Part shown: positions 1 to 64,000 of the stretch, piece after piece
Position numbering within the stretch: the stretch's first letter is position 1
Layout: every line of letters begins with the position of its first letter
Assembly: GCA_021810905.1 (NCBI GenBank)
Contig: JAJZQH010000001.1
Coordinates: 248,001 to 312,000, forward strand
Direction: 5' to 3'
DNA length: 64,000 bases
Origin: a bacterium
GTDB taxonomy: Bacteria > UBA10199 > 2-02-FULL-44-16 > JAAZCA01
Made by a program: the position numbers and the translations under genes
Notes under the pieces: generated by a model
The model's input: only the letters and a program-made list of their open reading frames with translations
Database searches by the model: none
Told to the model about the DNA's origin: nothing

Positions 1-421
<421 letters not shown>

Positions 422-440
422 ATCTCCCTCCCCGTAAATT

Positions 441-494
441 CAGTTCAAAGTTTAAAGTTCAAAGTTAAAAGTTACTCCTTTCAACTTTTAACTG
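441..494. repeat. Spacer repeat, AGTTAAAAGTT family, copy 1
   Basis: Low-complexity inverted repeat between tuf and tRNA-Thr(GGT). One arm is built of AGTTCAAAGTTTAAAG-like units and the other of CAACTTTTAACTG, so it can fold into a long hairpin in the primary transcript. Related copies lie at 899-987 and 1085-1163. It could serve as a processing signal or simply be a dispersed simple repeat. Confidence 0.7.
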
Positions 495-502
495 CATTCA
501 TG

Positions 503-575
503 AGCCGAGAACGGGAATCGAACCCGTGACCTCATGCTTACCATGCATGTGCTCTACCGACTGAGCTATCTCGGC
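503..575 (-). tRNA. thrT: tRNA-Thr(GGT)
   Basis: Cloverleaf on the minus strand. The acceptor stem GCCGAGA pairs with TCTCGGC, the T arm contains GGTTCGATTCC, and the anticodon loop ATGGTAA gives anticodon GGT for ACC/ACT codons. No 3' CCA is encoded. It is the fourth tRNA of the operon, directly before tuf. Confidence 0.96.
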
Positions 576-589
576 ACTTGGTCCGCCGC

Positions 590-770
590 CATAAATGCCG
601 CGCTGCTGCGTTGCTCCTCCTCAGCACTCCTTGCGGCGTACATTGAGTACGCCTCAGTCGGCTTCGTCGGAGCGCCTTGCCTCGCGGTATTTCTGTCGCC
701 GGCCTCCTCGGGCTGCCTTGCATCTGGGACTTTTTGAGCAGCCTGCGCGCCTTGTCTCACGGCATTTATG
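590..770 (-). mobile_element. MITE-like palindromic element, copy 1
   Basis: An insertion of about 180 bp between tRNA-Gly and tRNA-Thr(GGT). Its ends are an 11-bp perfect inverted repeat, CATAAATGCCG at 590-600 and CGGCATTTATG at 760-770. Read leftwards, the core (727 to 601) starts CAGATGCAAGGC, has a central palindrome around GTACTCAATGTAC and ends GCAACGCAGCAG. The same core order occurs at 18351-18432 inside different terminal repeats. No protein is encoded; the overlapping open frames have no SD and no recognisable domain. Confidence 0.65.
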
Positions 771-819
771 ACGCCCAGGATACCAGTTCATCAATTCATA
801 AAAGAGCATCGTGCGTTTG

Positions 820-891
820 AGCGGGAGACGGGTTTCGAACCCGCGACCCTCAGCTTGGAAGGCTGATGCTCTACCACTGAGCTACTCCCGC
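820..891 (-). tRNA. glyT: tRNA-Gly(TCC)
   Basis: Minus-strand cloverleaf with acceptor GCGGGAG paired to CTCCCGC, a T loop GGTTCGAAACC and an anticodon loop CTTCCAA, giving TCC (reads GGA/GGG). No CCA is encoded. It is the third tRNA of the operon and is separated from the next one by the MITE-like element. Confidence 0.96.
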
Positions 892-898
892 CTGACTT

Positions 899-987
899 CA
901 GTTAAAAGGTTAAAGTTCAAAGTTTAAAGCAACATCCGAGCGCATTCACGATTTCTCTTTAAACTTTTCACTTTCAACTATTAACTG
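899..987. repeat. Spacer repeat, AGTTAAAAGTT family, copy 2
   Basis: Imperfect inverted repeat between tRNA-Tyr and tRNA-Gly. It opens CAGTTAAAAGGTTAAAG and closes with CAACTATTAACTG, with an internal stretch (AAAGCAACATC...GCATTCACGATTT) closely matching the copy at 1085-1163. The near-identical interior suggests the two spacers arose by duplication. Confidence 0.7.
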
Positions 988-995
988 CAGTCATG

Positions 996-1078
996 TGGAG
1001 AGGGGAGGATTCGAACCTCCGAAGGCTAATGCCGGCAGATTTACAGTCTGCTCCCTTTGGCCGCTCGGGAACCTCTCC
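996..1078 (-). tRNA. tyrU: tRNA-Tyr(GTA)
   Basis: Class II tRNA with a long variable arm on the minus strand. The acceptor GGAGAGG pairs with CCTCTCC, the anticodon loop contains TGTAAA (anticodon GTA), and the T arm reads GGAGGTTCGAATCCTCC. Discriminator A; no CCA encoded. Second tRNA of the operon. Confidence 0.96.
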
Positions 1079-1084
1079 CAACTT

Positions 1085-1163
1085 CAGTTAAAAGTTCAAA
1101 GTTTAAAGCAACATCTTAGGCGCTTCACGATTTTCCTTTTAAATTTTCACTTTTAACTTTCAA
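1085..1163. repeat. Spacer repeat, AGTTAAAAGTT family, copy 3
   Basis: Third copy of the intergenic inverted repeat, between tRNA-Thr(TGT) and tRNA-Tyr. It begins CAGTTAAAAGTTCAAAGTTT and ends TTTTAACTTTC. The shared interior with copy 2 makes the two spacers clear relatives. Confidence 0.7.
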
Positions 1164-1173
1164 GTGTCTTTGG

Positions 1174-1246
1174 AGCCGACGGCCGGACTCGAACCGGCGA
1201 CCTGCTGATTACAAATCAGCAGCTCTACCTGCTGAGCTACGTCGGC
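1174..1246 (-). tRNA. thrU: tRNA-Thr(TGT)
   Basis: Minus-strand cloverleaf. The acceptor GCCGACG pairs with CGTCGGC, the anticodon loop TTTGTAA gives TGT (reads ACA/ACG), and the T arm contains GGTTCGAGTCC. First gene of the tRNA-tuf operon. Confidence 0.96.
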
Positions 1247-1305
1247 AAAAAATCACATCCACCCAAAATGAAACTTCGCCGATCCTCGCCGACCATCATT
1301 CGATG

Positions 1306-1342
1306 GTGCGCGTACGTTGAATTTCAATGAACTTACGCGCAC
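1306..1342. repeat. Hairpin-forming inverted repeat in the tRNA operon leader
   Basis: GTGCGCGTACGTT at 1306-1318 faces AACTTACGCGCAC at 1330-1342 with 12 of 13 bases paired and an 11-base loop. It lies between the candidate promoter near 1480-1508 and the first tRNA, so it would be in the leader transcript. Its GTGCG-rich content resembles the inverted repeat at 12603-12689. Confidence 0.55.
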
Positions 1343-1479
1343 GCACGCGCAAAAGCGGTGCGAACGCAATGAATCTCATTCTCTTCAGGGGACGGCTCCG
1401 CGCCATTCCCGATTGATTTTACTGATGAATTTGCCCGCCGCGGATAAGTGACACGCAGCCATTCCAAAAAAGTTTGGAT

Positions 1480-1508
1480 CATTTAGGAGAGAAGTCGAAC
1501 TTTGTCAA
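1480..1508 (-). promoter_or_regulatory. Candidate sigma-70 promoter of the tRNA-tuf operon
   Basis: On the minus strand a perfect TTGACA (1508-1503) is followed after 17 bases by TAAATG (1485-1480), a 3-of-6 match to TATAAT. It is the best promoter-like match in the 298-base gap between rlmB and the first tRNA and would give a leader of about 225 nt. The rest of the gap holds only the hairpin at 1306-1342. Confidence 0.4.
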
Positions 1509-1544
1509 GGTATAAAGAAGATTTCGGTATGGGTTTTGCAATCA

Positions 1545-2294
1545 TTAATATCTGCGCTGTCTTGCGATCTCTCCCAGACATAAGGCCCCTGCAACAGATA
1601 CGTTATACGAAAGAACCGACTCAACCTCCATTGGGATATAGACAATGTCATCGCAATTCTGTTTAACAAGCCGCCTGATACCGCCACCCTCCGACCCAAG
1701 TACCAATACAACATTAAAACCTTTAAAATCAACGTCATATATTGATTTATCACCGCCCGCTTCAGCCGCTGTTGCCCACATCCCCTTCTCCTTAAGATAT
1801 CCCAGAGTCTTTGTCAGGTTGGTGACCTGGGTGACAGGCAAATATTCAGTGGCGCCTGCCGAAGACTTGACGACCGCAGAGGTTACCGCTGCCGCGTTAT
1901 CGCGCGGCAAAATCATTCCGTGAACGCCGAGCAGATATGCAGTTCGCACAAGAGAACCGAGATTCTGCGGATCGGTAATTCCATCGAGCATGATCAAGAA
2001 GGCCTTGCGTGGATCCGCCAGCGAACGCTCGACGACGTCCTCAAGCGACGCATATGCAAAAGGATCCACGCGCGCAGCAACGCCCTGATGTTTATCAGTG
2101 CGCACAAGATGCCCTATCTCCTCCTTGGATACGCGGCGCACGAACACGCCGTGCCTTTGAGCTTCATCCTCGATTCGAATGGACAGCGACTCCTTCCTGC
2201 CGACCGCCAGCAGAACCTCATGACAGCGACGGCGAGCTGCACGCATAACCTCGAGGACAGGATTCACGCCGTAAATTATCTCTGTATTTTTCAT
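1545..2294 (-). CDS. rlmB: RlmB-like 23S rRNA 2'-O-methyltransferase (SpoU/TrmH family)
   Basis: SPOUT-fold enzyme; RlmB members use SAM to methylate the ribose of G2251 in 23S rRNA. At 249 residues it has normal length. An N-terminal substrate-binding domain (about 1-80, with YGVNPVLE and DKHQGVAA) precedes the catalytic domain with motif 1 LDGITDPQNLGSLVRTA (about 104-120), motif 2 VLGSEGGGIRRLV (about 198) and motif 3 LSYNVSVAGAL (about 228). The usual S-LNVSVA form of motif 3 is slightly altered. It lies 100 bp downstream of the EF-G2 gene beyond a hairpin, so it may have its own promoter. The exact target within the RlmB/TrmH group is inferred. Confidence 0.88.
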   Translation of the reverse strand: MKNTEIIYGVNPVLEVMRAARRRCHEVLLAVGRKESLSIRIEDEAQRHGVFVRRVSKEEIGHLVRTDKHQGVAARVDPFAYASLEDVVERSLADPRKAFLIMLDGITDPQNLGSLVRTAYLLGVHGMILPRDNAAAVTSAVVKSSAGATEYLPVTQVTNLTKTLGYLKEKGMWATAAEAGGDKSIYDVDFKGFNVVLVLGSEGGGIRRLVKQNCDDIVYIPMEVESVLSYNVSVAGALCLGEIARQRRY

Positions 2295-2338
2295 GACAAT
2301 TCGCAGACTCGCAACGCCCTTGGGTTAGTTACAAACAT

Positions 2339-2367
2339 GAGGGGGCCGCATCTTTGCTGGCCCCCTC
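2339..2367 (-). terminator. Hairpin after the EF-G2-type gene
   Basis: Perfect 9-bp stem GAGGGGGCC / GGCCCCCTC with an 11-base loop, 27 bp past the stop of the EF-G2 gene in its direction of transcription. Only a weak T-rich tract follows, so termination may be partial and allow read-through into rlmB. Confidence 0.55.
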
Positions 2368-2393
2368 GTTTGCCGCGCAGCTTGAACATAGTA

Positions 2394-4463
2394 TCACACC
2401 TTCTTCTGCTCCTGCTCGCGTTTAGTTTCATCTATCACCTTCTGCGCGATGTGCGAAGGAACAGCTTCATAGTGAGAGAAAGTCATAGTGTAACTTCCGG
2501 CGCCGCTCGTAATTGATTTGAGGCTCGCTGAATATTGATAGAGCTCCGCGAGCGGAACCTTAGCGCGGATTATTCCGGCGTCCATTCCCGCAACGCGGCC
2601 GCGGCGCTGGCTGATATCGCTGGAGAGATCGCCCATGTATTCTTGAGGACTGTATACTTCGAGATCGACGACCGGCTCAAGCAGTTGCGGTGCGGCTTCT
2701 GTCATCGCATTTTTGAACGCAAGCACTCCCGCGATCTGGAATGACATGTCAGACGAATCTACGTCGTGATACGAACCGTCGAATACCGTGACCCTGAGAT
2801 CGACAACCGGGTAGCCGGCAAGAGTGCCCTTCTGCATCGCATCGCGAACGCCCTTCTCCACTGCCGGAACGTACTTATTCGGAATCGAGCCTCCCACAAT
2901 CGCATCGACGAACTCGAAGCCTCCGCCAGCCGCGAGGGGCTCGAGCCTCAGCCAGCAGTCTCCGTACTGCCCGTGTCCGCCGGACTGTTTCTTATGCTTT
3001 CCTTGTTTCTCTGATTTTCTGGTGATCCTCTCGCGGTAGGGAATATGCGGTTTGCCGAGATCAACCTCCACGCCGTATCGCTCGTTGAGCCGCTTGATCA
3101 TGACGTCTATCTGAATCTCGCCCATCGCCGTGACGATAGTCTCGGAAAATTCCTTGTCTATGTGATACGAAAAAGTCGGATCGATCTCCGTAAGTTTGGA
3201 GAGGCCGATCCCAAGCTTGTCCTGATCTTTTTTTGCCTTTGGGATTACAGCCATCGGCACAACCGGTTTCGGGAACTGTATCGGATCGAGCAGCAGCGTA
3301 TGGGATTTGCTGGTGAATATATCGTTGATGCGCGTAGTCTTCAATTTTGCAACCGCGGCTATGTCGCCCGCGGGTGCAGCCTCTGTTTCCATTCTATCCT
3401 TGCCGCGCATGACGAGCAGATGTCCCATGCGCTCCGACGCATTCTGCGTACCATTGTACACGTCATCGCCGGATGAGATTGTTCCCGAGTACATGCGGAA
3501 GTAAAACACGTCTCCAATGCCGGGATCGGACGTCGTCTTGAAGACGCGCGCAAGTACGGATCCGGAAGGATCGGCAGTAAGATCTACTGCCGAACCATCG
3601 GCGCGCTTGGCCTTGATCGGAGGCATGTCCGCAGGACTCGGGAAGTCATCGGCGATGGCGGTGAGAAATGCATCGATCGCTATATTCTTAAAGGCGCAGC
3701 CGACAAATATCGGACACAACCCGCCGTTCGCGATACCCTTTGCCACTCCCTTTTTCATATCTTCCTGCGATAACTCCCCTGCCTCAAGATATTTTTCGAG
3801 CAGCTTTTCATCGCTCTCCGCTATCGCCTCCATGAGTGCAGTGCGAAGTTCCGCAGCGTTCGCCGTCATGTCTGCGGGCACTTCACTCTCCTTGAGGTTG
3901 CCGCCATCGTAGAGATAGGCCTTCATGTTGAGCAGGTCCACGACACCCTTGAAGCCGTTGCCGTTGCCCACCGGGAGGTGGAATACCGCCGCCTTGGGCG
4001 CTATTTTTTCTCTGATGGATGCCACTGCGGAATCAAAATCCGCTCGCTCCGCATCTGCCTTATTTATGAAAAAAGCCCTCGGCGTGCCGGCCTTTTTGAC
4101 GAAGCTTTCAAGCATCAAGGTCTGAACTTCGACGCCATTGACTGAATCTATAAGGAAGACTGCAATATCTGCAACTTTCACCGCGCCGACCGCGTCTCCA
4201 ATAAAATCTGCATAGCCGGGCGTATCTATTATATTTATCTTCGTCCCCTTCCATTCGACGGGAACCACCTTCGAGTTGATGCTCTGCCTGCGCTCCACTT
4301 CAAGAGTGTCATAATCAATGATTGAGTTGCCTTCATCCACCCGCCCCATTCGCCCGGTCGCCTTTGTAGCGAAGAGCGCGGCCTCGACAAAACTCGTCTT
4401 CCCTACGCCCTTTGCCCCGATGAGAGCTATATTTCTGATATTCGGAGTTTCGTATCTCTTCAC
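2394..4463 (-). CDS. EF-G2-type translational GTPase
   Basis: A 689-residue EF-G-like GTPase of the family that accompanies canonical EF-G in many bacteria; its cellular role is less defined than that of FusA. G1 is GAKGVGKT (16-23), G3 DTPG (80-83) and G4 NKAD (134-137). The switch I segment RRQSINSK (58-65) differs from the RGITI of canonical EF-G, typical of this subgroup. Domains II to V follow in normal order, with domain IV around QSGGHGQYGD and the C-terminal SDISQRRGRV motif of domain V. The normal partners of canonical fusA (rpsL, rpsG, tuf directly adjacent) are absent, which supports EF-G2. An AGGAGG-like SD precedes the ATG. Confidence 0.9.
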   Translation of the reverse strand: MKRYETPNIRNIALIGAKGVGKTSFVEAALFATKATGRMGRVDEGNSIIDYDTLEVERRQSINSKVVPVEWKGTKINIIDTPGYADFIGDAVGAVKVADIAVFLIDSVNGVEVQTLMLESFVKKAGTPRAFFINKADAERADFDSAVASIREKIAPKAAVFHLPVGNGNGFKGVVDLLNMKAYLYDGGNLKESEVPADMTANAAELRTALMEAIAESDEKLLEKYLEAGELSQEDMKKGVAKGIANGGLCPIFVGCAFKNIAIDAFLTAIADDFPSPADMPPIKAKRADGSAVDLTADPSGSVLARVFKTTSDPGIGDVFYFRMYSGTISSGDDVYNGTQNASERMGHLLVMRGKDRMETEAAPAGDIAAVAKLKTTRINDIFTSKSHTLLLDPIQFPKPVVPMAVIPKAKKDQDKLGIGLSKLTEIDPTFSYHIDKEFSETIVTAMGEIQIDVMIKRLNERYGVEVDLGKPHIPYRERITRKSEKQGKHKKQSGGHGQYGDCWLRLEPLAAGGGFEFVDAIVGGSIPNKYVPAVEKGVRDAMQKGTLAGYPVVDLRVTVFDGSYHDVDSSDMSFQIAGVLAFKNAMTEAAPQLLEPVVDLEVYSPQEYMGDLSSDISQRRGRVAGMDAGIIRAKVPLAELYQYSASLKSITSGAGSYTMTFSHYEAVPSHIAQKVIDETKREQEQKKV

Positions 4464-4565
4464 ATGAGCCTCCTTGGAGTTAGAAGCTGCTGGAGCGTTG
4501 GTCTGTAACGCACCTCTCTCTCTTAAATCAATAAGGAATTTTGAAAACGGGCTCTAACCTGGCAA

Positions 4566-4943
4566 TCAGAGGGGATTTATCGTGAAGGCCTTCTCGACGC
4601 CGGCAATCAACTCTTCCTTTCCGAACGGCTTGTAGAGGTATACCTCTATTCCACCACTACGAATGAATTTTTCTACACGCGCACCGGACGGGGAACCGGA
4701 AATTGCTATGACACGTGCATCAGGCCTAATACGTTTTATCTCGGCGCATGCATCCGCTCCGTCCATACCAGGCATAATAAGATCCATCATCACCAGATCA
4801 AAGGCTTCGTGCTCCGCAAGACGTACAGCCTCTTCTCCGGAATAGGCCTTTTTAACTTCATAGCCTGCCCGCGTGAGAATAAGCTCGATCCCCTCGCATA
4901 TGCTCGGTTCGTCATCAACGACCAACACTTTTTTCTTCGACAT
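4566..4943 (-). CDS. Single-domain response regulator (CheY-like)
   Basis: A 125-residue receiver with no output domain. It has the acidic pair D10-D11, the phospho-acceptor D54 in MMDLIMPGMDG, S82 in AISGS and K105 in LYKPF. It lies 103 bp downstream of a hybrid-free histidine kinase and in the same direction, so it is the likely phosphoryl acceptor. Acting without a DNA-binding domain, it would work by protein contact or as a relay. The function of the pathway cannot be read from the window. Confidence 0.92.
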   Translation of the reverse strand: MSKKKVLVVDDEPSICEGIELILTRAGYEVKKAYSGEEAVRLAEHEAFDLVMMDLIMPGMDGADACAEIKRIRPDARVIAISGSPSGARVEKFIRSGGIEVYLYKPFGKEELIAGVEKAFTINPL

Positions 4944-5046
4944 TGCGCGCCCTCCAATGTGCCATATGTATCATGGTAACCCGAACCAAAAAACGGCTCC
5001 ACGGCACTCGACGTCATGTCTCAATTTTCCACAATAGGCTAAACCA

Positions 5047-7959
5047 TCAATGATTGCCAGTGTCTATTGGCAGAATCACGGAGAAGGTCGTTCCCTTACC
5101 CACGGCACTCTCTACTCGAATCCTGCCGTTGTATCTTTCAACTATTTCCCTGGCTATTGAAAGGCCGAGACCGAGCCCTCGCTTCTTTCCTTTTGAGCTG
5201 AAGAACGGCTCAAATATCTTATCAAGATTTTCGGCGGCAATCCCATTGCCCGTATCCGATATGCGAACCTCCACACCCTCCATCGTCTTCATGGTAACAA
5301 CGGTCAACATCCCACCGTGCTCCATCGCGTCGACAGCATTGTTGATGACGTTGAGGAAAACCTGCTCAAGCTCGCCTACGTTCGCTTCAATCAAGAGCGG
5401 CTCGTCAGAAAACTGACGCACGGCCGATATGGCGCTTTTTTGCAGTTCCAGGGACGTGAATTCAAGGATCCCCTTGATCGCCAGATTGATATCAATCCGT
5501 TTCCGCGTCGGCGCGCCGCGCCTGCTGATCATGGCGAGCGAGAGCATGCACTCTATGACGTGCTGCATTCCTTCCAGGGACCTGCGAAGCGACTGTAGTT
5601 TATCACATGGCCCCCGCAGCTCACGGCAGTCCTCCAGCAGGTCATCGACCATGAGCAGAGAGCCGCAGAGCGGGCTGTTGAGCTGGTGTGCAATGCCTGC
5701 GCCCATACGCCCCATCGCTGCCAGCTTCGATGATGAAAAAAGCACCGCCCTCGCCTGGTCCAGCTCCTTTGACCGTGCATCGACAAGCTGTTCGAGGTTT
5801 TCCGAGTATTGTTTAAGCTGTTCTTCGTATCGCTTGCGCTCAGTGATATCTCTCGACAACCCAAGTACGGCCGTCACCTCTCCGTTCTCATCCTTGAGCG
5901 GAACCAATCTCGTATCGAGACAGATTTCGCCAGCCAGAAAGCGAGTGCCCTCTATGATGTGCGCTGAGGCGCCGCTATTGAAGACCTGCTGCAAACCTTC
6001 ACGCTGTCTATCGTTCTCAGGATTTTTGAAGAGGATGCTTCTGGGATTGCCGATAACCTCATGAGGCGCCATTCCTAGCGCCCTTGCACCATAGCTGTTC
6101 ACGTATTGCACGATATCGTCTCTGCCTACTACGAAGATGAAGTCCTCTGACGATTCCGCGAGCGATCTGTAGAGGAGCTCGTTCTTGCGCGCCTCTTCTT
6201 CCGCCCTCTTTCGCTCGGTGATGTCGCGGGCGTATGCAATTATACCTTTAACTTTTCCAGTGGCGTCGTCGATCATCGGATAGTTGAAAAGATCGAGCCA
6301 CCCAACCACGCTGCCGTCGGCTCCAATCTTCGGAACTACTTCATTGCCTGGTATTCCACATGTGAGCAGCTTGCGGTTCGGACAGTTCTCGCATTCGTGC
6401 GTTCGCCCACGGAAAGCCTCATAACATTTCTTCCCTACGAGGGGCATGGCATGCGCGAACCAACGTTCAATGGTAGGGTTTACGCGGAGGATCGTAAAAT
6501 CATTATCGATAACGTAGATGCCGTCCTGGATACTGGAAAAGACGTTGGCCAGAAATCGCTCGTCCGCTCGCAGCTTCTCTTCAACGCGTTTGCGCTCGGA
6601 GATATCCCTGACCACGGCCAGCAATCGGGGAACTCCGCCGATCGTTGCGTGTTTGAGGTTCACTTCGACCCAGAACAACCTGCCGGATTTATCCTTCGCC
6701 ATCCACTCAAACAACTGCGGCTGGCCGCCTGCGGCAGCTTGTATCCGATCCAAGGCGTCATTCTGCGTGTAGGGCGATTCGCCGGCGCTTAAGTCCTCAA
6801 CCTTGAGGCGCAAGGCCTCATCAGGCGTATATCTGTACATCTCGCACATCTTCTGATTCACATCGACTATGTCGCCGCTTAGCATGTCGTGAATGAAGAT
6901 GGCGTCGTTGGCCGCGTTAAATATAGCGCGATAATTCGCCTCCGCTTCGTATTGCTTGCGGTAGAACCTGGCGAGCCTCCTCCTCAAGAAAAAGAGCGCT
7001 CCCAGCCAAAAGATGACAATCGCAGCCAACGACAAGGCGATGACAATCACCGCGCGCTCTTTAATGGGCCGATAGATTTCATCGACATCCATCTTTGTCT
7101 CGAGGAACCAGTTCGTATCGGGTATTTCCTCCACCACGGCGATTACCGGAACGCCCCTGTAATCGACTCCTTCTATGACTCCCCTTTCACCAAGAACGGC
7201 TCTGACTGATGGAATATCTATGCTTGATACGTGCCGCTGGAGCCTGAGTGCGGTTCCGCGCATATGTCTCAGCTCATTAAGGAAAATAACGTTTTCATTC
7301 TCATGGCGGAAGAGAAGGGTCTCAGACGAAAAGCTCGATGTGGGTTGCGCCTGAATCAACGGGAAGAGAAAACGGTCTGGATTAATATTCAGGATCACCA
7401 TCGCTATGGGTTTGCTTTCAGGACGCCGGTCGAGCAGAACAGGAACGAGCATGGTCATGAGGACTCTGCCGCTGCGCTCGTCGCGATACAGATCTGACAA
7501 CACCATATTATTGGATTCATTCGCCTTGGAGATAAGGTCGCGTATACCGGCGCCTTGAGGCATGACATCTTCTTCCGTCGCGAGTCTCTCGGAGCCGTTC
7601 TCATCCAGGATGATGAGGTTCTCATATTCGTCGGATACCATCTGCGCCTTCATCCAGCGGAGCAGCTCTTCCTTTAAAGATGCATTCCCGGTCTTGAGCC
7701 ACCGTTCCACCATCGGCGGAAGAAAAGGATTGTCGAAGATGCGCCGCCCGTCCGAGCGCCTCTCCCCAAGCCAGTTTGTGATCTGTTCGACTTTGAGGTG
7801 CGCGACGATTGATAGTTCGGCGTTCTCATCCTGCACCATCTGCGATTTTTCATTGCTGAAATAGAGAAACCCCACAGCAGCGACGGCAAGGACAAACAAG
7901 GAAAAGCCCGCCGCAAAAAGCCACGGTAATTTCCGGCCGGCGGGTCCGTATTCTTTCAT
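5047..7959 (-). CDS. Membrane sensor histidine kinase with an extracytoplasmic domain and three PAS domains
   Basis: Large 970-residue sensor kinase. A transmembrane segment (about 10-30) and a second one (about 302-324) bracket an extracytoplasmic Cache-like sensor region of about 270 residues. Three PAS domains follow, each closing with a RDI(S/T)ERKR motif; the second contains a cysteine group with the core CENCPN. The phosphorylation site is H758 in GIAHQLNSPL, where Gln follows the His instead of the common Glu. The C-terminal ATPase has the N box NVINNAVDAM, G1 SDTGNGI and G2 GLGLGLSI. It starts 16 bp after the PAS-only gene and precedes the receiver, so the three form one operon. The ligand is unknown. 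Confidence 0.9.
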   Translation of the reverse strand: MKEYGPAGRKLPWLFAAGFSLFVLAVAAVGFLYFSNEKSQMVQDENAELSIVAHLKVEQITNWLGERRSDGRRIFDNPFLPPMVERWLKTGNASLKEELLRWMKAQMVSDEYENLIILDENGSERLATEEDVMPQGAGIRDLISKANESNNMVLSDLYRDERSGRVLMTMLVPVLLDRRPESKPIAMVILNINPDRFLFPLIQAQPTSSFSSETLLFRHENENVIFLNELRHMRGTALRLQRHVSSIDIPSVRAVLGERGVIEGVDYRGVPVIAVVEEIPDTNWFLETKMDVDEIYRPIKERAVIVIALSLAAIVIFWLGALFFLRRRLARFYRKQYEAEANYRAIFNAANDAIFIHDMLSGDIVDVNQKMCEMYRYTPDEALRLKVEDLSAGESPYTQNDALDRIQAAAGGQPQLFEWMAKDKSGRLFWVEVNLKHATIGGVPRLLAVVRDISERKRVEEKLRADERFLANVFSSIQDGIYVIDNDFTILRVNPTIERWFAHAMPLVGKKCYEAFRGRTHECENCPNRKLLTCGIPGNEVVPKIGADGSVVGWLDLFNYPMIDDATGKVKGIIAYARDITERKRAEEEARKNELLYRSLAESSEDFIFVVGRDDIVQYVNSYGARALGMAPHEVIGNPRSILFKNPENDRQREGLQQVFNSGASAHIIEGTRFLAGEICLDTRLVPLKDENGEVTAVLGLSRDITERKRYEEQLKQYSENLEQLVDARSKELDQARAVLFSSSKLAAMGRMGAGIAHQLNSPLCGSLLMVDDLLEDCRELRGPCDKLQSLRRSLEGMQHVIECMLSLAMISRRGAPTRKRIDINLAIKGILEFTSLELQKSAISAVRQFSDEPLLIEANVGELEQVFLNVINNAVDAMEHGGMLTVVTMKTMEGVEVRISDTGNGIAAENLDKIFEPFFSSKGKKRGLGLGLSIAREIVERYNGRIRVESAVGKGTTFSVILPIDTGNH

Positions 7960-7975
7960 AGTAAGCCGTTCTCCG

Positions 7976-8962
7976 TCATACCTTGTATTTTGGTTGTTCG
8001 CCCATCTTCCTCAGCAACTCGTTCACTTCTTTCTTCACCTCGATGATCCTCTCTTCTCTTCCAATCATGAATCTGTTGAGTTTTTCTATCTCCGACATCC
8101 TCTTCTTAATTTCCTGCTCAGAACTCATTTTTTCCGAGACGTCCCTCACAAGTGCCCACAAGCCATTGGGAATTCCTTCCTCATCCTTCATCAGCCACAT
8201 TCGAACCACGACTGGAAATATAACGCCGTCTTGTCTGATATTTTCCTTCTCGTATTCTCCGCTGTCGCCTTCCTTCATCACCCTCGCCAAAGCGCTTTCG
8301 TCCGCATCATGCCATTTCGCGGGCGTTATATCGCTCAAATGTATGCCGATCATCTCCGCCTGTGCGTAGCCCAACATATTGAGCATGGCCTTGTTGGCCT
8401 CGAGAATACGACCATGTAAATCAGCAAAGACGATTCCGTCTCGTATCGACTCGAATATGCCCCTGAATTTTCGCTCGGACATGCGGATCATATCCTCCCC
8501 GCGTTTGCGTTCCGCAATGTCGCGTTCTACGGCCCACATGCCGATGGGATCGCCTTTCTCATTTTTTCTCAGCCAGACCCTGACCGACACCGGCACCACC
8601 GATCCGTCCTTTCTGTAATGTTCCTTCTCGATAATGCCGGTATCCCCGTCTCTCATGAGCCTTTTCAGCGCTTCGCGATCGATATCCGCCCATTTCTTCG
8701 GCGTAATCTCCATCAGGTTGACGCCAATCATTTCGCTCAAGGTATAGCCATGCATATCTAGAAAAGCCCTATTCGCATCTAGCACGCGCAAGTCCAAATC
8801 CAGGAAAACGATACCATCCTTGATGGACTCATACATGCCGCGGAATTTCTCCTCGCTCTCCTTGATGGCAGCTTCGGCTCGCGAGCGCTCCGCGGATTCT
8901 GCTTTCTCCGTCAGGACACTTTCACCGCTGTTATCGGCAATGTCTGATTTGTAGATCGACAT
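7976..8962 (-). CDS. Double-PAS protein without an output domain
   Basis: A soluble 328-residue protein with two very similar PAS domains (about 40-155 and 165-280), each starting EEKFRGMYESI- or ERKFRGIFESI-like and ending in RDI(A)ERK or RDVSEK. The similarity suggests internal duplication. The C-terminus is a coiled coil (about 282-325, LNRFMIGREERIIEVKKE) of the kind that normally links PAS domains to a kinase or cyclase, but the protein ends there. It starts after a GGGGG SD and sits directly before the sensor kinase gene, so it may work in trans as a sensory partner. Confidence 0.88.
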   Translation of the reverse strand: MSIYKSDIADNSGESVLTEKAESAERSRAEAAIKESEEKFRGMYESIKDGIVFLDLDLRVLDANRAFLDMHGYTLSEMIGVNLMEITPKKWADIDREALKRLMRDGDTGIIEKEHYRKDGSVVPVSVRVWLRKNEKGDPIGMWAVERDIAERKRGEDMIRMSERKFRGIFESIRDGIVFADLHGRILEANKAMLNMLGYAQAEMIGIHLSDITPAKWHDADESALARVMKEGDSGEYEKENIRQDGVIFPVVVRMWLMKDEEGIPNGLWALVRDVSEKMSSEQEIKKRMSEIEKLNRFMIGREERIIEVKKEVNELLRKMGEQPKYKV

Positions 8963-9038
8963 ATTCCCCCGTTATTTCGTGGGGTGAATAGTAACCGTAA
9001 TCGATGTGCGTGACAAGGAATTCGGATTCAAAAGGAAC

Positions 9039-9067
9039 AGGGGGGCTGTCTCACGACAGTCCCCCTG
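9039..9067 (-). terminator. Rho-independent-type terminator
   Basis: On the minus strand GGGGGACTGTC and GACAGCCCCC form a strong stem with a GTGA loop, followed by TGTTCCTTTT. It lies about 35 bp past the stop of the 113-residue hypothetical gene and before the PAS operon, separating the two units. Confidence 0.75.
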
Positions 9068-9101
9068 CTTGAGAAAGGAGGGTTAGGGATCTGATTTATG
9101 T

Positions 9102-9443
9102 TTAAGCGTTATATGCTGTAAGCGTCATCTGCTTCTGGCGCATGAGATCCGCCTCGAATTCGGCGAGGGCGTATGGATCATATGAAGCAAGGGCCGTTCG
9201 CGCCTGAAAGTACTCACATCTGCAATTGTGCATATATTCGAGCAGGTCTTCGCGCTTTTCGCGGTCGCAGGCGTCATCGAACTCCTTGCGCGCGTATTCA
9301 TGGTTGATGGAGCAGGTGGCCATGCGCAGCTGAAGCTCCAAGAGCTCCCTGCGCGTATCGTTGGTCTCACCAACGCGCGCTACTGGCGATATATCGATTG
9401 CCGGTCCGTCCTTGCTGTTCTGCTGGCTCTTTAGAGCGTCCAT
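9102..9443 (-). CDS. Small hypothetical protein
   Basis: I do not recognise this 113-residue protein. It has no signal peptide or membrane segment, is rich in charged residues and is predicted mostly helical from about residue 30. Three cysteines lie in TCSINHE, DACDRE and NCRCEY. An excellent SD (AAGGAGGGG) before the ATG and the strong terminator after the stop make it a credible monocistronic gene. Its other side is a 220-bp intergenic stretch in which I see no further gene. Confidence 0.6.
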   Translation of the reverse strand: MDALKSQQNSKDGPAIDISPVARVGETNDTRRELLELQLRMATCSINHEYARKEFDDACDREKREDLLEYMHNCRCEYFQARTALASYDPYALAEFEADLMRQKQMTLTAYNA

Positions 9444-9664
9444 GACCCCTCCTTATGATTCCACACTGAACTCTAATGCACGGATGATGCCAAGTTGGCG
9501 TAGAGCTTTGTCATGCGCAACATATTGATTATACGGGCTTAATTAAACTGACTTGGGAATGGAGTCATTCTTTGAGGGCAAGCAGCGGCGTCCGCAACCC
9601 CTCTTCAGGGGAGCGGAGTCTCCAGGATTTTGGCGGTTATAAACTCGAGAGGAAAAGCATTATC

Positions 9665-10126
9665 TCAGGCATCGGGAAAAAGCCGTTCCAGGCGCTCTTT
9701 GATGCTAGTGACGTGTGTGCCTGGCCAGAGAAACTTGCCGCATGCCGGGCAGCGGCAGAAGCGCCCTTCGATCAGCATGGCTTTTGGCGGGATGCTGTCT
9801 TGATGATCTTTCTTGTCTATCTCTTCGAGCAATACATTGCACTCGGCGCAACGAGTAAGGAAACCGGCGAAGGGATCAAGTGAAGGAAAGGCGCGATGGA
9901 GCCCAAGGAGCTGTTCGTCAAGATCGTCACCCGTGATGATGAAATACGGCGGTATCTCCGACAGCTCGCGGAAATTGCCGGCCCGCGTGAGGACAATTCT
10001 TTCTTCTTCGCGAGCAACGCGCAGAAGCGCCGAACGATCTGCGTCTTTGCGGTAGAAGACGTCGTATCCAAATAATCTCAACCACCGCGCGAGGCGCCCG
10101 AGCATTACATCACATGCGAATTTCAT
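9665..10126 (-). CDS. Mut7-C-type RNase domain protein with a zinc ribbon
   Basis: A 153-residue protein of the Mut7-C family, a PIN-like RNase fold fused to a zinc ribbon. The N-terminus shows the family pattern KFACDVMLGRLARWLRLFG with the acidic D6, followed by TRAGNF and ITGDD. The ribbon is formed by CAEC (about 92-95) and CPAC (about 129-132). Its ATG overlaps the pyrF stop by four bases (ATGA), so it is translationally coupled to pyrF. Substrates are unknown. Confidence 0.82.
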   Translation of the reverse strand: MKFACDVMLGRLARWLRLFGYDVFYRKDADRSALLRVAREEERIVLTRAGNFRELSEIPPYFIITGDDLDEQLLGLHRAFPSLDPFAGFLTRCAECNVLLEEIDKKDHQDSIPPKAMLIEGRFCRCPACGKFLWPGTHVTSIKERLERLFPDA

Positions 10127-10839
10127 GAGATCTCTTTAAGTATCTGCCTCACTACTGAGCGTGGATCTTTTGCCTGGACTACTGGACGGCCTACGACCAG
10201 ATAGTCAGCGCCCGCTGCGATAGCCATTATGGGCGAAGCGATGCGCCGCTGGTCCTGAGCCGCACTCCCGATCGGCCTCACTCCGGTCGTCACAATGATG
10301 AATTTTTCTCCGCATGCCTTGCGTATCGGAGCGATCTCCAGCGGCGACGCCACGACTCCGTGCAACCCGCATTCGTGCGAGAGCTTGGCCAGGCGCACAA
10401 CCTGCTCGCGCACCTCGAACTGGATGCCGATATCACCCAGAGATTCCATACTCGTGAGGACGGTAACGCCGAAGACCATAGGCATCTTCGATTTGCCTCC
10501 TGCCGCGTCACGAGCCGCATCCACGGATCTCCTGAGCATCTCCTCGCCGCCCGAAGCATGCACGTTGAGCATGGCCACGCCCAGCTTCGTGGCCGCCGCA
10601 ACCGCTTTGGCGACCGTGGAGGGAATATCGTGATACTTGAGGTCGAGATAAACCCTGCAGCCGTGATGGTGGATCATCTTGACGACATCCGGTCCCAGCG
10701 ATGTGTACGTGGGCGCGCCCACCTCAAAGGTATGGACGTCGCCCTTGAGCAATTTCACCATCGCCTCCGCCTCTTTCATCGAGTCGGCAAGCAATGCCAC
10801 GATCAGTCGCTCCTTGTCGTCACGCGGTTTGATGGTCAT
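10123..10839 (-). CDS. pyrF: Orotidine 5'-phosphate decarboxylase
   Basis: Last step of UMP synthesis: decarboxylates OMP in the cytoplasm. The 238-residue TIM barrel has the catalytic DLKYHDIPST loop (Asp-x-Lys-x-x-Asp), the GVTVLTSM strand and the C-terminal phosphate-binding GRPV. An upstream in-frame TTG at 10857 would add six residues, but the ATG at 10839 sits behind a clear AGGGGG SD and is preferred. It follows proS by 19 bp and precedes the Mut7-C gene with a four-base overlap, forming proS-pyrF-Mut7-C. No other pyrimidine gene is near. Confidence 0.93.
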   Translation of the reverse strand: MTIKPRDDKERLIVALLADSMKEAEAMVKLLKGDVHTFEVGAPTYTSLGPDVVKMIHHHGCRVYLDLKYHDIPSTVAKAVAAATKLGVAMLNVHASGGEEMLRRSVDAARDAAGGKSKMPMVFGVTVLTSMESLGDIGIQFEVREQVVRLAKLSHECGLHGVVASPLEIAPIRKACGEKFIIVTTGVRPIGSAAQDQRRIASPIMAIAAGADYLVVGRPVVQAKDPRSVVRQILKEIS

Positions 10840-10858
10840 GCTTTTCCCCCTGTTCAAC

Positions 10859-12565
10859 CTATATGTGCGATACCAGATCGACTATTTTCTCCACCGCATC
10901 CATGGGAGGCATCTTCACGGCATCGCCGCCGCGGCGCTCCTTGAATTCAACGCAGCCGTCCTTGAGCCCCTTCTCTCCGACGACGATGCGATACGGGATG
11001 CCTATGAGATCGGCATCGGCAAATTTCACACCCGCGCGAGCGTCGCGGTCGTCGAACAGCACCTCAATTCCCCTTGAGCAGAGCTCGCCATAGACGTGCT
11101 GCGCAACCTCTGCAACCTCTCCGCCGAGAGACGTGGATATGACTTCGACCTGGAACGGCGCTATGGGTAATGGCCAGATCATCCCGCGATCGTCGTGGTT
11201 CTGCTCTATGGCGGCCGCAGCCGTGCGCCCTATGCCGATGCCGTAGCATCCCATCACCGCGACGCGCTCTTTGCCTTCCTCATCCGTATACACGGCCTTC
11301 ATCGGCGTGGAATATTTTGTTCCGAGATAGAATACCTGGCCCACCTCTATGCCTCGGTGTTCCTCGAACGTACCGTTGCAGCGCGGGCACGGATCGCCCG
11401 CGGCAGCGCGCCTGATATCGAGGAATTTTTCGATCTTGACGTCCCCGAGGCCGACGCCCACCAGATGCGCATCTGCCTCATTCGCCCCGACGATAAAATC
11501 GTCCATCGCGGAGACCGCATGATCCGCATAGACTGGAATTTTGAGACCTATCGGGCCCGCGAATCCGGACGGGGCAGCTGTCACTTCCTGAACCGTCCGC
11601 TCCTCTGCCAGGTTGATCCATTCTACGCCGATTGCGTCCTTGAGCTTGGCCTCCTTGAGCGAATGATCTCCGCGCACAAGACCCGCAACCGGCCCCTGAT
11701 CGGTGTCAAAGATGAGGGTCTTTACGAGCCGCGTGGGCTCGACTTTCAGGAACTCACAGACCTCTTCGACCGATTTCTTTCCAGGGGTAGAAATCTTCTT
11801 ATACTGACCCCTTCTGGACTCGGGATTCGGGACTCGGGACTCGGGAGGACGGAGTTCCGCCTTCTCCACATTCGCCGCGTACTCGCACTTCGAACATGCC
11901 ACTATCTCGTCTTCGCCGGATGCCGCCAGCACCTGAAACTCGTGAGACATCGAACCGCCGATCGATCCGGTCATGGCCTCCACAGGGCGGAACTTCAGAC
12001 CGCACCTGGTGAAGATGCGCTTATAGGCATCATACATGACCTTGTAGGTCTGGTGTGACGCTGCTTCGTCCCGATCGAACGAATAGCCGTCCTTCATTAT
12101 AAATTCGCGTCCCCTCATGAGACCGAATCGCGGCCTCACTTCGTCGCGGAATTTCGTCTGAATTTGAAAGCAGTTCTTCGGAAGGTCGCGCCATGAAGTG
12201 ATCTCGTGGCGGATAAGGTCGGTTATCGCTTCTTCGTGGGTCGGGCCTATGCAGAAATCGCGGTCGTGCCTGTCTTTAAAGCGCAGGAGTTCCTTGCCGT
12301 AGATGGCCCAGCGGCCAGTCTCCTGCCAGAGTTCGGCCGGCATCACTATGGGCAGCAAGAGCTCCTGAGCGCCGGCCGCCTCCATCTCCTCGCGCACTAT
12401 GTTTTCAATCTTGCGGAGAACGCGCAGGCAGAGCGGAAGATACGCATATACTCCGGCCGCAAGCTTGCGAATGTATCCCGCGCGCACCATCAGCTGGTGG
12501 CTCACTACCTCTGCATCGGCAGGGGCCTCTCTTAAAGTTGGAATCAAAAGTTGGGAATAGCGCAT
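10859..12565 (-). CDS. proS: Prolyl-tRNA synthetase, bacterial type with editing insert
   Basis: Charges tRNA-Pro. The class II core (motif 2 around FRDEVRPRFGLMRGREF) is followed by the YbaK-like editing domain (about 255-385) and the anticodon-binding domain. The ATG at 12565 (MRYSQLLIPTLRE) has a GAGG SD seven bases upstream; an earlier ATG at 12580 has none. Length is 568 residues. Between the core and the editing domain, codons 241-251 or so read PPESRVPNPESRR and come from a GACTCGG heptamer array (11817-11846), an in-frame insertion of a dispersed repeat. First gene of proS-pyrF-Mut7-C. Confidence 0.95.
   Translation of the reverse strand: MRYSQLLIPTLREAPADAEVVSHQLMVRAGYIRKLAAGVYAYLPLCLRVLRKIENIVREEMEAAGAQELLLPIVMPAELWQETGRWAIYGKELLRFKDRHDRDFCIGPTHEEAITDLIRHEITSWRDLPKNCFQIQTKFRDEVRPRFGLMRGREFIMKDGYSFDRDEAASHQTYKVMYDAYKRIFTRCGLKFRPVEAMTGSIGGSMSHEFQVLAASGEDEIVACSKCEYAANVEKAELRPPESRVPNPESRRGQYKKISTPGKKSVEEVCEFLKVEPTRLVKTLIFDTDQGPVAGLVRGDHSLKEAKLKDAIGVEWINLAEERTVQEVTAAPSGFAGPIGLKIPVYADHAVSAMDDFIVGANEADAHLVGVGLGDVKIEKFLDIRRAAAGDPCPRCNGTFEEHRGIEVGQVFYLGTKYSTPMKAVYTDEEGKERVAVMGCYGIGIGRTAAAAIEQNHDDRGMIWPLPIAPFQVEVISTSLGGEVAEVAQHVYGELCSRGIEVLFDDRDARAGVKFADADLIGIPYRIVVGEKGLKDGCVEFKERRGGDAVKMPPMDAVEKIVDLVSHI
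11817..11846. repeat. GACTCGG heptamer array inside proS
   Basis: Four tandem heptamers (GACTCGG, GATTCGG, GACTCGG, GACTCGG) plus GA, in frame with proS at the boundary between the catalytic core and the editing domain. The peptide it encodes is proline/serine/arginine-rich and probably a loop. Confidence 0.8.
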
Positions 12566-12602
12566 TGAGCAACCTCGCATTAATTCGTGAGTTTGGGAAA
12601 TT

Positions 12603-12689
12603 GTACGTTCGTGCGATGGTGCGTTCGTGCGTTCGTGAAACCTGTCCAGATTTTCGATCGCACGATCGCACTAACGTACCAACGCACGA
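12603..12689. repeat. GTGCGTTCGTGCG inverted repeat between ispG and proS
   Basis: The left arm GTACGTTCGTGCGATGG pairs with CGATCGCACTAACGTAC on the right (15 of 17). The left side continues as tandem GTGCGTTC units. The right arm covers the stop codon and last codons of ispG, followed by TATCGATTATCGATT tandem units. It is a hairpin-forming dispersed repeat that supplies the C-terminal residues of IspG and could also terminate its transcript. Confidence 0.65.
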
Positions 12690-13744
12690 TTATCGATTAT
12701 CGATTCTATCTCCTTCATCAGTTCGTCCTCAAGTTCTTCTTCTCGACACGTGCGCACGATCTCGCCGCCGCGCACGATCATGCCTTTGCCCGCACCGCCG
12801 GCGATGCCGACGTCGGCCTCTTTTGCCTCACCGGGCCCATTGACCGCGCAACCCATAATGGCGACCTTCAACGGACCACGGATGCCCGCGAGCCTCTTTT
12901 CCACGCGCTCGACAAGATTTTCCAAGTCTATCTGCAGCCTGCCGCAGGTCGGACACGAAACTATTTCAACATACGGACGATCCCTCAATCCCAGGCTGGC
13001 AAGTATCTCGAAACCGGCCTTCACTTCCTTCACAGGATCAGCGGTCAGCGATACGCGGATCGTGTCTCCTATACCGTCCGCCAGAATAGTGCCGATGCCG
13101 ATGGCCGATTTGATCGCTCCTGAAAGCAAAGTGCCCGCCTCAGTGACGCCAACGTGGAGCGGGTAGTCCACCTTATCGGCGAGCATGCGGTATGCGGCGA
13201 TGGTGTCAGGCACGCTCGATGCCTTGACCGCAATTTTTATCGCGCGAAAATCGACGTCCTCCAGCATGCGCACGTGACGCAAGGCCGACTCGACGAGCGC
13301 CTCCGGCGTGGGATGTCCGTATCTCTCGCGCAGCTCCGCCTCCAGCGAACCAGCATTGACGCCGATGCGGATCGGCACGCCGCGCGCCTTTGCGGCGCTC
13401 GCCACCTCAGCCATGCGCTCGCGGGAGCCTATATTGCCCGGATTGATCCTGAGCCCGTCGACCCCGGCCTTGAGTGCAGCGAGCGCAAAATCATGCCTGA
13501 AGTGGATGTCCGCGATGAGAGGAATAGCGATCCTTCGCTTGATCTCGCCCAGCGCCGCTGCCGCTGCTTCATCCGGAACCGCGACGCGCACGATCTCGCA
13601 TCCGGCAGACGCGAGCCGTTCTATCTGCGCCACCGTGGCGGCCAAGTCGGAGGTTTTCGTATTAGTCATCGATTGCACGGAGATGGGTGCTCCGCCGCCG
13701 ATGGCGACGTTGCCCAGCATTATCCTGCACGACTCTCTTCTCAT
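12671..13744 (-). CDS. ispG: 4-hydroxy-3-methylbut-2-enyl diphosphate synthase
   Basis: MEP-pathway [4Fe-4S] enzyme that converts MEcPP to HMBPP for isoprenoid synthesis. Cluster ligands are C264 and C267 (SCPTCGR) and C299 (MGCAVNGPGEA, with E306). The N-terminal TIM barrel shows VQSMTNT, the RINPGNIG loop and a normal length of 357 residues. The last residues are encoded by a repeat that runs through the stop. Its ATG overlaps the stop of the upstream secreted protease gene (TAATG), so it is translationally coupled to it, an unexpected pairing of a housekeeping enzyme with an exported protein. Confidence 0.95.
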   Translation of the reverse strand: MRRESCRIMLGNVAIGGGAPISVQSMTNTKTSDLAATVAQIERLASAGCEIVRVAVPDEAAAAALGEIKRRIAIPLIADIHFRHDFALAALKAGVDGLRINPGNIGSRERMAEVASAAKARGVPIRIGVNAGSLEAELRERYGHPTPEALVESALRHVRMLEDVDFRAIKIAVKASSVPDTIAAYRMLADKVDYPLHVGVTEAGTLLSGAIKSAIGIGTILADGIGDTIRVSLTADPVKEVKAGFEILASLGLRDRPYVEIVSCPTCGRLQIDLENLVERVEKRLAGIRGPLKVAIMGCAVNGPGEAKEADVGIAGGAGKGMIVRGGEIVRTCREEELEDELMKEIESIIDNRALVR

Positions 13745-15126
13745 TATTTCCTTCCAGGTATTTTGGATGATGTGCGAATGCGCGAACGTGACAGAACCGC
13801 GGATGCAACGCAGACGAATAAGAGTTCAAGCAACGCGCCCGCTCCCGCGCCGCCGCCTGCAACCAGGCTGCACTTGCTCTTGCTAGTCCCTGTCTGTGTC
13901 GTGCCCTGGCCGGAGCCCGTACCGGTGCCAGAGTTCTTGCCCGCACAATAATTCGCCGTATCGATAGCGACCGACGCCATCTCTATGGTGTCGCCACCGT
14001 TCTCGCATTTGACCGTGGTATCGCCCGAAGGCGTTTCAACTACTCCGCCTTGAAATCCCTTGGGTGAGTTGCTGCCCAGGGGTTCAAAATCCGATGCGTT
14101 CGCGAATTCAGAACCGATGGGCTCATATGTTACTTTATACGTTACCCCTGGCTTAAGCCCATAGAGATAGTAGCGGCTGTCGCCGCTGCATTCAGGGTAG
14201 AGTACCCCGCTGACCATTGCGCGTGCATCGACCATCGCCTGAGTATCACTGGTGGTGCTCGAAGCTATCACGTTTACGCCCGTCAAAGGGCTGCCGTTCT
14301 TGTCGAATATCTCACCGGTGATCGTGCAGAAGTCGTCTTTCAATACCGACGCCGGATATATCCATGAGATCGTAGCCTTGTCGTCACGAGTAAGCGTAGC
14401 CTGCTGCATGTCAAGGAGTTCAGGATACATCGTGGGGATGTAATTTCCATTGGCGCAATTGCCGAGAGTGCAATTCTTTGCGAGGTCGTAGTTCACCTGG
14501 CTGTGGTCGAGGTTGAGGAGGTGGCCCAGTTCGTGATGTATCGACGCCTTGAAATACTCCTGGGCTGTTGTGCCGCTGCCCAGCTTTCCGTTCGTGAGCA
14601 TCTTGCCGTTGAAAGCGGCGAATCCGCCCTTTGTCATAATGAGGCCGGAAGAATCCGCTGCCCCCGGATAAGAGAGGCCTACAATTCCGTCGCTGGCGCC
14701 ATCCCCCATGAGGTCCTCTATGACAGACCCGTCAGCATCGAAGATGATGGTAGGTGGCTTGTCAAAACCTGTAGTGTATGGCTCGTGATTGCTGCCGTCG
14801 ATATCGCCAGGCTTGCATGTCGTATCCTGTGCTGCCTTGGCGACCGTCGTTACCACCGCCTGATTCTGGCCATTCGTTATGGTCACTTTTGTCGTCCAGT
14901 CGTTGAACGCCTCGGTCACCATCTGGATCGCTGCTGCATTGTCAACTCCGCTCGACAGAGGGCCTTCATCGGCACACCATGTGAGCGTATCGTTCTGCCA
15001 GCGGAGTGCCACGCCGCTGTTATTCAATGAGTCTACAAGAAACGGCCCGCCTGCGAAGACCGGCGCAGAAACGAGTGTCAGCAACAAGACGGCGGCGCAT
15101 GAAATTGCATATCCAACGCGATGCAT
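13744..15126 (-). CDS. Secreted metzincin (matrixin-like) metalloprotease with C-terminal sorting-like tail
   Basis: A 460-residue exported protein. A signal peptide (about 1-25, cleavage after VFA) leads to a zinc protease domain with H198-E199-x-x-H202-x5-H208 in HHELGHLLNLDH and a candidate Met-turn PTMYP downstream. The usual glycine of the metzincin consensus is Asn205. A carboxypeptidase-regulatory-like beta domain follows (about 275-380). The last 45 residues have the layout Ser/Gly/Thr linker, Cys-Ser-Leu, a hydrophobic stretch and an Arg cluster, resembling MYXO-CTERM/JDVT-CTERM surface-sorting signals. SD AAGGAG. It begins three bases after the small exported protein gene and overlaps ispG. 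The substrate is unknown. Confidence 0.82.
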   Translation of the reverse strand: MHRVGYAISCAAVLLLTLVSAPVFAGGPFLVDSLNNSGVALRWQNDTLTWCADEGPLSSGVDNAAAIQMVTEAFNDWTTKVTITNGQNQAVVTTVAKAAQDTTCKPGDIDGSNHEPYTTGFDKPPTIIFDADGSVIEDLMGDGASDGIVGLSYPGAADSSGLIMTKGGFAAFNGKMLTNGKLGSGTTAQEYFKASIHHELGHLLNLDHSQVNYDLAKNCTLGNCANGNYIPTMYPELLDMQQATLTRDDKATISWIYPASVLKDDFCTITGEIFDKNGSPLTGVNVIASSTTSDTQAMVDARAMVSGVLYPECSGDSRYYLYGLKPGVTYKVTYEPIGSEFANASDFEPLGSNSPKGFQGGVVETPSGDTTVKCENGGDTIEMASVAIDTANYCAGKNSGTGTGSGQGTTQTGTSKSKCSLVAGGGAGAGALLELLFVCVASAVLSRSRIRTSSKIPGRK

Positions 15127-15129
15127 TGG

Positions 15130-15735
15130 TCACTCCTTGCGGTTGAGTTCCTTGATCATCTTCTGGAAATTTTCAAGGTCTATCGGCCCGCCCTGCTGTC
15201 CGCCCTGGATCCCTCCCGTGGACAATGCCTTAGTCATGGATTTGCTGGCAGGAAGGCCAACGAATAGCGACTTATTGTTGAAATCGTTCACGACCTGTTT
15301 CTTGCCGTCTGGTCCCTGCACTACGTTGAATTTACCCTGTCCCAATCCGACAGGGGATCTGAACCCCAACTTCGATTCTCCCGTCAGGAAGAGGGTGTAT
15401 TCTTTGCCGATCTCGTAACTGACGATGCCGGAAGGCGCCGGCACTCCCAGCCTCTTCGCATCCTCTATTGAGCCGCCCCACTGAGTGAACTGAAATGTCT
15501 CCGGCACGTTCCCCTTGACAACCCCCTCGGCCGGCACCTTGAAAGTGTATGTGGTCTCCAGCATGCCGTTTTTGATATGAGCATCCCTTGCGGTACATGT
15601 GCCCGTAAAGACCAGCTGCGCCTGATTTAGATCGGAGAGATTAACCTGGAGGGTCTGTGTCGCAGATAGAGGGGCCGCATGTAATGCGACCGCGCAAATC
15701 ACTATACCAGCAAATGCAAGCATTATGCGCTTCAC
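15130..15735 (-). CDS. Exported protein of unknown function, partner of the metzincin
   Basis: Not a family I can name. The GTG at 15735 is chosen because GGGAGGTG lies just upstream and a signal peptide (VKRIMLAFAGIVICAVALHA) follows at once; a longer frame upstream lacks these signs. The mature part (about 175 residues) begins with a beta-rich segment, QLVFTGTCTARDA, with one cysteine, followed by KVPAEGVVKGN and YTLFLTGESKLGF, and ends in a Gly/Gln-rich linker and a basic helix. The stop lies inside the SD of the protease gene, so the two are coupled. A role as inhibitor, chaperone or co-secreted factor is possible but only inferred. Confidence 0.62.
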   Translation of the reverse strand: MKRIMLAFAGIVICAVALHAAPLSATQTLQVNLSDLNQAQLVFTGTCTARDAHIKNGMLETTYTFKVPAEGVVKGNVPETFQFTQWGGSIEDAKRLGVPAPSGIVSYEIGKEYTLFLTGESKLGFRSPVGLGQGKFNVVQGPDGKKQVVNDFNNKSLFVGLPASKSMTKALSTGGIQGGQQGGPIDLENFQKMIKELNRKE

Positions 15736-15831
15736 AAGGCCACCTCCCTTTAACATTATACATGAAACTGTGGCAGGGAAGCTAGTGGGATCGCCGCCAA
15801 AAGTCAATGCAATCAGCGGAGTTAGACAAAA

Positions 15832-15859
15832 AAGGCCCGACCGTGCGCGGTCGGGCCTT
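15832..15859 (-). terminator. Rho-independent terminator of the lipoprotein gene
   Basis: Perfect 12-bp stem AAGGCCCGACCG / CGGTCGGGCCTT with a TGCG-type loop followed by a T run on the minus strand. It ends the 161-residue lipoprotein gene 25 bp past its stop and isolates it from the protease operon. Confidence 0.88.
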
Positions 15860-15883
15860 AGGATTTGCAATTTAATAAATGCC

Positions 15884-16369
15884 TTATTCCGATTCCTTCA
15901 CCTTGGCGAGCGTCACCGTATACGAAGCACACGATTTTGCAAACTGACCGTTCTCGTCCGCTTCGATCACTTCGCAGGTGCCATCCATCTTCGAATCATC
16001 CGAGAACGTAAGATAGTAGACGTGCTTCGCACCTCCGCTCTGTATCATAAAGACCGTCTTGCCCTCGGCGGAGAGCTCGCCCGCAGCGGCGCTGCCGCCC
16101 TCAAGTACGATATTGACCAGTTGGTCGCTCTGCACGACGTTCGCCATGATCGCAACAGCAGCTCCCATCTCATCGGAGACACTGGCGCAGGTGTTGGAAT
16201 CCAGCGTCATCGTTCCGCTGTATTTGCCATTGTAGGGGCCGCTCATCCCATTGGGAATGACCACCTCATCGGGATTAAAACCTGCATACGGCGTGTTGTC
16301 CGTATCGAATGCGGCGCAGCTCGACATGAGCGTGAGAACTACGACTGCGAGCAGAAAGCGATATCCCAT
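15884..16369 (-). CDS. Small lipoprotein of unknown function
   Basis: A 161-residue protein with a type II signal peptide and lipobox LMSSC (Cys18). The mature domain is beta-rich, with NGKYSGTMTLDSNTC and YYLTFSDDSKMDGTCEV, and has three further cysteines that could form disulfides. The short fold with repeated beta strands suggests a compact barrel, but no family is recognised. SD GGAGGG. It is monocistronic, with its own terminator. Confidence 0.75.
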   Translation of the reverse strand: MGYRFLLAVVVLTLMSSCAAFDTDNTPYAGFNPDEVVIPNGMSGPYNGKYSGTMTLDSNTCASVSDEMGAAVAIMANVVQSDQLVNIVLEGGSAAAGELSAEGKTVFMIQSGGAKHVYYLTFSDDSKMDGTCEVIEADENGQFAKSCASYTVTLAKVKESE

Positions 16370-16474
16370 AAACCCTCCGTGAATTCACGCCGTCGCGTCA
16401 GGCGAAGGCAGGTGCGCGAATGCGCCCTCCATTAAGGGTATCGTCAGATCGCAAAAAAAGTTGCTAAAAAAAAA

Positions 16475-16567
16475 CAGCATTCAGCATTCAGCTATCAGCT
16501 ATCAGCAAAAACCTTGTATTATAAGGAGTTAAATCTGAAGGATAAAAACTGAGTGCTGAGTGCTGAA
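16475..16567. repeat. AGCATTC/AGCTATC tandem inverted repeat
   Basis: Left arm CAGCATTCAGCATTCAGC with AGCTATCAGCTATCAGC; right arm CTGAGTGCTGAGTGCTGAAG at 16549-16567. The arms can pair imperfectly around an inner CCTTGTATTATAAGG palindrome. It lies just downstream of the EIIA-zinc ribbon gene, where it could act as a terminator-like structure. Confidence 0.65.
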
Positions 16568-16584
16568 GGTTTATGGCCGTATTT

Positions 16585-17385
16585 CTAGCCGATGTGGTGA
16601 ATGAGGAAACGGCCGCAACGCTCGCAGATATAGACTGTATCGGGGTTTGAGAGCATTTCCGAGGCGAAACTGCTGGAGAGCTGCATGTTGCAGCCGCGGC
16701 ATACGCCTTCGGGCGCCTCGACGAGCGCCTCGCCGTAATAATCCATGAGCCGGTCAAACCTCGAAAGCATGCTGCCGGGCAGCTCGGCGCGCGCGAGATC
16801 GACCTGCTGCGAAAGCCCGTTGCCCTTTGCGCGCCGCTTTGTCTCTAGCAGTTGTAGCGCTATGAGCATGTCCGCATCGCATTTCGTGGAGCGGCCGGCC
16901 AGCATGTCGATCTTCACGTCAGAGAGGGCACGCGCGATTCCGTCAGCGCCGCTCTCTTCCATCAAACGATTGCGGAAATGCGCATCGGCGAGCTTGGAAA
17001 CGAGCCCCGCAAAGAGGCGATTGAACAGTCCCGCCTGCGTGGGCTGCCAGAGCACCATGACGATAAGGTTCACGTCCTTTCCGTCGGGGGCGCCGAAGTC
17101 TATACCGGCAGGATGCCGACCTATCGCTATTGCAGGAGTATCGCCGACTTCAAGTCTGGCATGAGGAATGGCGACGCCGTGGCCCAATGCCGTGGAGGCG
17201 AGTTCTTCCCGCTCGAGCACGCGAGTGACCGCTTCGCTCTTGTTGGAGATGAGCTTCTGCTTCCAGAGGAGATCTACCAGTTCCTCGATAGCGGCTTTCT
17301 TTGACCGATTTGCCATGTCAGCCAGCACCTGCGCAGGCTTCAGGACTTCCCCCAGCGGAACTTCCTTCAAATAGCGCGTACTCAT
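16585..17385 (-). CDS. PTS EIIA (type 2) domain fused to a C4 zinc ribbon
   Basis: A 266-residue cytosolic protein. The N-terminal EIIA-2 domain carries the phospho-acceptor H75 in GHGVAIPHAR. The C-terminal part has a helical segment (about 175-220) and a zinc ribbon with C229/C232 and C254/C257, of the kind found at the end of DUF164-type coiled-coil proteins. No EIIB, EIIC, HPr or EI gene is near, so a regulatory rather than transport role is inferred, as for PtsN. The ATG at 17385 has GGAAGG upstream; an in-frame TTG seven codons earlier is less likely. The fusion is unusual. Confidence 0.85.
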   Translation of the reverse strand: MSTRYLKEVPLGEVLKPAQVLADMANRSKKAAIEELVDLLWKQKLISNKSEAVTRVLEREELASTALGHGVAIPHARLEVGDTPAIAIGRHPAGIDFGAPDGKDVNLIVMVLWQPTQAGLFNRLFAGLVSKLADAHFRNRLMEESGADGIARALSDVKIDMLAGRSTKCDADMLIALQLLETKRRAKGNGLSQQVDLARAELPGSMLSRFDRLMDYYGEALVEAPEGVCRGCNMQLSSSFASEMLSNPDTVYICERCGRFLIHHIG

Positions 17386-17580
17386 CCCTGACACCTTCCT
17401 TTCCAATGGAGCGGGGTCAATATGCCCGCGCCCTCACACAGTCAAGCAGAGAATGTGGACAATGCGGTATCGGCGGATCCGCGAATTAGTTGCGTGCTTT
17501 TTCAACATAATAAAAACCACGCAACTTTTTCCGCCGTCATCCGATACAGATATAGAGAGTGCAGGAAAGGAGCAGCCGCG

Positions 17581-18306
17581 ATGAAAAAGATCGCCTTGGC
17601 AATAATTATAGTTCTCACGGGAACGTGGCTTACGGCCTGCAGCGACAACGGGGCGAGCGATGAGCAGCCTCTGCCCGACGTCTCCGCTGCGACGGTAACC
17701 GCTGACGCCCTTGCGGCGGCAGTATGGGGTGCTTCGGAAGGTTCCTCGCCCGATGCCGACTGCCTGGCCGGTTCCAGCTTCACCATATCGCCCGAGGGCG
17801 GATTCAGCATCGTAAAGCACTACGTAAAACTCAAGACCGGCAGGATGGACCCTCGAGTCAAAATCATAAGCGACATCAATATATCTTTTCCTGATGCGGC
17901 CTCCGATGGCCGCGGGGCCGCGTGCGGCTCCGGAGCCCTCTCTTATGCGGTTCCAGCCACGGAAGAAACCCCGGTCGATATCGAAGTTGCTGAGAGTCTG
18001 AAATCGAGGCAGTCGCTTGACACCATGGCGAGGGAGAGCGCCACCCCATACCCGAAATGCGAGATTACGGCCCACTTCGACAAGGCCGGATCAGTGCTAT
18101 GCAATTTGGACGAAGATATAGTCGATACGCCGATTAAACCCGTACCCGGCCTCATCGCAAAGCCGATCAACAGAATCATCATCGCCAAGGCGATGGAGGT
18201 GAACGAGGACGGAGTGCCATGCGGCGACGAGGAAGTGCATTCAGTCAAGCTCGTCGTCGATGACGTCAACTGCAGGACTTTTCAGCCAAGACCGATCAAT
18301 CGTTAG
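17581..18306 (+). CDS. Lipoprotein of unknown function
   Basis: A 241-residue protein with a lipobox (TWLTAC, Cys20). The ATG at 17581 follows GAAAGGAG and is preferred to an in-frame start 53 codons earlier that has no signal sequence. The mature region has cysteine pairs around DADCLAGSS, GAACGSG, KCEITAH and LCNLDE, consistent with disulfides, and ends VDDVNCRTFQ. Beta-rich; no family recognised. It faces the EIIA-zinc ribbon gene across about 195 bp of divergent promoter region. Confidence 0.72.
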   Translation: MKKIALAIIIVLTGTWLTACSDNGASDEQPLPDVSAATVTADALAAAVWGASEGSSPDADCLAGSSFTISPEGGFSIVKHYVKLKTGRMDPRVKIISDINISFPDAASDGRGAACGSGALSYAVPATEETPVDIEVAESLKSRQSLDTMARESATPYPKCEITAHFDKAGSVLCNLDEDIVDTPIKPVPGLIAKPINRIIIAKAMEVNEDGVPCGDEEVHSVKLVVDDVNCRTFQPRPINR

Positions 18307-18329
18307 GACACCTCTATAAACACTGTTTT

Positions 18330-18457
18330 CGGGGACCTCTAAGAACCGTCCAGATGCAAGGCGCCCGACTGAGGCCGGCCGAGTCGTACTTGAAGTACGT
18401 CGCAGGCCGTGCCGATGGAGGGCAACGCAGCAGATGGGCGGTTATTAGAGGTCCCCG
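18330..18457 (+). mobile_element. MITE-like palindromic element, copy 2
   Basis: A 128-bp element with 19-bp terminal inverted repeats: CGGGGACCTCTAAGAACCG at 18330-18348 and its near-perfect complement at 18439-18457 (18 of 19). The core starts CCAGATGCAAGGCG, has the palindrome CGTACTTGAAGTACG and ends GGCAACGCAGCAGATGGGC, in the same order as the core at 601-727. It lies between a lipoprotein gene and the murein endopeptidase gene and has no open frame of its own. Confidence 0.72.
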
Positions 18458-18508
18458 TTAGAGATCGGTTGACACGAGTTCTTAAGCCCACTAGTCAGAG
18501 TAGTGCCA

Positions 18509-19093
18509 ATGCGAAGAAGAGCCATACTCATACTCGCTGCAGCTACTCTCATTGCATCAAGCCTTCCAGCATACGTTCATGCTGCGTCCGCGCTCCGCGG
18601 CGACGGGGTGGTTACGTTCTATCGGCCTGACAAGAACGAACGCGCCACGTTCCGTTACCGCGATTCAGCCGGGCGCTATATGCCGGCTGCCATGGATGCG
18701 ATCGCCCATATCTTCCGCTGCCGCCTGACGGGAGAGGAACACGAGATCGATCCCAGGCTCATTGAGCTGCTGGATACAATCCAGGATCACTTTGGGTCGA
18801 ACGAAGTCCGGCTCATCTCCACCTACAGAAGCCCCCTGCGCAACGCCATTATGCACCGCCGCAGCCGTGGTGTAGCCAAGGAGAGCCTGCACATGCGCGG
18901 CATGGCCGCTGACATCGAATTGCCGGGCGTCGCAAAAACAGCTGTGCGCGACTTTGCCTATGCCATGCACGGCGGCGGAGTCGGTTTCTATCGTCGAAAC
19001 GGTTTCGTGCACGTCGATTGCGGTTTCATGAGGGCCTGGGGATGGAAACCGCGCCCGTATTCACGCACCTCGCCTGCATCCGCCAACAAGTAG
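18509..19093 (+). CDS. M15-type murein endopeptidase (MepK/YcbK-like, DUF882)
   Basis: A periplasmic peptidoglycan peptidase of 194 residues. A signal peptide (about 1-26, ending VHAA) is followed by the M15 zinc site H128-x6-D135 (SLHMRGMAADIE) and H168-x-D170 (FVHVDCG). The TYRSP motif around 105 is typical of the family. MepK members cleave peptide cross-links. An in-frame GTG six bases upstream is an alternative start; neither has a strong SD. It follows the MITE-like element and converges on the HPPD-like gene. Confidence 0.87.
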   Translation: MRRRAILILAAATLIASSLPAYVHAASALRGDGVVTFYRPDKNERATFRYRDSAGRYMPAAMDAIAHIFRCRLTGEEHEIDPRLIELLDTIQDHFGSNEVRLISTYRSPLRNAIMHRRSRGVAKESLHMRGMAADIELPGVAKTAVRDFAYAMHGGGVGFYRRNGFVHVDCGFMRAWGWKPRPYSRTSPASANK

Positions 19094-19122
19094 CGAGGAA
19101 ACTCCAATAACAACCTGCTCTG

Positions 19123-20199
19123 TCAATCCTGCATCGCGGTAGCCGCGGTGAGAGAAGTGACATTGCTCTTCGTGAAGAATCCCTTGAAGTCGCCGTAACG
19201 GTGTATGTATTCGTTCACCAGAATCGTGTTTCTGGAGGGCTGGCTGAAGGTCTGTTTGAGCCCTTCATCAGGAGATCCCACGAGTTCCACCAGGAACTCC
19301 ATGCCATGGGCGGCCAGTGCCGTAAACGTATCTTCGATCTTTTCCGTGCGAAATGCCATGTGATGCACTCGAGCCCCGTAGTTATGCGTAAATTTTTCGG
19401 TCGGGCCTGAGGCGTCATCGTTCACATATGGTGAGATGCCGGAGGTGAAGACCATCGCAAAGCCGTGATCGGGATGCCGGGCCACGTTAGTTATGGAATT
19501 CAAGGACTCCACATAGATGGCGAAGTCGAAGCAATAATTGGTGAGCTCCATGAATTCGAGTATCGCCGGGTCGCGATCCTCTGCGGTGACCCTTGTGGCC
19601 GTATGATCCAGCTCCATTATGTTTCCAAGATGGGACCACGCGGGCTTTGCAAGTCCTACCGAAAGCGGCCGGCTTCCGGCCGACGCATACGAGCGCCCCT
19701 TGCCTTTCCATTCGATGTATCCGATGGAATTCCCGGTAAAGCGCGATGGAGCCGTCTGGATGAAGGCGTAATCCCGCGATTCACGCGCATTCTCGGTAAG
19801 AAAACGGACGCCCCTCTTGCGTTGGATTTCTGTGAAGCGCGCCAGGTCATGCACCTCAAAGACAAAGGTCTCGAGCCGCGTGTCGGGCATGGATTTCGAA
19901 CGCGGATGGATGTTGATTGCGGCGAACGGATTTTCTCCCGCGGTCCGCGCCCGCACGATCAAATCAGCGGAATCCTTTCTTGAGAGGACTATGCTTCTGG
20001 AATCGGAATCATCGAACGCGTCGCTTATTTCGTGTCCCGTGGTGGAGAGGAGCTCCAGTGCGGAAGCTTCGAATCTCTCAGGTTGCGTGTTGATGATCAC
20101 GCACTCAAGACCTCCAACGAGCCCTTCGAGACCTGAGTCCTTTCGCTCTTCGAGCACGCGAGAGGCCTCGCGGAGCAACGCTCCGTCGTCGTTTTTCAT
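19123..20199 (-). CDS. 4-hydroxyphenylpyruvate dioxygenase-like VOC dioxygenase
   Basis: A 358-residue protein with two vicinal-oxygen-chelate modules (about 28-165 and 188-345). The C-terminal module keeps an apparent Fe(II) triad: H199 (ELDHTATRV), H280 (RVHHMAFRT) and E330 (ILVNEYIHR), followed by GFFTKSN in place of the GFG...N tail of HPPD. HPPD makes homogentisate from 4-hydroxyphenylpyruvate; sequence around the substrate pocket is divergent, so the substrate is uncertain. No other tyrosine-degradation gene is present. The ATG at 20199 follows AAGGAG; a longer frame adds a hydrophobic leader that is probably non-coding. Confidence 0.72.
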   Translation of the reverse strand: MKNDDGALLREASRVLEERKDSGLEGLVGGLECVIINTQPERFEASALELLSTTGHEISDAFDDSDSRSIVLSRKDSADLIVRARTAGENPFAAINIHPRSKSMPDTRLETFVFEVHDLARFTEIQRKRGVRFLTENARESRDYAFIQTAPSRFTGNSIGYIEWKGKGRSYASAGSRPLSVGLAKPAWSHLGNIMELDHTATRVTAEDRDPAILEFMELTNYCFDFAIYVESLNSITNVARHPDHGFAMVFTSGISPYVNDDASGPTEKFTHNYGARVHHMAFRTEKIEDTFTALAAHGMEFLVELVGSPDEGLKQTFSQPSRNTILVNEYIHRYGDFKGFFTKSNVTSLTAATAMQD

Positions 20200-20302
20200 A
20201 AGCATGACTCCTTCTGCAAGCAAGGCAAGCAACGAACAAAAAATATAATACGTGACGAGCAGAGCTCGGAACAAAGAGCCTTGATCGTCAGAACGAAGTG
20301 AC

Positions 20303-20332
20303 AACGTAAACGAGGCCGAATTCGCTTGTCAA
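20303..20332 (-). promoter_or_regulatory. Candidate promoter of the HPPD-like gene
   Basis: TTGACA at 20332-20327 is followed after 18 bases by TACGTT at 20308-20303 on the minus strand, giving a leader of about 95 nt. The -35 is perfect and the -10 weak. Nearby, TCACGCGTAGCGTGCG is a short palindrome. Confidence 0.35.
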
Positions 20333-20385
20333 TCACGCGTAGCGTGCGTTTCTCGCGTTGCTGGCTTTGCTGGCGGGGATTGCGT

Positions 20386-21894
20386 TTATCTGCTTCCGCC
20401 AAGTTTTGCGGGATCCTGACATGCGCTCGCTACTGAAAAACCAAAATTTTCGCTCGCGGATTTTCCCGACAATACCATGAGCGGTTCGCTGAAACGATCC
20501 GTATCGCTGTATACGTACACAGCGCCGACCATAGATTTTTCTCCATCGGCGCGATTCGGAGCTCCTATGAGAATATCCGGAATTGAATCGCCGTTTATAT
20601 CTCCCACACCTGCAACGGCAGATCCGAACGCATCGTCGGATCGTTCGCCTGTTTTCCTGATAAGGGGGCTGCCGGATATGTCCGCGCCGCTGAATACATG
20701 AACAACTCCCCGGCCTTCCGACGCCTCCGGAGCGCCTGCGATTACGTCATCCCTGCCATCGCCGTTTAAGTCTCCCGCGCCGCCGACGGCGCTGCCAAGG
20801 CCGTCGCCCGCAGCGTCCGCAATCCGCATGACCAGAGGTCTGCCCGAAAGATCCGCGCCGCTGTAGACATATGCAGCACCCGTATCGGCAAGGGCGCCTG
20901 GAGCACCGACCGCAAAATCGGCAATGCCGTCTCCGTTCACATCGCCAGCCGGCGAGACCGCAGCGCCATATTCGTCTGCATCGCTCACGCCGTTCATCTC
21001 TGCGAGCAGTTCGCCCGACCCTCGCTTTATACTGATCTTCCCGCGTGATGAATCAAATGAAGGGTCGCCCGTGATCACTTCCACGCCTTTGGATTCGCGG
21101 ATCACGGCGACAGAAGGAGATATCGGCATGGGCTGACGTGCACCCGAGACGATCTCACGCGCACCGCGAGCGAGCGACCTGCCACTGAAAATGAGCGCCG
21201 CATGGGCATGTCCGCGATTGTCGCCCTCTGTGACTAATATATCGGCATAACCATCGCCGTTGACGTCACCCGCCGCAGCCACCCATGTCCCCATCCGAAC
21301 GCCCTCGCTGTATCCTGCGATCTCTGCAAGGGGGGGAGCAGGCATTTTGCCGCCGCTATAGACGTAGGCCTTGCCCATTCCGTTCGAGGCACCCGGCGCG
21401 CCCACCACAAAATCGATGAGGCCGTCACCGTTAATGTCTCCGCAAGTCATTGTTTTAAAAGATGTCTCGATTCCGACCGGTCTGATGTGCGATATCGTAT
21501 AGGTCCTTCCGAAATCCAGATCGTCTGCCGGAGTAAAGGTCAATTCCGTACTGTCAGCCGACCATTCCATGCGACCGGATACAGGGCTCGTCTCGTCGTC
21601 CAGGAGCAAAAAATCTCTCTCGAACTGCGCCTTTTCCTCCGCGCTAAGGCCGCGGGAAAAATTCAACGCCAGGTTGAGTCGGATCGGGAGAGGCCTGTCT
21701 GTGAGGTCCATTATCGCTCCGTCTGACCGCACCAGCCGGATATCTATTATAGAAAACCCTTGCACCGCATCTATCACCCCGGTCTGTTCAGCCATAGCCT
21801 TGGAGGCCAAGAACTGTGCCCCATAACCCTTCTCGCAACTGGAGAGACACAATGTCGAAACGACCGCCAGCAATGTGATGATCCGGGAAGCCAT
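20386..21894 (-). CDS. FG-GAP repeat lipoprotein
   Basis: A 502-residue surface-type lipoprotein with lipobox LCLSSC (Cys20). An Ig-like domain of the bacterial Big_5/SbsA kind covers about 45-150 (LNFSRGLSAEEKAQF, LTFTPADDLDFG). The rest is an integrin-alpha-like beta-propeller: FG-GAP repeats with calcium-binding motifs such as GDINGDGLIDF, GDVNGDGYADI, GDVNGDGIADF, GDLNGDGRDDV and GDINGDSIPDI, each followed by GAP or an equivalent. It probably binds a ligand or mediates adhesion at the cell surface. Its target is unknown. It is monocistronic. Confidence 0.88.
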   Translation of the reverse strand: MASRIITLLAVVSTLCLSSCEKGYGAQFLASKAMAEQTGVIDAVQGFSIIDIRLVRSDGAIMDLTDRPLPIRLNLALNFSRGLSAEEKAQFERDFLLLDDETSPVSGRMEWSADSTELTFTPADDLDFGRTYTISHIRPVGIETSFKTMTCGDINGDGLIDFVVGAPGASNGMGKAYVYSGGKMPAPPLAEIAGYSEGVRMGTWVAAAGDVNGDGYADILVTEGDNRGHAHAALIFSGRSLARGAREIVSGARQPMPISPSVAVIRESKGVEVITGDPSFDSSRGKISIKRGSGELLAEMNGVSDADEYGAAVSPAGDVNGDGIADFAVGAPGALADTGAAYVYSGADLSGRPLVMRIADAAGDGLGSAVGGAGDLNGDGRDDVIAGAPEASEGRGVVHVFSGADISGSPLIRKTGERSDDAFGSAVAGVGDINGDSIPDILIGAPNRADGEKSMVGAVYVYSDTDRFSEPLMVLSGKSASENFGFSVASACQDPAKLGGSR

Positions 21895-22189
21895 TCCCCC
21901 ACCCCCCTCAAATCATGTGATTCCACCACACCTATAAACTAGCACGATCCATGCCACATAAAGGATATCCTCTTTTATTTATGTAACTTGTTATTAATAA
22001 AGACTATGTTCCAATTTCATTCAGTTCAGCATGCAACTCGTTTCACTCAGTTCTGTCAAAAATGCATATTCATTTTGATAATCTATCGATAACAAATCGA
22101 CGTCCTCGAATCCTCCGATCGTTAATCGTCAATTTGTTTGCCCTCCTAACTTCGCGCTGCTAAATTGAAAATTCGGAAAGCAGACGTAC
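21895..22189. other. AT-rich divergent intergenic region
   Basis: A 295-base gap between the FG-GAP lipoprotein and the AmpG-like gene with much lower GC than its surroundings. For the minus strand a TTGACA at 22059-22054 is followed after 17 bases by TTGCAT, a weak promoter candidate. For the plus strand TTGAAA with GGAAAG precedes the ATG at 22190. I see no gene or RNA in it. Confidence 0.4.
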
Positions 22190-23455
22190 ATGACGAAAGC
22201 AGCGGCGGAATCAAAAAAAGCAAGGCGCACGTCCCTCTGGGTCTCTTCCACGTATTTCACGGAGGGGCTCCCGTACATGATCGTGCGTTTCATCTCCACG
22301 GTCTTCTTCACGGACCTCGGAGTTCGCGAGGCGCTTCTCGGATTCATCAATTTTCTGGGCATACCGTGGAACCTCAAGTTCATCTGGGCGCCCTTCCTGG
22401 ATATCTTCGGCACCAAGCGCGGCTGGATGATCAGGATTCAGGCCGCGATCACCGCGACGGTCTTTATCATAGCGTGCCTCGCAGGCTTCGCGCAGTCCGG
22501 AACAGACGGGCACATGCTTCGCGCGGTCGGGTTTCTCTTCATAGCCCTCGCCTTCATCTCCGCCACCAACGACATCGCGATCGACGCGTATTACATGGAA
22601 GGACTAACGGACAAGCAAGGCCAGGCAGCCTACTCCGGGCTGCGAATCATGGCGTACAGGCTGGCGGTCATCTATTCGCGTACCGTGATCGTTGCGATTG
22701 CCGGGTTTATTAACTGGTTCTGGGGATTCACGGCAGGCTCCCTCACGATGGGCGCATTCTTCGTTGGCCATGCCTTCCTGCTTCCGCGTTTCGAAGCAGA
22801 GAGAACCGGCGACGGGAGACATTGGCGCGAGAAGCTACGCGAATTCGGCGAATCGTTCATCTCCTATCTCAAGCAGGACCGCATCGCTGTGGTGCTGGCC
22901 TTTATCGTCACCTACAAGCTGGGCGACGAGCTGCTCTTTGCTATGAACACGCCCTTTCTCATGCGCGAGCTCGGCGTAACAAAACCGCAGATCGCCTGGC
23001 TCGGGGGGCTGGTCGGGGCGATCTCGGCCATTGCGGGCGCCATGCTCGGCTCGTGGTGGATCAAGAAGGTCGGGCTTCGCAGGGCGATCTGGCCGATCAC
23101 GCTGCTCATGAACGTCAACATCTGGGCCTATGTATTTCTCGCCTGGTTCAAGCCCTCAGCCGCTACTCACGAGGGCATAATGCTCATCGCCGCGGTCCAC
23201 GGCTACGAAAACATCGCCGCGGGCCTTGGCAACATCGCACTCATGATCTATCTCATGCGCCTCTGCATGGCGAAGTACAAGGCCGGGCACTTCGCCATCG
23301 GCAGCGCCATCATGAGCGTCGGCGCCAACGTCATCGGCGGATTCAGCGGCGTTATCGTCGAGAATATCGGATATACGAACCTCTTCATACTGAGCTTCTT
23401 CGCCGCCCTCCCTTCGATGATCCTCCTGTTCTTCACCCCAATGCACGAAGAGTAG
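22190..23455 (+). CDS. AmpG-like major facilitator superfamily transporter
   Basis: A 421-residue inner-membrane protein with about 12 hydrophobic segments. The N-terminal YFTEGLPYMIV and LGIPWNLKFIWAPFLD, and the TM4 motif ATNDIAIDAYY, match the AmpG/acetyl-CoA-transporter branch of the MFS. AmpG members import anhydro-muropeptides for cell-wall recycling; whether this one carries muropeptides is inferred only from similarity. The central charged loop (about 200-220) separates two six-helix halves. It stands alone, with a 150-bp gap to pntAA. Confidence 0.8.
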   Translation: MTKAAAESKKARRTSLWVSSTYFTEGLPYMIVRFISTVFFTDLGVREALLGFINFLGIPWNLKFIWAPFLDIFGTKRGWMIRIQAAITATVFIIACLAGFAQSGTDGHMLRAVGFLFIALAFISATNDIAIDAYYMEGLTDKQGQAAYSGLRIMAYRLAVIYSRTVIVAIAGFINWFWGFTAGSLTMGAFFVGHAFLLPRFEAERTGDGRHWREKLREFGESFISYLKQDRIAVVLAFIVTYKLGDELLFAMNTPFLMRELGVTKPQIAWLGGLVGAISAIAGAMLGSWWIKKVGLRRAIWPITLLMNVNIWAYVFLAWFKPSAATHEGIMLIAAVHGYENIAAGLGNIALMIYLMRLCMAKYKAGHFAIGSAIMSVGANVIGGFSGVIVENIGYTNLFILSFFAALPSMILLFFTPMHEE

Positions 23456-23609
23456 TGGGCTCCGTGTCACAAAGTACGCGCGGCGTCATCTGGCCCTGCG
23501 TCATATGTGGCACAGAAACCGTGTGGTGAAAGCTCTTGCAAAATTCTTTTGGGAGTCCTAGGAAGCGGCCCCACTCACTGATTGGAAACATCTCTTCGGA
23601 GGTCTGGAT

Positions 23610-24722
23610 ATGATTATAGGAATCCCCAAGGAAACGCTCGCAGACGAACGGCGCGTGGCTGCCACTCCAGAGACGGTCAAGAAGCTCGTGGCAATGGGCC
23701 ATAGCGTGCTCGTCGAGAAGGGTGCGGGCGACGGTTCGTTCATATCGGACGAAGAATTCCGAGCCGCAGGCGCCGCGATCGCATCCGACGCGGCGGAGAT
23801 CTTCAAGAAAGCGGAGATCGCGCTCAAGGTGCGGGGGCCGGAGGTCAAGGAATTGAGCTCGATGCAGTCGGGCGCAATCCTCGTGGGGCTTCTTTCGCCG
23901 AATAACAAGGCGCGGATCGAAGAGTACAACAAAAAGAAGCTCACCTGTTTTGCCCTGGAACTTCTGCCGCGCATCACCCGCGCGCAGTCCATGGATGTCC
24001 TCTCTTCGCAGGCCAACATCGCCGGTTACAAATCGGTGCTCATGGCTGCCGACGCATACGGCCGCCACTTCCCCATGCTCATGACCGCCGCCGGAACCAT
24101 ACGCCCTGCCAAGGTTCTCGTTCTTGGCGCAGGAGTGGCGGGCCTCATGGCCATCGCCACGGCGAAAAGGCTGGGTGCGGTAGTCGAGGCCTTCGACGTG
24201 AGGCCCGCGGTCAAGGAACAGGTCCAGAGCCTGGGCGCAAAGTTCGTGGAAGTACCGCTCGCCGAGGGCGAGAGCGCCGAGACCACGGGCGGATACGCCA
24301 AAGAGATGTCGGATGATTACAAAAAGAGGCAGGCCGAGCTCATCCAGAAACACGCCGCGAATGCGGACATCATAATCACCACCGCGATGATACCAGGCAA
24401 ACCCGCTCCGCGCCTTATCCAGGACGAGACCGTCAAGGCGATGAAACTGGGTTCGGTCATCGTTGATCTTGCCGCGGAGACAGGCGGAAATTGCGCCCTC
24501 ACGGAGTTCGGCAAGACGGTGGTCAAAAACGGCGTCACGATAATCGGCACGGCAAATCTTCCGAGCCTTGTGGCCGCGGATGCCAGCTCGATGTACTCCC
24601 GCAATATTTTCAATTTCCTCGAGCTGCTCATCAAGAACGAGGAGAAAAAGGCCGTCATCAACCGCGATGACGAAATCATCGCGGGCACGCTCATGTGCAT
24701 GGGCGGGGAAATGCTGAAGTGA
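23610..24722 (+). CDS. pntAA: Proton-translocating NAD(P) transhydrogenase, subunit alpha part 1
   Basis: NAD(H)-binding dI component of the transhydrogenase that couples the proton gradient to NADPH formation. The 370-residue protein begins MIIGIPKET, has the RQD-loop-like SMDVLSSQANIAGYK segment, the Rossmann motif VLVLGAGVAGLMA (about 169) and the mobile-loop region near GGYAKEMSDD. The family splits alpha into two polypeptides in many bacteria, as here. SD GGAGG. The following gene is reached across a 103-bp spacer filled by a palindromic repeat. Confidence 0.95.
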   Translation: MIIGIPKETLADERRVAATPETVKKLVAMGHSVLVEKGAGDGSFISDEEFRAAGAAIASDAAEIFKKAEIALKVRGPEVKELSSMQSGAILVGLLSPNNKARIEEYNKKKLTCFALELLPRITRAQSMDVLSSQANIAGYKSVLMAADAYGRHFPMLMTAAGTIRPAKVLVLGAGVAGLMAIATAKRLGAVVEAFDVRPAVKEQVQSLGAKFVEVPLAEGESAETTGGYAKEMSDDYKKRQAELIQKHAANADIIITTAMIPGKPAPRLIQDETVKAMKLGSVIVDLAAETGGNCALTEFGKTVVKNGVTIIGTANLPSLVAADASSMYSRNIFNFLELLIKNEEKKAVINRDDEIIAGTLMCMGGEMLK

Positions 24723-24728
24723 CTCACT

Positions 24729-24810
24729 ATCCCCCTCCTTTGTAAGGAGGGGCAAGGGGAGGTAGACCTTGGTCTACCCCCTCCAACTCCCCCTTACAAA
24801 GGGGGAGGGT
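24729..24810. repeat. CCCCTCCTTTGTAAGGAGGGG palindromic repeat, copy 1
   Basis: Spacer between pntAA and pntAB. The outer arms CCCCCTCCTTTGTAAGGAGG and CCCCTTACAAAGGGGGAGGG and the inner arms GGAGGTAGACC / GGTCTACC give a long nested hairpin. It sits inside the operon and does not end with a T run, so it may adjust transcript stability rather than terminate. Confidence 0.8.
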
Positions 24811-24825
24811 TGACGGGAGGAAATC

Positions 24826-25152
24826 ATGAACCCAGTTGAAGCCGTAGCAATGTCGAGCGCACACCATGGCGCCGTGGACCCGTTTCTCTTCAGCTTTACG
24901 GTCTTCGTGCTGGCCGTGTTCATCGGCTACCATGTGGTCTGGAACGTGACGCCGGCGCTTCACACGCCGCTCATGTCCGTGACCAACGCGATATCCGGTA
25001 TCATTATAGTAGGCGCCATGCTGGCATCCGGACCCAAGCACATAAACTTCGGCACCACATTGGGATTCATCGCCGTTTTCCTCGTGAGCATCTGCGTCTT
25101 CGGAGGCTTCTTCGTAACCCAGAGGATGCTGGCTATGTTCAAAAAGAAATAG
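24826..25152 (+). CDS. pntAB: NAD(P) transhydrogenase, subunit alpha part 2
   Basis: Membrane part of the alpha chain, 108 residues with an N-terminal segment, then about three transmembrane helices ([20 protein letters not shown], the [18 protein letters not shown] helix with the conserved TNAISG motif, and [19 protein letters not shown]) and a basic tail MLAMFKKK. Together with PntB it forms the proton channel. SD GGGAGG precedes the ATG. Middle gene of pntAA-pntAB-pntB. Confidence 0.94.
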
Positions 25153-25160
25153 CATTCGAT

Positions 25161-25248
25161 ATCCCCCCTCCTTTGTAAGGAGGGGGCAGGGGGAGGTAGA
25201 CCTTGATCTACCTCACCCTGCCCTCCCCTTACAAAGGGGAGGGTTTAC
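25161..25248. repeat. CCCCTCCTTTGTAAGGAGGGG palindromic repeat, copy 2
   Basis: Spacer between pntAB and pntB, closely related to copy 1: CCCCCCTCCTTTGTAAGGAG, the inner TAGACCTTGATCTA, then CCTTACAAAGGGGAGGG. Two copies in consecutive spacers of one operon suggest local duplication or independent insertion. Confidence 0.8.
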
Positions 25249-25266
25249 AAGAGGAGACTCCTCACA

Positions 25267-26655
25267 ATGATGACAGCAAATCAGGTCGCTCTCGCATATC
25301 TTGTAGCTTCGGTGCTCTTCATCCTGGCGCTCAAGGGTTTGAGTTCGCCGACCTCCGCGAGGCGCGGCAACGTCTTCGGCATCATCGGCATGGTCATAGC
25401 CGTTGTGACGACCGGCCTCATGGTCCAGAGCTACGGCATGATCATCATAGGTATTGCCGGCGGCGGACTGATCGGCGCGATCATAGCCAAGAAGATAAAG
25501 ATGACCTCCATGCCGGAACTTGTCGCCGCGATCCACTCTCTGGTCGGTATCGCCGCGGTCATGATCGCCTTCTCTGCACTCTACAACCCGCAGGCATACG
25601 GCATCTCCGAGACAGACGTGCTTCCGATGGCCAATCGCATCGAGATGTTCATAGGCGTGATCGTCGGAGCTATCACCTTCACGGGTTCAGTGATCGCGTT
25701 CGGCAAACTGTCCGGCAGGATCAGCAGCGCGCCGGTGAGCTTCAAGGGACAGCACTACCTTAACCTCACGCTGGCTCTCGTGATGGTCGGATGCGGCATC
25801 TGGTTCGCCATGCATCAGAACTGGCCCAGCTTCATCGTCATGACCTCCATCGCGCTCATGCTCGGCGTGCTCATGATCATCCCGATAGGCGGCGCGGATA
25901 TGCCCGTGGTCGTCTCGATGCTCAACTCGTACTCAGGGTGGGCCGCGGTCGGCATCGGATTCACGCTCGGCAACAACATGCTCATCATCGCAGGCTCGCT
26001 TGTGGGCTCCTCGGGCGCAATCCTCTCCTACATCATGTGCAAGGCGATGAACCGCTCGATCATCAACGTGCTCCTGGGCGGATTCGGAACCGCAGGCGGA
26101 ACCGTCGCTGCCGCTGCAGGGGCTGCTGCCCGCACCTACAAGAGCTGCGGCGCAGAGGATGCGGCGTTTCTCATGAGCAACGCGGGAAGCGTTATCATCG
26201 TCCCAGGATACGGGCTCGCGGTGGCGCGCGCCCAGCACGCGCTTCACGAGATGGCAGAACTCCTGCACGAAAAAGGCGTCAAGGTCCGGTACGCGATTCA
26301 TCCCGTGGCAGGCCGAATGCCGGGGCACATGAATGTGCTGCTGGCTGAGGCCGAAGTGCCGTACGATCAGGTCTTTGAGATGGACGAGATCAACAGTGAA
26401 TTCGGTGATACCGACGTCGCACTCGTGATCGGCGCCAACGACATCGTAAACCCCGCGGCCAAGACCGACAAATCGAGCCCGATCTACGGCATGCCGATCC
26501 TCGAAGTCACCAAGGCGCGCACGGTGCTCGTGAACAAGCGCAGCATGGCCACCGGCTACGCTGGCGTGGACAACGACCTCTTCTACATGGACCAGACAAT
26601 GATGGTTTTCGGCGATTCAAAAAAGGTAATCGAGCACATCATTAACGCGCTGTAG
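25267..26655 (+). CDS. pntB: NAD(P) transhydrogenase, subunit beta
   Basis: A 462-residue subunit with eight or nine transmembrane helices (about 1-260) and the NADP(H)-binding dIII domain at the C-terminus (about 285-462). Characteristic are GGADMPVVVSMLNSYSGWAA in the membrane part and VIVPGYGLAVARAQH, HPVAGRMPGHMNVLLAEA and VALVIGANDIVNPAA in dIII. Together with PntAA and PntAB it makes NADPH at the expense of the proton gradient. SD AGGAG; either of the two consecutive ATGs could start it. Confidence 0.96.
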   Translation: MMTANQVALAYLVASVLFILALKGLSSPTSARRGNVFGIIGMVIAVVTTGLMVQSYGMIIIGIAGGGLIGAIIAKKIKMTSMPELVAAIHSLVGIAAVMIAFSALYNPQAYGISETDVLPMANRIEMFIGVIVGAITFTGSVIAFGKLSGRISSAPVSFKGQHYLNLTLALVMVGCGIWFAMHQNWPSFIVMTSIALMLGVLMIIPIGGADMPVVVSMLNSYSGWAAVGIGFTLGNNMLIIAGSLVGSSGAILSYIMCKAMNRSIINVLLGGFGTAGGTVAAAAGAAARTYKSCGAEDAAFLMSNAGSVIIVPGYGLAVARAQHALHEMAELLHEKGVKVRYAIHPVAGRMPGHMNVLLAEAEVPYDQVFEMDEINSEFGDTDVALVIGANDIVNPAAKTDKSSPIYGMPILEVTKARTVLVNKRSMATGYAGVDNDLFYMDQTMMVFGDSKKVIEHIINAL

Positions 26656-26695
26656 TTGATTTTCATCAAATTATGGCGGATATGAGAAGGGTGCG

Positions 26696-27844
26696 ATGAA
26701 ACGTACCCTTCTCATCCTCTTTCTTGTTATTGCACTCTTTGCGCAATCGGCAAATGCTTCTGATAATCGCGTGAAATCGCGCAACGCGGGTTTTGAGATC
26801 TTCGGATACCTCAACACGGCCGTGGGCTTTCAGCACTTCAGCAACGACCCGATCACCGACGTCGCGGACGGCGGTTCATTCGGCGGCTCGCTGGGCGAGT
26901 GGCTCCCCAACGTGGCAAACGGCACCATCCCTACGCCCGGCGAGGACTTCTTCGAGATCGCCGTCCCCAGCCTCGAACTGGACATAGTCAAACACTTTGG
27001 CTCCCGCGCAAGGTTCCGCTCGGATATCTTTTTCGGCCGCGCCGCATCCGGCTCCCAGTATTTCGGCGTGTCGCTCAGCCACGCATACGCAGCGGTGACG
27101 CTCTCCAATAAATACGGTCTCGAACTCGTCGTGGGGCGATTCGGGCTGCCTCCAGGTTTTGAACCTTATGAGCTCTATTTCAACGACACGGTGTCGTGGA
27201 GCATCGTCTGGCGCAGCCTCATCGCGCCGGGCGCGGGCACGGGCGCCATGCTCTCCTGGGCTGCCACGGATTACATCGACGTATTGTTCGCGGTCACCAA
27301 CGGCCTGGTCCACGACTGGACGAGCAAGGGCAACACTCTCCCGGTATTCATGACCACCATGCTGGTGACCTGGGGCGATGAGGAAAAGCCCTCCACCTTT
27401 GCGCTCTCTCCTTTCGTCGGTCCTGAGTCAGGGGGGAACAGACCATTGACCTTCGGCGCCGACGCCACGCTCTCTTGGTGGATAAACAAACGATGGCAGC
27501 TGGGACTCGAAGGAACCTTTCAGCGCGACAATGCTGTCGTAGGCAATCCGCTTGCGCGCAACACCTCCTATTACGCGGGCCTGCTCAACGTGCACTGGGA
27601 ACCGAACCCAGCGTGGTACATCGTCGGACGGTACACCACGTCCTGGCAGACGGCACCTGGCAACGGCGTGCTCAATCTCACCGGCGCGGAGCAGAAGATC
27701 CACGAGTTTACGCTAGGCATGGGGCACTTCATCGCAGAGGGCGTGAAGTTGAAGCTGGAGGGACGCTTCGACGTCGTCTCGCCGAAAACTTCATCAAGGC
27801 AATGGATCGGCAGCGGCGCCCTCGGCCTCTCGTGCGCGTATTGA
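26696..27844 (+). CDS. Outer-membrane beta-barrel protein (porin-like)
   Basis: A 382-residue protein with a signal peptide (1-21, ending ANA). The mature protein is made of alternating amphipathic strands such as EIFGYLNTAVGFQHF, LELVVGRFGLPPGFEPYE, YIDVLFAVTNGLVHDW and WYIVGRYTTSW and ends in an aromatic residue (AY), typical of outer-membrane barrels. GRFGLPPGFEPYELYFNDT resembles putative porins of the BBP2 type. Substrate unknown. It starts 40 bp after pntB, has SD GAAGGG and may be cotranscribed with the transhydrogenase. Confidence 0.75.
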   Translation: MKRTLLILFLVIALFAQSANASDNRVKSRNAGFEIFGYLNTAVGFQHFSNDPITDVADGGSFGGSLGEWLPNVANGTIPTPGEDFFEIAVPSLELDIVKHFGSRARFRSDIFFGRAASGSQYFGVSLSHAYAAVTLSNKYGLELVVGRFGLPPGFEPYELYFNDTVSWSIVWRSLIAPGAGTGAMLSWAATDYIDVLFAVTNGLVHDWTSKGNTLPVFMTTMLVTWGDEEKPSTFALSPFVGPESGGNRPLTFGADATLSWWINKRWQLGLEGTFQRDNAVVGNPLARNTSYYAGLLNVHWEPNPAWYIVGRYTTSWQTAPGNGVLNLTGAEQKIHEFTLGMGHFIAEGVKLKLEGRFDVVSPKTSSRQWIGSGALGLSCAY

Positions 27845-27859
27845 CGCGCAAACTTCGTC

Positions 27860-30445
27860 TCAATCCAGGAAATGTTCTTTTGCCGGGCCGCGGAGGTTGT
27901 AGGTTGAGCTCATCACGTGGCCGTACGCGCCTGTCGTTGCCACGAGCAGCACGTCTCCGTCGCGCGTCTTTGGCATGCGGCGCTCGTAACCAAGTATATC
28001 GCCGGATTCGCAGATGGGCCCTACGATCGTCGCCGTCTCCTGCGCCGGCTCGTCCACGCGAGTGAGATTGACGATCTCGTGATACGCCCCGTAGAGCGCT
28101 GGCCTGATGAGCATATTCATGCCGCCGTCCACGCCTATATATTTGTACTCGCCCTTCTCTTTTGTCTGAGTGGCGCGGACGAGAAGTACCCCGGCCTCTG
28201 CAACCACGTATCTGCCCGGTTCCATCCAGAGCTGGTATTTCGGCTGCGCTTTCCGGAATTCCGAAAGATGACTGTCGACCAGGGCGATATCGAGCGGCTC
28301 CTGCCCCGGCCGTTCCACTACGCCGAGCCCGCCGCCGAGATCGAGAGTGCGGACGTGCGGGAAGCGCTCGGCGATTGCTGCAAGGAAGAGCGCGTTTTTA
28401 CTCCATGTGTCCGACGCAAAGATGTTGCTGCCCACGTGCGCATGAAGGCCCACCACCGTAGCACCGCATGAACCGAGCAGCTTCTCAAGTTCACCCAGCT
28501 GAGACGGCCAGACGCCGAACTTGGACTTGGCGCCCGCAGTGTGTACGTACTTGTGATGCCCCTTTCCCTCGCCCGGATCTATTCGGACGAAGAGTTCGCG
28601 ACCCTTGAAAATTTTGGGCCAGGCAGTGAGCGGATAGATGTTGTCGAGCGTGACCAGCGCGCCCTGTTTGAAGCCGTACTCGTATTCAGCGCCTCCGGCG
28701 AAATTCGGAGTGAACAGAATCCGCGTGCGATCGATGTGCGGGAAGAGCTCGATGACGTGCGCGATCTCGCCGGGCGAGACGCATTCAAAACCGAAGCCGG
28801 CGTCATGCACCATCGCGAGGGCCTGCGGATTTCTGTTGGCCTTGATGGAATAGAACCAACGATCGACGGATTTCATCTTCTTGAGCTCGTTCAGCCTCTT
28901 GCCCATCGTCACGCCGTCGTAGACGTAGATCGGCGTATCTCTTTGCGCGATGGCGCAGAGTTCGTCGCGGCGCCCGCGCCACCACGGCGTCGACCTCGCG
29001 CGGACTTTATCGCGCGAGTTGAGTTCCGCCCAGCTCTGACCGAAAAGCTCCTCGCTGCCGCGCGACCGGAAGAGCTGGGCGTGCAGATCCTGCACGAGCC
29101 GCTCTGCCTGGTCGTCGTCCACGACAAAGGTGAGGTTGAGATCGTTGGCCGCCTGCGAAACCATATAGACGCGCTGTTCCTCAAAGACCTCTAGCGCGGA
29201 CCCCAGCCTGTGCCAGATCGAACGGATATTTTTTCCGACCAGGCTCACGAATGCGCAGGAATCGATAATGCGCACGCTGCAGAACTCCTGGAGCTCGGCA
29301 AGAAGCGCCTCCCTCTTCTCCTTATCCATCGCGTTTGCGGCGCGATCGAGCGTCACCGTGATATTGGATTCCGACGTGGAGATGAGGTCGATAGAAAGGC
29401 CGTGGCGTTTGAAGCAGTTGAACACATCCGCCAGAAATCCCACCTGCTGCCACATCTCGATGGTGTCCATCGATACGAGGGTGATGCCGTTCCTCGACGA
29501 TATCGCCTTGATCGTGTCGCCCGCACCAGACGCGTCCGCGCTGATGACCGTTCCTTCCGCGTCTGGATGTGCGACGCTGAATATGTGCAGCGGTATTGAA
29601 TGCCTGCGCACCGGCGCCACCGTGCGCGGATGCAGGACCTTGGCGCCCGAGGAGGCAATCTCCTGCGCCTCGTCATAATCCAGGGAGCGCAAAAGCCTGG
29701 CCTGCGGCACCTTCCGCGGATTGGCCGTGTACATGCCGGGCACGTCGGTCCAGATCTCGCAGCGCGACGCACCGATGCGCGCGGCGAAATACGCGGCTGA
29801 GACGTCCGAGCCGCCCCTGCCCAGGAGCACCGTGTGGCCTTCCGGGTTTCTGGCTATAAAACCCTGCGTGACGATGACGGACTGTGGCATCTCATCGTAT
29901 CTCTTGATCAGCGAAGGGTCCCTCTCAGTATCGCAGCTCGCTGCCAGGTAGCGGTGGCGCTCGCTCCTCACGCGCGTCTCGTCGCTCACCAGATCTTCGC
30001 GCGCGTCGCGCCATAAAGCCGCGATTCCGATTTTATTCAGGTATGCAGCGCCTATCCGAGTGGATGCCAGCTCGCCCACGGCCATGATCTGCGCCCGAAG
30101 CCTCGGGCTCGCCTCCTTCACGAGAGATGCGCCGGTGGAAAGGCTTTCGAGTTCCGCAAATAGCGCGTCAAGCCCCTCAACCTCGACTCCCAGCTCCGTT
30201 GCCAGCGAGCGATGCCTCGATTCTATATCCTTCAATATTTCATGATGTCGGCCTTCAACGGCCGATGCCGCAAGCCGATCGAGATCGTTGGAGATACCCG
30301 CGAGCGCGGAGCAGACCAGCAGACACCGAAACCCTTCTTCATTTCTCTTGCGGACTATCGAAGCGATAGTCTGCCAGCAGCCGGCAGTAGCAACGCTCGT
30401 GCCGCCGAATTTGAGCACCACCCAAGGCCTCGCACCTGAATTCAT
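27860..30445 (-). CDS. Bifunctional aspartate kinase / diaminopimelate decarboxylase
   Basis: One polypeptide of 861 residues carries the first and last steps of the lysine pathway. The N-terminal aspartokinase (about 1-290) has KFGGTSVA and the nucleotide-binding LLGRGGSDVSAAYFAARIG, and ACT domains follow (about 310-460). The decarboxylase (about 490-861) has the PLP lysine in FYSIKANRNPQ, LDLGGGLGV and the catalytic CESGD motif. This fusion is known from Xanthomonadaceae and some other bacteria. The ATG at 30445 follows GGAGGG; an upstream in-frame start is less likely. It converges on the OMP gene and diverges from the phosphoketolase gene. Confidence 0.93.
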   Translation of the reverse strand: MNSGARPWVVLKFGGTSVATAGCWQTIASIVRKRNEEGFRCLLVCSALAGISNDLDRLAASAVEGRHHEILKDIESRHRSLATELGVEVEGLDALFAELESLSTGASLVKEASPRLRAQIMAVGELASTRIGAAYLNKIGIAALWRDAREDLVSDETRVRSERHRYLAASCDTERDPSLIKRYDEMPQSVIVTQGFIARNPEGHTVLLGRGGSDVSAAYFAARIGASRCEIWTDVPGMYTANPRKVPQARLLRSLDYDEAQEIASSGAKVLHPRTVAPVRRHSIPLHIFSVAHPDAEGTVISADASGAGDTIKAISSRNGITLVSMDTIEMWQQVGFLADVFNCFKRHGLSIDLISTSESNITVTLDRAANAMDKEKREALLAELQEFCSVRIIDSCAFVSLVGKNIRSIWHRLGSALEVFEEQRVYMVSQAANDLNLTFVVDDDQAERLVQDLHAQLFRSRGSEELFGQSWAELNSRDKVRARSTPWWRGRRDELCAIAQRDTPIYVYDGVTMGKRLNELKKMKSVDRWFYSIKANRNPQALAMVHDAGFGFECVSPGEIAHVIELFPHIDRTRILFTPNFAGGAEYEYGFKQGALVTLDNIYPLTAWPKIFKGRELFVRIDPGEGKGHHKYVHTAGAKSKFGVWPSQLGELEKLLGSCGATVVGLHAHVGSNIFASDTWSKNALFLAAIAERFPHVRTLDLGGGLGVVERPGQEPLDIALVDSHLSEFRKAQPKYQLWMEPGRYVVAEAGVLLVRATQTKEKGEYKYIGVDGGMNMLIRPALYGAYHEIVNLTRVDEPAQETATIVGPICESGDILGYERRMPKTRDGDVLLVATTGAYGHVMSSTYNLRGPAKEHFLD

Positions 30446-30574
30446 CCGACCCTCCGTCTCATGCGCTATCGCCGTCATTCCGGCATTTGCACGGGAAAGA
30501 CCCGATAGCCGGGTTTGAGGAAAGTTGCAAGCCGGTAACTATGATGATAGCGGATAAAAAAAATGGAGGGGACC

Positions 30575-32947
30575 ATGAAGACACCGCTTTCCGCAGAGCA
30601 ACTCAGACTGATTGACGCATACTGGCGCGCCGCCAACTACCTCTCGGTCGGCCAGATCTACCTCTACGACAATCCGCTCCTCAAGGAGCCCCTGACGATA
30701 GATCACATCAAGCCGCGCCTGCTCGGACACTGGGGCACCACACCCGGACTCAACTTCATCTACGTGCACCTCAATCGCCTCATCAAGGAGCAGGACCTGA
30801 ATATGATCTATGTCGCGGGCCCTGGACACGGAGGCCCTGCGCTCGTGGCAAACACCTACCTCGAGGGCACCTACAGCGAGTTCTATCCCGATATTTCCCG
30901 CGACGAAGAAGGTATGAAGAAGCTCTTCAAACAGTTCTCGTTCCCGGGAGGGATACCGAGTCACGTGGCTCCCGAGACGCCGGGCTCCATACACGAGGGC
31001 GGTGAACTTGGTTACTCGATCTCGCACGCGTTCGGAGCGGCGTTCGATAATCCGGATCTCATCGTGGCCTGCGTCGTGGGCGACGGCGAGGCTGAGACCG
31101 GTCCGCTGGCAACGGCGTGGCACTCCAACAAGTTTCTCAATCCAGTGCGCGACGGCGCGGTGCTGCCGATACTGCACCTCAACGGCTACAAGATCGCAAA
31201 CCCCACTGTGCTCGCGCGAACCACCGGCGAAGAGCTTGAGGCGCTGATGGTGGGCTACGGATACAAACCCTACTACGTGGATGGCTCCGATCCCATGGCC
31301 ATGCACCAGCGCATGGCTGAAACCCTCGACGAAGTGATAGCGGAGATCAAATCGATCCAGGAAAATGCGCGCAAGTCCGCAAAGCACGCGCGGCCGCGCT
31401 GGCCCATGATAGTGATGCGCACACTGAAGGGATGGACGGGGCCAAAGTCCGTGGACGGACTCAAGACCGAGGGATTCTGGCGCTCGCATCAGGTTCCGTT
31501 TGCGGAGATGCGGGAGAAACCGGAGCACGTAAAACTTCTTGAGAACTGGATGAAGAGCTACAAGCCGGAAGAGCTCTTTGACGATAAGGGATGCATCAGG
31601 AGCGAAATCGCAGAACTTGCGCCAAAGGGAGAGCGGCGAATGGGCGCCAACCCGCACGCAAACGGCGGCATACTGCTGCGCGACTTGAGGATGCCCGACT
31701 TCCGCGAATACGCCGTGGACGTGCCGAAGCCCGGCGGCGTGATTGCCGAGGCCACTCGCGTGATGGGGAAACTCCTGCGCGACGTGATGAAAGAGAACAT
31801 GGAGAGCCGCAACTTCCGAGTCATGGGACCGGACGAGACTGCATCGAACAGGCTGGGCGATCTCTTCGAGGTGACGGATCGCGTGTGGATGGAGCCGACC
31901 ATACCTGAAGACGATCATCTCTCGCCGGGCGGCCGCGTCATGGAGATCCTCTCCGAACATACGTGCCAGGGGTGGCTCGAGGGCTATCTGCTCACCGGAA
32001 GGCACGGGCTCTTCTCGTGCTACGAGGCGTTCATCCACATCATCGACTCCATGTTCAACCAGCATGCCAAGTGGCTCAAGACTGCGCGTCACGATATCCC
32101 GTGGCGCAGGCCGATCGCCTCACTCAACTATCTGCTGACGTCGCACGTCTGGCGGCAGGATCACAACGGCTTCAGCCACCAGGACCCGGGGTTCATCGAT
32201 CACGTAGTGAACAAGAAGGCGGACGTGGTGCGCGTATATTTTCCGCCGGACGCGAATTGCCTGCTCTCGGTGACGGACCACTGCCTGCGTTCGCGCGACT
32301 ACGTCAACGTCATCGTTGCGGGCAAACAGCCGCAGCAGCAGTGGCTTAACATGGACGCGGCGATCAAGCACTGCACTTCCGGCATCGGTATCTGGGAATG
32401 GGCCAGCAGCGATGAGGGCTCCGAGCCCGACGTGGTGATGGCGGCTTGCGGCGACGTGCCGACCCTTGAGACGCTTGCAGCGGTGGAGCTCTTGCGCGAG
32501 CACGTACCGGAGCTCAAGATACGCGTGATCAACGTTGTGGATCTCATGACGCTGCAGCCGCATGAGGAGCATCCGCACGGCATGACGGACAAGAATTTCG
32601 ACGCGCTCTTCACGACGGACAAGCCGATCATCTTCGCGTACCATGGGTATCCGTGGCTCATCCATCGTCTGACCTATCGCAGGAAAAACCACGGAAATCT
32701 GCACGTGCGCGGATACAAGGAAGAAGGCACGACCACGACTCCTTTCGACATGTGCGTGCTCAACGACCTGGACCGCTTTCACCTCATGGCAGACGTGGTC
32801 GACAGAGTTCCCAAGCTCGCATCGAGGGCGGCGTACATAAAGCAGTTCGTGAGGGACAGGCTCGTGGACCACAAACAATACATCGAACGCTACGGCGAGG
32901 ACATGCCCGAGATCCGCGCCTGGCAGTGGCGCGGAAAACAGCAGTGA
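30575..32947 (+). CDS. xfp: Phosphoketolase
   Basis: Thiamine-diphosphate enzyme that splits xylulose 5-phosphate (and perhaps fructose 6-phosphate) with phosphate into acetyl phosphate and a shorter sugar phosphate. The 790-residue protein has [19 protein letters not shown], the [20 protein letters not shown] segment and the ThDP-binding [15 protein letters not shown], the usual XFP signature. The ATG at 30575 sits behind GGAGGG. An acetate kinase gene lies downstream with only a repeat between, so the pair forms an ATP-yielding acetate route. Which sugar phosphate is preferred cannot be told by eye. Confidence 0.95.
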
Positions 32948-32956
32948 ACCCTTGAG

Positions 32957-33038
32957 TGTCATTGCGAGCCCGAGAGGGCGAAGCAATCCCCTGAACCAAC
33001 ACGGGATCGCCACGTCGCTTGCGCTCCTCGCGATGACA
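32957..33038. repeat. TGTCATTGCGAG...CTCGCGATGACA palindromic element
   Basis: An 82-bp element between xfp and ackA with 12-bp ends TGTCATTGCGAG and CTCGCGATGACA (11 of 12 complementary) and inner GAAGCAATCCC / GGGATCGCCACGTCGC. Similar ends are seen in dispersed palindromic repeats of many bacteria. It reads through in frame with ackA, which makes the ackA start ambiguous. Confidence 0.8.
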
Positions 33039-33047
33039 CAATTTGAA

Positions 33048-34223
33048 ATGAATCATCTCCGCCATATACTATGCCTCAACAGCGGGTCGTCGTCGCTGAA
33101 GTTCGCCCTGTACAGGGTGGCGAAGGACGACGAGGCGCTGCTCGCCAGGGGTGCGGTCGAACGCATAGGACTCGACGACGGTCGTCTCTGGTTCAAGCTC
33201 GCCCGCCGCAATTTGCAAAGCGCGGAGAACGGAGTTTTTCCGAACCATGCCGCCGCCGTGGAAGCGACGTTTGCGAGGCTCGACGGCCTGCACCTTCCGC
33301 TTCCCGACGCGATCGGACATCGCGTAGTGCACGGAGGCGCGGAATATTCGGCGCCCGCTCCGGTCGATGCGAAGCTCCTTCAAACGCTCAAGCAGCTCGT
33401 ATCCTTCGCGCCGCTTCACCTGCCGAGCGAAATAGTCTGCATCGAGGCGGTCGCGGCAAAATATCCATCGCTTCCTCAGGTTGCCTGTTTTGACACCGCA
33501 TTTCATCGCAGGATGCCGGAAATCACGCAGCGTTTTCCTCTTCCGCGCGCACTCTGGAATGAGGGCGTCAGGCGCTACGGATTTCATGGCCTCTCGTACG
33601 AGTACATAATGGACGCTGTCGGCGCGCGCCCGCCATCCCGGCTTTTGATCGCCCACCTTGGAAACGGCGCCAGCATGGCGGCGGTGCAGGACGGCATTCC
33701 GCTCGATACCACGATGGGCTTCACGCCCGCCGGCGGTTTCATGATGGGCACGAGGACCGGCGATCTCGATCCTGGGATACTCGTCCATCTCATGCGTGAG
33801 CGCGGGATGGATGCGGCTCAGATTGAAACTCTCCTGAATAATGAATCGGGACTCATGGGCGTATCGGGCATCAGCCCTGACATGAAGACCCTGCTCGATG
33901 AGCGAGCTCTGAAGCCCGATGCCGCGCAGGCAGTGGAGATGTTCTGCTATCATGCGCGAAAGACAATAGGCGCGCTGGCCGCGGCACTCGGCGGGTTGGA
34001 TATGTTCGTCTTCACTGGAGGCATCGGAGAGAGAGCAGCGCCGGTACGCTCGATGATCTGCCAGGGCCTCACGCACCTGGGAATTGAAATTGATGAAGAA
34101 AAAAACCTGACGCACGCGGACACGATCAGTTCAGCAGAGAGCGCATGCGTCGTCAGAGTGATACCCACGAACGAGGATCTCGTAATCGCCAGACACACCA
34201 ATGACCTGATCTCGAACAACTAG
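33048..34223 (+). CDS. ackA: Acetate kinase
   Basis: Makes acetate and ATP from acetyl phosphate. The 391-residue protein has the ASKHA core: LCLNSGSSSLKF, GHRVVHGG, HLPSEIVCIEA, FDTAFHRRMPE, RRYGFHGLSYEY, HLGNGASMAA and DTTMGFTPAGGFMMGTRTGD. MNHLRHIL at 33048 is chosen as the start because the upstream in-frame residues are encoded by a dispersed repeat; no good SD is visible. It lies downstream of phosphoketolase and shares its stop (CTAG) with the convergent GHKL gene. Confidence 0.93.
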   Translation: MNHLRHILCLNSGSSSLKFALYRVAKDDEALLARGAVERIGLDDGRLWFKLARRNLQSAENGVFPNHAAAVEATFARLDGLHLPLPDAIGHRVVHGGAEYSAPAPVDAKLLQTLKQLVSFAPLHLPSEIVCIEAVAAKYPSLPQVACFDTAFHRRMPEITQRFPLPRALWNEGVRRYGFHGLSYEYIMDAVGARPPSRLLIAHLGNGASMAAVQDGIPLDTTMGFTPAGGFMMGTRTGDLDPGILVHLMRERGMDAAQIETLLNNESGLMGVSGISPDMKTLLDERALKPDAAQAVEMFCYHARKTIGALAAALGGLDMFVFTGGIGERAAPVRSMICQGLTHLGIEIDEEKNLTHADTISSAESACVVRVIPTNEDLVIARHTNDLISNN

Positions 34224-35890
34224 CGCGCGGTTGCTGCAGATATTGGAGGAAGAAGAAATTCCGAGACAGCGGATTCGATGTCGCTGCCGTCGAGCATGAG
34301 TGCGTCATCAATCGGTACCGAGCCTTCCGCTTCAGCGGATGCTCTGTTCATCTCATCCCATCCAGAAGTATCCGCGACCAGTACGGAACAGGTCCATCCG
34401 CCTTCACGGGAAATGTTGAAATCCCATCCGCGCAGGTTCGCAAGCCTCACGATTCCCACGAGCCCCTTGCCCTGCCCTTCTATGTCAGGATGTTCGCGCC
34501 ACCCGCCGCCAAGCGCCTTCTCAAGATCGGCAAAACCAGGACCGTTGTCTGATGTAACCATACGAAGCTTGTTTCCATCCATCTCCGCCCTTAACCTCAC
34601 GTTTACTCCGCCGTGTTTAACGCCATTCAAGCCGAGTTCATGAACGATCCTGAAAATCGAAAGCCTGTTCGCGACAGGAATGTTGACCGATGCTGATGCG
34701 GCGATCTCTATCTCAACATCTTTCCGATCTGCCTTGTTGCGCAACAGCCGATTCACGAGATTGAGTTGCGACGAGGGATCTGTCATCCGAAGCGACGGCA
34801 GGTCGTTTTCGATAACAGCCCTGGCCGCGCCGCCGCGCATTGTCGGATCGTTTCGTAATTTTTGGGCGATGAGGAGCAGTTCTGCTAGAAGATTTGTATA
34901 ATCGTGACAGAATCCTTCGAGCTGCCCCTTGAGAGACGTCCATCTTTCATCTCCCGCCTCGACAATCCCCTGTTTTTTACAGTGATCGAGGAGTTTCGAA
35001 TATAGCGCTTCTGATTGCCCAAGGTGCAGTACCGCCTTCTGGCCTGCCTCCAGGTTTTCGATCAGCAGTTTGGCCGCACGAATGATATCCATAGGACGAT
35101 TTCTTTGAATCGCTTCGCTGCCTATAGAGATGACCTCTTCAATCACGCGGGCCAGATCGACCAGCAACCATCGTTCGAAAGCGCCCATCATGATCCGATA
35201 TGAGACGAGCGTTCCCTTGTTGAAATAGACTCTGACGGCCTCATCCGCAGTCATGCCGCCGCGCTCCATCAACTTTGACGAATACTCATGCATGCGCTCC
35301 CCATGCGCCTGCGCCTCTACATTCCTCATCGCAACAGAAGCTGCACTGCGAAATGCAAAGACCGCTGGCCGCAAAGCGCCCATGAGTTCCGCTGATGAAG
35401 AAAACTTCGGCATATTTGCCGAGTTCACGATAGTCACTCCGCTGACCGGCGGCAGATCGAAATCCGCAGGCATTCCGTCGAGCTGCCGGATATAGCTTTT
35501 GGTGGGAGTCGGAGTCGCACTCGCATCTTCTCGGCATTCATCGAGAAACGACTGACCGCTGACGCAAAAAGTGCGGAAAGCACGTCTGACTATGTTCTCA
35601 TTGGGCGATACCTGCTTGAAGAAGCCATTGCGTTTGATCTGGTCGGCAAATGTCCTGAGCGAACTGGCAAATAGAGCGGCGTTCCGCGCGAGCTGCTCGC
35701 TCGGATCACCTGTCGCACAATGTTCTACAAAAATCGTGTAGAGTGCAGGAAGGAGGCTTTCGACATTCAGTTGAACGCCGGAATCATGCCCTTGAATCGT
35801 GCTCGCCAGCGCCTCGGCAGAATCACTCAGTCTCTTCACCACATCCTGCGGGAGGGAATCGAACAGATTTAATTGCACGGTCGCGGTCAA
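34220..35890 (-). CDS. Orphan GHKL ATPase with a large uncharacterised N-terminus
   Basis: A 556-residue cytosolic protein. The C-terminal third is a GHKL ATPase: N box HELGLNGVKHGG (about 417), G1 SDNGPGF (about 447) and G2 GQGKGLVGI (about 472). A His in FCHDYTNLLAEL (H329) sits where a histidine kinase would have its H box, but the surroundings match no known HisKA type. The N-terminal 300 residues are helical and unfamiliar. TTG at 35890 is taken as start because GGAGG lies just upstream. No receiver gene adjoins; a Cache protein is encoded divergently 220 bp away. Related proteins occur at 55878 and 57580. Kinase activity is not proven. Confidence 0.7.
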   Translation of the reverse strand: MTATVQLNLFDSLPQDVVKRLSDSAEALASTIQGHDSGVQLNVESLLPALYTIFVEHCATGDPSEQLARNAALFASSLRTFADQIKRNGFFKQVSPNENIVRRAFRTFCVSGQSFLDECREDASATPTPTKSYIRQLDGMPADFDLPPVSGVTIVNSANMPKFSSSAELMGALRPAVFAFRSAASVAMRNVEAQAHGERMHEYSSKLMERGGMTADEAVRVYFNKGTLVSYRIMMGAFERWLLVDLARVIEEVISIGSEAIQRNRPMDIIRAAKLLIENLEAGQKAVLHLGQSEALYSKLLDHCKKQGIVEAGDERWTSLKGQLEGFCHDYTNLLAELLLIAQKLRNDPTMRGGAARAVIENDLPSLRMTDPSSQLNLVNRLLRNKADRKDVEIEIAASASVNIPVANRLSIFRIVHELGLNGVKHGGVNVRLRAEMDGNKLRMVTSDNGPGFADLEKALGGGWREHPDIEGQGKGLVGIVRLANLRGWDFNISREGGWTCSVLVADTSGWDEMNRASAEAEGSVPIDDALMLDGSDIESAVSEFLLPPISAATAR

Positions 35891-36110
35891 ATTGCCTCCA
35901 TCTCTCAAGCTGAATTTCCGCTTCGTTGCATCCGTGGTTTTTTTATAACAAATTATCCAATGATTTCAAAGCAGATAGATCCTTATCTGCATTTTTTTAC
36001 GGCTGCGGCAAGCATTCGCGATGAAATAGAGGACAACTTGATTAGACATTTTATATCTCTGTCGTTATTATGCATTTTCGACAGCACAGAAAAATATCCC
36101 GGGAGGATTG

Positions 36111-36950
36111 ATGACTATAAATAAGAGAAAGAGATCAGCAGCACACATGATACCGATCCTTCTTTCCATTGTATATTGCAGCCCGGTATTCGCAGCCGAT
36201 ACCAGCGCCTCCGCTTCAGCTGAAGTTCAGCTCGATAAAATCTCTTCAGCCATTCAAGATACGCTGACCTCGATGAACAACGATCTCTCGACTGCGGCGC
36301 AGACGCTCGCGCATGCCGGCCTCGATGGTGATAATGCGCATGTCGTGCTCTCAGACCTTTGTGATAAGCATCGTTCAGCCGTAGACTGCTGCACTATAGA
36401 CGCGAGAGGTAAAATCGTGGCGGTGGAGCCGCCTACTTACCAGGAGATAGAGGGAAAAGATGTCAGCAATCAACATCAGGTGGCGGATCTCATCCGCACA
36501 AAAAAACCCGTTCTCAGCAAGCCGTTCAAGGCGGTGGAGGGATTCTATGCGATCGATATGGAATGGCCTGTCCTCTCGGCAAAAGGCGAACTGCTGGGCT
36601 CGGTGAGCATGATAGTGAGGCCCATCTCTTTCATCGACGGAATCGTAACGCCCCAATTCAAAGGTAATAAGTCGGACGTATGGGTGATGCAGCCGGATGG
36701 GCAGATCATCTACAGCCGCTATCGCGAAAACGTCGGCGACAATCCGCTCGCTACGCCTTCATATATCAGCGGGCCTACGCTGGCTTCTCTCGTGAAACAG
36801 ATCGCGTCGCAGCCCGAAGGCGTCGGCCATTACAACACCCCGCCCGTAGGAGGATTCGATCCGATGGCGCGGCGTTGCGTCTGGAAGACGATCAGCATCA
36901 ACGAGACTCAGTGGCGCGTCGTAGTTTTCGGCAAGTTGAGGGACGATTGA
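36111..36950 (+). CDS. Periplasmic Cache-domain protein without signalling domain
   Basis: A 279-residue exported protein. A signal peptide (about 1-29, ending VFA-A) is followed by a helix (35-75) and a double-Cache-like sensor fold: DLCDKHRSAVDCCTIDARGKI, PFKAVEGFYAIDMEWPVLS and VWVMQPDGQIIYSRY are the repeating PAS-like strands. Cache domains usually sit outside the membrane in chemoreceptors and kinases, but no transmembrane or output domain is present. It may bind a small ligand and act on a membrane partner. SD GGGAGG. Divergent neighbour: an orphan GHKL protein. Confidence 0.75.
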   Translation: MTINKRKRSAAHMIPILLSIVYCSPVFAADTSASASAEVQLDKISSAIQDTLTSMNNDLSTAAQTLAHAGLDGDNAHVVLSDLCDKHRSAVDCCTIDARGKIVAVEPPTYQEIEGKDVSNQHQVADLIRTKKPVLSKPFKAVEGFYAIDMEWPVLSAKGELLGSVSMIVRPISFIDGIVTPQFKGNKSDVWVMQPDGQIIYSRYRENVGDNPLATPSYISGPTLASLVKQIASQPEGVGHYNTPPVGGFDPMARRCVWKTISINETQWRVVVFGKLRDD

Positions 36951-37004
36951 TAATTGGATCGAATCGTTTCCGCATAACTGGCGATCAAGCTTGAAACAGC
37001 AGAT

Positions 37005-37436
37005 TCAGAAATTCCCTGCCAGTGCGAGACCATAGGAATGGCGATTAGGATCCACAGAGGGACTCAACGCATAGGTGTTTCGCGAGCCAAGAATGACCAT
37101 GATGCTGCCTGCCAGCGAGAGGGCAGCTCCACTGCCTCCGACTATCGCACCCGTGAGATCCTTGTCGGTCCCAGCGATGATGGTGCTGCCGGCGATCGCA
37201 GCCGCGCCGCCCAGGATCACGAACACATATCCTGCCGTCTCGAGCCCCTTGCCGGAAGTTTCAGCGCCCCATTCTTCGTCAGAGGTCGGTTGCTCTTTGT
37301 CGGAGCTCACCTGCGTCGTAGTCTCCGACGAAGACGATGGCTGAGGAGCCTCCGCCTTGTCGCGTTTGTAGGCGAATGCCGGTGAGGCGATGAGGATTGT
37401 CATGAGGCATAAGAACGCTACGATCTTTCTGTGCAT
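37005..37436 (-). CDS. Small exported glycine/alanine-rich membrane protein
   Basis: A 143-residue protein with a signal peptide (1-22, SPAFA). A Ser/Glu/Gln-rich stretch (25-60) is followed by two hydrophobic segments rich in Gly and Ala (YVFVILGGAAAIAGSTIIAG and a second one ending SLAGSIMVILGS), resembling two membrane helices with small-residue packing. No family recognised. ATG at 37436 with a GAGGAG SD at long spacing. It lies 47 bp downstream of hydE in the same direction, though a functional tie is not evident. Confidence 0.6.
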   Translation of the reverse strand: MHRKIVAFLCLMTILIASPAFAYKRDKAEAPQPSSSSETTTQVSSDKEQPTSDEEWGAETSGKGLETAGYVFVILGGAAAIAGSTIIAGTDKDLTGAIVGGSGAALSLAGSIMVILGSRNTYALSPSVDPNRHSYGLALAGNF

Positions 37437-37483
37437 AAATTTTTGCTCCTCTTTTCGATTTCGTCGCAGGCCTTCTATGCAAC

Positions 37484-38596
37484 CTAATTCCGCAAGGGTG
37501 TCAAGCCGTTCATTCTGCGCAAGGCGTGCAGCGGGTCGCCCGCCACATTCCACCCGATCTTCTCTCCAATAGCCCCTATCCTGCGGGCAAGGCAGTCACG
37601 GGACTTGCCGGCATCTTCGTCGACGCATGGCTTGGAATCGTAAAGAAGATAATCGCGCCTGTATCGCACAGGCGTGAGATTCGGCATTACGACGTTCGCC
37701 CCGGCACGCAACCCCAACTCCCTTCCCTGCGAATGTAACGCCTGCAGAGCGGTCGTCGAAGCGATGTTGACGTCCTTGAGGATAATACGCGAAAGGGCGA
37801 TCATCATGAGCGACATATCGAGAAGCCCGCCGCCAGCGTCTATGGATGGAGTTGCCTCACGGCCCAGCGGCGTATCGTGATGATACAGGTACGGCCCCAT
37901 GCCGATCATGTCCACATCGATATCGCGAAAGAAGAGTATGTCCCGTGCAAGGTCTTCCGTCGTCTGAAAAGGAAGTCCGATCATGACGCCGGTGCCAACC
38001 TGGTATCCTATATCCTTGAGTTCCCTCAGGCAGCGCAGGCGCTCGTCATAATCGTGATCCGCGGGATGGAGGCGGGCGTACAGTTCGCGGTTGGAAGTTT
38101 CGATGCGAAGCAGATATCGCCGCGCACCAGCTTCAAGCCATCTGCGGTAGGTGGAGGAATCCTGCTCGCCTGCCGACAGCGTGATTCCCAGGCTGTCGCC
38201 GGTCATATCGTTGATTTCGCGGACCATATCTTCGATCAGTTCGACGAATGCCGGATCCCTGCGCTCTCCAGACTGCAGCACAATGGAGCCATAGCCGTTA
38301 TCATAGGCAAACCGCGCGCAGGCTATCACCTCGTCGTTACTCATCGTATAGCGCGAGACGTTTCCGGAGCGCCTGATTCCGCAGTAGAGGCAATCCTTCG
38401 CGCAGACGTTGCTGACCTCGATGAGTCCCCTGAAATAGGCGAGGGCGGAGACCTCCCTCCGCTTGACGTCATAGGCGCGCGCATAAATCAGATCGAGTTC
38501 TTCACGATTTTCGATTCGCAGCAGCTGAGCGAGCAGGGCAGGATCAGGACGGTCTTCATGCTCGATGCGATGAAGGATTGTCTGCAGGGATTCCAT
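37484..38596 (-). CDS. hydE: HydE-type radical SAM protein ([FeFe]-hydrogenase maturase)
   Basis: A 370-residue radical SAM enzyme. The SAM-cluster cysteines are C65, C69 and C72 (NVCAKDCLYCGIRR). VLQSGE, SAGEQDSSTYRRWLEAGA, RRYLLRIETSNRELY and GTGVMIGLPFQTTEDLA follow HydE closely, and RAGANVVMPNLTP matches its C-terminal barrel. HydE acts with HydF and HydG in building the H-cluster. None of these, nor a [FeFe] hydrogenase, is in the window. Related PylB and BioB are less similar by eye. A possible second cluster near the C-terminus (KPCVDEDAGKSRDC) is seen but unproven. Confidence 0.87.
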   Translation of the reverse strand: MESLQTILHRIEHEDRPDPALLAQLLRIENREELDLIYARAYDVKRREVSALAYFRGLIEVSNVCAKDCLYCGIRRSGNVSRYTMSNDEVIACARFAYDNGYGSIVLQSGERRDPAFVELIEDMVREINDMTGDSLGITLSAGEQDSSTYRRWLEAGARRYLLRIETSNRELYARLHPADHDYDERLRCLRELKDIGYQVGTGVMIGLPFQTTEDLARDILFFRDIDVDMIGMGPYLYHHDTPLGREATPSIDAGGGLLDMSLMMIALSRIILKDVNIASTTALQALHSQGRELGLRAGANVVMPNLTPVRYRRDYLLYDSKPCVDEDAGKSRDCLARRIGAIGEKIGWNVAGDPLHALRRMNGLTPLRN

Positions 38597-38711
38597 CTCA
38601 CTTTACCTCACGACAAGGCATTGCGTCTTGTCGGACATCACCACATCAGCGCGCATCCATCAACGATATTCAGAGAAAGTTCTCGCATCAAAGGCGTTCA
38701 TAAACCGAACG

Positions 38712-40070
38712 TCACCCGATTTTCCTGTGTTTCCCTGATGCGTCGTCCCCATTAATCTCTCTCAATATTTTGTTATAATTTTCTCGCAAAAGGCGTGTTA
38801 ACAGAACCTCGAGAGTTTCATGAAGTTTAGCTTTTTCTATGCTCTGCACTACGATTCCGGTGAATATCTCCATGAATCGAGCCCTGTCCGCGACTTGTAC
38901 GGGAAAAATCTGCTGTCGGTCGAGAAACGACGCTATCTCTGCCTGAAGCGGAGAGTTCCATTTTTGTGCTTCACTCATCATTGTGAAACTCGCAGCCGTA
39001 CCAGCGGACATAAACCCTGTAATCGCATCCTCTATGAGGTCTTCAATGATGCTCTGCGCAGCGTGCTCCGCAGCAGTCCTGGAATCTACGCCTGACAGCT
39101 GCAGATCGTTCTTGAGAAATTCAAATGTGCGCCACTCGTCGTGCAAATCAAAATTCAAAGGACGGACAAGAGATATATCCTCCTCAGGTCCTTCGAAACT
39201 GAATTTGGTCAAATCCCAATTATAATGCATCCGAGACATCCGCTCTCTCAAGCCGAGCCCGATTATCATCCTGTCCATAAGCGCCGTACACAGACTTGTT
39301 CTTTTCTTTTCGAAGGACTTATCATGATACCACGGAAAACGGAGCAACTGTTTATTGATGTCAAGCGCTCGGGCGATGGCAGCGCGGTAAGGCCAGTACT
39401 CCGCAGACCATGGGTCGTCTTCTCGCAGATCCTCGAAGAGTTGCGCGACATCGACTCTGTCCATTTCGCCTGAATCATCCAAGGACTTGTCTGACCTGCT
39501 TTGTCCGCGCGATACCCCTGACTCGGGGATTTCATCCGTTGACGAACGGCCAAAGCCCTTATCGACCTTTTCAAAACGATTCACATATATGGCAAAGGAT
39601 GCAGCGTTTATCCTGACGGCAATCTCCGAGACCTTGGATTCCATGCGATCAGCGACTATTGCGTGAGCGAATGCAGCGATGCCGCCCATAATGGCTTTAT
39701 GCGCTACCTCGTCAGCCGGATCGAATGCCCCGGCAGCATCCACGACAACAGATTTTGCACCTGCCCGGTCGGCCCGCAGCAAGGCATGATAGACGGGCAC
39801 GGCAATCCGCTCTCTCAGGGTGAAATTGACCTCGTCACGCACCTGTCTGGAAAAATAGACGCTCCGCGTCTTTCCCTGCGAATTCTTCTCGGCAGCTTCG
39901 GCATCGCTGCGCGCGGATTCAGATGGATGATCTGATACAAAAAATTCAACAACTGCATCGGCATTGAGCTCTTCCATACCGGCATCCGTGGCAAAAATTC
40001 CTAGGTCGGACGTGTCGGAACGCAGGCCCAACGCAAGAGAACATGTGGAAGACGGTATATTCATAGCCAT
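38712..40070 (-). CDS. Hypothetical protein, 452 residues
   Basis: I do not recognise this protein. It has no signal peptide or membrane segment. The first 150 residues read like an alpha/beta domain (SLALGLRSDTSDLGIFAT, SVVVDAAGAF, EIAVRINAASFAIYVNRF), followed by an acidic linker (DSGEMDRVDV) and a mostly helical C-terminal half (YWPYRAAIARALDINKQ, HAAQSIIEDLIEDAITGF). SYN-like codon usage is normal for the window. The ATG at 40070 is preferred to an upstream TTG. It stands alone between hydE and the cold-shock gene and may belong with the other large orphan proteins of the window, though sequence similarity is not clear. Confidence 0.6.
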   Translation of the reverse strand: MAMNIPSSTCSLALGLRSDTSDLGIFATDAGMEELNADAVVEFFVSDHPSESARSDAEAAEKNSQGKTRSVYFSRQVRDEVNFTLRERIAVPVYHALLRADRAGAKSVVVDAAGAFDPADEVAHKAIMGGIAAFAHAIVADRMESKVSEIAVRINAASFAIYVNRFEKVDKGFGRSSTDEIPESGVSRGQSRSDKSLDDSGEMDRVDVAQLFEDLREDDPWSAEYWPYRAAIARALDINKQLLRFPWYHDKSFEKKRTSLCTALMDRMIIGLGLRERMSRMHYNWDLTKFSFEGPEEDISLVRPLNFDLHDEWRTFEFLKNDLQLSGVDSRTAAEHAAQSIIEDLIEDAITGFMSAGTAASFTMMSEAQKWNSPLQAEIASFLDRQQIFPVQVADRARFMEIFTGIVVQSIEKAKLHETLEVLLTRLLRENYNKILREINGDDASGKHRKIG

Positions 40071-40204
40071 CAAGACACCCTGATCCAACTTGAGACTCTT
40101 ATTACCTACGATATCGGCAATGCCTGGAATATGTTGCGTATTTTTTTATGTTTTTTATGCAATCACACATATGGCATAATTAGTATTTTTTTGTAAAAGT
40201 AAAA

Positions 40205-40232
40205 ATCCCCGGCCCTTTAGGGGACCGGGGAT
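40205..40232 (-). terminator. Rho-independent terminator of the cold-shock gene
   Basis: On the minus strand ATCCCCGGTCCCC and GGGCCGGGGAT form a strong stem with a TAAA loop, followed by TTTTTAC. It lies 23 bp past the cold-shock gene stop. Confidence 0.88.
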
Positions 40233-40255
40233 ATCTTTGGTTCAGCTTTGGGAGA

Positions 40256-40459
40256 TTACAGACCCTTGACGTTCGCGGCCTGGAGACCCTTGGGGCCCTT
40301 GACCACATCGAACTCAACCGTCTGCCCTTCCTTGATGCTCTTGAAGCCTTCGCCCTGGATTGCGGAGAAGTGAACGAACACATCCTCCCCACCCTCTTCC
40401 GGCGAGATGAAGCCAAAACCCTTCGCATCGTTGAACCACTTTACTGTACCCTTTGCCAT
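40256..40459 (-). CDS. csp: Cold-shock protein (CspA family)
   Basis: A 67-residue single CSD domain, nearly all of it the family consensus: [15 protein letters not shown] (RNP1 KGFGFI), DVFVHFSAI (RNP2) and [17 protein letters not shown]. Binds single-stranded RNA or DNA and acts as an RNA chaperone. The ATG at 40459 follows AAGGAG; an in-frame upstream start is rejected. Upstream lies a long leader of more than 100 nt, as is common for csp genes. Monocistronic with its own terminator. Confidence 0.96.
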
Positions 40460-40649
40460 AACAACTTCTCCTTTCGTACGACCGTCCTTGGCGTTCAACG
40501 CAAAAGCCGCCAGCCATTTTCATGACCAGCGGCTCCTCGTAACAATTACGTTGCGCCTGGCACCAATCAACGATCATGAATCTTGCCGCCTCCTACACTG
40601 AAACTTAAACAAAGGCAACAAAATAATGCCGGAGATATAAATGCCCCCA

Positions 40650-41417
40650 TCACCGAGCCTTCTCGTCAAGGCGGGCAAGCAACCTGAGCATTCCGTCGAG
40701 AGTCGTCATAGGATGAGGAGGACAACCAGGTATGAAGAGATCGACGGGCAAAAGCGATGTAACTCCGTCGCTGGCCTCAGAGTGCCCTGCGTACGGCCCG
40801 CCTGCGATGGCGCAGGCGCCCGATGCTATGACGATCTTTGGTCCGGGCACTGCGTCATAGGTCTTCTGAAGCGCCAGCCGCATGTTCTTGGTCACCGGAC
40901 CCGTGACCAGCAGCCCGTCAGCGTGCCTCGGGGATGCCACAAACTGGATGCCGAAGCGCCCCATGTCATACGCCAGAGTCGATAGAACGTTCACGTCCGC
41001 CTCGCAGGCGTTGCACCCGCCGGCGCTGACCTCGCGCAGCCTGAGCGAGCGGCCGAAGATGCTTTGCATGCGCTGATCCAGCGCCTTCACCTTCGGAACC
41101 ATGCCGGCGGTCACCAACGATTCGCGCCCGGTCGACGCGAGCCGGTATTCCTGAGTGAAGACGATAGCGCCTTTGGGGCACGCACGAGCACACTCGCCGC
41201 AGAAAATGCAACGGCCCAAGTCGATGCGCGCGCCGCGATCTCCAGGCAAAAGAGCTCCGAACGGACAGCCCTCTTTGCATTCGCGGCATCCGCGCGGACA
41301 GAGCGCCGCGTCGATTCGCGGCAGGCCGCGGAAACGATCCAGCAGCTCCGGCTCGCGCCTCGGATATGCCATCGTTCGATAGCCCTGTTTTATCCTCGCA
41401 CGTATGATGTCGAACAT
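40650..41417 (-). CDS. Fused ferredoxin / NuoB-like subunit of the hydrogenase-related complex
   Basis: One 255-residue polypeptide joins a two-cluster ferredoxin domain (HycF/NuoI-like: C40, C44, C47, C51 and C70, C73, C76, C80) to a small-subunit domain (HycG/NuoB-like: C135 and C138 in GGCNACEAD, C202 in GACAIAGGP and C232 in PGCPPHP). The four NuoB-domain cysteines that hold the proximal [4Fe-4S] cluster are all kept, so electrons can reach the large subunit. The first ferredoxin motif has C-x3-C-x2-C-x3-C spacing, slightly different from usual. The ATG at 41417 is 7 bp after the large-subunit stop. Last gene of the seven-gene operon. Confidence 0.88.
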   Translation of the reverse strand: MFDIIRARIKQGYRTMAYPRREPELLDRFRGLPRIDAALCPRGCRECKEGCPFGALLPGDRGARIDLGRCIFCGECARACPKGAIVFTQEYRLASTGRESLVTAGMVPKVKALDQRMQSIFGRSLRLREVSAGGCNACEADVNVLSTLAYDMGRFGIQFVASPRHADGLLVTGPVTKNMRLALQKTYDAVPGPKIVIASGACAIAGGPYAGHSEASDGVTSLLPVDLFIPGCPPHPMTTLDGMLRLLARLDEKAR

Positions 41418-41424
41418 AAATGCC

Positions 41425-42897
41425 TCAGAGGTCGTGGCCGCAATACGAAAGATTGAAGCTCTTGTTGCACAGCGGGAAATCGGAGATCTGTCCTCCACGC
41501 AACGACATTGCCAGTCCTGCCCAGTTATGAAACGAGGGATCGACGACCTTATAGGTCGAAAAACGCCCTTGCTCATCTGTGAAGGCCACATGGCAGATCT
41601 CGCCGCGCCACCCCTCGACCAGCGAAACCACGAGGCTGTCCGGTTGCAGCGGACGTTCGTCCGCGCAGATCGAACCGCCGGTCAGCGCCTGGGCCTGTTC
41701 CTGTATGAATTCCGCAGAGCGTTTGATCTCCAGCCAGCGCACGAACGCCCTCGCAAAGACGTCTCCTGAATTCCAGCTGGAAACGGGAATATTGAAGAAG
41801 CGGTAAATTCCATACGGGTAGTCATGCCTGACGTCCCGCTCCGCTCCGCACGCGCGGGCCGCCGGGCCGACGAGGCCGAGCGCATCGCAGGTCTCAGGAG
41901 ATATCTCTCCCGTCTCCTCGAAGCGCGCCAGCACGGAAGGCGATTTCCAGAGCAGCTCCACCGCGGATTCGAGATCTTCCATGGTTTTTGCCAACCGCTG
42001 CACGAGCTGCTTCGCTCGTTCGTCATCCAGATCGAAGTGGACTCCTCCAAGGCGAAGGAGACCGCGGCCGAAGCGGCTGCCGCACAGCAGCGCCGTGAGG
42101 TTCAAGATATCGCCGCGGATGCGGCCGCAATATGAGGCCGTGGGAAGAAACCCGACGTCGCCGGCCAGCGCGCCGAGATCGCCGGCGTGATTGGCCATGC
42201 GCTCGAGCTCAAGAGCGATGCCGCGGATTACCTGCGCGCGAATAGGCACCTCGATTTCCGCAAGCGATTCCACGGTGCGGAAGTAGGCGAATGAATGTCC
42301 GGCAGTCGTATCTCCGGCAAGCGTTTCCATATAATGCGCCGAGCGCGGATTCGGTCCGCGGATCAAGGCGCGCTCCACGCCGCGATGTTGGAAGCCGAGC
42401 GCTATCTCAAGGTGCATGACGTCCTCGCCGTGGCACTGGAAGCGGAAGTGGCCAGGCTCTATCACGCCTGCATGCACGGGCCCCACCGCGACCTCGTGCA
42501 CCTCGTCGCCTTCAACGCGGAAGAAATCGCCTACGGCGGGAAGCTCTGCGGCAGAATATCGCACGGGTTTGAGACAAGGGTGGCCCAGCGGAATGACGCC
42601 CCATTGCTCCGCAATCTCGCGCTCGAAGAGATGCGCCTGGGGGCAATCAGGCGTAAGGGACGGATAGCTCTTCTCAACCGTCATCGCTACGAGCGAAAGA
42701 TGGCCTGCGGCGTCGTCGCCGATAACAGCTACGAGCCTGAGCCTGCCCTCGTCGGCGGGGGTACAAAAGAGAGAGCAGATCCTCCTGCCGGAAGCGACAG
42801 CGCCGGTAACAGCATCGCGAAAATCTATGGCTGAAAGGAGAGGAATCTCGTCTTCCGCAGCAACTTCGCCGTTATGAAGCGTGAGTGGTGCACTCAT
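41425..42897 (-). CDS. Large (NuoCD/HycE-like) subunit lacking the NiFe ligand cysteines
   Basis: A 490-residue fusion of a NuoC-like domain (about 1-115, with FEREIAEQWGV) and a NuoD/hydrogenase-large-subunit domain. The L1 motif, which in HycE is R-x-C-G-x-C, is LAGDTTAGHS here (about 193-202), with no cysteine. The C-terminal L2 motif, normally DPCxxC, is FNLSYCGHDL, keeping only C486; C477 lies nine residues earlier. HRGVE and EIEVP remain. A NiFe centre is therefore unlikely, which matches the Ehr class. The start overlaps the upstream HyfF-like stop (ATGA). Confidence 0.9.
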   Translation of the reverse strand: MSAPLTLHNGEVAAEDEIPLLSAIDFRDAVTGAVASGRRICSLFCTPADEGRLRLVAVIGDDAAGHLSLVAMTVEKSYPSLTPDCPQAHLFEREIAEQWGVIPLGHPCLKPVRYSAAELPAVGDFFRVEGDEVHEVAVGPVHAGVIEPGHFRFQCHGEDVMHLEIALGFQHRGVERALIRGPNPRSAHYMETLAGDTTAGHSFAYFRTVESLAEIEVPIRAQVIRGIALELERMANHAGDLGALAGDVGFLPTASYCGRIRGDILNLTALLCGSRFGRGLLRLGGVHFDLDDERAKQLVQRLAKTMEDLESAVELLWKSPSVLARFEETGEISPETCDALGLVGPAARACGAERDVRHDYPYGIYRFFNIPVSSWNSGDVFARAFVRWLEIKRSAEFIQEQAQALTGGSICADERPLQPDSLVVSLVEGWRGEICHVAFTDEQGRFSTYKVVDPSFHNWAGLAMSLRGGQISDFPLCNKSFNLSYCGHDL

Positions 42898-44375
42898 CGT
42901 ACCCCTCCCACTGCCGCCGCGGCCGCACGCAACATCTCGCCCAGCGAAGATGGAACGATCATGCCCAGCGCAAGAACGGCGACTGCCAATACAGCCGGGG
43001 GAATCAAGGCCAGAGCAGCCTCGCGGCCGCGCGTTTCATTCGATTCGTCACCGCCCTGCGCCATTCGAAGCATCGTGACCGCCATTCCAGCGAACGCGAT
43101 CGCGAGCAATACGAGGTAAAGGACGGCAATAAAAGATCTCCCTTGGCCGAGGGCTCCGGAGAGAATCGTAAATTCGCTGACAAACGTACCGAAGGGAGGC
43201 GAACCCGTGATCGCAAAAAGCCCGGCGACCCACAATATGCCGGTCATCGGAAGCCGCCCGAGCAATCCGGTCACTTCCGAAGCCCGCTTGGTGCGATAGA
43301 AACTCAGGATATTGCCCGCCGCGAAGAATAGCATCCCCTTTGCCAGCGAGTGGTTTACGGCGTGAAACATCGAGCCGAACGTGGCGATACCGCCGATGCC
43401 AACACCCACGGCCAGGATACCCATGTGTTCCACGCTCGAGTAGGCCAGCATGCGCTTGTAGTCAGCCTGACCCACTATCAGCGCCGCCGCTACCGCCATC
43501 GAGACCAGCCCAAGCAGAAGGAGAAGACCCTGCCCGAACTCTGCGAATCCTGCAGCGACAAGCACCTGCTGCGAGCGAAGTATCGCGAGAAAGGAGCAGT
43601 TGAGCAGCGCGCCCGAGAGCAGCGCAGATACAGCGGACGGCGCTTCGCTGTGGGCGTCTGGAAGCCACGTGTGCATCGGCGCAAGGCCCATCTTCGTCCC
43701 GTAGCCGACCAGCAGGAGAACGAACGCGGCCTTGAGCCACACCGCATTCAGCAATCCGCCCCGCGCCTGGTCGATCATCTGCGCGAGAAGCATCGAGCCG
43801 CCGACGCCGCGCGAGGGTAACGCCACGGCGAGGAAGAAATTGCCGAGCAATGCCAAGGCTATACCTACGGAACAGATGAGCAGATATTTCCACGCTGCCT
43901 CAAGCGAGCGGCGGTGACGGTGAAAGAATATCAGCGGCGCACTCGCGAGAGTGGTGGCCTCAACCGCCACCCACAGAATTCCGAATTGATGGCTGACGCA
44001 TACGAGCGTCATCGTTGACAGGAACAGAAGCATGCATCCGCAGAAGGTAGCCTCCGGCGCATTGGTGAACAGGAAACCCTCCTCGAAATCCTTCTTCTTC
44101 TCAGCTGACTCCTTGCGAAAACTTACGCGATAGAACGACGCCAGCAGAAAGAGAGCGCTAGCGATGGAGAGAAAGAGAAGGCCAGGCGCATCCATGGCGA
44201 GCCAACCGGAAAGCGCGGGTTTGGGAAAGCCGCACCAACAGAGTGCCGTCATGCACGCATGCGCAGCTGCAGTGACGATCAGCAGCGTACGGCAGACCCA
44301 GGGCTTCCTGATGAAAAAAACCATGGACCCGATCAAAGCGGGTATGAGAATCAATGCCAGAATCATCTGTCCCAA
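42894..44375 (-). CDS. HyfF/NuoN-like antiporter-type membrane subunit
   Basis: A 493-residue membrane protein with about 14 helices. The core shows the antiporter motifs: the lysine in YGTKMGLAPMHTWLPDAHSE, the broken-helix region AVSALLSGALLN, KRMLAYSSVEHMGI and HAVNHSLAKGMLFFAAGN. These residues carry the proton path in Complex I and Hyf. It is the second of two large antiporter-like subunits in the operon. Its stop overlaps the large-subunit start (ATGA) and it begins 13 bp inside the end of the HyfE-like gene, a tight coupling. Confidence 0.9.
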   Translation of the reverse strand: MGQMILALILIPALIGSMVFFIRKPWVCRTLLIVTAAAHACMTALCWCGFPKPALSGWLAMDAPGLLFLSIASALFLLASFYRVSFRKESAEKKKDFEEGFLFTNAPEATFCGCMLLFLSTMTLVCVSHQFGILWVAVEATTLASAPLIFFHRHRRSLEAAWKYLLICSVGIALALLGNFFLAVALPSRGVGGSMLLAQMIDQARGGLLNAVWLKAAFVLLLVGYGTKMGLAPMHTWLPDAHSEAPSAVSALLSGALLNCSFLAILRSQQVLVAAGFAEFGQGLLLLLGLVSMAVAAALIVGQADYKRMLAYSSVEHMGILAVGVGIGGIATFGSMFHAVNHSLAKGMLFFAAGNILSFYRTKRASEVTGLLGRLPMTGILWVAGLFAITGSPPFGTFVSEFTILSGALGQGRSFIAVLYLVLLAIAFAGMAVTMLRMAQGGDESNETRGREAALALIPPAVLAVAVLALGMIVPSSLGEMLRAAAAAVGGVR

Positions 44376-45016
44376 TCCGTAAGCGCCGACAGCTGACCGA
44401 CGTCGATCGCGTCGTACGCCCGATGAATGTGAAAGATAGCTACGCCCATCACCAGCACTGCGAGGAATGCGTCGATCAAAATACCCAGTTCAACCAGCAA
44501 TCCCGCCTGTATCTCCATTGCAAAACCGAAGGCGAAGATTCCGTTCTCCAACACGATGTAGCCCAACAGCTGCATGAGCGCCGTGCGCCGTGTAACGATG
44601 AGCAGCATGCCGGTGAACATCGTGGCCAGCGCTGCGGGCAGAGCGAGAGGAGAAGCAGTAGCGCCCGGCAACGGCGCACGAGATGCAATCCAGAGAGCTA
44701 TGCCGAGAACGGCCATGCCCGCGACGATCGATGCGGAATACGAGAGCAGTGGAGCACCCTCGCGCCTAACGCCGGTGCCGCGCAGAGAACGATAGAGCAG
44801 CCACGGGAAAGCGATTCCCTTGAGTGCGGCGCTCGCTGCGGCGATCCCAGTCTCGCGCAGCGTAGGCACGCCGCCGCTCGACAAGATCGGCAACAGGCTC
44901 AGGATCGCGCCCTGCATCGCGGCGATACGGATGCACGCGCGCACCCTGCCCGTGCCGAGCAGCATGAGATTCTGCAGCAACAGAACGACCAGTATGAGTC
45001 CGGCCCACGAAATCAC
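44363..45016 (-). CDS. HyfE/NuoK-like membrane subunit
   Basis: A 217-residue protein with about seven transmembrane helices. The C-terminal part carries the NuoK-like VLENGIFAFGFAM with a membrane glutamate and LVELGILIDAFLAVLVMG with a second one, as in HyfE. It sits between the HyfC-like and HyfF-like genes; its stop overlaps the HyfF start and it starts three bases after the HyfC stop. Proton-channel role inferred from the family. Confidence 0.85.
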   Translation of the reverse strand: MISWAGLILVVLLLQNLMLLGTGRVRACIRIAAMQGAILSLLPILSSGGVPTLRETGIAAASAALKGIAFPWLLYRSLRGTGVRREGAPLLSYSASIVAGMAVLGIALWIASRAPLPGATASPLALPAALATMFTGMLLIVTRRTALMQLLGYIVLENGIFAFGFAMEIQAGLLVELGILIDAFLAVLVMGVAIFHIHRAYDAIDVGQLSALTDWDR

Positions 45017-45019
45017 GCA

Positions 45020-45934
45020 TCACCTCATTGAAAACGAAAGCATCAGCGCAAGCAGAGCCAGTGCCCCGGCCCCGGTAAGCAGCTGCGGCACGCGCACGAG
45101 CCGCAGCCGCGCCATCATCGATTCAGTTATTCCGACGGCCACGGCCAACCCGAGCATGCCCCCGACGCGCAGCGCAAGGGACTCAGGCGGCGTGGCGCCC
45201 GCAGGAAGCATTATTCCAACGATCAGCGAACCGAAGAGCCATAATTTCAGGGAAGCGCTCCACGTGATAAACGCGAAGTCGACTCCGCCGTGATCCAGCA
45301 CCATCACTTCATGGATCATCGTGAGTTCGAGGTGCGTGGTCGGATCGTCCACCGGGATGCGGCAATTCTCCGCGAGGAGCACGACGAACATGGCAGCGAT
45401 TGCCAGCACGAGCGTGGGGCCAGACGTCGACCAGTGCGCCGCGCCGTATTGACCGTAAATTCCCGCGAGCGAAGCGCTCCCCGCTTCTCGCGCCAGAGCC
45501 GCAAGCGCGAGCAAGAGCGCCGGCTCCGCCATCGCGGAATACGCGGCTTCGCGCGAAGCGCCCATTCCCTCAAAGGCAGATCCGGTATCCAGGGCCGCGA
45601 GTATCGTGAAGAACCTCGCGAGGCCGAAGAGATAGGCAAAGACAATCAGGTCGCCCTGGAACGAAAAGACCGCCGGCACGGTGCCGCACGGCATAAACAA
45701 CGCAGCGGTGAAGGCCGCGGCCGCGCCCGTCGCCGGGCCGGCAATGAAGATCCAGCTCGTAGTGCGGCTGATGGCTGCGCCCTTGTGCATCAGCTTCCAG
45801 AGATCATAATAGGTCTGCAAAAGCGGCTGTCCCTTGCGTCCGGCTACGACGGCCTTGGTGCGGTTGATCACTCCCAATAGCAGCGGCGAGAGAACAAGCG
45901 CCAATGCGATGTTTACGGCTGCGAACATTGTCAT
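45020..45934 (-). CDS. HyfC/NuoH-like membrane subunit
   Basis: A 304-residue subunit with about eight helices. It has NRTKAVVAGRKGQPLLQ (the quinone-side loop in NuoH), YYDLWKLMHKG, ENCRIPVDDPTTHLELTMIH and the acidic DHGGVDF loop, the last two closely as in HyfC/HycD. It anchors the peripheral arm to the membrane. The ATG at 45934 overlaps the stop of the upstream NuoL-like gene by four bases; an in-frame GTG at 45952 is less likely. Confidence 0.9.
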   Translation of the reverse strand: MTMFAAVNIALALVLSPLLLGVINRTKAVVAGRKGQPLLQTYYDLWKLMHKGAAISRTTSWIFIAGPATGAAAAFTAALFMPCGTVPAVFSFQGDLIVFAYLFGLARFFTILAALDTGSAFEGMGASREAAYSAMAEPALLLALAALAREAGSASLAGIYGQYGAAHWSTSGPTLVLAIAAMFVVLLAENCRIPVDDPTTHLELTMIHEVMVLDHGGVDFAFITWSASLKLWLFGSLIVGIMLPAGATPPESLALRVGGMLGLAVAVGITESMMARLRLVRVPQLLTGAGALALLALMLSFSMR

Positions 45935-47913
45935 CGTCCCCCGAAGCTCCACGCCAGCAGCGAAATCAACGCCACGGCTATATAAAGGATATAGAGATGC
46001 ACGTTACCGTGCTGGATCACGCGGAAGCGCGCGAGCCACGACGCCACGGTTGCAAAGAGCGGCTCGAACACATCTTCCCTGGAGAAATCGCGCGCGTGCG
46101 ATGAGAACGACCCTTTTTCAGGGAAGAGCCCATCTACTCCTTCCGCGTGCGAGCGGACGCGCAGAAGCGCGCCGAATGCGCTCGTAAGCGGCTGGGCAAA
46201 GGACGACGCCGTGTACTGCATGCGCGTGGTGGGCGCCGCATATCCGCAGTCCCACGTCACGGTCCGCTTAACCTCGCGCCCGGAGAGGAGGCGCCGCCTG
46301 ACGATCAATGCCGCGGCAGCGACCGCAATGAGCGCGGCGGAGGCGGCTACGAGCATCGTCAGTATCGGCACAGCGCCAGCAAGCGCTGACGCATCGATCG
46401 CACCTGCTGTAAACGAATTGACCGCGGGCGCGAGCATCCTGGGAACAAGCGGCGCTCCGAGCCCTATCGCTATGCAGCCCGCCGCGAGAATCGTCATGGG
46501 CGCGCGCATGGCGAGCGGCGGCTCCGTGCTTGAAGAGGCGGCGTCGCTTCTGGGTTCGCCGAGAAAGATCGTGCCAAAGGCCTTTGCGAAGCATGCAGCC
46601 GCAAGCCCTCCTATGAGCGCCAGCGACGCGATGACCGCGAGGCCCGGCATTGCGCTGAAGACCGTAGCACCCGGAGCGCCGAGCAACGCGAACGCCGCCA
46701 GGTAAATCAGGAATTCGCTCACGAAACCATTGAGCGGAGGAAGGCCGGATATCGCGGCGGAACCCACGAGGAACGAAGCGGCCGTGCGCGGCATCCTCTT
46801 TATCAAACCGCCCAGCCGGTCGATCTCGCCGGTGCCCGCAGCGCGGATCACTGCACCCGCGCCGAGGAAGAGCAGGCCCTTGAAGACGGCGTGATTGATC
46901 ACGTGCAGAAGCGCTCCGCCAAGGGCCAGCGCCGCGACAGCGGGCATGCCGCGCGAAACGCCCACAAGCCCGAGCCCCAGGCCCAGTGCGATAATCCCTA
47001 TGTTCTCGACGCTGTGATAAGCGAGCAACGCCTTGAGCTCGTGCTGCGCCAGCGCGGAGAGCACGCCCATGACTCCGGAGACTGCGCCCACAGCAATCAG
47101 CGTCCATCCCCACCACTCCGCGGGAGCGCCCCATAGCGAAAGCATTCGCATGAGGCCGTAGATCCCGGTCTTGATCATGACGCCCGACATTACGGCCGAG
47201 ACGTGAGACGGGGCCGCAGGGTGCGCTTCGGGAAGCCAGACGTGCATCGGCATGAAGCCCGCCTTTGTGCCGAATCCTACGAGCGCCAGCAAAAACAGCG
47301 CCCCGGCCGAAGGCGCCAAAGAGGCAGCGCCCCGCCACTGCTCGAATTCCATGCTGCCGGTCCTCATCGCCATGAGCGCAAAGAGCGCAAGAAGAAACGC
47401 CGTGCCGATGTGCGTGGCAACGAGATAGGTGATGCCGGCGCGCCGCACGCGCTCGCTCGCATCGTCATGAGTGACCAGGAAAAACGACGAGAGCGCCATC
47501 ACTTCCCAGGAGATCAGGAAGAGCATGCCGTTGCGCGCGATCACTACCATCGCCATGCTCGCCGCGAGTATGCCGAAGAAAAAAGGCGATGCGCCCGCGC
47601 CATCCCTTCCGTGGCCGCGAAGATAGGAATAGCCGTAGACAGCCGACAGGGCGGTCAGCAGAAATATCGGGATGAGAAACAGCGCCGAGAGCGCATCGAG
47701 GCCCACGGAGAAGGATGCGAACGGTATCTGCCATGCATGGCTGAACGAGGAGGACTCGCCGCTGACGAGCGCCCGCGCCGCCGGTATCGAGCCTACGGAT
47801 GCGCCGGCCACCGCCAATGCTGCGGCAATTAAGGCGGGAGCACGCCCCCTCCCTACGATCGAAGGTACGCCTGAAAGCGCAAGTAGCGCGATCGATACGA
47901 ACAGAAGCGCCAT
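45931..47913 (-). CDS. HyfB/NuoL-like antiporter-type membrane subunit
   Basis: The largest subunit of the complex, 660 residues and about 16 helices. It shows the antiporter signature: EVMALSSFFLVTHD with a membrane glutamate, GTKAGFMPMHVWLPEAHPAA with the key lysine, LLAYHSVENIGII and HVINHAVFKGLLFLGAGA. The C-terminal part carries a hydrophilic region (KRTVTWDCGYAAPTTRMQ), as in HyfB and HycC. It follows the HTH-EIIA gene without a gap and overlaps the HyfC-like gene. Confidence 0.92.
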   Translation of the reverse strand: MALLFVSIALLALSGVPSIVGRGRAPALIAAALAVAGASVGSIPAARALVSGESSSFSHAWQIPFASFSVGLDALSALFLIPIFLLTALSAVYGYSYLRGHGRDGAGASPFFFGILAASMAMVVIARNGMLFLISWEVMALSSFFLVTHDDASERVRRAGITYLVATHIGTAFLLALFALMAMRTGSMEFEQWRGAASLAPSAGALFLLALVGFGTKAGFMPMHVWLPEAHPAAPSHVSAVMSGVMIKTGIYGLMRMLSLWGAPAEWWGWTLIAVGAVSGVMGVLSALAQHELKALLAYHSVENIGIIALGLGLGLVGVSRGMPAVAALALGGALLHVINHAVFKGLLFLGAGAVIRAAGTGEIDRLGGLIKRMPRTAASFLVGSAAISGLPPLNGFVSEFLIYLAAFALLGAPGATVFSAMPGLAVIASLALIGGLAAACFAKAFGTIFLGEPRSDAASSSTEPPLAMRAPMTILAAGCIAIGLGAPLVPRMLAPAVNSFTAGAIDASALAGAVPILTMLVAASAALIAVAAAALIVRRRLLSGREVKRTVTWDCGYAAPTTRMQYTASSFAQPLTSAFGALLRVRSHAEGVDGLFPEKGSFSSHARDFSREDVFEPLFATVASWLARFRVIQHGNVHLYILYIAVALISLLAWSFGGR

Positions 47914-48600
47914 CTAGGCACCTCCCCCGCCGACGCGCGATTCGGCCTGGCGCGCGAGGTTCAGGATCTCGTCTCGCGAGGCCTCGCGGAGTATTGCGTC
48001 TTTAAAGCCGGCATCGTGCATGACGAATGCGAGCCTGGAGAGCAGATGCAGATGCGTGCGCACGGTGGGGCTGATGATGGTGAATAGGACGTTGACCGGC
48101 TTACCGTCGATCGCGTCGAAATCGATCGGTTTTTCCAGGAAGCAGAGGGTTATGCCCGGACGCTCCACGTCGAGCACTATAGGGTTTCGCGCGTGCGGAA
48201 TGGCGATCCCGTCGCCGATGCCCGTGGAGCCTAGCGCCTCGCGGGCCAGCAGGACCTTGTGGAGAAAACCGCGGTCCATGTCGTCGGGAAGCCTCAGCAT
48301 GTCGACGACCGACTTGAGCGCGGAGGATTTATCCGAACCGGCGACGCGGTAGAATACCCCCCCTGCCTCCAGCGCATCGGCAAAGGAGGGCAGCGGCCCG
48401 CGTTCGTCCTCCGCAGGATTTGCGACTTCGTCGGCGACCGGCAAGCGTTTGGCAGCAGCCCACTCGAGAATCTCGGGCTTGCTGAAGCGATACTGCTCCT
48501 TCAGGCGATAAGAAGGGATCTCTCCCTTCCCTGCCCATCTATAGATCGTCTTTTCGGAGACATTCAGGAGTGCTGCAACATCTTTGACAGTCAACCTCAT
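47914..48600 (-). CDS. HTH (excisionase/MerR-type) – PTS EIIA fusion regulator
   Basis: A 228-residue protein. The N-terminal HTH_17 domain (1-52: MRLTVKDVAALLNVSEKTIY, then RWAGKGEIPSYRLKEQYRFS) is joined by a Pro/Glu linker to an EIIA-2 domain (about 70-225) with the phospho-histidine H136 in GIAIPHARNP. This type of protein is likely a transcription regulator whose activity follows the phosphorylation state of the PTS. It is the first gene of the hydrogenase-related operon and its stop abuts the HyfB-like start, so it may control that operon. ATG at 48600 has GAGG six bases upstream. Confidence 0.87.
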   Translation of the reverse strand: MRLTVKDVAALLNVSEKTIYRWAGKGEIPSYRLKEQYRFSKPEILEWAAAKRLPVADEVANPAEDERGPLPSFADALEAGGVFYRVAGSDKSSALKSVVDMLRLPDDMDRGFLHKVLLAREALGSTGIGDGIAIPHARNPIVLDVERPGITLCFLEKPIDFDAIDGKPVNVLFTIISPTVRTHLHLLSRLAFVMHDAGFKDAILREASRDEILNLARQAESRVGGGGA

Positions 48601-48723
48601 ATATCGCCTCATCAATTCTTAATTAGCACCAGCTTTGGACAATTCAGGACAGGACAGGTCTTTTGTCTAAGGTATTCTCAAACAGATTGCAAAAAAATTT
48701 ACAAAAAAAGTTGGGATCAAGCG

Positions 48724-49131
48724 TCAGATGACATTGCGTTCAACCAGAAATGCCCCCAGTTTTTTATCCACGGCGATGTCGTGATGGATGAGCCAGTCGG
48801 TGAGAAAGGCGAGAGCCTCTTCGCTGATCGTCTGTTCTCCCTTGAGCGCCCTGGCGCGCAGTTCCTTCACCTTTGCGGTGAAGTCCACGTGGAGCGCCCT
48901 GTGGAGTTCGTACTCAGGATAATCGTGAACGAGCATAAGCTCTTCCTCGGTGCTGAAATTCTGCGTGAAGTAGTCGGTCAGTTCCTCGAAGAGCGCGTCA
49001 TGGACCTGGCTGCCCTTGCCCGCTACGACAGCCTCGTCCAGTTCATTGATCACGGCGACAAGTTTTTTGTGCTGGTCGTCGATGACCTTGACGCCAACGC
49101 TCATATGAGAGCCCCACGATAGAATAGACAT
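48724..49131 (-). CDS. Bacteriohemerythrin with one iron ligand replaced
   Basis: A 135-residue four-helix hemerythrin. Ligands H21 (DDQHKKL), E62 (STEEELM), H77 and H81 (ELHRALHVDF), H117 and D122 (IHHDIAVDKK) are all in place, but the expected histidine at 58 is asparagine (TQNFSTEE, normally HF..EE). The di-iron site would lack one ligand, which may change oxygen binding. ATG at 49131 follows GGAGG. It is 12 bp downstream of asnB in the same direction, so they are probably cotranscribed. Confidence 0.9.
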   Translation of the reverse strand: MSILSWGSHMSVGVKVIDDQHKKLVAVINELDEAVVAGKGSQVHDALFEELTDYFTQNFSTEEELMLVHDYPEYELHRALHVDFTAKVKELRARALKGEQTISEEALAFLTDWLIHHDIAVDKKLGAFLVERNVI

Positions 49132-49143
49132 CGAGTCCTCCAA

Positions 49144-50826
49144 TCATGTCTTTTTATACGCGTCCACGTGTACGTCGCGCACAGCCCTTCCCGACGGATC
49201 GACCATGCGCTGAAAAGATTCGTCCCATTTGAGTGCAACGGGAGTGCTGCATGCGACGCTCGGCTCAAACGGCACACAATCGACAGCCGTGGCGTCGGGG
49301 AAGTGATGCTCGAAGATGCTGCGGTATAGATACGCCTCCTTGGTCTCGGGCGTCTTCACCGGGAACCTCTCAGCTGCCTTCTTGAGCATCTCGTCGCTCA
49401 CTTCATCTTCCGCATGCGCCTTAAGCGAATTGATCCACGAATATCCTACGCCGTCCGAGAACTGCTCCTTCTGGCGCCATAGTATCTCGTCCGGGATGTA
49501 GCCCTCGAACGCCTTTCGCAGGATGTACTTTTCCATCCTCTCAGGCCTGCGGATCATCTTTTCAGCGGGATCGATCATCATCGCAACGTCAAGGAACTCG
49601 CGGTCGAGAAACGGCACGCGCGCCTCCACGCCCCACGCGGCCGTGGCCTTGTTGGCGCGCAGGCAATCGTACTGGTGAAGCTTGTCGATCTTGCGCACCG
49701 TCTCCTCGTGGAATTCGCGCGCGTTCGGGGCCTTGTGAAAGTAGAGATACCCGCCGAAGACTTCGTCGGCGCCTTCTCCGGAGAGGATCATCTTTATGCC
49801 CATGGCCCTGATCTTGCGGGTCATGAGATACATGGGAGTGGCGGCCCTGATGGTGGTGATGTCGAATGTTTCGAGATGATAGATCACGTCCGAGAGCGCA
49901 TCCAGCCCCTCTTGAACCGTGAAGAGGATTTCGTGGTGAATCGCGCCAATATGCTCGGCCACCTTTCTCGCAGCCTTGACGTCCGGCGCTTCCTTCAGGC
50001 CCACGGAGAAGGAATGTATCTGCGGCCACCACGCGGGACTTTTGCCCTCGTTCTCCACCCGGCCGGACTTGAAACGCGAGGCGACCGCGGCGACGATCGA
50101 GGAATCTACGCCGCCGGATATGAGAACCCCGTACGGCACGTCGCACATGAGCTGACGGCGCACGGCCGCCTCAAACGACTCCCGCAGACGCACCAGATCC
50201 AGAGGCTCCGAGGGCATAAAGCCCGGCTCCATCCATTTCGGCTGATAGAAACGCTGGAACCGTTTCTCGTGGCCGAGATAATAATGTCCAGGAGGGAATT
50301 CCTCTATTCGATCGCAAACTCCGGAGAGGGCCTTAAGTTCAGATGCGACATACAAGTGCCCATCCTTGTCCCATCCTATATAGAGCGGCACTACACCGAT
50401 CGGATCACGCGCGATGAGATAGGTATTTTTAGCAGGATCGTAGAGCACAAATGCGAAGATGCCGTTCAGGCTGTTCAGAAAATCCGCGCCCATCTCGTCG
50501 TAGAGATACAATATGCATTCGCAGTCGGATTCGGTTTGAAAATCGTGAGACTCCCTTAGCCCGGCGCGCAGCGATTTGTGGTTATAGATCTCGCCGTTTA
50601 CCGCAAGGACCGTACCCTTGGCCGCATCATATAGAGGCTGCGCCCCGTGCTCGACGTCCACGATGGAAAGCCGCTCGTGGGCCAGGATCGCGCGGTCGTC
50701 GGAAAAGATACCGCTCCAGTCCGGCCCCCTGTGCCGGACCTTCTTGACCATCGATAGGGCGCGCTTGCGCAGCGCGCCAACTTTGTCGGGATCGTTTATA
50801 TCGAGAATCGTAAGGATGCCGCACAT
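49144..50826 (-). CDS. asnB: Asparagine synthetase B (glutamine-hydrolysing)
   Basis: Makes asparagine from aspartate, ATP and glutamine. The 560-residue protein starts MCGIL, with Cys2 as the N-terminal nucleophile of the glutaminase domain (about 1-190; RHRGPDWSG, NGEIYNH). The synthetase domain has the PP-loop SGGVDSSIVAAVA (about 232), LSGEGADEVFGGY and the RVPFLDREFLD region. An SD (GGGGGAAGG) precedes the ATG. Followed by the hemerythrin gene. Confidence 0.95.
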   Translation of the reverse strand: MCGILTILDINDPDKVGALRKRALSMVKKVRHRGPDWSGIFSDDRAILAHERLSIVDVEHGAQPLYDAAKGTVLAVNGEIYNHKSLRAGLRESHDFQTESDCECILYLYDEMGADFLNSLNGIFAFVLYDPAKNTYLIARDPIGVVPLYIGWDKDGHLYVASELKALSGVCDRIEEFPPGHYYLGHEKRFQRFYQPKWMEPGFMPSEPLDLVRLRESFEAAVRRQLMCDVPYGVLISGGVDSSIVAAVASRFKSGRVENEGKSPAWWPQIHSFSVGLKEAPDVKAARKVAEHIGAIHHEILFTVQEGLDALSDVIYHLETFDITTIRAATPMYLMTRKIRAMGIKMILSGEGADEVFGGYLYFHKAPNAREFHEETVRKIDKLHQYDCLRANKATAAWGVEARVPFLDREFLDVAMMIDPAEKMIRRPERMEKYILRKAFEGYIPDEILWRQKEQFSDGVGYSWINSLKAHAEDEVSDEMLKKAAERFPVKTPETKEAYLYRSIFEHHFPDATAVDCVPFEPSVACSTPVALKWDESFQRMVDPSGRAVRDVHVDAYKKT

Positions 50827-50883
50827 GGCCTTCCCCCTGCGTAAGGATATAAAGATTGTTCAAAACTATGGCAAGGAACAAAA

Positions 50884-50909
50884 GACCCCGCGGGTCTACA
50901 CGCGGGGTC
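50884..50909 (-). terminator. Rho-independent terminator of the secreted protein gene
   Basis: GACCCCGCG and CGCGGGGTC form a perfect stem with an eight-base loop and TTTTGTT follows on the minus strand. It lies 25 bp past the stop of the 118-residue secreted protein gene. Confidence 0.88.
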
Positions 50910-50933
50910 TCCTGTTTCATCAGAGATGGTTTC

Positions 50934-51290
50934 TCACTGCTTCTGCATGCAGCGGCAGTTGCAGGACTTCTTCGAGCAATCGAGTATGATCTTCGTGTAC
51001 TTATCGTAGTTGTATTCCGTAGTCGAACCGCTCGTTCCGATCGGCTCTCCATATTCCTTCTTGAACATCTCCTTGTCCGCCGCGACACCCTTGCTCACGT
51101 GCCGCGCGGAATACGCCATGCAGTCGGTCATGCTCGTCACCTGCTCTGGCGTGGCCGTGATGAGTTCGTTTTCCTGCGGCGGATTGTAGACCGGCTGCGA
51201 GTATTTTCCCGCGTGCGCGCTTACTGCTATTCCAAGAACTACGGCACAGATCACCGCTGAACCGAACATCGCCAACCCCATCCTTTTCAT
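50934..51290 (-). CDS. Small secreted cysteine-rich protein (family member 1)
   Basis: A 118-residue exported protein with a signal peptide (about 1-27, SAHA-GK). Its mature part shows EYGEPIGTSGSTTEYNY, then LDCSKKSCNCRC at the C-terminus, with another Cys in TDCMAY. The pattern (D/E)xG(S/E)PI, EYxYxK, CxxKxCxxxC recurs in the protein at 55257-55649, so the two are paralogs. No family recognised. It has its own terminator and a long poly-G SD, GGGGGAAT. Confidence 0.75.
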   Translation of the reverse strand: MKRMGLAMFGSAVICAVVLGIAVSAHAGKYSQPVYNPPQENELITATPEQVTSMTDCMAYSARHVSKGVAADKEMFKKEYGEPIGTSGSTTEYNYDKYTKIILDCSKKSCNCRCMQKQ

Positions 51291-51304
51291 ATATTCCCCC
51301 TTTG

Positions 51305-52525
51305 TTATCGCATGCCACCGGCGACATGCGTCAAGGCCGCCGCGCCTGTCATGATATCTGATTGCATAACGCCCTCTGAAGATTCATCACCCGCAAGCGA
51401 CTCAAGAAAAGCTTCAGCGTCTATTTCAGCATGTTCCACACACTCAGCGCGGGAAAAGCGATCAGTAGGCGGCAATTCGTGAGCGTTTGGATAGGTATCC
51501 TCAAACCCATCGGAGATAGGCTCGTTCAGCACGCGTGAAGCAACAGGCAACCCTTTTATGAACTGATGCGGCAAGACGTCCGTCATTCTGCCATAGGAAC
51601 TCACCTTTGCGCCGAAGAGCATCGCTGAGAGCAGATGCCCAAGTCCCGCATAGCGCGGAGGACTCACCAGGAAGACCTCCTTTGCAAGCGGAGCTGCTGC
51701 CGCGAATGGAGCGAGGGACTCCGGATACGCCGCAAGTATCGAGAAGTGACGCGGCAGGGCCTCGATAGCTCCGGTTTCCTGTTCGGGGAAAAGGAATCGC
51801 AGGACAAGAGGCCTGACCACGAGAGCGCGGACGCTTGCGCCTGGCCTCCGCGCCTCCGCAAGGACGATGGGACGTGACTCTCCACCAAATTCTGCAAGGA
51901 CTCTCTTGTTCGAATGATTCGGTCCCTTGAATCGCCGATCTCCGTCTGCCGCCATAAATCTGTTCATCAGCTTTGCGGCCTTGGATGAGATGCGCTGCCC
52001 TTTTCCATCAAAAAACGGAGTCGCTTCGAGTTCCGGCGCATGTCTCCCCGCATCGATCACGCCCTGGCGAGGATTAATGGAAGCGAGCAGGATCGCGGGG
52101 AGGAATATCCTCTGAAAAGCATCGGAATATTCACCCAGGCGCTGCGCGTAGCTCGCATACAAGAGGGCCGCGCCGGAAAATGCAGGGTGGTATCGTTGAT
52201 CGTTATAGGCCAGAGGAAGCACCTCATAAGGAGAGGCGCCGCTCTGAATGCGGGAAACGAGCTCATGCGAGAGTGTTGCAAGAGATGGATTACTGGTGGT
52301 GATACCGCTGTCGCGCTGAGTTGGTTTTCGTTCCGACCACAACCTGTTGAGATCCCTGTGAATCGCTTCGAATGCATCCACCCACATATGAGGATTCGCT
52401 GCGTTGACGAAAGCCGTGCGCAGCTCAGCAGAGGCCCCGGCGAGCCTGACGCGCTCATTCCATTCCAGGCGCCAAAAATCAGCTTCAGAAGACATTGCCC
52501 ATCTTGCAAATCGGTCGTAATCCAT
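51305..52525 (-). CDS. Hypothetical protein, 406 residues
   Basis: Not recognised. No signal peptide; mixed helices. An N-terminal helical region (RWAMSSEADFWRLEWNERV and the LSHELVSRIQSG helix) precedes a hydrophobic middle with YASYAQRLGEYSDAFQRIF and a segment reading PPRYAGLGHLLSAMLFGAKV, where a glycine-rich stretch might bind a ligand. The C-terminal 70 residues are acidic. SD AGGAGG is excellent. It starts 35 bp after the DAGK-like gene and is probably in the same operon. Confidence 0.62.
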   Translation of the reverse strand: MDYDRFARWAMSSEADFWRLEWNERVRLAGASAELRTAFVNAANPHMWVDAFEAIHRDLNRLWSERKPTQRDSGITTSNPSLATLSHELVSRIQSGASPYEVLPLAYNDQRYHPAFSGAALLYASYAQRLGEYSDAFQRIFLPAILLASINPRQGVIDAGRHAPELEATPFFDGKGQRISSKAAKLMNRFMAADGDRRFKGPNHSNKRVLAEFGGESRPIVLAEARRPGASVRALVVRPLVLRFLFPEQETGAIEALPRHFSILAAYPESLAPFAAAAPLAKEVFLVSPPRYAGLGHLLSAMLFGAKVSSYGRMTDVLPHQFIKGLPVASRVLNEPISDGFEDTYPNAHELPPTDRFSRAECVEHAEIDAEAFLESLAGDESSEGVMQSDIMTGAAALTHVAGGMR

Positions 52526-52560
52526 GTTGCCTCCTCATGGATTGATGCGGAATTGTGCCA

Positions 52561-53982
52561 TCAAATAACAGAAATCGCCTGCACCGTTACGGGCTGAAGA
52601 TTCGAAAACATCGTCTGCTCTCCAGCTTCGTCGGCGCCAGTCACCGCATCCTCATCAGGCACAACATCTGCCTCAATAGCGGCGTCCGCAGGTTCAGCGT
52701 CATGGCGAGCATTCATGAAACCGCCAACGAGGCGATGAAATCGCGCCCTTGCTCCGACAAGTGACGACGTGGGAGTCGCCTCACCGCGCCTTATCATGAG
52801 GTCGGAATCGGCTGCGGCAAGCGTGAGGATGGTATCACCGGTATCCTCAATGGAAAAACCGCTGATCGCTCCTATAGTATCGCCATTCATGATCGCAGGC
52901 ACGGACTTCGGCCTTCCATCCAGGCCGAACAATTTTACGTCGTGCGCCGCCCCCTGCCTGATGTCCAAGGTGTATCTACCTGCCAGCACCGCTATCTCTT
53001 CCCCTGGCGCGATCACACCCTTGTCACCGAGCATGAACCAGACCCCTCGGCCGAAGACGTCGGCCAGCGCCGCGACACCCTGGCCTATTTTGCCTGCGAG
53101 GTTCGGGGCGCGGGCGTTTACGGGAATGAAGTGGAGCCTGGCGCCCAGCACAGGGAGAGGTACGCGCGTGACGCCTCCGGTGACCGTAGAATTATCAAGA
53201 ACCAGGAGTTCGCCAACTTCGAGAGGCTCGCCGCCATCCACGCTCGCAAGGAAAGGCTCGGTCTTGAGCACACCCTTGACCAGCCCGCGCAAATAGCTCG
53301 ATATCGAGGCGCTGCCCGTTCTCCTGCGGCCCGCCTCGACCTCGTCAAATACCGCGCCGGAGACCCCGCAACCGAGGCTATGCAGGAGCAGCCTCTCGCT
53401 CCCCTCGCCAAAACGTACGACGATCGCACCGAGCTCTACCCTCCTGGCCATTGCGATAAAATCGATGAGCTTGGCCGGGTCCTTTGGAACTCCCAGCTCT
53501 CGCCGCATGTCGCATGCCGTGCCCGCAGGAGTAGGAATGACATAGGAATCGATGCCATGCCTCCTTGCACGGAGTGACGCCTCGCAGGCGTCGGCAAACG
53601 TCCCGTCACCGCCCACTGCCACGACGATTGGGGGTTCGAGAGCCCCGTTTCGCTCGATGCTCGCCTTGATCTGCACGATCCTTCTCTCCCTGTCGGCGTC
53701 AGTTGAAATCAACTCCATATCGCCGATGGCTCCGGCGCCACCGTTTCTCCTCGCACGCTCCAGAGAGGATCTCAGCCCCTTCACGTAGGCCGCGGCCTTG
53801 CCGTTTCCAGCCACTGGATTTGAGACCACGACCAAGCTGGAGGGGATATCCCGCGAGGAGGCATACGGAGTGTCTGAATGTGAAAATGACGGAACGCCGG
53901 CCCATGATAGGCGAAAATCGCGGGCAGGTTCGGCGACAAATCGTCTGGCAGCGAATGCGGCGAGCGCGTTCAATGATGACAT
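52561..53982 (-). CDS. Diacylglycerol-kinase-catalytic-domain protein with altered motif
   Basis: A 473-residue lipid-kinase-like protein. It has VSNPVAGNGKA (53-62), VAVGGDGTFADACEA (GGDGT at 124-128) and PTPAGTACDMRRELG (about 151-165). In most DAGK/YegS/sphingosine kinases the last motif reads PxGTxND; here Cys157 replaces Asn. The C-terminal beta domain (about 210-400) matches the fold. A Pro/Asp/Glu-rich tail follows (about 430-473). No membrane segment. First gene of a two-gene operon; no SD is evident before the ATG. Substrate unknown. Confidence 0.8.
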   Translation of the reverse strand: MSSLNALAAFAARRFVAEPARDFRLSWAGVPSFSHSDTPYASSRDIPSSLVVVSNPVAGNGKAAAYVKGLRSSLERARRNGGAGAIGDMELISTDADRERRIVQIKASIERNGALEPPIVVAVGGDGTFADACEASLRARRHGIDSYVIPTPAGTACDMRRELGVPKDPAKLIDFIAMARRVELGAIVVRFGEGSERLLLHSLGCGVSGAVFDEVEAGRRRTGSASISSYLRGLVKGVLKTEPFLASVDGGEPLEVGELLVLDNSTVTGGVTRVPLPVLGARLHFIPVNARAPNLAGKIGQGVAALADVFGRGVWFMLGDKGVIAPGEEIAVLAGRYTLDIRQGAAHDVKLFGLDGRPKSVPAIMNGDTIGAISGFSIEDTGDTILTLAAADSDLMIRRGEATPTSSLVGARARFHRLVGGFMNARHDAEPADAAIEADVVPDEDAVTGADEAGEQTMFSNLQPVTVQAISVI

Positions 53983-54093
53983 TCGCAGACGCCTATATCA
54001 TCGGCGCAGGAATGACAAGGCTCAAAGCGCCTTATTTCAGCATGCTGTGGGGAGCTTGCATCTGCAGCTCAACTGCAATAGTGGTTGCCGGCC

Positions 54094-54543
54094 ATGCCGC
54101 ACATCATAGTGGACGGATACAACATCATCAGGCGAATACCGCATTTTCTCTCCGCCGAGAGGAAAGGTCTGGAGTCCGGGCGCTATGCGCTTCTGCTCGC
54201 GCTTGAGGAATACGCGGCAGCATTCGGCTACAGGGTGACGGTCGTCTTCGACGCAGGCGGCAGGCCTCTGCATCTTGATGCGGCCGTGCCGCGCGCAGAG
54301 AAATTCGCGGGAATCGACATCATCTTCTCGGCGAGGGGCGAATCAGCAGACACGGCAATCGAGAAGCTCCTTGCGGAGATCAGGAATGCAAAGTCAGACG
54401 GCCTCGTCCCCTTCGACGAGGCCCAAGTAGTCGTCTCTGACGATCTTGCAATCAGGGACGTAGCCATCGAGCACGGCGCATTCGCCAGGTCCGCAGACGA
54501 ACTCTTTGATTCCATGAAGGCGGGTAAGCGCCTTTTCTTCTGA
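54094..54543 (+). CDS. NYN-domain nuclease (YacP/Rae1-like)
   Basis: A 149-residue PIN/NYN-fold protein. It begins MPHIIVDGYNIIRR, with the acidic VDGYN motif, and continues VVFDAGG, FSARGESADTAIEKLL and VVSDDLAIRD, which place the other conserved acidic residues (Asp in SADT, Asp in SDD). YacP/Rae1 cleaves mRNA at the ribosome in Bacillus; whether this one does is inferred. The ATG at 54094 is preferred to an in-frame TTG nine bases upstream. Divergent from the DAGK-like gene. Confidence 0.85.
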   Translation: MPHIIVDGYNIIRRIPHFLSAERKGLESGRYALLLALEEYAAAFGYRVTVVFDAGGRPLHLDAAVPRAEKFAGIDIIFSARGESADTAIEKLLAEIRNAKSDGLVPFDEAQVVVSDDLAIRDVAIEHGAFARSADELFDSMKAGKRLFF

Positions 54544-54607
54544 AACCTCAGACATGCATCATATTATAGATGCCGCCTCACCGTAATCCGTTGAGCTTCG
54601 TTCCCTG

Positions 54608-54910
54608 CTATTTTCCCTCGAGCCACGCGACGAGCTCACTCCATAACGATCTCGTCACTACGACATTGGAATTTGTCTGCGCGGGCCTCTGGACGCATTC
54701 ATAGGCGTCGAATCCAGACCAGCCATAGCGACAGACTCTCTCCGTATTCGGAGCCTCCGACTTGGAAGCATCAACTTTCGGCGCCACAGCGGCTGGGGCC
54801 GCCGGAAGCGGAAGATCCGCGGCGGAATAAGTCGGCTCGTATACTTTGCAAAGATAATCCCAGTCTCCGCCCGGCAATCTCACTGCTTTGCACTCATTTG
54901 GTCCTGGCAT
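54608..54910 (-). CDS. Small hypothetical protein with two cysteine-pair segments
   Basis: A 100-residue protein of unknown function with no signal peptide. Cysteines come in two similar segments: NECKAVRLPGGDWDYLCKVY near the N-terminus and ERVCRYGWSGFDAYECVQ near residue 70, each C-(10-14)-C with WDY or FDA between. A Pro/Ala-rich linker (LPLPAAPAAVAPK) joins them. The C-terminal helix reads SLWSELVAWLEGK. The start at 54910 has an excellent SD (AAGGAGG). Confidence 0.6.
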   Translation of the reverse strand: MPGPNECKAVRLPGGDWDYLCKVYEPTYSAADLPLPAAPAAVAPKVDASKSEAPNTERVCRYGWSGFDAYECVQRPAQTNSNVVVTRSLWSELVAWLEGK

Positions 54911-54943
54911 TTGATCCTCCTTCGCGAGATGATCGCGCATGAA

Positions 54944-54979
54944 TAAAAAAAAGCGGGCTGCCTATTGGCTGCCCGCTTT
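54944..54979 (-). terminator. Strong rho-independent terminator after a short unidentified unit
   Basis: Stem AGCGGGCAGCC / GGCAGCCCGCT-like (10 of 11) with a T8 run on the minus strand. It is too far from the secreted protein gene at 55257, which has its own terminator, so it must end another short transcript that starts between about 54985 and 55195. Confidence 0.8.
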
Positions 54980-54999
54980 GGTTACCGATGATTGATTGA

Positions 55000-55122
55000 C
55001 TAGAAGATCGGGAACGACTGAGCGAAGGCGAAGCAGCCCGGGATGCGCGCGCCGATAATAATGGCGCGCGTCATAAACGTGTGGCACATGAAATTGCCGG
55101 GTTTGCGGGCTGCTGCTGACAT
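55000..55122 (-). CDS. Possible 40-residue small protein
   Basis: Open frame of 40 codons ending TAG 21 bp before a strong terminator. It reads MSAAARKPGNFMCHTF..., then MTRAIIIGARIPGCFAFAQ and ends SFPIF. No SD is seen before the ATG and in-frame stop codons lie close upstream. A small regulatory RNA of 150-200 nt is an equally good reading of the transcript. Only the terminator and the position of the frame support it. Confidence 0.28.
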   Translation of the reverse strand: MSAAARKPGNFMCHTFMTRAIIIGARIPGCFAFAQSFPIF

Positions 55123-55196
55123 ATTTTTTTGTCTACGCGAATGCGGATCGGATTACAAGAAGAAAATGCGCGTCCCTGCATTTTTTTCGATATCGA

Positions 55197-55233
55197 TAAA
55201 AAAGCGCCTGCCGAAGATCTTCGACAGGCGCTT
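55197..55233 (-). terminator. Rho-independent terminator of secreted protein family member 2
   Basis: AAGCGCCTG and CAGGCGCTT form a perfect stem around TCGAAGATCTTCGG, followed by TTTTTTA on the minus strand, 24 bp past the stop of the gene at 55257. Confidence 0.88.
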
Positions 55234-55256
55234 AAGTCTCTTCAAAAAAACACCGG

Positions 55257-55649
55257 TTACTTCTTGTTGCAATAAACGCTGTAGCACTTCTTGAAATCAC
55301 AATTGGCCTTGAGCGTGACGGCACCAACCTTGCCGTACTTGTACTCGGCCTCCCAGCGGCCGCTGCCCTTCTTGTCCCCGCGCTCGTCCGTCATGGTCTT
55401 GATCGGCGATCCGAGATCCTTGTTCAGGATATTCGGCAGCGTCTTGCTGTTCACGCCCGCGTTATCGCTGTATTTATCCGCATAGTTCGCCTTGCACTGA
55501 TCGTACTCGAAATTTGCAGGTTCTTTCGCGACGTCGCTTACGCTGGACGGCGCTGACTTCGTGACTCCTGGGATATCAAACGCGTGCGATACGCCGACAA
55601 AGGCCGCAACTGCCGCAACGACACCAAGCACCGCCACCATCTTTTTCAT
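55257..55649 (-). CDS. Small secreted cysteine-rich protein (family member 2)
   Basis: A 130-residue exported protein with a signal peptide (1-23, SHA-FD). The mature part has FEYDQCKANYADKYS, DLGSPIKTMTDERGDKKGSG, EAEYKYGKVGAVTLKANCD and CYSVYC, the same pattern of cysteines and of GxPI and EYxYxK motifs as the protein at 50934-51290. Both have a C-terminal CxxKxCxxxC. Probably a secreted disulfide-stabilised domain. SD GGGGGGG. Own terminator. Confidence 0.75.
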   Translation of the reverse strand: MKKMVAVLGVVAAVAAFVGVSHAFDIPGVTKSAPSSVSDVAKEPANFEYDQCKANYADKYSDNAGVNSKTLPNILNKDLGSPIKTMTDERGDKKGSGRWEAEYKYGKVGAVTLKANCDFKKCYSVYCNKK

Positions 55650-55877
55650 ATGATCCCCCCCTTTGTTGTAAAAGTTCCCTGACGCATACTGTGCTGGCGA
55701 TCACTGGTCAAGATCTGACATTTGTATCATTAACATTCAGTCGATCGCAGTTCATACGTATACCCGACGTAATTTCACGTAACCATTGTATATTTTCTCT
55801 TTTGAGTCTGTCATTCTTGTGATATAAATCTCACTATATATGGGGATAATGAAGTCTGCCAATGAATACAACGAACA

Positions 55878-57485
55878 GTGAATACAGACACCCTTATACA
55901 ATTTGTAGATCTTATAAAATCTCCTGATTTACTCGATCAGCTTGATGCACTTCTGGTCAAACAGGAACTCTTTCCGGAAACCGTTCCGGTTCTCTCTTCG
56001 ACATCCGCATATCAACTTGGGACGCCAGGCTCACGACTGGCCAAGACTATCTGCACTCGGCCACAGACTACCATTTCGAGCTTGTTCGCTCCAAATTTGC
56101 CGCGAAAAATTGTTTCGAACCCGTTGGATCCGAATCCGCAACGCAACCTGGTCCTGCGGCTTTTCATATTATCGCGCCAGAACAGGCTCATGGCGATGAA
56201 AACCATAGCTCCTTTTATGGGAGCTCTCGGATATGGAATGCTCTCAGGGCACCTGCTCCCCACTCACGCCTTGCTCTATCTAGCCAATCCTGAACCTGAA
56301 AGGATCATCGATCCTACTAAAAATCCTGACTCCTACAGGAAATCCGAACCTCCAAGGGCGTCTGATCCTGGAAAAAATTCACCCTGGTCCAGCCAGGCGC
56401 AGGCAATCATCGACGCAACGGATGAGTCTCTCCTTCGGCTTTACGATGCGCCCGACCTGGAGGTGTTTCGCATTCGCTTCACTGAGATGAACAACCTTCT
56501 GCTGCAGTCTCTGCTCGTACCGTTATTCTATCGGAGGGGAAAGCCGCTTAATCTGCGTGAGATCTTCGAACAGGCCGGCACCATCGCATGGGGTCCGCTG
56601 GAGGTTGCTCGCGTCCTCTTTGAAAATAAATTCAAAGCTGAATTGTCAAAAAATGACGAATTCGCGAATAGGATTTATGAAGACGAGATCGTGCCGGCTG
56701 TGAAAGAGATCGAGCATGCGGTTCTCTATGGGCAGCTCAAGGAGCTCGTGATCCACCTTCAACGCACTATCCATTTTGACAGAAAGCAGGCACCTCTGCT
56801 GCTCGGTCCGAAGATCGTACAGACCGGATTCGCATTTGGACTGCGCCTTTTAAATGACGGCATTATACTGGACGTTGACGTGCCGGCGAGGCTTTCGCTC
56901 AGGCCGGATTTCCCACTCACGGATATTAAATCCGTGAATGGTCTGTTCAAGACGCTCCTGAACTTTATGAAAACGCTCCACGATCCGCTCAAAGCAGATA
57001 TGGATCGTCTCATCCATATCTCCTGGATTCCAGGCGGGCAAGCGATCGCTATCGCCGACAACGGGATCGTAATCGAGGATGTCAAGGCTGTCTGGCCCTT
57101 CAGGCTGTCTGACGAACGACCGATAAATTGCTCTGTTCCCATTCACCCGGCACTCGTGGAGCTGCGAGACACTCTCCAAAAAATGGCCTGGCGGATGACT
57201 CTGGATTCCAAAGCCGGGCAAGGAAGTTGTTTTACCATATACCCGCTCCCTGGTGACATCTTTGACCCGGATGCTCGACGCAAAGGCCGGCATATCTCAG
57301 GTCCCCCGCAATACGGCGCCGTCACCATCAATTATGTTGAGGAGAGCGGTGAGCGTCTCCGCGCTGAAGCAGAGGAATCGCCTGAAATAGAAGTGGGTGA
57401 CGCCGGTATATCCGAAGAGGAACTGCTGGGTGGACTCGAAGAAATTGAAACACCTCCGCTCCTCAACGTCACCAAGGCCCGCTAG
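55878..57485 (+). CDS. Degenerate GHKL-type orphan protein
   Basis: A 535-residue cytosolic protein. Its C-terminal region resembles a GHKL ATPase: IAIADNGIVIED (G1, DNG at 394-396), MTLDSKAGQGSCFTIYPLP (G2-like, KAGQG at 445) and an N-box-like FKTLLNFMKTLHD before. The N box lacks the usual Asn, so ATP binding is uncertain. The N-terminal 330 residues are unfamiliar. The start at 55878 is GTG without SD; an upstream ATG is out of frame. It is followed by a second GHKL protein 95 bp away in the same direction. Confidence 0.62.
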   Translation: MNTDTLIQFVDLIKSPDLLDQLDALLVKQELFPETVPVLSSTSAYQLGTPGSRLAKTICTRPQTTISSLFAPNLPRKIVSNPLDPNPQRNLVLRLFILSRQNRLMAMKTIAPFMGALGYGMLSGHLLPTHALLYLANPEPERIIDPTKNPDSYRKSEPPRASDPGKNSPWSSQAQAIIDATDESLLRLYDAPDLEVFRIRFTEMNNLLLQSLLVPLFYRRGKPLNLREIFEQAGTIAWGPLEVARVLFENKFKAELSKNDEFANRIYEDEIVPAVKEIEHAVLYGQLKELVIHLQRTIHFDRKQAPLLLGPKIVQTGFAFGLRLLNDGIILDVDVPARLSLRPDFPLTDIKSVNGLFKTLLNFMKTLHDPLKADMDRLIHISWIPGGQAIAIADNGIVIEDVKAVWPFRLSDERPINCSVPIHPALVELRDTLQKMAWRMTLDSKAGQGSCFTIYPLPGDIFDPDARRKGRHISGPPQYGAVTINYVEESGERLRAEAEESPEIEVGDAGISEEELLGGLEEIETPPLLNVTKAR

Positions 57486-57579
57486 CGTCGCCCCCCTTTT
57501 TTCGCAGATCGTTATTTTTTTCACGCAACCTTTTCATGCCTATGTCGATAAGATCGGAGAGAAAGCGGAGAGAATACCT

Positions 57580-59025
57580 ATGTTGATACTGACTCCATTT
57601 CAGCCTGATCAGAGCACATGTCTTTTGAACTTGCTCTCTCCCTATATCGAAACGGATTCGGAGCGAGACGTTCCGCCTGCAGCTGATGAGGATACGCTGG
57701 AGATCCCGAAATTCGTGCCCATGACTTCGGACGTGCGCAGACAGCTCGCCCCTCTCGTTGCCGATATGCGGGCCGCGCGATTCCGACCTTCTTGCGAAAA
57801 CGACGTCACCAAACCTCCTTGTGAAAATGACGTCGCCCAATGCCCCGTTGTTGCACTCATGCTGGGAGGCGCCCTCGTCGGCGGGGAGAAAATTCTTAAT
57901 TCGATAGCAGAGGCATACCAGGACTGGTTTTTCAGGATGTGGATATCGCGCATGACTGAAGAGGTGGATTCGGCTATCAACATGCTTCAGAAGAACCCCA
58001 AGCTCGACAAAATCGTTGATATAAATATCCTTGTAGAGCGATTGCGCATGGCGATCAAAATCGCAGTAAAATCTCAAATAGATCTCAACAAGGTCACCAG
58101 ATGCACTTCTCACACGGTTGACGGACTCAAGCAGACCACTCCGCAGCGTGAAGAATCCTCAGCCAAAACGGCGTCTGACTGGCAGCAATCTTTAACCAAC
58201 GCCTCCGGCATCGCGCATGACATCGCAACCTTCATACAATCATACACGAGTGCAGTTGATATGGCCGCCACGAAGAACGACCCTCTTGAGGCTATCAAAG
58301 TGCTGAGTCAACTACATAACATCGACTTTTCTTCCATCTCTTCCACCGCGAATTGCCTTGCGATGCTGAACAAAAGCCGGGCGCAGGCAAAGGGAATTCA
58401 TCTGCACGTGGGCAGCATGCCATTGATGGTCCTTCCGCCGGCGCTGAGAGTTCCATTTGCGCTCACAGTGAATGAAGCGATCAATAACTCCGTAAAGTAT
58501 TCCAAAGAGGATAAAACGGAGAGACACATAAGCTTCGATGCCGAGGTTAAAGATGGATACGCTGTATTTCGGGAAAGTGACAACGGCGCAGGAATCCCCG
58601 ACATGGCAAAACTGGTTGAGGACCTAAGAGAAGGTCAGGTCGTGAGACAGAGGCCCGACCTCGCGGATGGAGACGGTCGTGGCATAGCGAACATCGTGAG
58701 GCGCGCTGCCAGAGACGGAATGGGATATGCCCTGCTGTCGGCCAATGGTATCGGAACCAGTACATGCCTCTACATCGACATGTCGACTCTTCAGGAATTC
58801 AAACCGCTGTCGAAGAAGGATCAGGCGCGAATCCGACGCATGGCTTTCCCCATGCCGATACCTTCCCGCGGAACGCCGATCGGAGAGAAACCGCGGCGCA
58901 TACGCGGCCAGCCTCCTACGCCTGAGGGGCTCACGGCCGCAGTGCTCGACAAACAATCGCTCGATCGTACGCTGGCAATCATGGGTCAGGCAGTGAGTGT
59001 GTATCATTATTTCCCGCTTCCATAA
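57580..59025 (+). CDS. GHKL ATPase orphan protein (paralog of the 34220 gene)
   Basis: A 481-residue cytosolic protein. H213 in SGIAHDIATFI sits in an H-box-like helix; the ATPase domain has N box VNEAINNSVKYSK (N303), G1 ESDNGAGI (DNG 334-336) and G2 GDGRGIANI. The region before the H box (YQDWFFRMWISRMTEEVDSA) aligns with ERWLLVDLARVIEEVIS in the protein at 34220, marking them as paralogs. A tandem CENDV motif lies at 72-86. The ATG at 57580 has a GGAGAG SD; a longer frame overlapping the upstream gene is rejected. No receiver lies nearby. Confidence 0.72.
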   Translation: MLILTPFQPDQSTCLLNLLSPYIETDSERDVPPAADEDTLEIPKFVPMTSDVRRQLAPLVADMRAARFRPSCENDVTKPPCENDVAQCPVVALMLGGALVGGEKILNSIAEAYQDWFFRMWISRMTEEVDSAINMLQKNPKLDKIVDINILVERLRMAIKIAVKSQIDLNKVTRCTSHTVDGLKQTTPQREESSAKTASDWQQSLTNASGIAHDIATFIQSYTSAVDMAATKNDPLEAIKVLSQLHNIDFSSISSTANCLAMLNKSRAQAKGIHLHVGSMPLMVLPPALRVPFALTVNEAINNSVKYSKEDKTERHISFDAEVKDGYAVFRESDNGAGIPDMAKLVEDLREGQVVRQRPDLADGDGRGIANIVRRAARDGMGYALLSANGIGTSTCLYIDMSTLQEFKPLSKKDQARIRRMAFPMPIPSRGTPIGEKPRRIRGQPPTPEGLTAAVLDKQSLDRTLAIMGQAVSVYHYFPLP

Positions 59026-59175
59026 GCGGAAAAAATATATCGGCCGGTATATTCAGACCCGCGCGCCATCCGCCACGCCGCGCATTCGGTACGGAAAAAC
59101 CCCCTTGTCGTATAACGTCCGCGTGTGTTAAAGGCGGGCCACCGAAAAATAAAATACCCAACGAAGGAGAACCCC

Positions 59176-60288
59176 ATGTTCTGCGGCGGAATCGGTGTTT
59201 CCCAGGCATTTCAATCCCTCTCCAGCGTCCTGTCCGATGCGGGGATCGGGCTCTTCCCGGAATGCATCCAGGATGAAGATATCTCTTTTTCCAGCGATCC
59301 CGCATCCAGGGAAGCACTTACCCCCATCATCGATCCTGCCTGCGAAGAGGAAAAGGTCTTCAAGGGCAAGAGAGCTGGTGTATTCGGACTCAGAATCGAC
59401 GGCCGCACCCTTTCGATGCAGCGCCCCAAAGGTCTTGTGAATATGTACGGGGATTTTTACACGCTGCAGGAATCCGTGCATACGCCCATGAAAGTTGCCC
59501 TTGATGCCATCGATACCGACAATGCCGAACTCCTGTATTATCGAGGAGGCATGGCGGATCGTATCGCAGACTTCTCCGGATACACCGTTGCTGAACTCGT
59601 CGCTGAAGCTCGCGAGGACGAGTCCGGAATTGCACCCCAGGCGCAGCGATTTGCCGACGACCTGATGCTGGCGATACGACTGGGAATGAACAAACGCGAC
59701 ACCCTCGCTTTTCTGCATTTCTTTGCCGGGCTCCTGCACAGCACCACTCACGAAGAGACCCCATCGTGGCGCGCTGCAATCGCATTTGAGAGGGCTGCCA
59801 GTCACTACCTCTCCGTGGCTAATTGCCCGGCGGCTGCAGTTATTGCAGAGCTGGCCATTTTTTCATGCAGGCAATGCCACAATCCCGGCAACCTCTTCGA
59901 TTCCGCAGCAGACATTGCCTCCCGTTCGTGGTCCCAGCTGTCCGAGAGGTACAGGGATGTGCCGAAGCATGGCGTCTTTGCGCGATTCAGAGGTCTGTGT
60001 GCCGCCACGGTCGACGATCAGTGGTCCTATGCTGCCAGGCTCTTCATACACGATGCGGCATCCAGATCCATTGCCGTCGACGCCGGCGACAGCTTCGCCC
60101 GCGCCGCTTACGCCCTCCTCCGCACGATGAAGCGCGGGGGAGTAGAATCAGATAATGCAAAACTTCTCGAGTCTGTCATGAGCAAAGCCCTGGAAAAATG
60201 GAAAGACCAGCCGACGAGAACAACCGCCTACCGCGAAATGACATCGATTAAAGGCGCCTTTAAGCCCAGAATCTCGGAAGAAATCTGA
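59176..60288 (+). CDS. Hypothetical helical protein, 370 residues
   Basis: Not recognised. It begins MFCGGIGVSQAFQSL after an SD (GGAG). The first 130 residues contain mixed strands (RAGVFGLRIDGRTLS, LVNMYGDFYTLQES); from about residue 140 on the sequence is helical, with ALAFLHFFAGLLHSTTHEET and repeated helices (AAIAFERAASHYLSV, SYAARLFIHDAASRS) like TPR or armadillo-type repeats. It follows the GHKL paralog by 150 bp and is in the same direction; the three genes may act together. Confidence 0.6.
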   Translation: MFCGGIGVSQAFQSLSSVLSDAGIGLFPECIQDEDISFSSDPASREALTPIIDPACEEEKVFKGKRAGVFGLRIDGRTLSMQRPKGLVNMYGDFYTLQESVHTPMKVALDAIDTDNAELLYYRGGMADRIADFSGYTVAELVAEAREDESGIAPQAQRFADDLMLAIRLGMNKRDTLAFLHFFAGLLHSTTHEETPSWRAAIAFERAASHYLSVANCPAAAVIAELAIFSCRQCHNPGNLFDSAADIASRSWSQLSERYRDVPKHGVFARFRGLCAATVDDQWSYAARLFIHDAASRSIAVDAGDSFARAAYALLRTMKRGGVESDNAKLLESVMSKALEKWKDQPTRTTAYREMTSIKGAFKPRISEEI

Positions 60289-60455
60289 CAAAACATCACG
60301 AGCTCGGTGAACTCCGACGAGTGAATCTCGCTGCGGCGTGCACCTCTCTGTCACTTCTACGCGTTCAGTTCCCCTCTGAGTCTGTGGCTACAAAGGCCCC
60401 GGAAGCCGTCTGTCACTGCAATAAACGATGTTGCATCCTTTTCGAACCTCCTCCG

Positions 60456-60467
60456 TCTGTATACAAA
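60456..60467. promoter_or_regulatory. TCTGTATACAAA motif upstream of arsM
   Basis: A 12-base motif with an 8-base palindromic core (TGTATACA), 34 bp before the arsM ATG. The same 12 bases occur at 62319-62330, between the DUF486 and TIGR02147 genes, and a near copy (TTGTATACGC) at 62401. Possible operator; the number of copies elsewhere is unknown. Confidence 0.35.
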
Positions 60468-60500
60468 GAAGGTCAACGATTCCAAAAAAGGAGGATCAAT

Positions 60501-61265
60501 ATGGACCGGAAAACCATCAAGTCGGCAGTACGGAAGAAATACGCTGAAATAGCGAAAACCGGGCCGTCGTCGCAGGGATGCGGTTGCTCTGCATCCGGGA
60601 GTTGCTGCCCATCCGCAAAAAAAGGAAATGCGAGGCTCGTCGATTACGGCGAAGCTGCGGCAGATGTCGTAGCCGGCGCGGACCTTGGACTCGGCTGCGG
60701 AATTCCAACATTATATGCGGGCATCGGGGCCGGCGACGTAGTGCTTGACCTCGGCAGCGGCGCCGGAGTGGACGCGTTTCTGGCCGCGCGCGCCGTGGGG
60801 CCAGAGGGCCGTGTGATCGGCGTGGACATGACGCCCGAGATGATCGAACGGGCGCAAAAAAACGCGAAAAAAGAAGGATGCGAGAACGTCGAATTCAGGC
60901 TCGGCGATATCGAGGCGCTACCCGTGCGCGACGAAAGCGTCGACGTGGTCATCTCGAACTGCGTTATCAACCTGGCGCCGGACAAGCGACGCGTCTACGC
61001 GGAAATCAGGCGCGTGCTCAGGCGCGGCGGCAGGTTCTCGATCTCCGATATGGTCACATACGGCGCTGTGCCGGAAAAAATACGCAGAGACATGGAGCAA
61101 TGGGCCGGATGCGTCGCCGGCGCGCTTGACCGCGACGACTATCTCAAGCTGGTTGACGAGGCCGGCTTCAGGAACGTAAACATCAAGGACTTCGTGGAGT
61201 ACGATTATTACAAGGGCGATGGATTTGGTCTGGCGAGTATAACGCTGGAAGGGTTGAAACCATGA
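60501..61265 (+). CDS. arsM: Arsenite S-adenosylmethyltransferase
   Basis: A 254-residue SAM methyltransferase that methylates trivalent arsenic. The three conserved cysteines of ArsM are C66 (LGLGCGIP), C154 (SNCVINL) and C204 (WAGCVAGAL). The SAM-binding motif is DLGSGAGVD (about 84), and the N-terminal GCGCSASGSCCPS region adds more cysteines. The ATG at 60501 follows a perfect AAGGAGG SD. The stop overlaps the sigZ start by four bases (ATGA), so the two are coupled. No arsR, arsC or arsB is near. Confidence 0.92.
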   Translation: MDRKTIKSAVRKKYAEIAKTGPSSQGCGCSASGSCCPSAKKGNARLVDYGEAAADVVAGADLGLGCGIPTLYAGIGAGDVVLDLGSGAGVDAFLAARAVGPEGRVIGVDMTPEMIERAQKNAKKEGCENVEFRLGDIEALPVRDESVDVVISNCVINLAPDKRRVYAEIRRVLRRGGRFSISDMVTYGAVPEKIRRDMEQWAGCVAGALDRDDYLKLVDEAGFRNVNIKDFVEYDYYKGDGFGLASITLEGLKP

Positions 61266-61909
61266 CCGTAGCAACCGAGCAGATCTGGAAGGCGTTCATA
61301 CAAAAGATGCGGCGTTTTGTATCCAGAAATGTGTCGGATCCAGACGACGCGGAGGACATAGTTCAAGAGATATTCCTCAAGCTCCACTCGCGCATCGGAA
61401 CGCTGCGCGACGATACGCGCGTAACGCCATGGCTCTACAGGATAGCACGAAATGCCATCGTGGATTATTACCGCAGCCGCCGTCCGCGCGCACCGCTGCC
61501 GGAAAATCTCGCCGCAGAAAAAGGCACCGTCGAGCAAACGGCCGAGGGCAGGATCGCAGACGGGCTTGGTGAGATGATAAAGTATCTGCCCGAGAAATAC
61601 CGCCAGGCGATCGCGCTTACTGAAATCGAAGGCATCACTCAGCGCGAGCTTGCGCAGCGGCTGGGGATCACGCTGGCCGGCGCGAAATCCCGAGTGCAGC
61701 GCGGGCGCGCGCTGCTGCGCCGCGGGCTCATGGCATGCTGTCATTTCGAATTCGACAGGAGGGGCGGGCTCATCGATTACGTCCCGCGTTCACGCTGCTG
61801 TGATGAGTGCAGCGAACAAAAAAACCGTGAACACGATGCTGCGCAGAACACCGTGTCGATCAATTCATCTCCAGCAGCGGCGCGGGCGAACCGACTCCGC
61901 GGAAGATAA
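61262..61909 (+). CDS. sigZ: SigZ-type ECF sigma factor
   Basis: A 215-residue RNA polymerase sigma factor. Region 2 is about 8-75 (DAEDIVQEIFLKLH) and region 4 about 100-158 (YLPEKYRQAIALTEIEGITQ, then LAQRLGITLAGAKSRVQRGR). The C-terminal extension carries CCHFEFDRRGGLIDYVPR and CCDEC (C159, C160, C179, C180, C183), a mark of the SigZ family, and could bind metal or respond to thiol-reactive arsenic species. It is coupled to arsM. The 3' end overlaps that of the convergent DUF486 gene by 50 bp. Confidence 0.87.
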   Translation: MTVATEQIWKAFIQKMRRFVSRNVSDPDDAEDIVQEIFLKLHSRIGTLRDDTRVTPWLYRIARNAIVDYYRSRRPRAPLPENLAAEKGTVEQTAEGRIADGLGEMIKYLPEKYRQAIALTEIEGITQRELAQRLGITLAGAKSRVQRGRALLRRGLMACCHFEFDRRGGLIDYVPRSRCCDECSEQKNREHDAAQNTVSINSSPAAARANRLRGR

Positions 61910-62228
61910 AATACGCGGCGCCTACGAGGCAGAGACATGCCCACAGGTAATCCAGTTTGAGCGGTTCTCTCATGTACACCACGCAGAAAACTCCGAAGAC
62001 GCTCATCGTGATGATCTCCTGAATCACCTTGAGCTGGCTCAAGGAATAATACTGATATCCGATCCTGTTCGCAGGCACCTGCAGGCAGTATTCGAAAAAA
62101 GCCACTCCCCAACTGAACAGGATCGCCAGCAGCAGCGCCCTCCCCTTCATATCCCTCAGATGCCCGTACCAGGCGTAGGTCATGAAGACGTTGGAACAGA
62201 TGAGCAGCAAAATCGGCAAGGGACGCAT
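61860..62228 (-). CDS. DUF486 (DMT-like) membrane protein
   Basis: A 122-residue inner-membrane protein with four hydrophobic segments: PLPILLLICSNVFMTYAWYG, LLLAILFSWGVAFFEYCLQV, ITMSVFGVFCVVYM and LWACLCLVGAAYFIF. The NRIGYQYYSLSQLKVIQEIIT loop is typical of DUF486. The function is unknown; its fold resembles small drug/metabolite transporters. ATG at 62228 with AAGGAG. Confidence 0.88.
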   Translation of the reverse strand: MRPLPILLLICSNVFMTYAWYGHLRDMKGRALLLAILFSWGVAFFEYCLQVPANRIGYQYYSLSQLKVIQEIITMSVFGVFCVVYMREPLKLDYLWACLCLVGAAYFIFRGVGSPAPLLEMN

Positions 62229-62318
62229 GGCTCTCTCCTTTGAGGAGAGGGAGGCATATCCAGCAAGAGAGGCGATTTCAAGCACGGTGTTGAACGGAAG
62301 GGCGCGGCAAAGCGCCTT

Positions 62319-62330
62319 CTGTATACAAAT
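62319..62330. promoter_or_regulatory. TCTGTATACAAA motif, second copy
   Basis: Identical 12 bases to those at 60456-60467, in the intergenic region between the DUF486 gene (minus) and the TIGR02147 gene (plus). It is about 90 bp upstream of the DUF486 start. A related TTGTATACGC lies at 62401, 70 bp before the TIGR02147 start. Possible operator shared with arsM-sigZ. Confidence 0.33.
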
Positions 62331-62471
62331 TTATCAGTAATTTTGCTATTGCCATTTTTTATCATTGTTTTTCAGCAGGTTATTGATATTTAGTATTCAG
62401 TTGTATACGCTTTTTAAACAATAAGTGAATTTCTTGCTTTCATTCACTCCCCGTGGGCGTACAATTAACAC

Positions 62472-63326
62472 ATGAAACGAACAAGACCGGCAATCGATCT
62501 ATTCCGCTATAGGGACTATCGACAGTTCCTGCGGGATTGGTACGCCCAGACCAAGCGAGATCGCCGCTCTTTTTCGTTCAGGGCGTTCTCTCAGCGCGCA
62601 GGATTCCGTTCCCCGAACTTTCTCAAGCTCGTTATGGACGGCGATCGAAATCTCACGGAGGAAAGTGTAGTCAAGTTTATGAACGGGCTCAACCTGAACA
62701 AGCAGGAGCAGGAGTTCTTCCGCGACCTCGTATTCTTCAATCAGTCTACCAATCACGAGCTCAAGGATAAATACTACCGCAACATGCTCCGCTCGCGCAG
62801 GCTCAAACATCTCACACCGATCGAGGGAAAACAGTACGAATACTACTCGAAATGGTATCACCCGGTCGTTCGTGAACTGGTCAACGCTACTGATTTCGAC
62901 GGCCGGGCGGAATGGATCGCGCAGCGACTCAATCCTCCCATAACAAATGAAGAGGCGGCCAGATCGCTCGCGCTCCTGGCTCGCCTCGGATTCATCGAAC
63001 AGGGAGCGGATGGGCGCTGGAAGCAGTCGAGCACGCTCGTCTCCACTGGACCGGAGCCGTGTTCCCACACGGTCTTCACCTATCATCTGGGTCTGCTCGA
63101 CCTGACGAAGGAGATCCTTCGCCGCACTCCTCCGGCAAAACGTGATATCAGCGCGCTCACACTCGGCGTCGCGCGCGAGCGGCTGCCGCAGATCAAGAAG
63201 ATGGTGCAGGAGTTTCGGGAGGAGATCATGAAACTCGTCTCGGAAGATGTGCATCCGGAAGAAGTAGTCCAGCTCAACGTCCAGATGTATCCGGTGACGT
63301 CGCCGGGAAAGGATGACGAACGATGA
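62472..63326 (+). CDS. TIGR02147-type regulator (DUF4423)
   Basis: A 284-residue protein of a family numerous in Fibrobacter and Bdellovibrio-like bacteria. It opens with FRYRDYRQFLRDWYAQTKRD, then a helix-turn-helix-like FSQRAGFRSPNFLKLVMDGDR, and the middle KWYHPVVRELV and LNPPITNEEAARSLALLARL. Family members are thought to be transcription regulators; this one overlaps the following lipoprotein gene by four bases (ATGA) and probably controls it. No SD is apparent. Confidence 0.88.
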   Translation: MKRTRPAIDLFRYRDYRQFLRDWYAQTKRDRRSFSFRAFSQRAGFRSPNFLKLVMDGDRNLTEESVVKFMNGLNLNKQEQEFFRDLVFFNQSTNHELKDKYYRNMLRSRRLKHLTPIEGKQYEYYSKWYHPVVRELVNATDFDGRAEWIAQRLNPPITNEEAARSLALLARLGFIEQGADGRWKQSSTLVSTGPEPCSHTVFTYHLGLLDLTKEILRRTPPAKRDISALTLGVARERLPQIKKMVQEFREEIMKLVSEDVHPEEVVQLNVQMYPVTSPGKDDER

Positions 63327-64000
63327 AACGAATATGCACAATTCTGCTGACCCTTGCGCTCGTCGCGCTTGTCTCCTCATGCGGCGGGAATACGGGCGGC
63401 TCTGAGACCGGCAATCCGATCGACACGTCGCTTCGAACCTTTATGGGCGACCTGCCGCAAAACCAGACTTCCGCGATCAAGGGCACGAATTTGTCATGTG
63501 CCGCGGACGCCATCGCTGCAGTTGATTCGGTGGGCACAGCGGTTTCCTCAGACGTGCTCGCGGACTGCTCCTTCGAGATGAGGCTTCCGACGGGGCGAGC
63601 CTATTCCGTAATCCTGTTCAACGGCGGCATCAACACCGTATCTTTCGCCTTTGTTAACGGAACCGGCCGGCTGCCGTCGCCGGTCATGTACGTCAGCGCC
63701 GGAGATCTTCCGATCGATGTGGGCAACGTCACCATCGCTGGAGGCAGCGCCACCGTGGCCAGGGAACCCTCGGAGCAGAATGACCGCGACTCTGACAGCG
63801 TAGCTGATTACGACGATCCTGACGACGACAATGACGGTATAATCGACGAAGAGGAACAGAACTGCGATCTGGACGATTTCATCGACGATGATGACGAAGC
63901 GAGCCCGTGCACCGGCGCCGCTGCCGCAGGAACGCCGCAGGTGCTGGAGGTGCGGCCTGTGAACAATGAAGGCATCGATGAAGGGACCGAGTCGGTCGCC
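63323..64000 (+). CDS. Lipoprotein with thrombospondin type 3-like calcium motifs (partial)
   Basis: The frame from ATG 63323 runs off the end of the window. The lipobox is LVSSC (Cys20), followed by GGNTGGSETGNPID, a beta domain with three cysteines (LSCAADAI, LADCSFEM) and a calcium-binding stretch DRDSDSVADYDDPDDDNDG in the TSP3 style, then a pair of cysteines and the start of an Ig-like Big_5 domain (VLEVRPVNNEG). It is coupled to the TIGR02147 gene. Probably a surface-exposed lipoprotein; at least 226 residues. Confidence 0.85.
   Translation, partial: MKRICTILLTLALVALVSSCGGNTGGSETGNPIDTSLRTFMGDLPQNQTSAIKGTNLSCAADAIAAVDSVGTAVSSDVLADCSFEMRLPTGRAYSVILFNGGINTVSFAFVNGTGRLPSPVMYVSAGDLPIDVGNVTIAGGSATVAREPSEQNDRDSDSVADYDDPDDDNDGIIDEEEQNCDLDDFIDDDDEASPCTGAAAAGTPQVLEVRPVNNEGIDEGTESVA

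Follow-up and report, generated by a model that had tools for sequence, protein, structure and literature searches.

An Ech-hydrogenase-related (Ehr) operon lacking all NiFe ligands and led by an HTH-EIIA gene: a putative ferredoxin-fed ion pump

The window analyzed here is a stretch of 64,000 nucleotides (GenBank assembly GCA_021810905.1, contig JAJZQH010000001.1, positions 248,001 to 312,000). A cluster of seven genes was identified on its minus strand at positions 40650-48615, in which neighbors overlap or lie at most 7 nt apart (Table 1). A first-pass annotation of this DNA had described a coupled seven-gene operon and, on re-checking, the identity, order, strand and motifs of the genes were all borne out. 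The real start of ehrB is probably the internal ATG at 45934.

Table 1. Genes and motifs of the ehr operon, in order of transcription (positions in the window)
Feature	Position	Strand	Description	Basis
Regulator	47914..48615	-	HTH_17 + PTS EIIA (PtsN-like); leads the operon; IAIPHAR holds the phosphorylatable His	Pfam HTH_17 2.1e-15, PTS_EIIA_2 1.5e-27
EhrA	45931..47913	-	HyfB-like subunit of antiporter type, 660 aa	NCBIfam hydrogenase 4 subunit B 4.7e-184, under equivalog cut-off
EhrB	45020..45952	-	HyfC (NuoH)-like membrane anchor	Pfam NADHdh 2.9e-29
EhrC	44363..45016	-	HyfE-like membrane subunit	NCBIfam hydrogenase 4 membrane subunit 3.1e-24
EhrD	42894..44375	-	HyfF-like subunit of antiporter type, with uncertain start codon	NCBIfam hydrogenase 4 subunit F 1.5e-110
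EhrL	41425..42897	-	NuoCD/HycE-like large subunit, 490 aa, without C-terminal extension	Pfam Complex1_49kDa 4.8e-39
L1 remnant in EhrL	42295..42318	-	A194-G-D-T-T-A-G-H201	Hydrogenases have CGxC there
L2 remnant in EhrL	41428..41466	-	N478-K-S-F-N-L-S-Y-C-G-H-D-L490	Hydrogenases have DPCxxC there
EhrS	40650..41417	-	255-aa fusion of a HycF-like ferredoxin domain (2x[4Fe-4S]) with a HycG-like domain for the proximal cluster	Pfam Fer4 + Oxidored_q6; PDB matches MbhJ, HycG, HycF; cysteine columns conserved in homologues

The Ech-hydrogenase-related (Ehr) complexes are a known class, described in Coppi 2005 and Marreiros et al. 2013 as these are cited in PMC6688271, PMC12342949 and PMC10284858, with the published gene set ehrABCDLS (PMC6688271). 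The window matches this set, with hydrogenase-4-like membrane subunits, EhrL and EhrS in one operon. In a tree whose Geobacter member was G. argillaceus, EhrL was placed in a clade with the G. argillaceus protein (support 100/100) adjoining HycE/HyfG. Gene content, phylogeny and the loss of the NiFe ligands in 98 homologues thus support the earlier assignment of the complex to Ehr, of which it is a further member; more than 570 homologues were confirmed. The Geobacter system (GSU0739-45 in Geobacter sulfurreducens; PMC7894505) is alike in gene set, clade and missing NiFe ligands, and the ferredoxin-NuoB fusion of EhrS is found in most homologues. It differs in having ehrA-1 and ehrA-2 (PMC7894505, PMC13194489) where the window has a single ehrA (HyfB), and no HTH-EIIA leader gene linked to ehr was found mentioned in the Ehr literature searched. 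The E. coli Hyf (hydrogenase 4) and Hyc (hydrogenase 3, FHL) systems share the HyfB/C/E/F-like subunits, and EhrL matches HycE; in contrast to them, the window operon lacks the NiFe cysteines, the C-terminal extension and any HyfA/HyfD-like gene, maturation protease or Hyp genes. Unlike complex I, it has no NADH module.

The active site of EhrL was investigated by gap-free alignment to HycE/HyfG. The replacement of the L1 and L2 NiFe motifs, noted in the first-pass annotation, was evident in the alignment, but the loss is larger than the three of four cysteines counted there, since all four are gone (C to A194, C to T197, C to S484 and C to G487). The same A, T, S and G occupy these positions in essentially all of the 98 homologues, and no alignment of the window protein or its homologues puts four cysteines there. 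The four cysteines in L1 RxCGxC and L2 DPCxxC which define a group 4 [NiFe] hydrogenase are therefore not present in EhrL. A nearby cysteine, C486, was considered as a leftover ligand and rejected, as it lines up with the Ser between Cys3 and Cys4 and so is out of register with the ligand positions; the position is Cys in 75 and Ala in 20 of the 98 homologues. No NiFe large subunit was found anywhere in the host genome, which is 99.5% complete, nor did this genome contain a match to HypD (PF01924), while the E. coli control matched. The 98 homologues have both the altered motifs and the order of the genes in common, which argues against chance.

The residues which contact the quinone headgroup in complex I are replaced as well, Nqo4 H38 by I146 (98/98) and Y87 by G195 (97/97). 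Retained, based on the alignment, are the hydrogenase proton-donor Glu as E147, equivalent to HycE E193 and MbhL E21 (PMC9474812, PMC7684303), and the canopy Arg as R431. Within the altered motifs D196, N478, K479, F481, S484, Y485 and G487 are invariant among the 98 homologues. The best PDB relative of EhrL, both by sequence and by fold, was HycE of the E. coli FHL complex (7z0s_E), and complex I NuoCD was also matched in the fold comparison. A single-chain model of EhrL had low confidence at the tail (476-490) and at the loop 137-141, and for this reason it does not settle the geometry of the cavity. Judged by its residues, the cavity is predicted to be neither a hydrogenase site nor a standard quinone site nor an MBS-type sulfur site.

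The first-pass annotation had also listed a kept proximal cluster, two intact ferredoxin clusters and retained antiporter lysines, and all of these were recovered. In EhrS the proximal cluster ligands are C135, C138, C202 and C232, with the hydrogenase-type CxxC of HycG/HyfI rather than the tandem CC of complex I, and those of the ferredoxin clusters are C40, C44, C47, C51, C70, C73, C76 and C80; all three [4Fe-4S] ligand sets are kept in the homologue alignment. Pump residues are conserved among homologues of EhrA (E137, K217, K294, K345 and E400) and EhrD (E139, K163, K228, K307 and K346), including two whose residue is changed in E. coli HycC (K217 to Leu and K294 to Gln). The E-channel residues of EhrB (E135, E143, E195, D202, E209 and E215) are likewise conserved. 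The redox reaction of Ehr may be coupled to ion translocation; the pump and E-channel residues for this are conserved.

The neighborhood of the operon was investigated by clustering 3132 flanking ORFs from 98 ehr loci. The only frequent neighbor was the HTH-EIIA gene. No gene for a catalytic partner, donor or acceptor recurs next to the operon, so the acceptor has no support from gene context. The next two clusters, found at 17 loci each, fall where the HTH-EIIA gene does; nearly all of their members are on the other strand, and they seem to be ORFs antisense to this gene. FdhA, HydA/B/F and POR queries against all ehr loci gave a match only at L046, where a divergent NuoF/NuoG-like pair adjoins a second NuoD homologue in opposite orientation; this was a single weak FdhA/HydA match. 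The hydE gene of the window (37484-38596) was rejected as part of the system because no HydE homologue lies beside any other ehr operon. Among 45 class-mates, Ehr showed no significant association with COX1 (Fisher p = 0.16), [FeFe] hydrogenase (0.38) or POR (1.0); the POR result counts against ferredoxin as donor.

The HTH-EIIA regulator had not been picked out in the first-pass annotation. At 47 of the 98 loci, in at least eight phyla, a homologue of it either heads the ehr operon or lies within it, and in relatives homologues with more than 40% identity were found only at ehr loci. The host carries an rpoN-ptsN-hprK-HPr-PtsI locus. Upstream of the regulator a sigma-70 scan remained at chance level and no -24/-12 site was seen by eye, and the folding of the leader RNA was not unusual (z = -1.3).

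Taken together, the reading we favor, and hold to be somewhat probable, is that Ehr is a ferredoxin-fed redox ion pump with its acceptor in the remodeled EhrL cavity and with transcription set by the HTH-EIIA protein according to the state of the PTS. Reduced ferredoxin, to which domain homology points as the donor, or a partner enzyme, would feed the two ferredoxin-type [4Fe-4S] clusters of EhrS and then the proximal cluster, which would reduce some acceptor within the cavity. Protonation via E147 and the HyfC E-channel would power the export of H+ or Na+ via HyfB and HyfF, while the leading HTH-EIIA protein may tune ehr transcription to PTS phosphorylation. A bolder version, which we put forward tentatively and consider possible but doubtful, makes Ehr a distinct class of redox-driven ion pump whose substrate is neither H+, quinone nor polysulfide and whose cavity has its own invariant set (E147, D196, H201, N478, K479, S484 and Y485), with expression PTS-gated via a dedicated HTH-EIIA regulator which has stayed with the operon in at least eight phyla.

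Ehr could alternatively be a ferredoxin (or formate dehydrogenase):menaquinone oxidoreductase that works in the manner of complex I but has its quinone site shifted. Complex I NuoB/NuoCD belongs to the same superfamily, shares the fold and also lacks the NiFe cysteines; the host genome also encodes a complex I (NuoD at C9) and a selenocysteine FDH, and other authors have suggested an FDH-Ehr complex for which quinone could be the acceptor (PMC6349859). This is nevertheless rather unlikely, given that both headgroup residues are exchanged for an invariant Ile and Gly, that the proximal cluster is not of the tandem CC type, that no FDH gene was found near the operon at any locus save for the weak match mentioned above, and that some Ehr-bearing genomes were found without complete quinone biosynthesis (PMC6349859).

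The reverse direction, in which the pmf would power uphill reduction of ferredoxin to serve CO2 fixation or further reductions at low potential, is suggested by the occurrence of Ehr in Nitrospira (PMC10284858, PMC12342949) and Methylacidiphilum (PMC6688271), by its greater abundance in formate-grown G. sulfurreducens, for which reverse electron transport was suggested (PMC7894505), and by the presence of COX1 in 10 of 17 Ehr-bearing class-mates. No haem-copper oxidase (COX1) was detected in the window host, which encodes three POR-type proteins and, as fermentative traits, a HydABC-type [FeFe] hydrogenase (with HydF), phosphoketolase and acetate kinase; the donor side is, moreover, no better defined than the acceptor side. 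The reverse reaction is unlikely. The PORs and [FeFe] hydrogenase, with no detected haem-copper oxidase, make the forward direction (ferredoxin oxidation and ion export) the more likely one in the window host, and the haem-copper oxidase genomes among Ehr carriers imply that direction may differ between hosts.

A further relative is MBS of Pyrococcus (6U8Y), a solved NiFe-less complex, which takes ferredoxin input, has antiporter-like pumps and also lacks the quinone ligands (PMC7684303); its large subunit (6u8y_L) was among the PDB matches of EhrL. Should Ehr be an MBS-like polysulfide/sulfane-sulfur reductase, the proximal cluster would itself be the catalyst. However, MBS needs a shortened proximal-cluster motif, with three residues fewer than in MBH (PMC7684303), in which one iron has no Cys ligand, whereas EhrS is gap-free with MbhJ and HycG across this motif and so of hydrogenase length (MbsJ was taken from the literature). 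MBS also retains two NiFe cysteines but no proton-donor Glu, while EhrL has none of the cysteines and keeps the Glu, which renders this explanation very improbable. That Ehr is a degenerate, nonfunctional hydrogenase relic, in keeping with the lost metal site and with the description of Geobacter Ehr as nonfunctional (PMC13194489), can hardly be credited, since the large number of homologues, the conserved operon and the new invariant residues in the altered motifs indicate purifying selection.

Ehr is found in many bacterial phyla, yet its function was called unknown in papers up to 2025. The residue comparison narrows the question: by this comparison the NiFe, standard quinone and MBS-sulfur sites are out, and the parts for proton coupling are in place. 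The HTH-EIIA gene conserved at the head of the operon, in turn, offers a genetic handle on when Ehr is used and makes PTS-linked control testable.

The gene spacing (neighbours overlap or lie at most 7 nt apart) and family scans of seven adjoining minus-strand genes bore out the operon proposed in the first-pass annotation, with HyfB-, HyfC-, HyfE- and HyfF-like proteins, a large subunit resembling NuoCD/HycE (EhrL, P0001) and a fusion of ferredoxin with NuoB/HycG (EhrS, P0002). The closest solved relative of EhrL by sequence was the E. coli formate hydrogenlyase large subunit (7z0s_E, 3.4e-48), which was again the best structural relative of its predicted fold (pLDDT 87, pTM 0.89; 8.9e-31, TM 0.85). 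The Ehr class (ehrABCDLS) is established and was first described in Geobacter (PMC7894505, PMC6688271, PMC3569383); its NiFe ligands are missing in most cases, and its function has been called unknown (PMC10284858, PMC12342949, PMC6349859). EhrL fell in a 100/100 clade which includes Geobacter argillaceus and adjoins HycE/HyfG in the sampled set; based upon this clade, the lost NiFe ligands and the gene set, the operon is classified as a new member of the Ehr class, as annotated.

Features of the window, and of other loci where named
Feature	Position	Strand	Remarks
ehr operon	48615-40650	minus	HTH_17-EIIA protein, HyfB-like, HyfC-like, HyfE-like, HyfF-like, EhrL, EhrS
C477 and C486	41440-41469		near EhrL C-terminus; Cys in 89/98 and 75/98, off NiFe positions
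458-aa ORF	38712-40088		between HydE and ehr operon; no Pfam or NCBIfam match
HydE ([FeFe]-hydrogenase maturase)	37484-38596		family scan; about 2 kb from ehr operon; far from [FeFe] hydrogenase and HydF, which are on host contig C10
Proton-translocating transhydrogenase genes (PNT alpha, 4TM, beta) and phosphoketolase-acetate kinase pair	23610-26655 and 30563-34223		
Host FDH alpha subunit (L141)	G000:C10:42716-43990		in-frame TGA at expected selenocysteine site; adjoined by divergent selB-like gene
Second, divergent ehr-like operon (L093)	12287-19919		directly behind the first; Verrucomicrobia contig; EhrL 36% identical to the window's

EhrL was aligned with its homologues (98 EhrL in all), HycE, HyfG, two NiFe-bearing relatives and nine NuoD, and no four cysteines were found at the NiFe positions. 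The window protein has A194, T197, S484 and G487 there; homologues carry Ala 91, Ser 5 and Cys 1 at the first position, Thr 82, Ser 13, Ala 1 and Val 1 at the second, and Ser and Gly (each 96/96) at the others. The loss of ligands, previously put at three of four cysteines, holds and extends to all four, because the Cys of FNLSYCG (C486; Cys in 75, Ala in 20 homologues) falls in the alignment column of the Ser that lies between Cys3 and Cys4. EhrL lacks the C-terminal extension of HycE/HyfG, and its final DL matches the DR that ends NuoD of complex I. In the host genome (2.98 Mb, 99.5% complete, one NuoD paralogue) searches for a PF00374 large subunit, HypD and COX1 found none.

The eight ferredoxin cysteines of EhrS are in register with those of HycF/HyfH, and its proximal cluster reads CxxC...C...C, as in HycG/HyfI, whereas complex I NuoB has a tandem CC; the proximal and both ferredoxin clusters are kept, as were the antiporter lysines, both as first described. 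HyfB conserves E137, K217, K294, K345 and E400, including two lysines replaced by Leu and Gln in E. coli HycC; HyfF keeps E139, K163, K228, K307 and K346, and HyfC keeps the E-channel acids, with H207 and H214 being clade-specific. Because these residues are kept, ion pumping by Ehr is plausible. The complex would probably be a ferredoxin-driven ion pump that passes electrons to some acceptor. Ferredoxin-producing enzymes are present, since the host holds a group A [FeFe] hydrogenase (with NuoE/NuoF-like partners and HydF), an FDH and three POR-type proteins. Published proposals connect Ehr with formate metabolism (PMC7894505) and with a simplified chain linked to FDH (PMC6349859).

The gene context favours neither this pump nor any of four other readings. 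Quinone reduction by Ehr is unlikely given that Nqo4 His38 and Tyr87 are replaced by I146 (98/98) and G195 (97/97); judged from its residues, the EhrL cavity is not a quinone site of the complex I type. Aligned with HycE and MbhL, EhrL preserves the proton-donor Glu of hydrogenases (HycE E193, MbhL E21; PMC9474812, PMC7684303) as E147 and the canopy Arg (HycE R478) as R431, which does not vary among 46 aligned sequences; N482 occupies the position of HycE canopy Asp529. Reverse electron transport to ferredoxin is marginally less probable than quinone reduction, and sulfur reduction is very doubtful. Ehr has been called nonfunctional in one paper (PMC13194489), but a degenerate relic is highly improbable, because the altered motifs hold their own invariant or near-invariant residues (D196, H201, N478, K479, F481, S484, Y485, G487, D489, L490), which shows them to be under purifying selection for a new role rather than decaying.

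An HTH-EIIA gene was present in 47/98 ehr loci (a few matches being partial), at the operon head, between or behind the genes, or, in two loci, divergently beside them; where 900 nt or more of upstream sequence was available (69 loci), it was a same-strand head gene in 32. Phyla with such a gene at ehr include Planctomycetota, Verrucomicrobiota, Omnitrophota, Thermodesulfobacteriota, Spirochaetota, Fibrobacterota, Gemmatimonadota and Myxococcota. Among 60 relatives and the host, all five full-length homologues above 40% identity stood at ehr operons. The phospho-acceptor motif IPH is kept in most homologues, with divergent motifs in several verrucomicrobial ones, and the host locus rpoN-hpf-ptsN-hprK-EIIA-HPr-PtsI (reading frames by inspection) is a matching phosphorelay. 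The literature examined held no mention of this link to ehr, which may still be reported elsewhere.

Among 84,980 species genomes scanned, at least 574 relatives were confirmed, the matches listed including Geobacter, Geomonas, Geothrix, Planctomycetota, Verrucomicrobiota, Omnitrophota, Elusimicrobiota, Spirochaetota, Gemmatimonadota and Chloroflexota. Window EhrL pairs with one family-mate (G003; 99/85) and is separated from the remaining class-mates, a hint of horizontal transfer. Divergent EhrL of loci L051 and L018 (genome G026; 36-41% identity), with ISGD replacing IAGD and the C-terminus FNLSYSGNDL, form the first branch of the clade. About twenty loci (e.g. L072, L074, L086, L089) carry a second hyfB and so have three antiporter-like subunits where the window has two; if each of these pumps, the ion-to-electron ratio would differ within one family.
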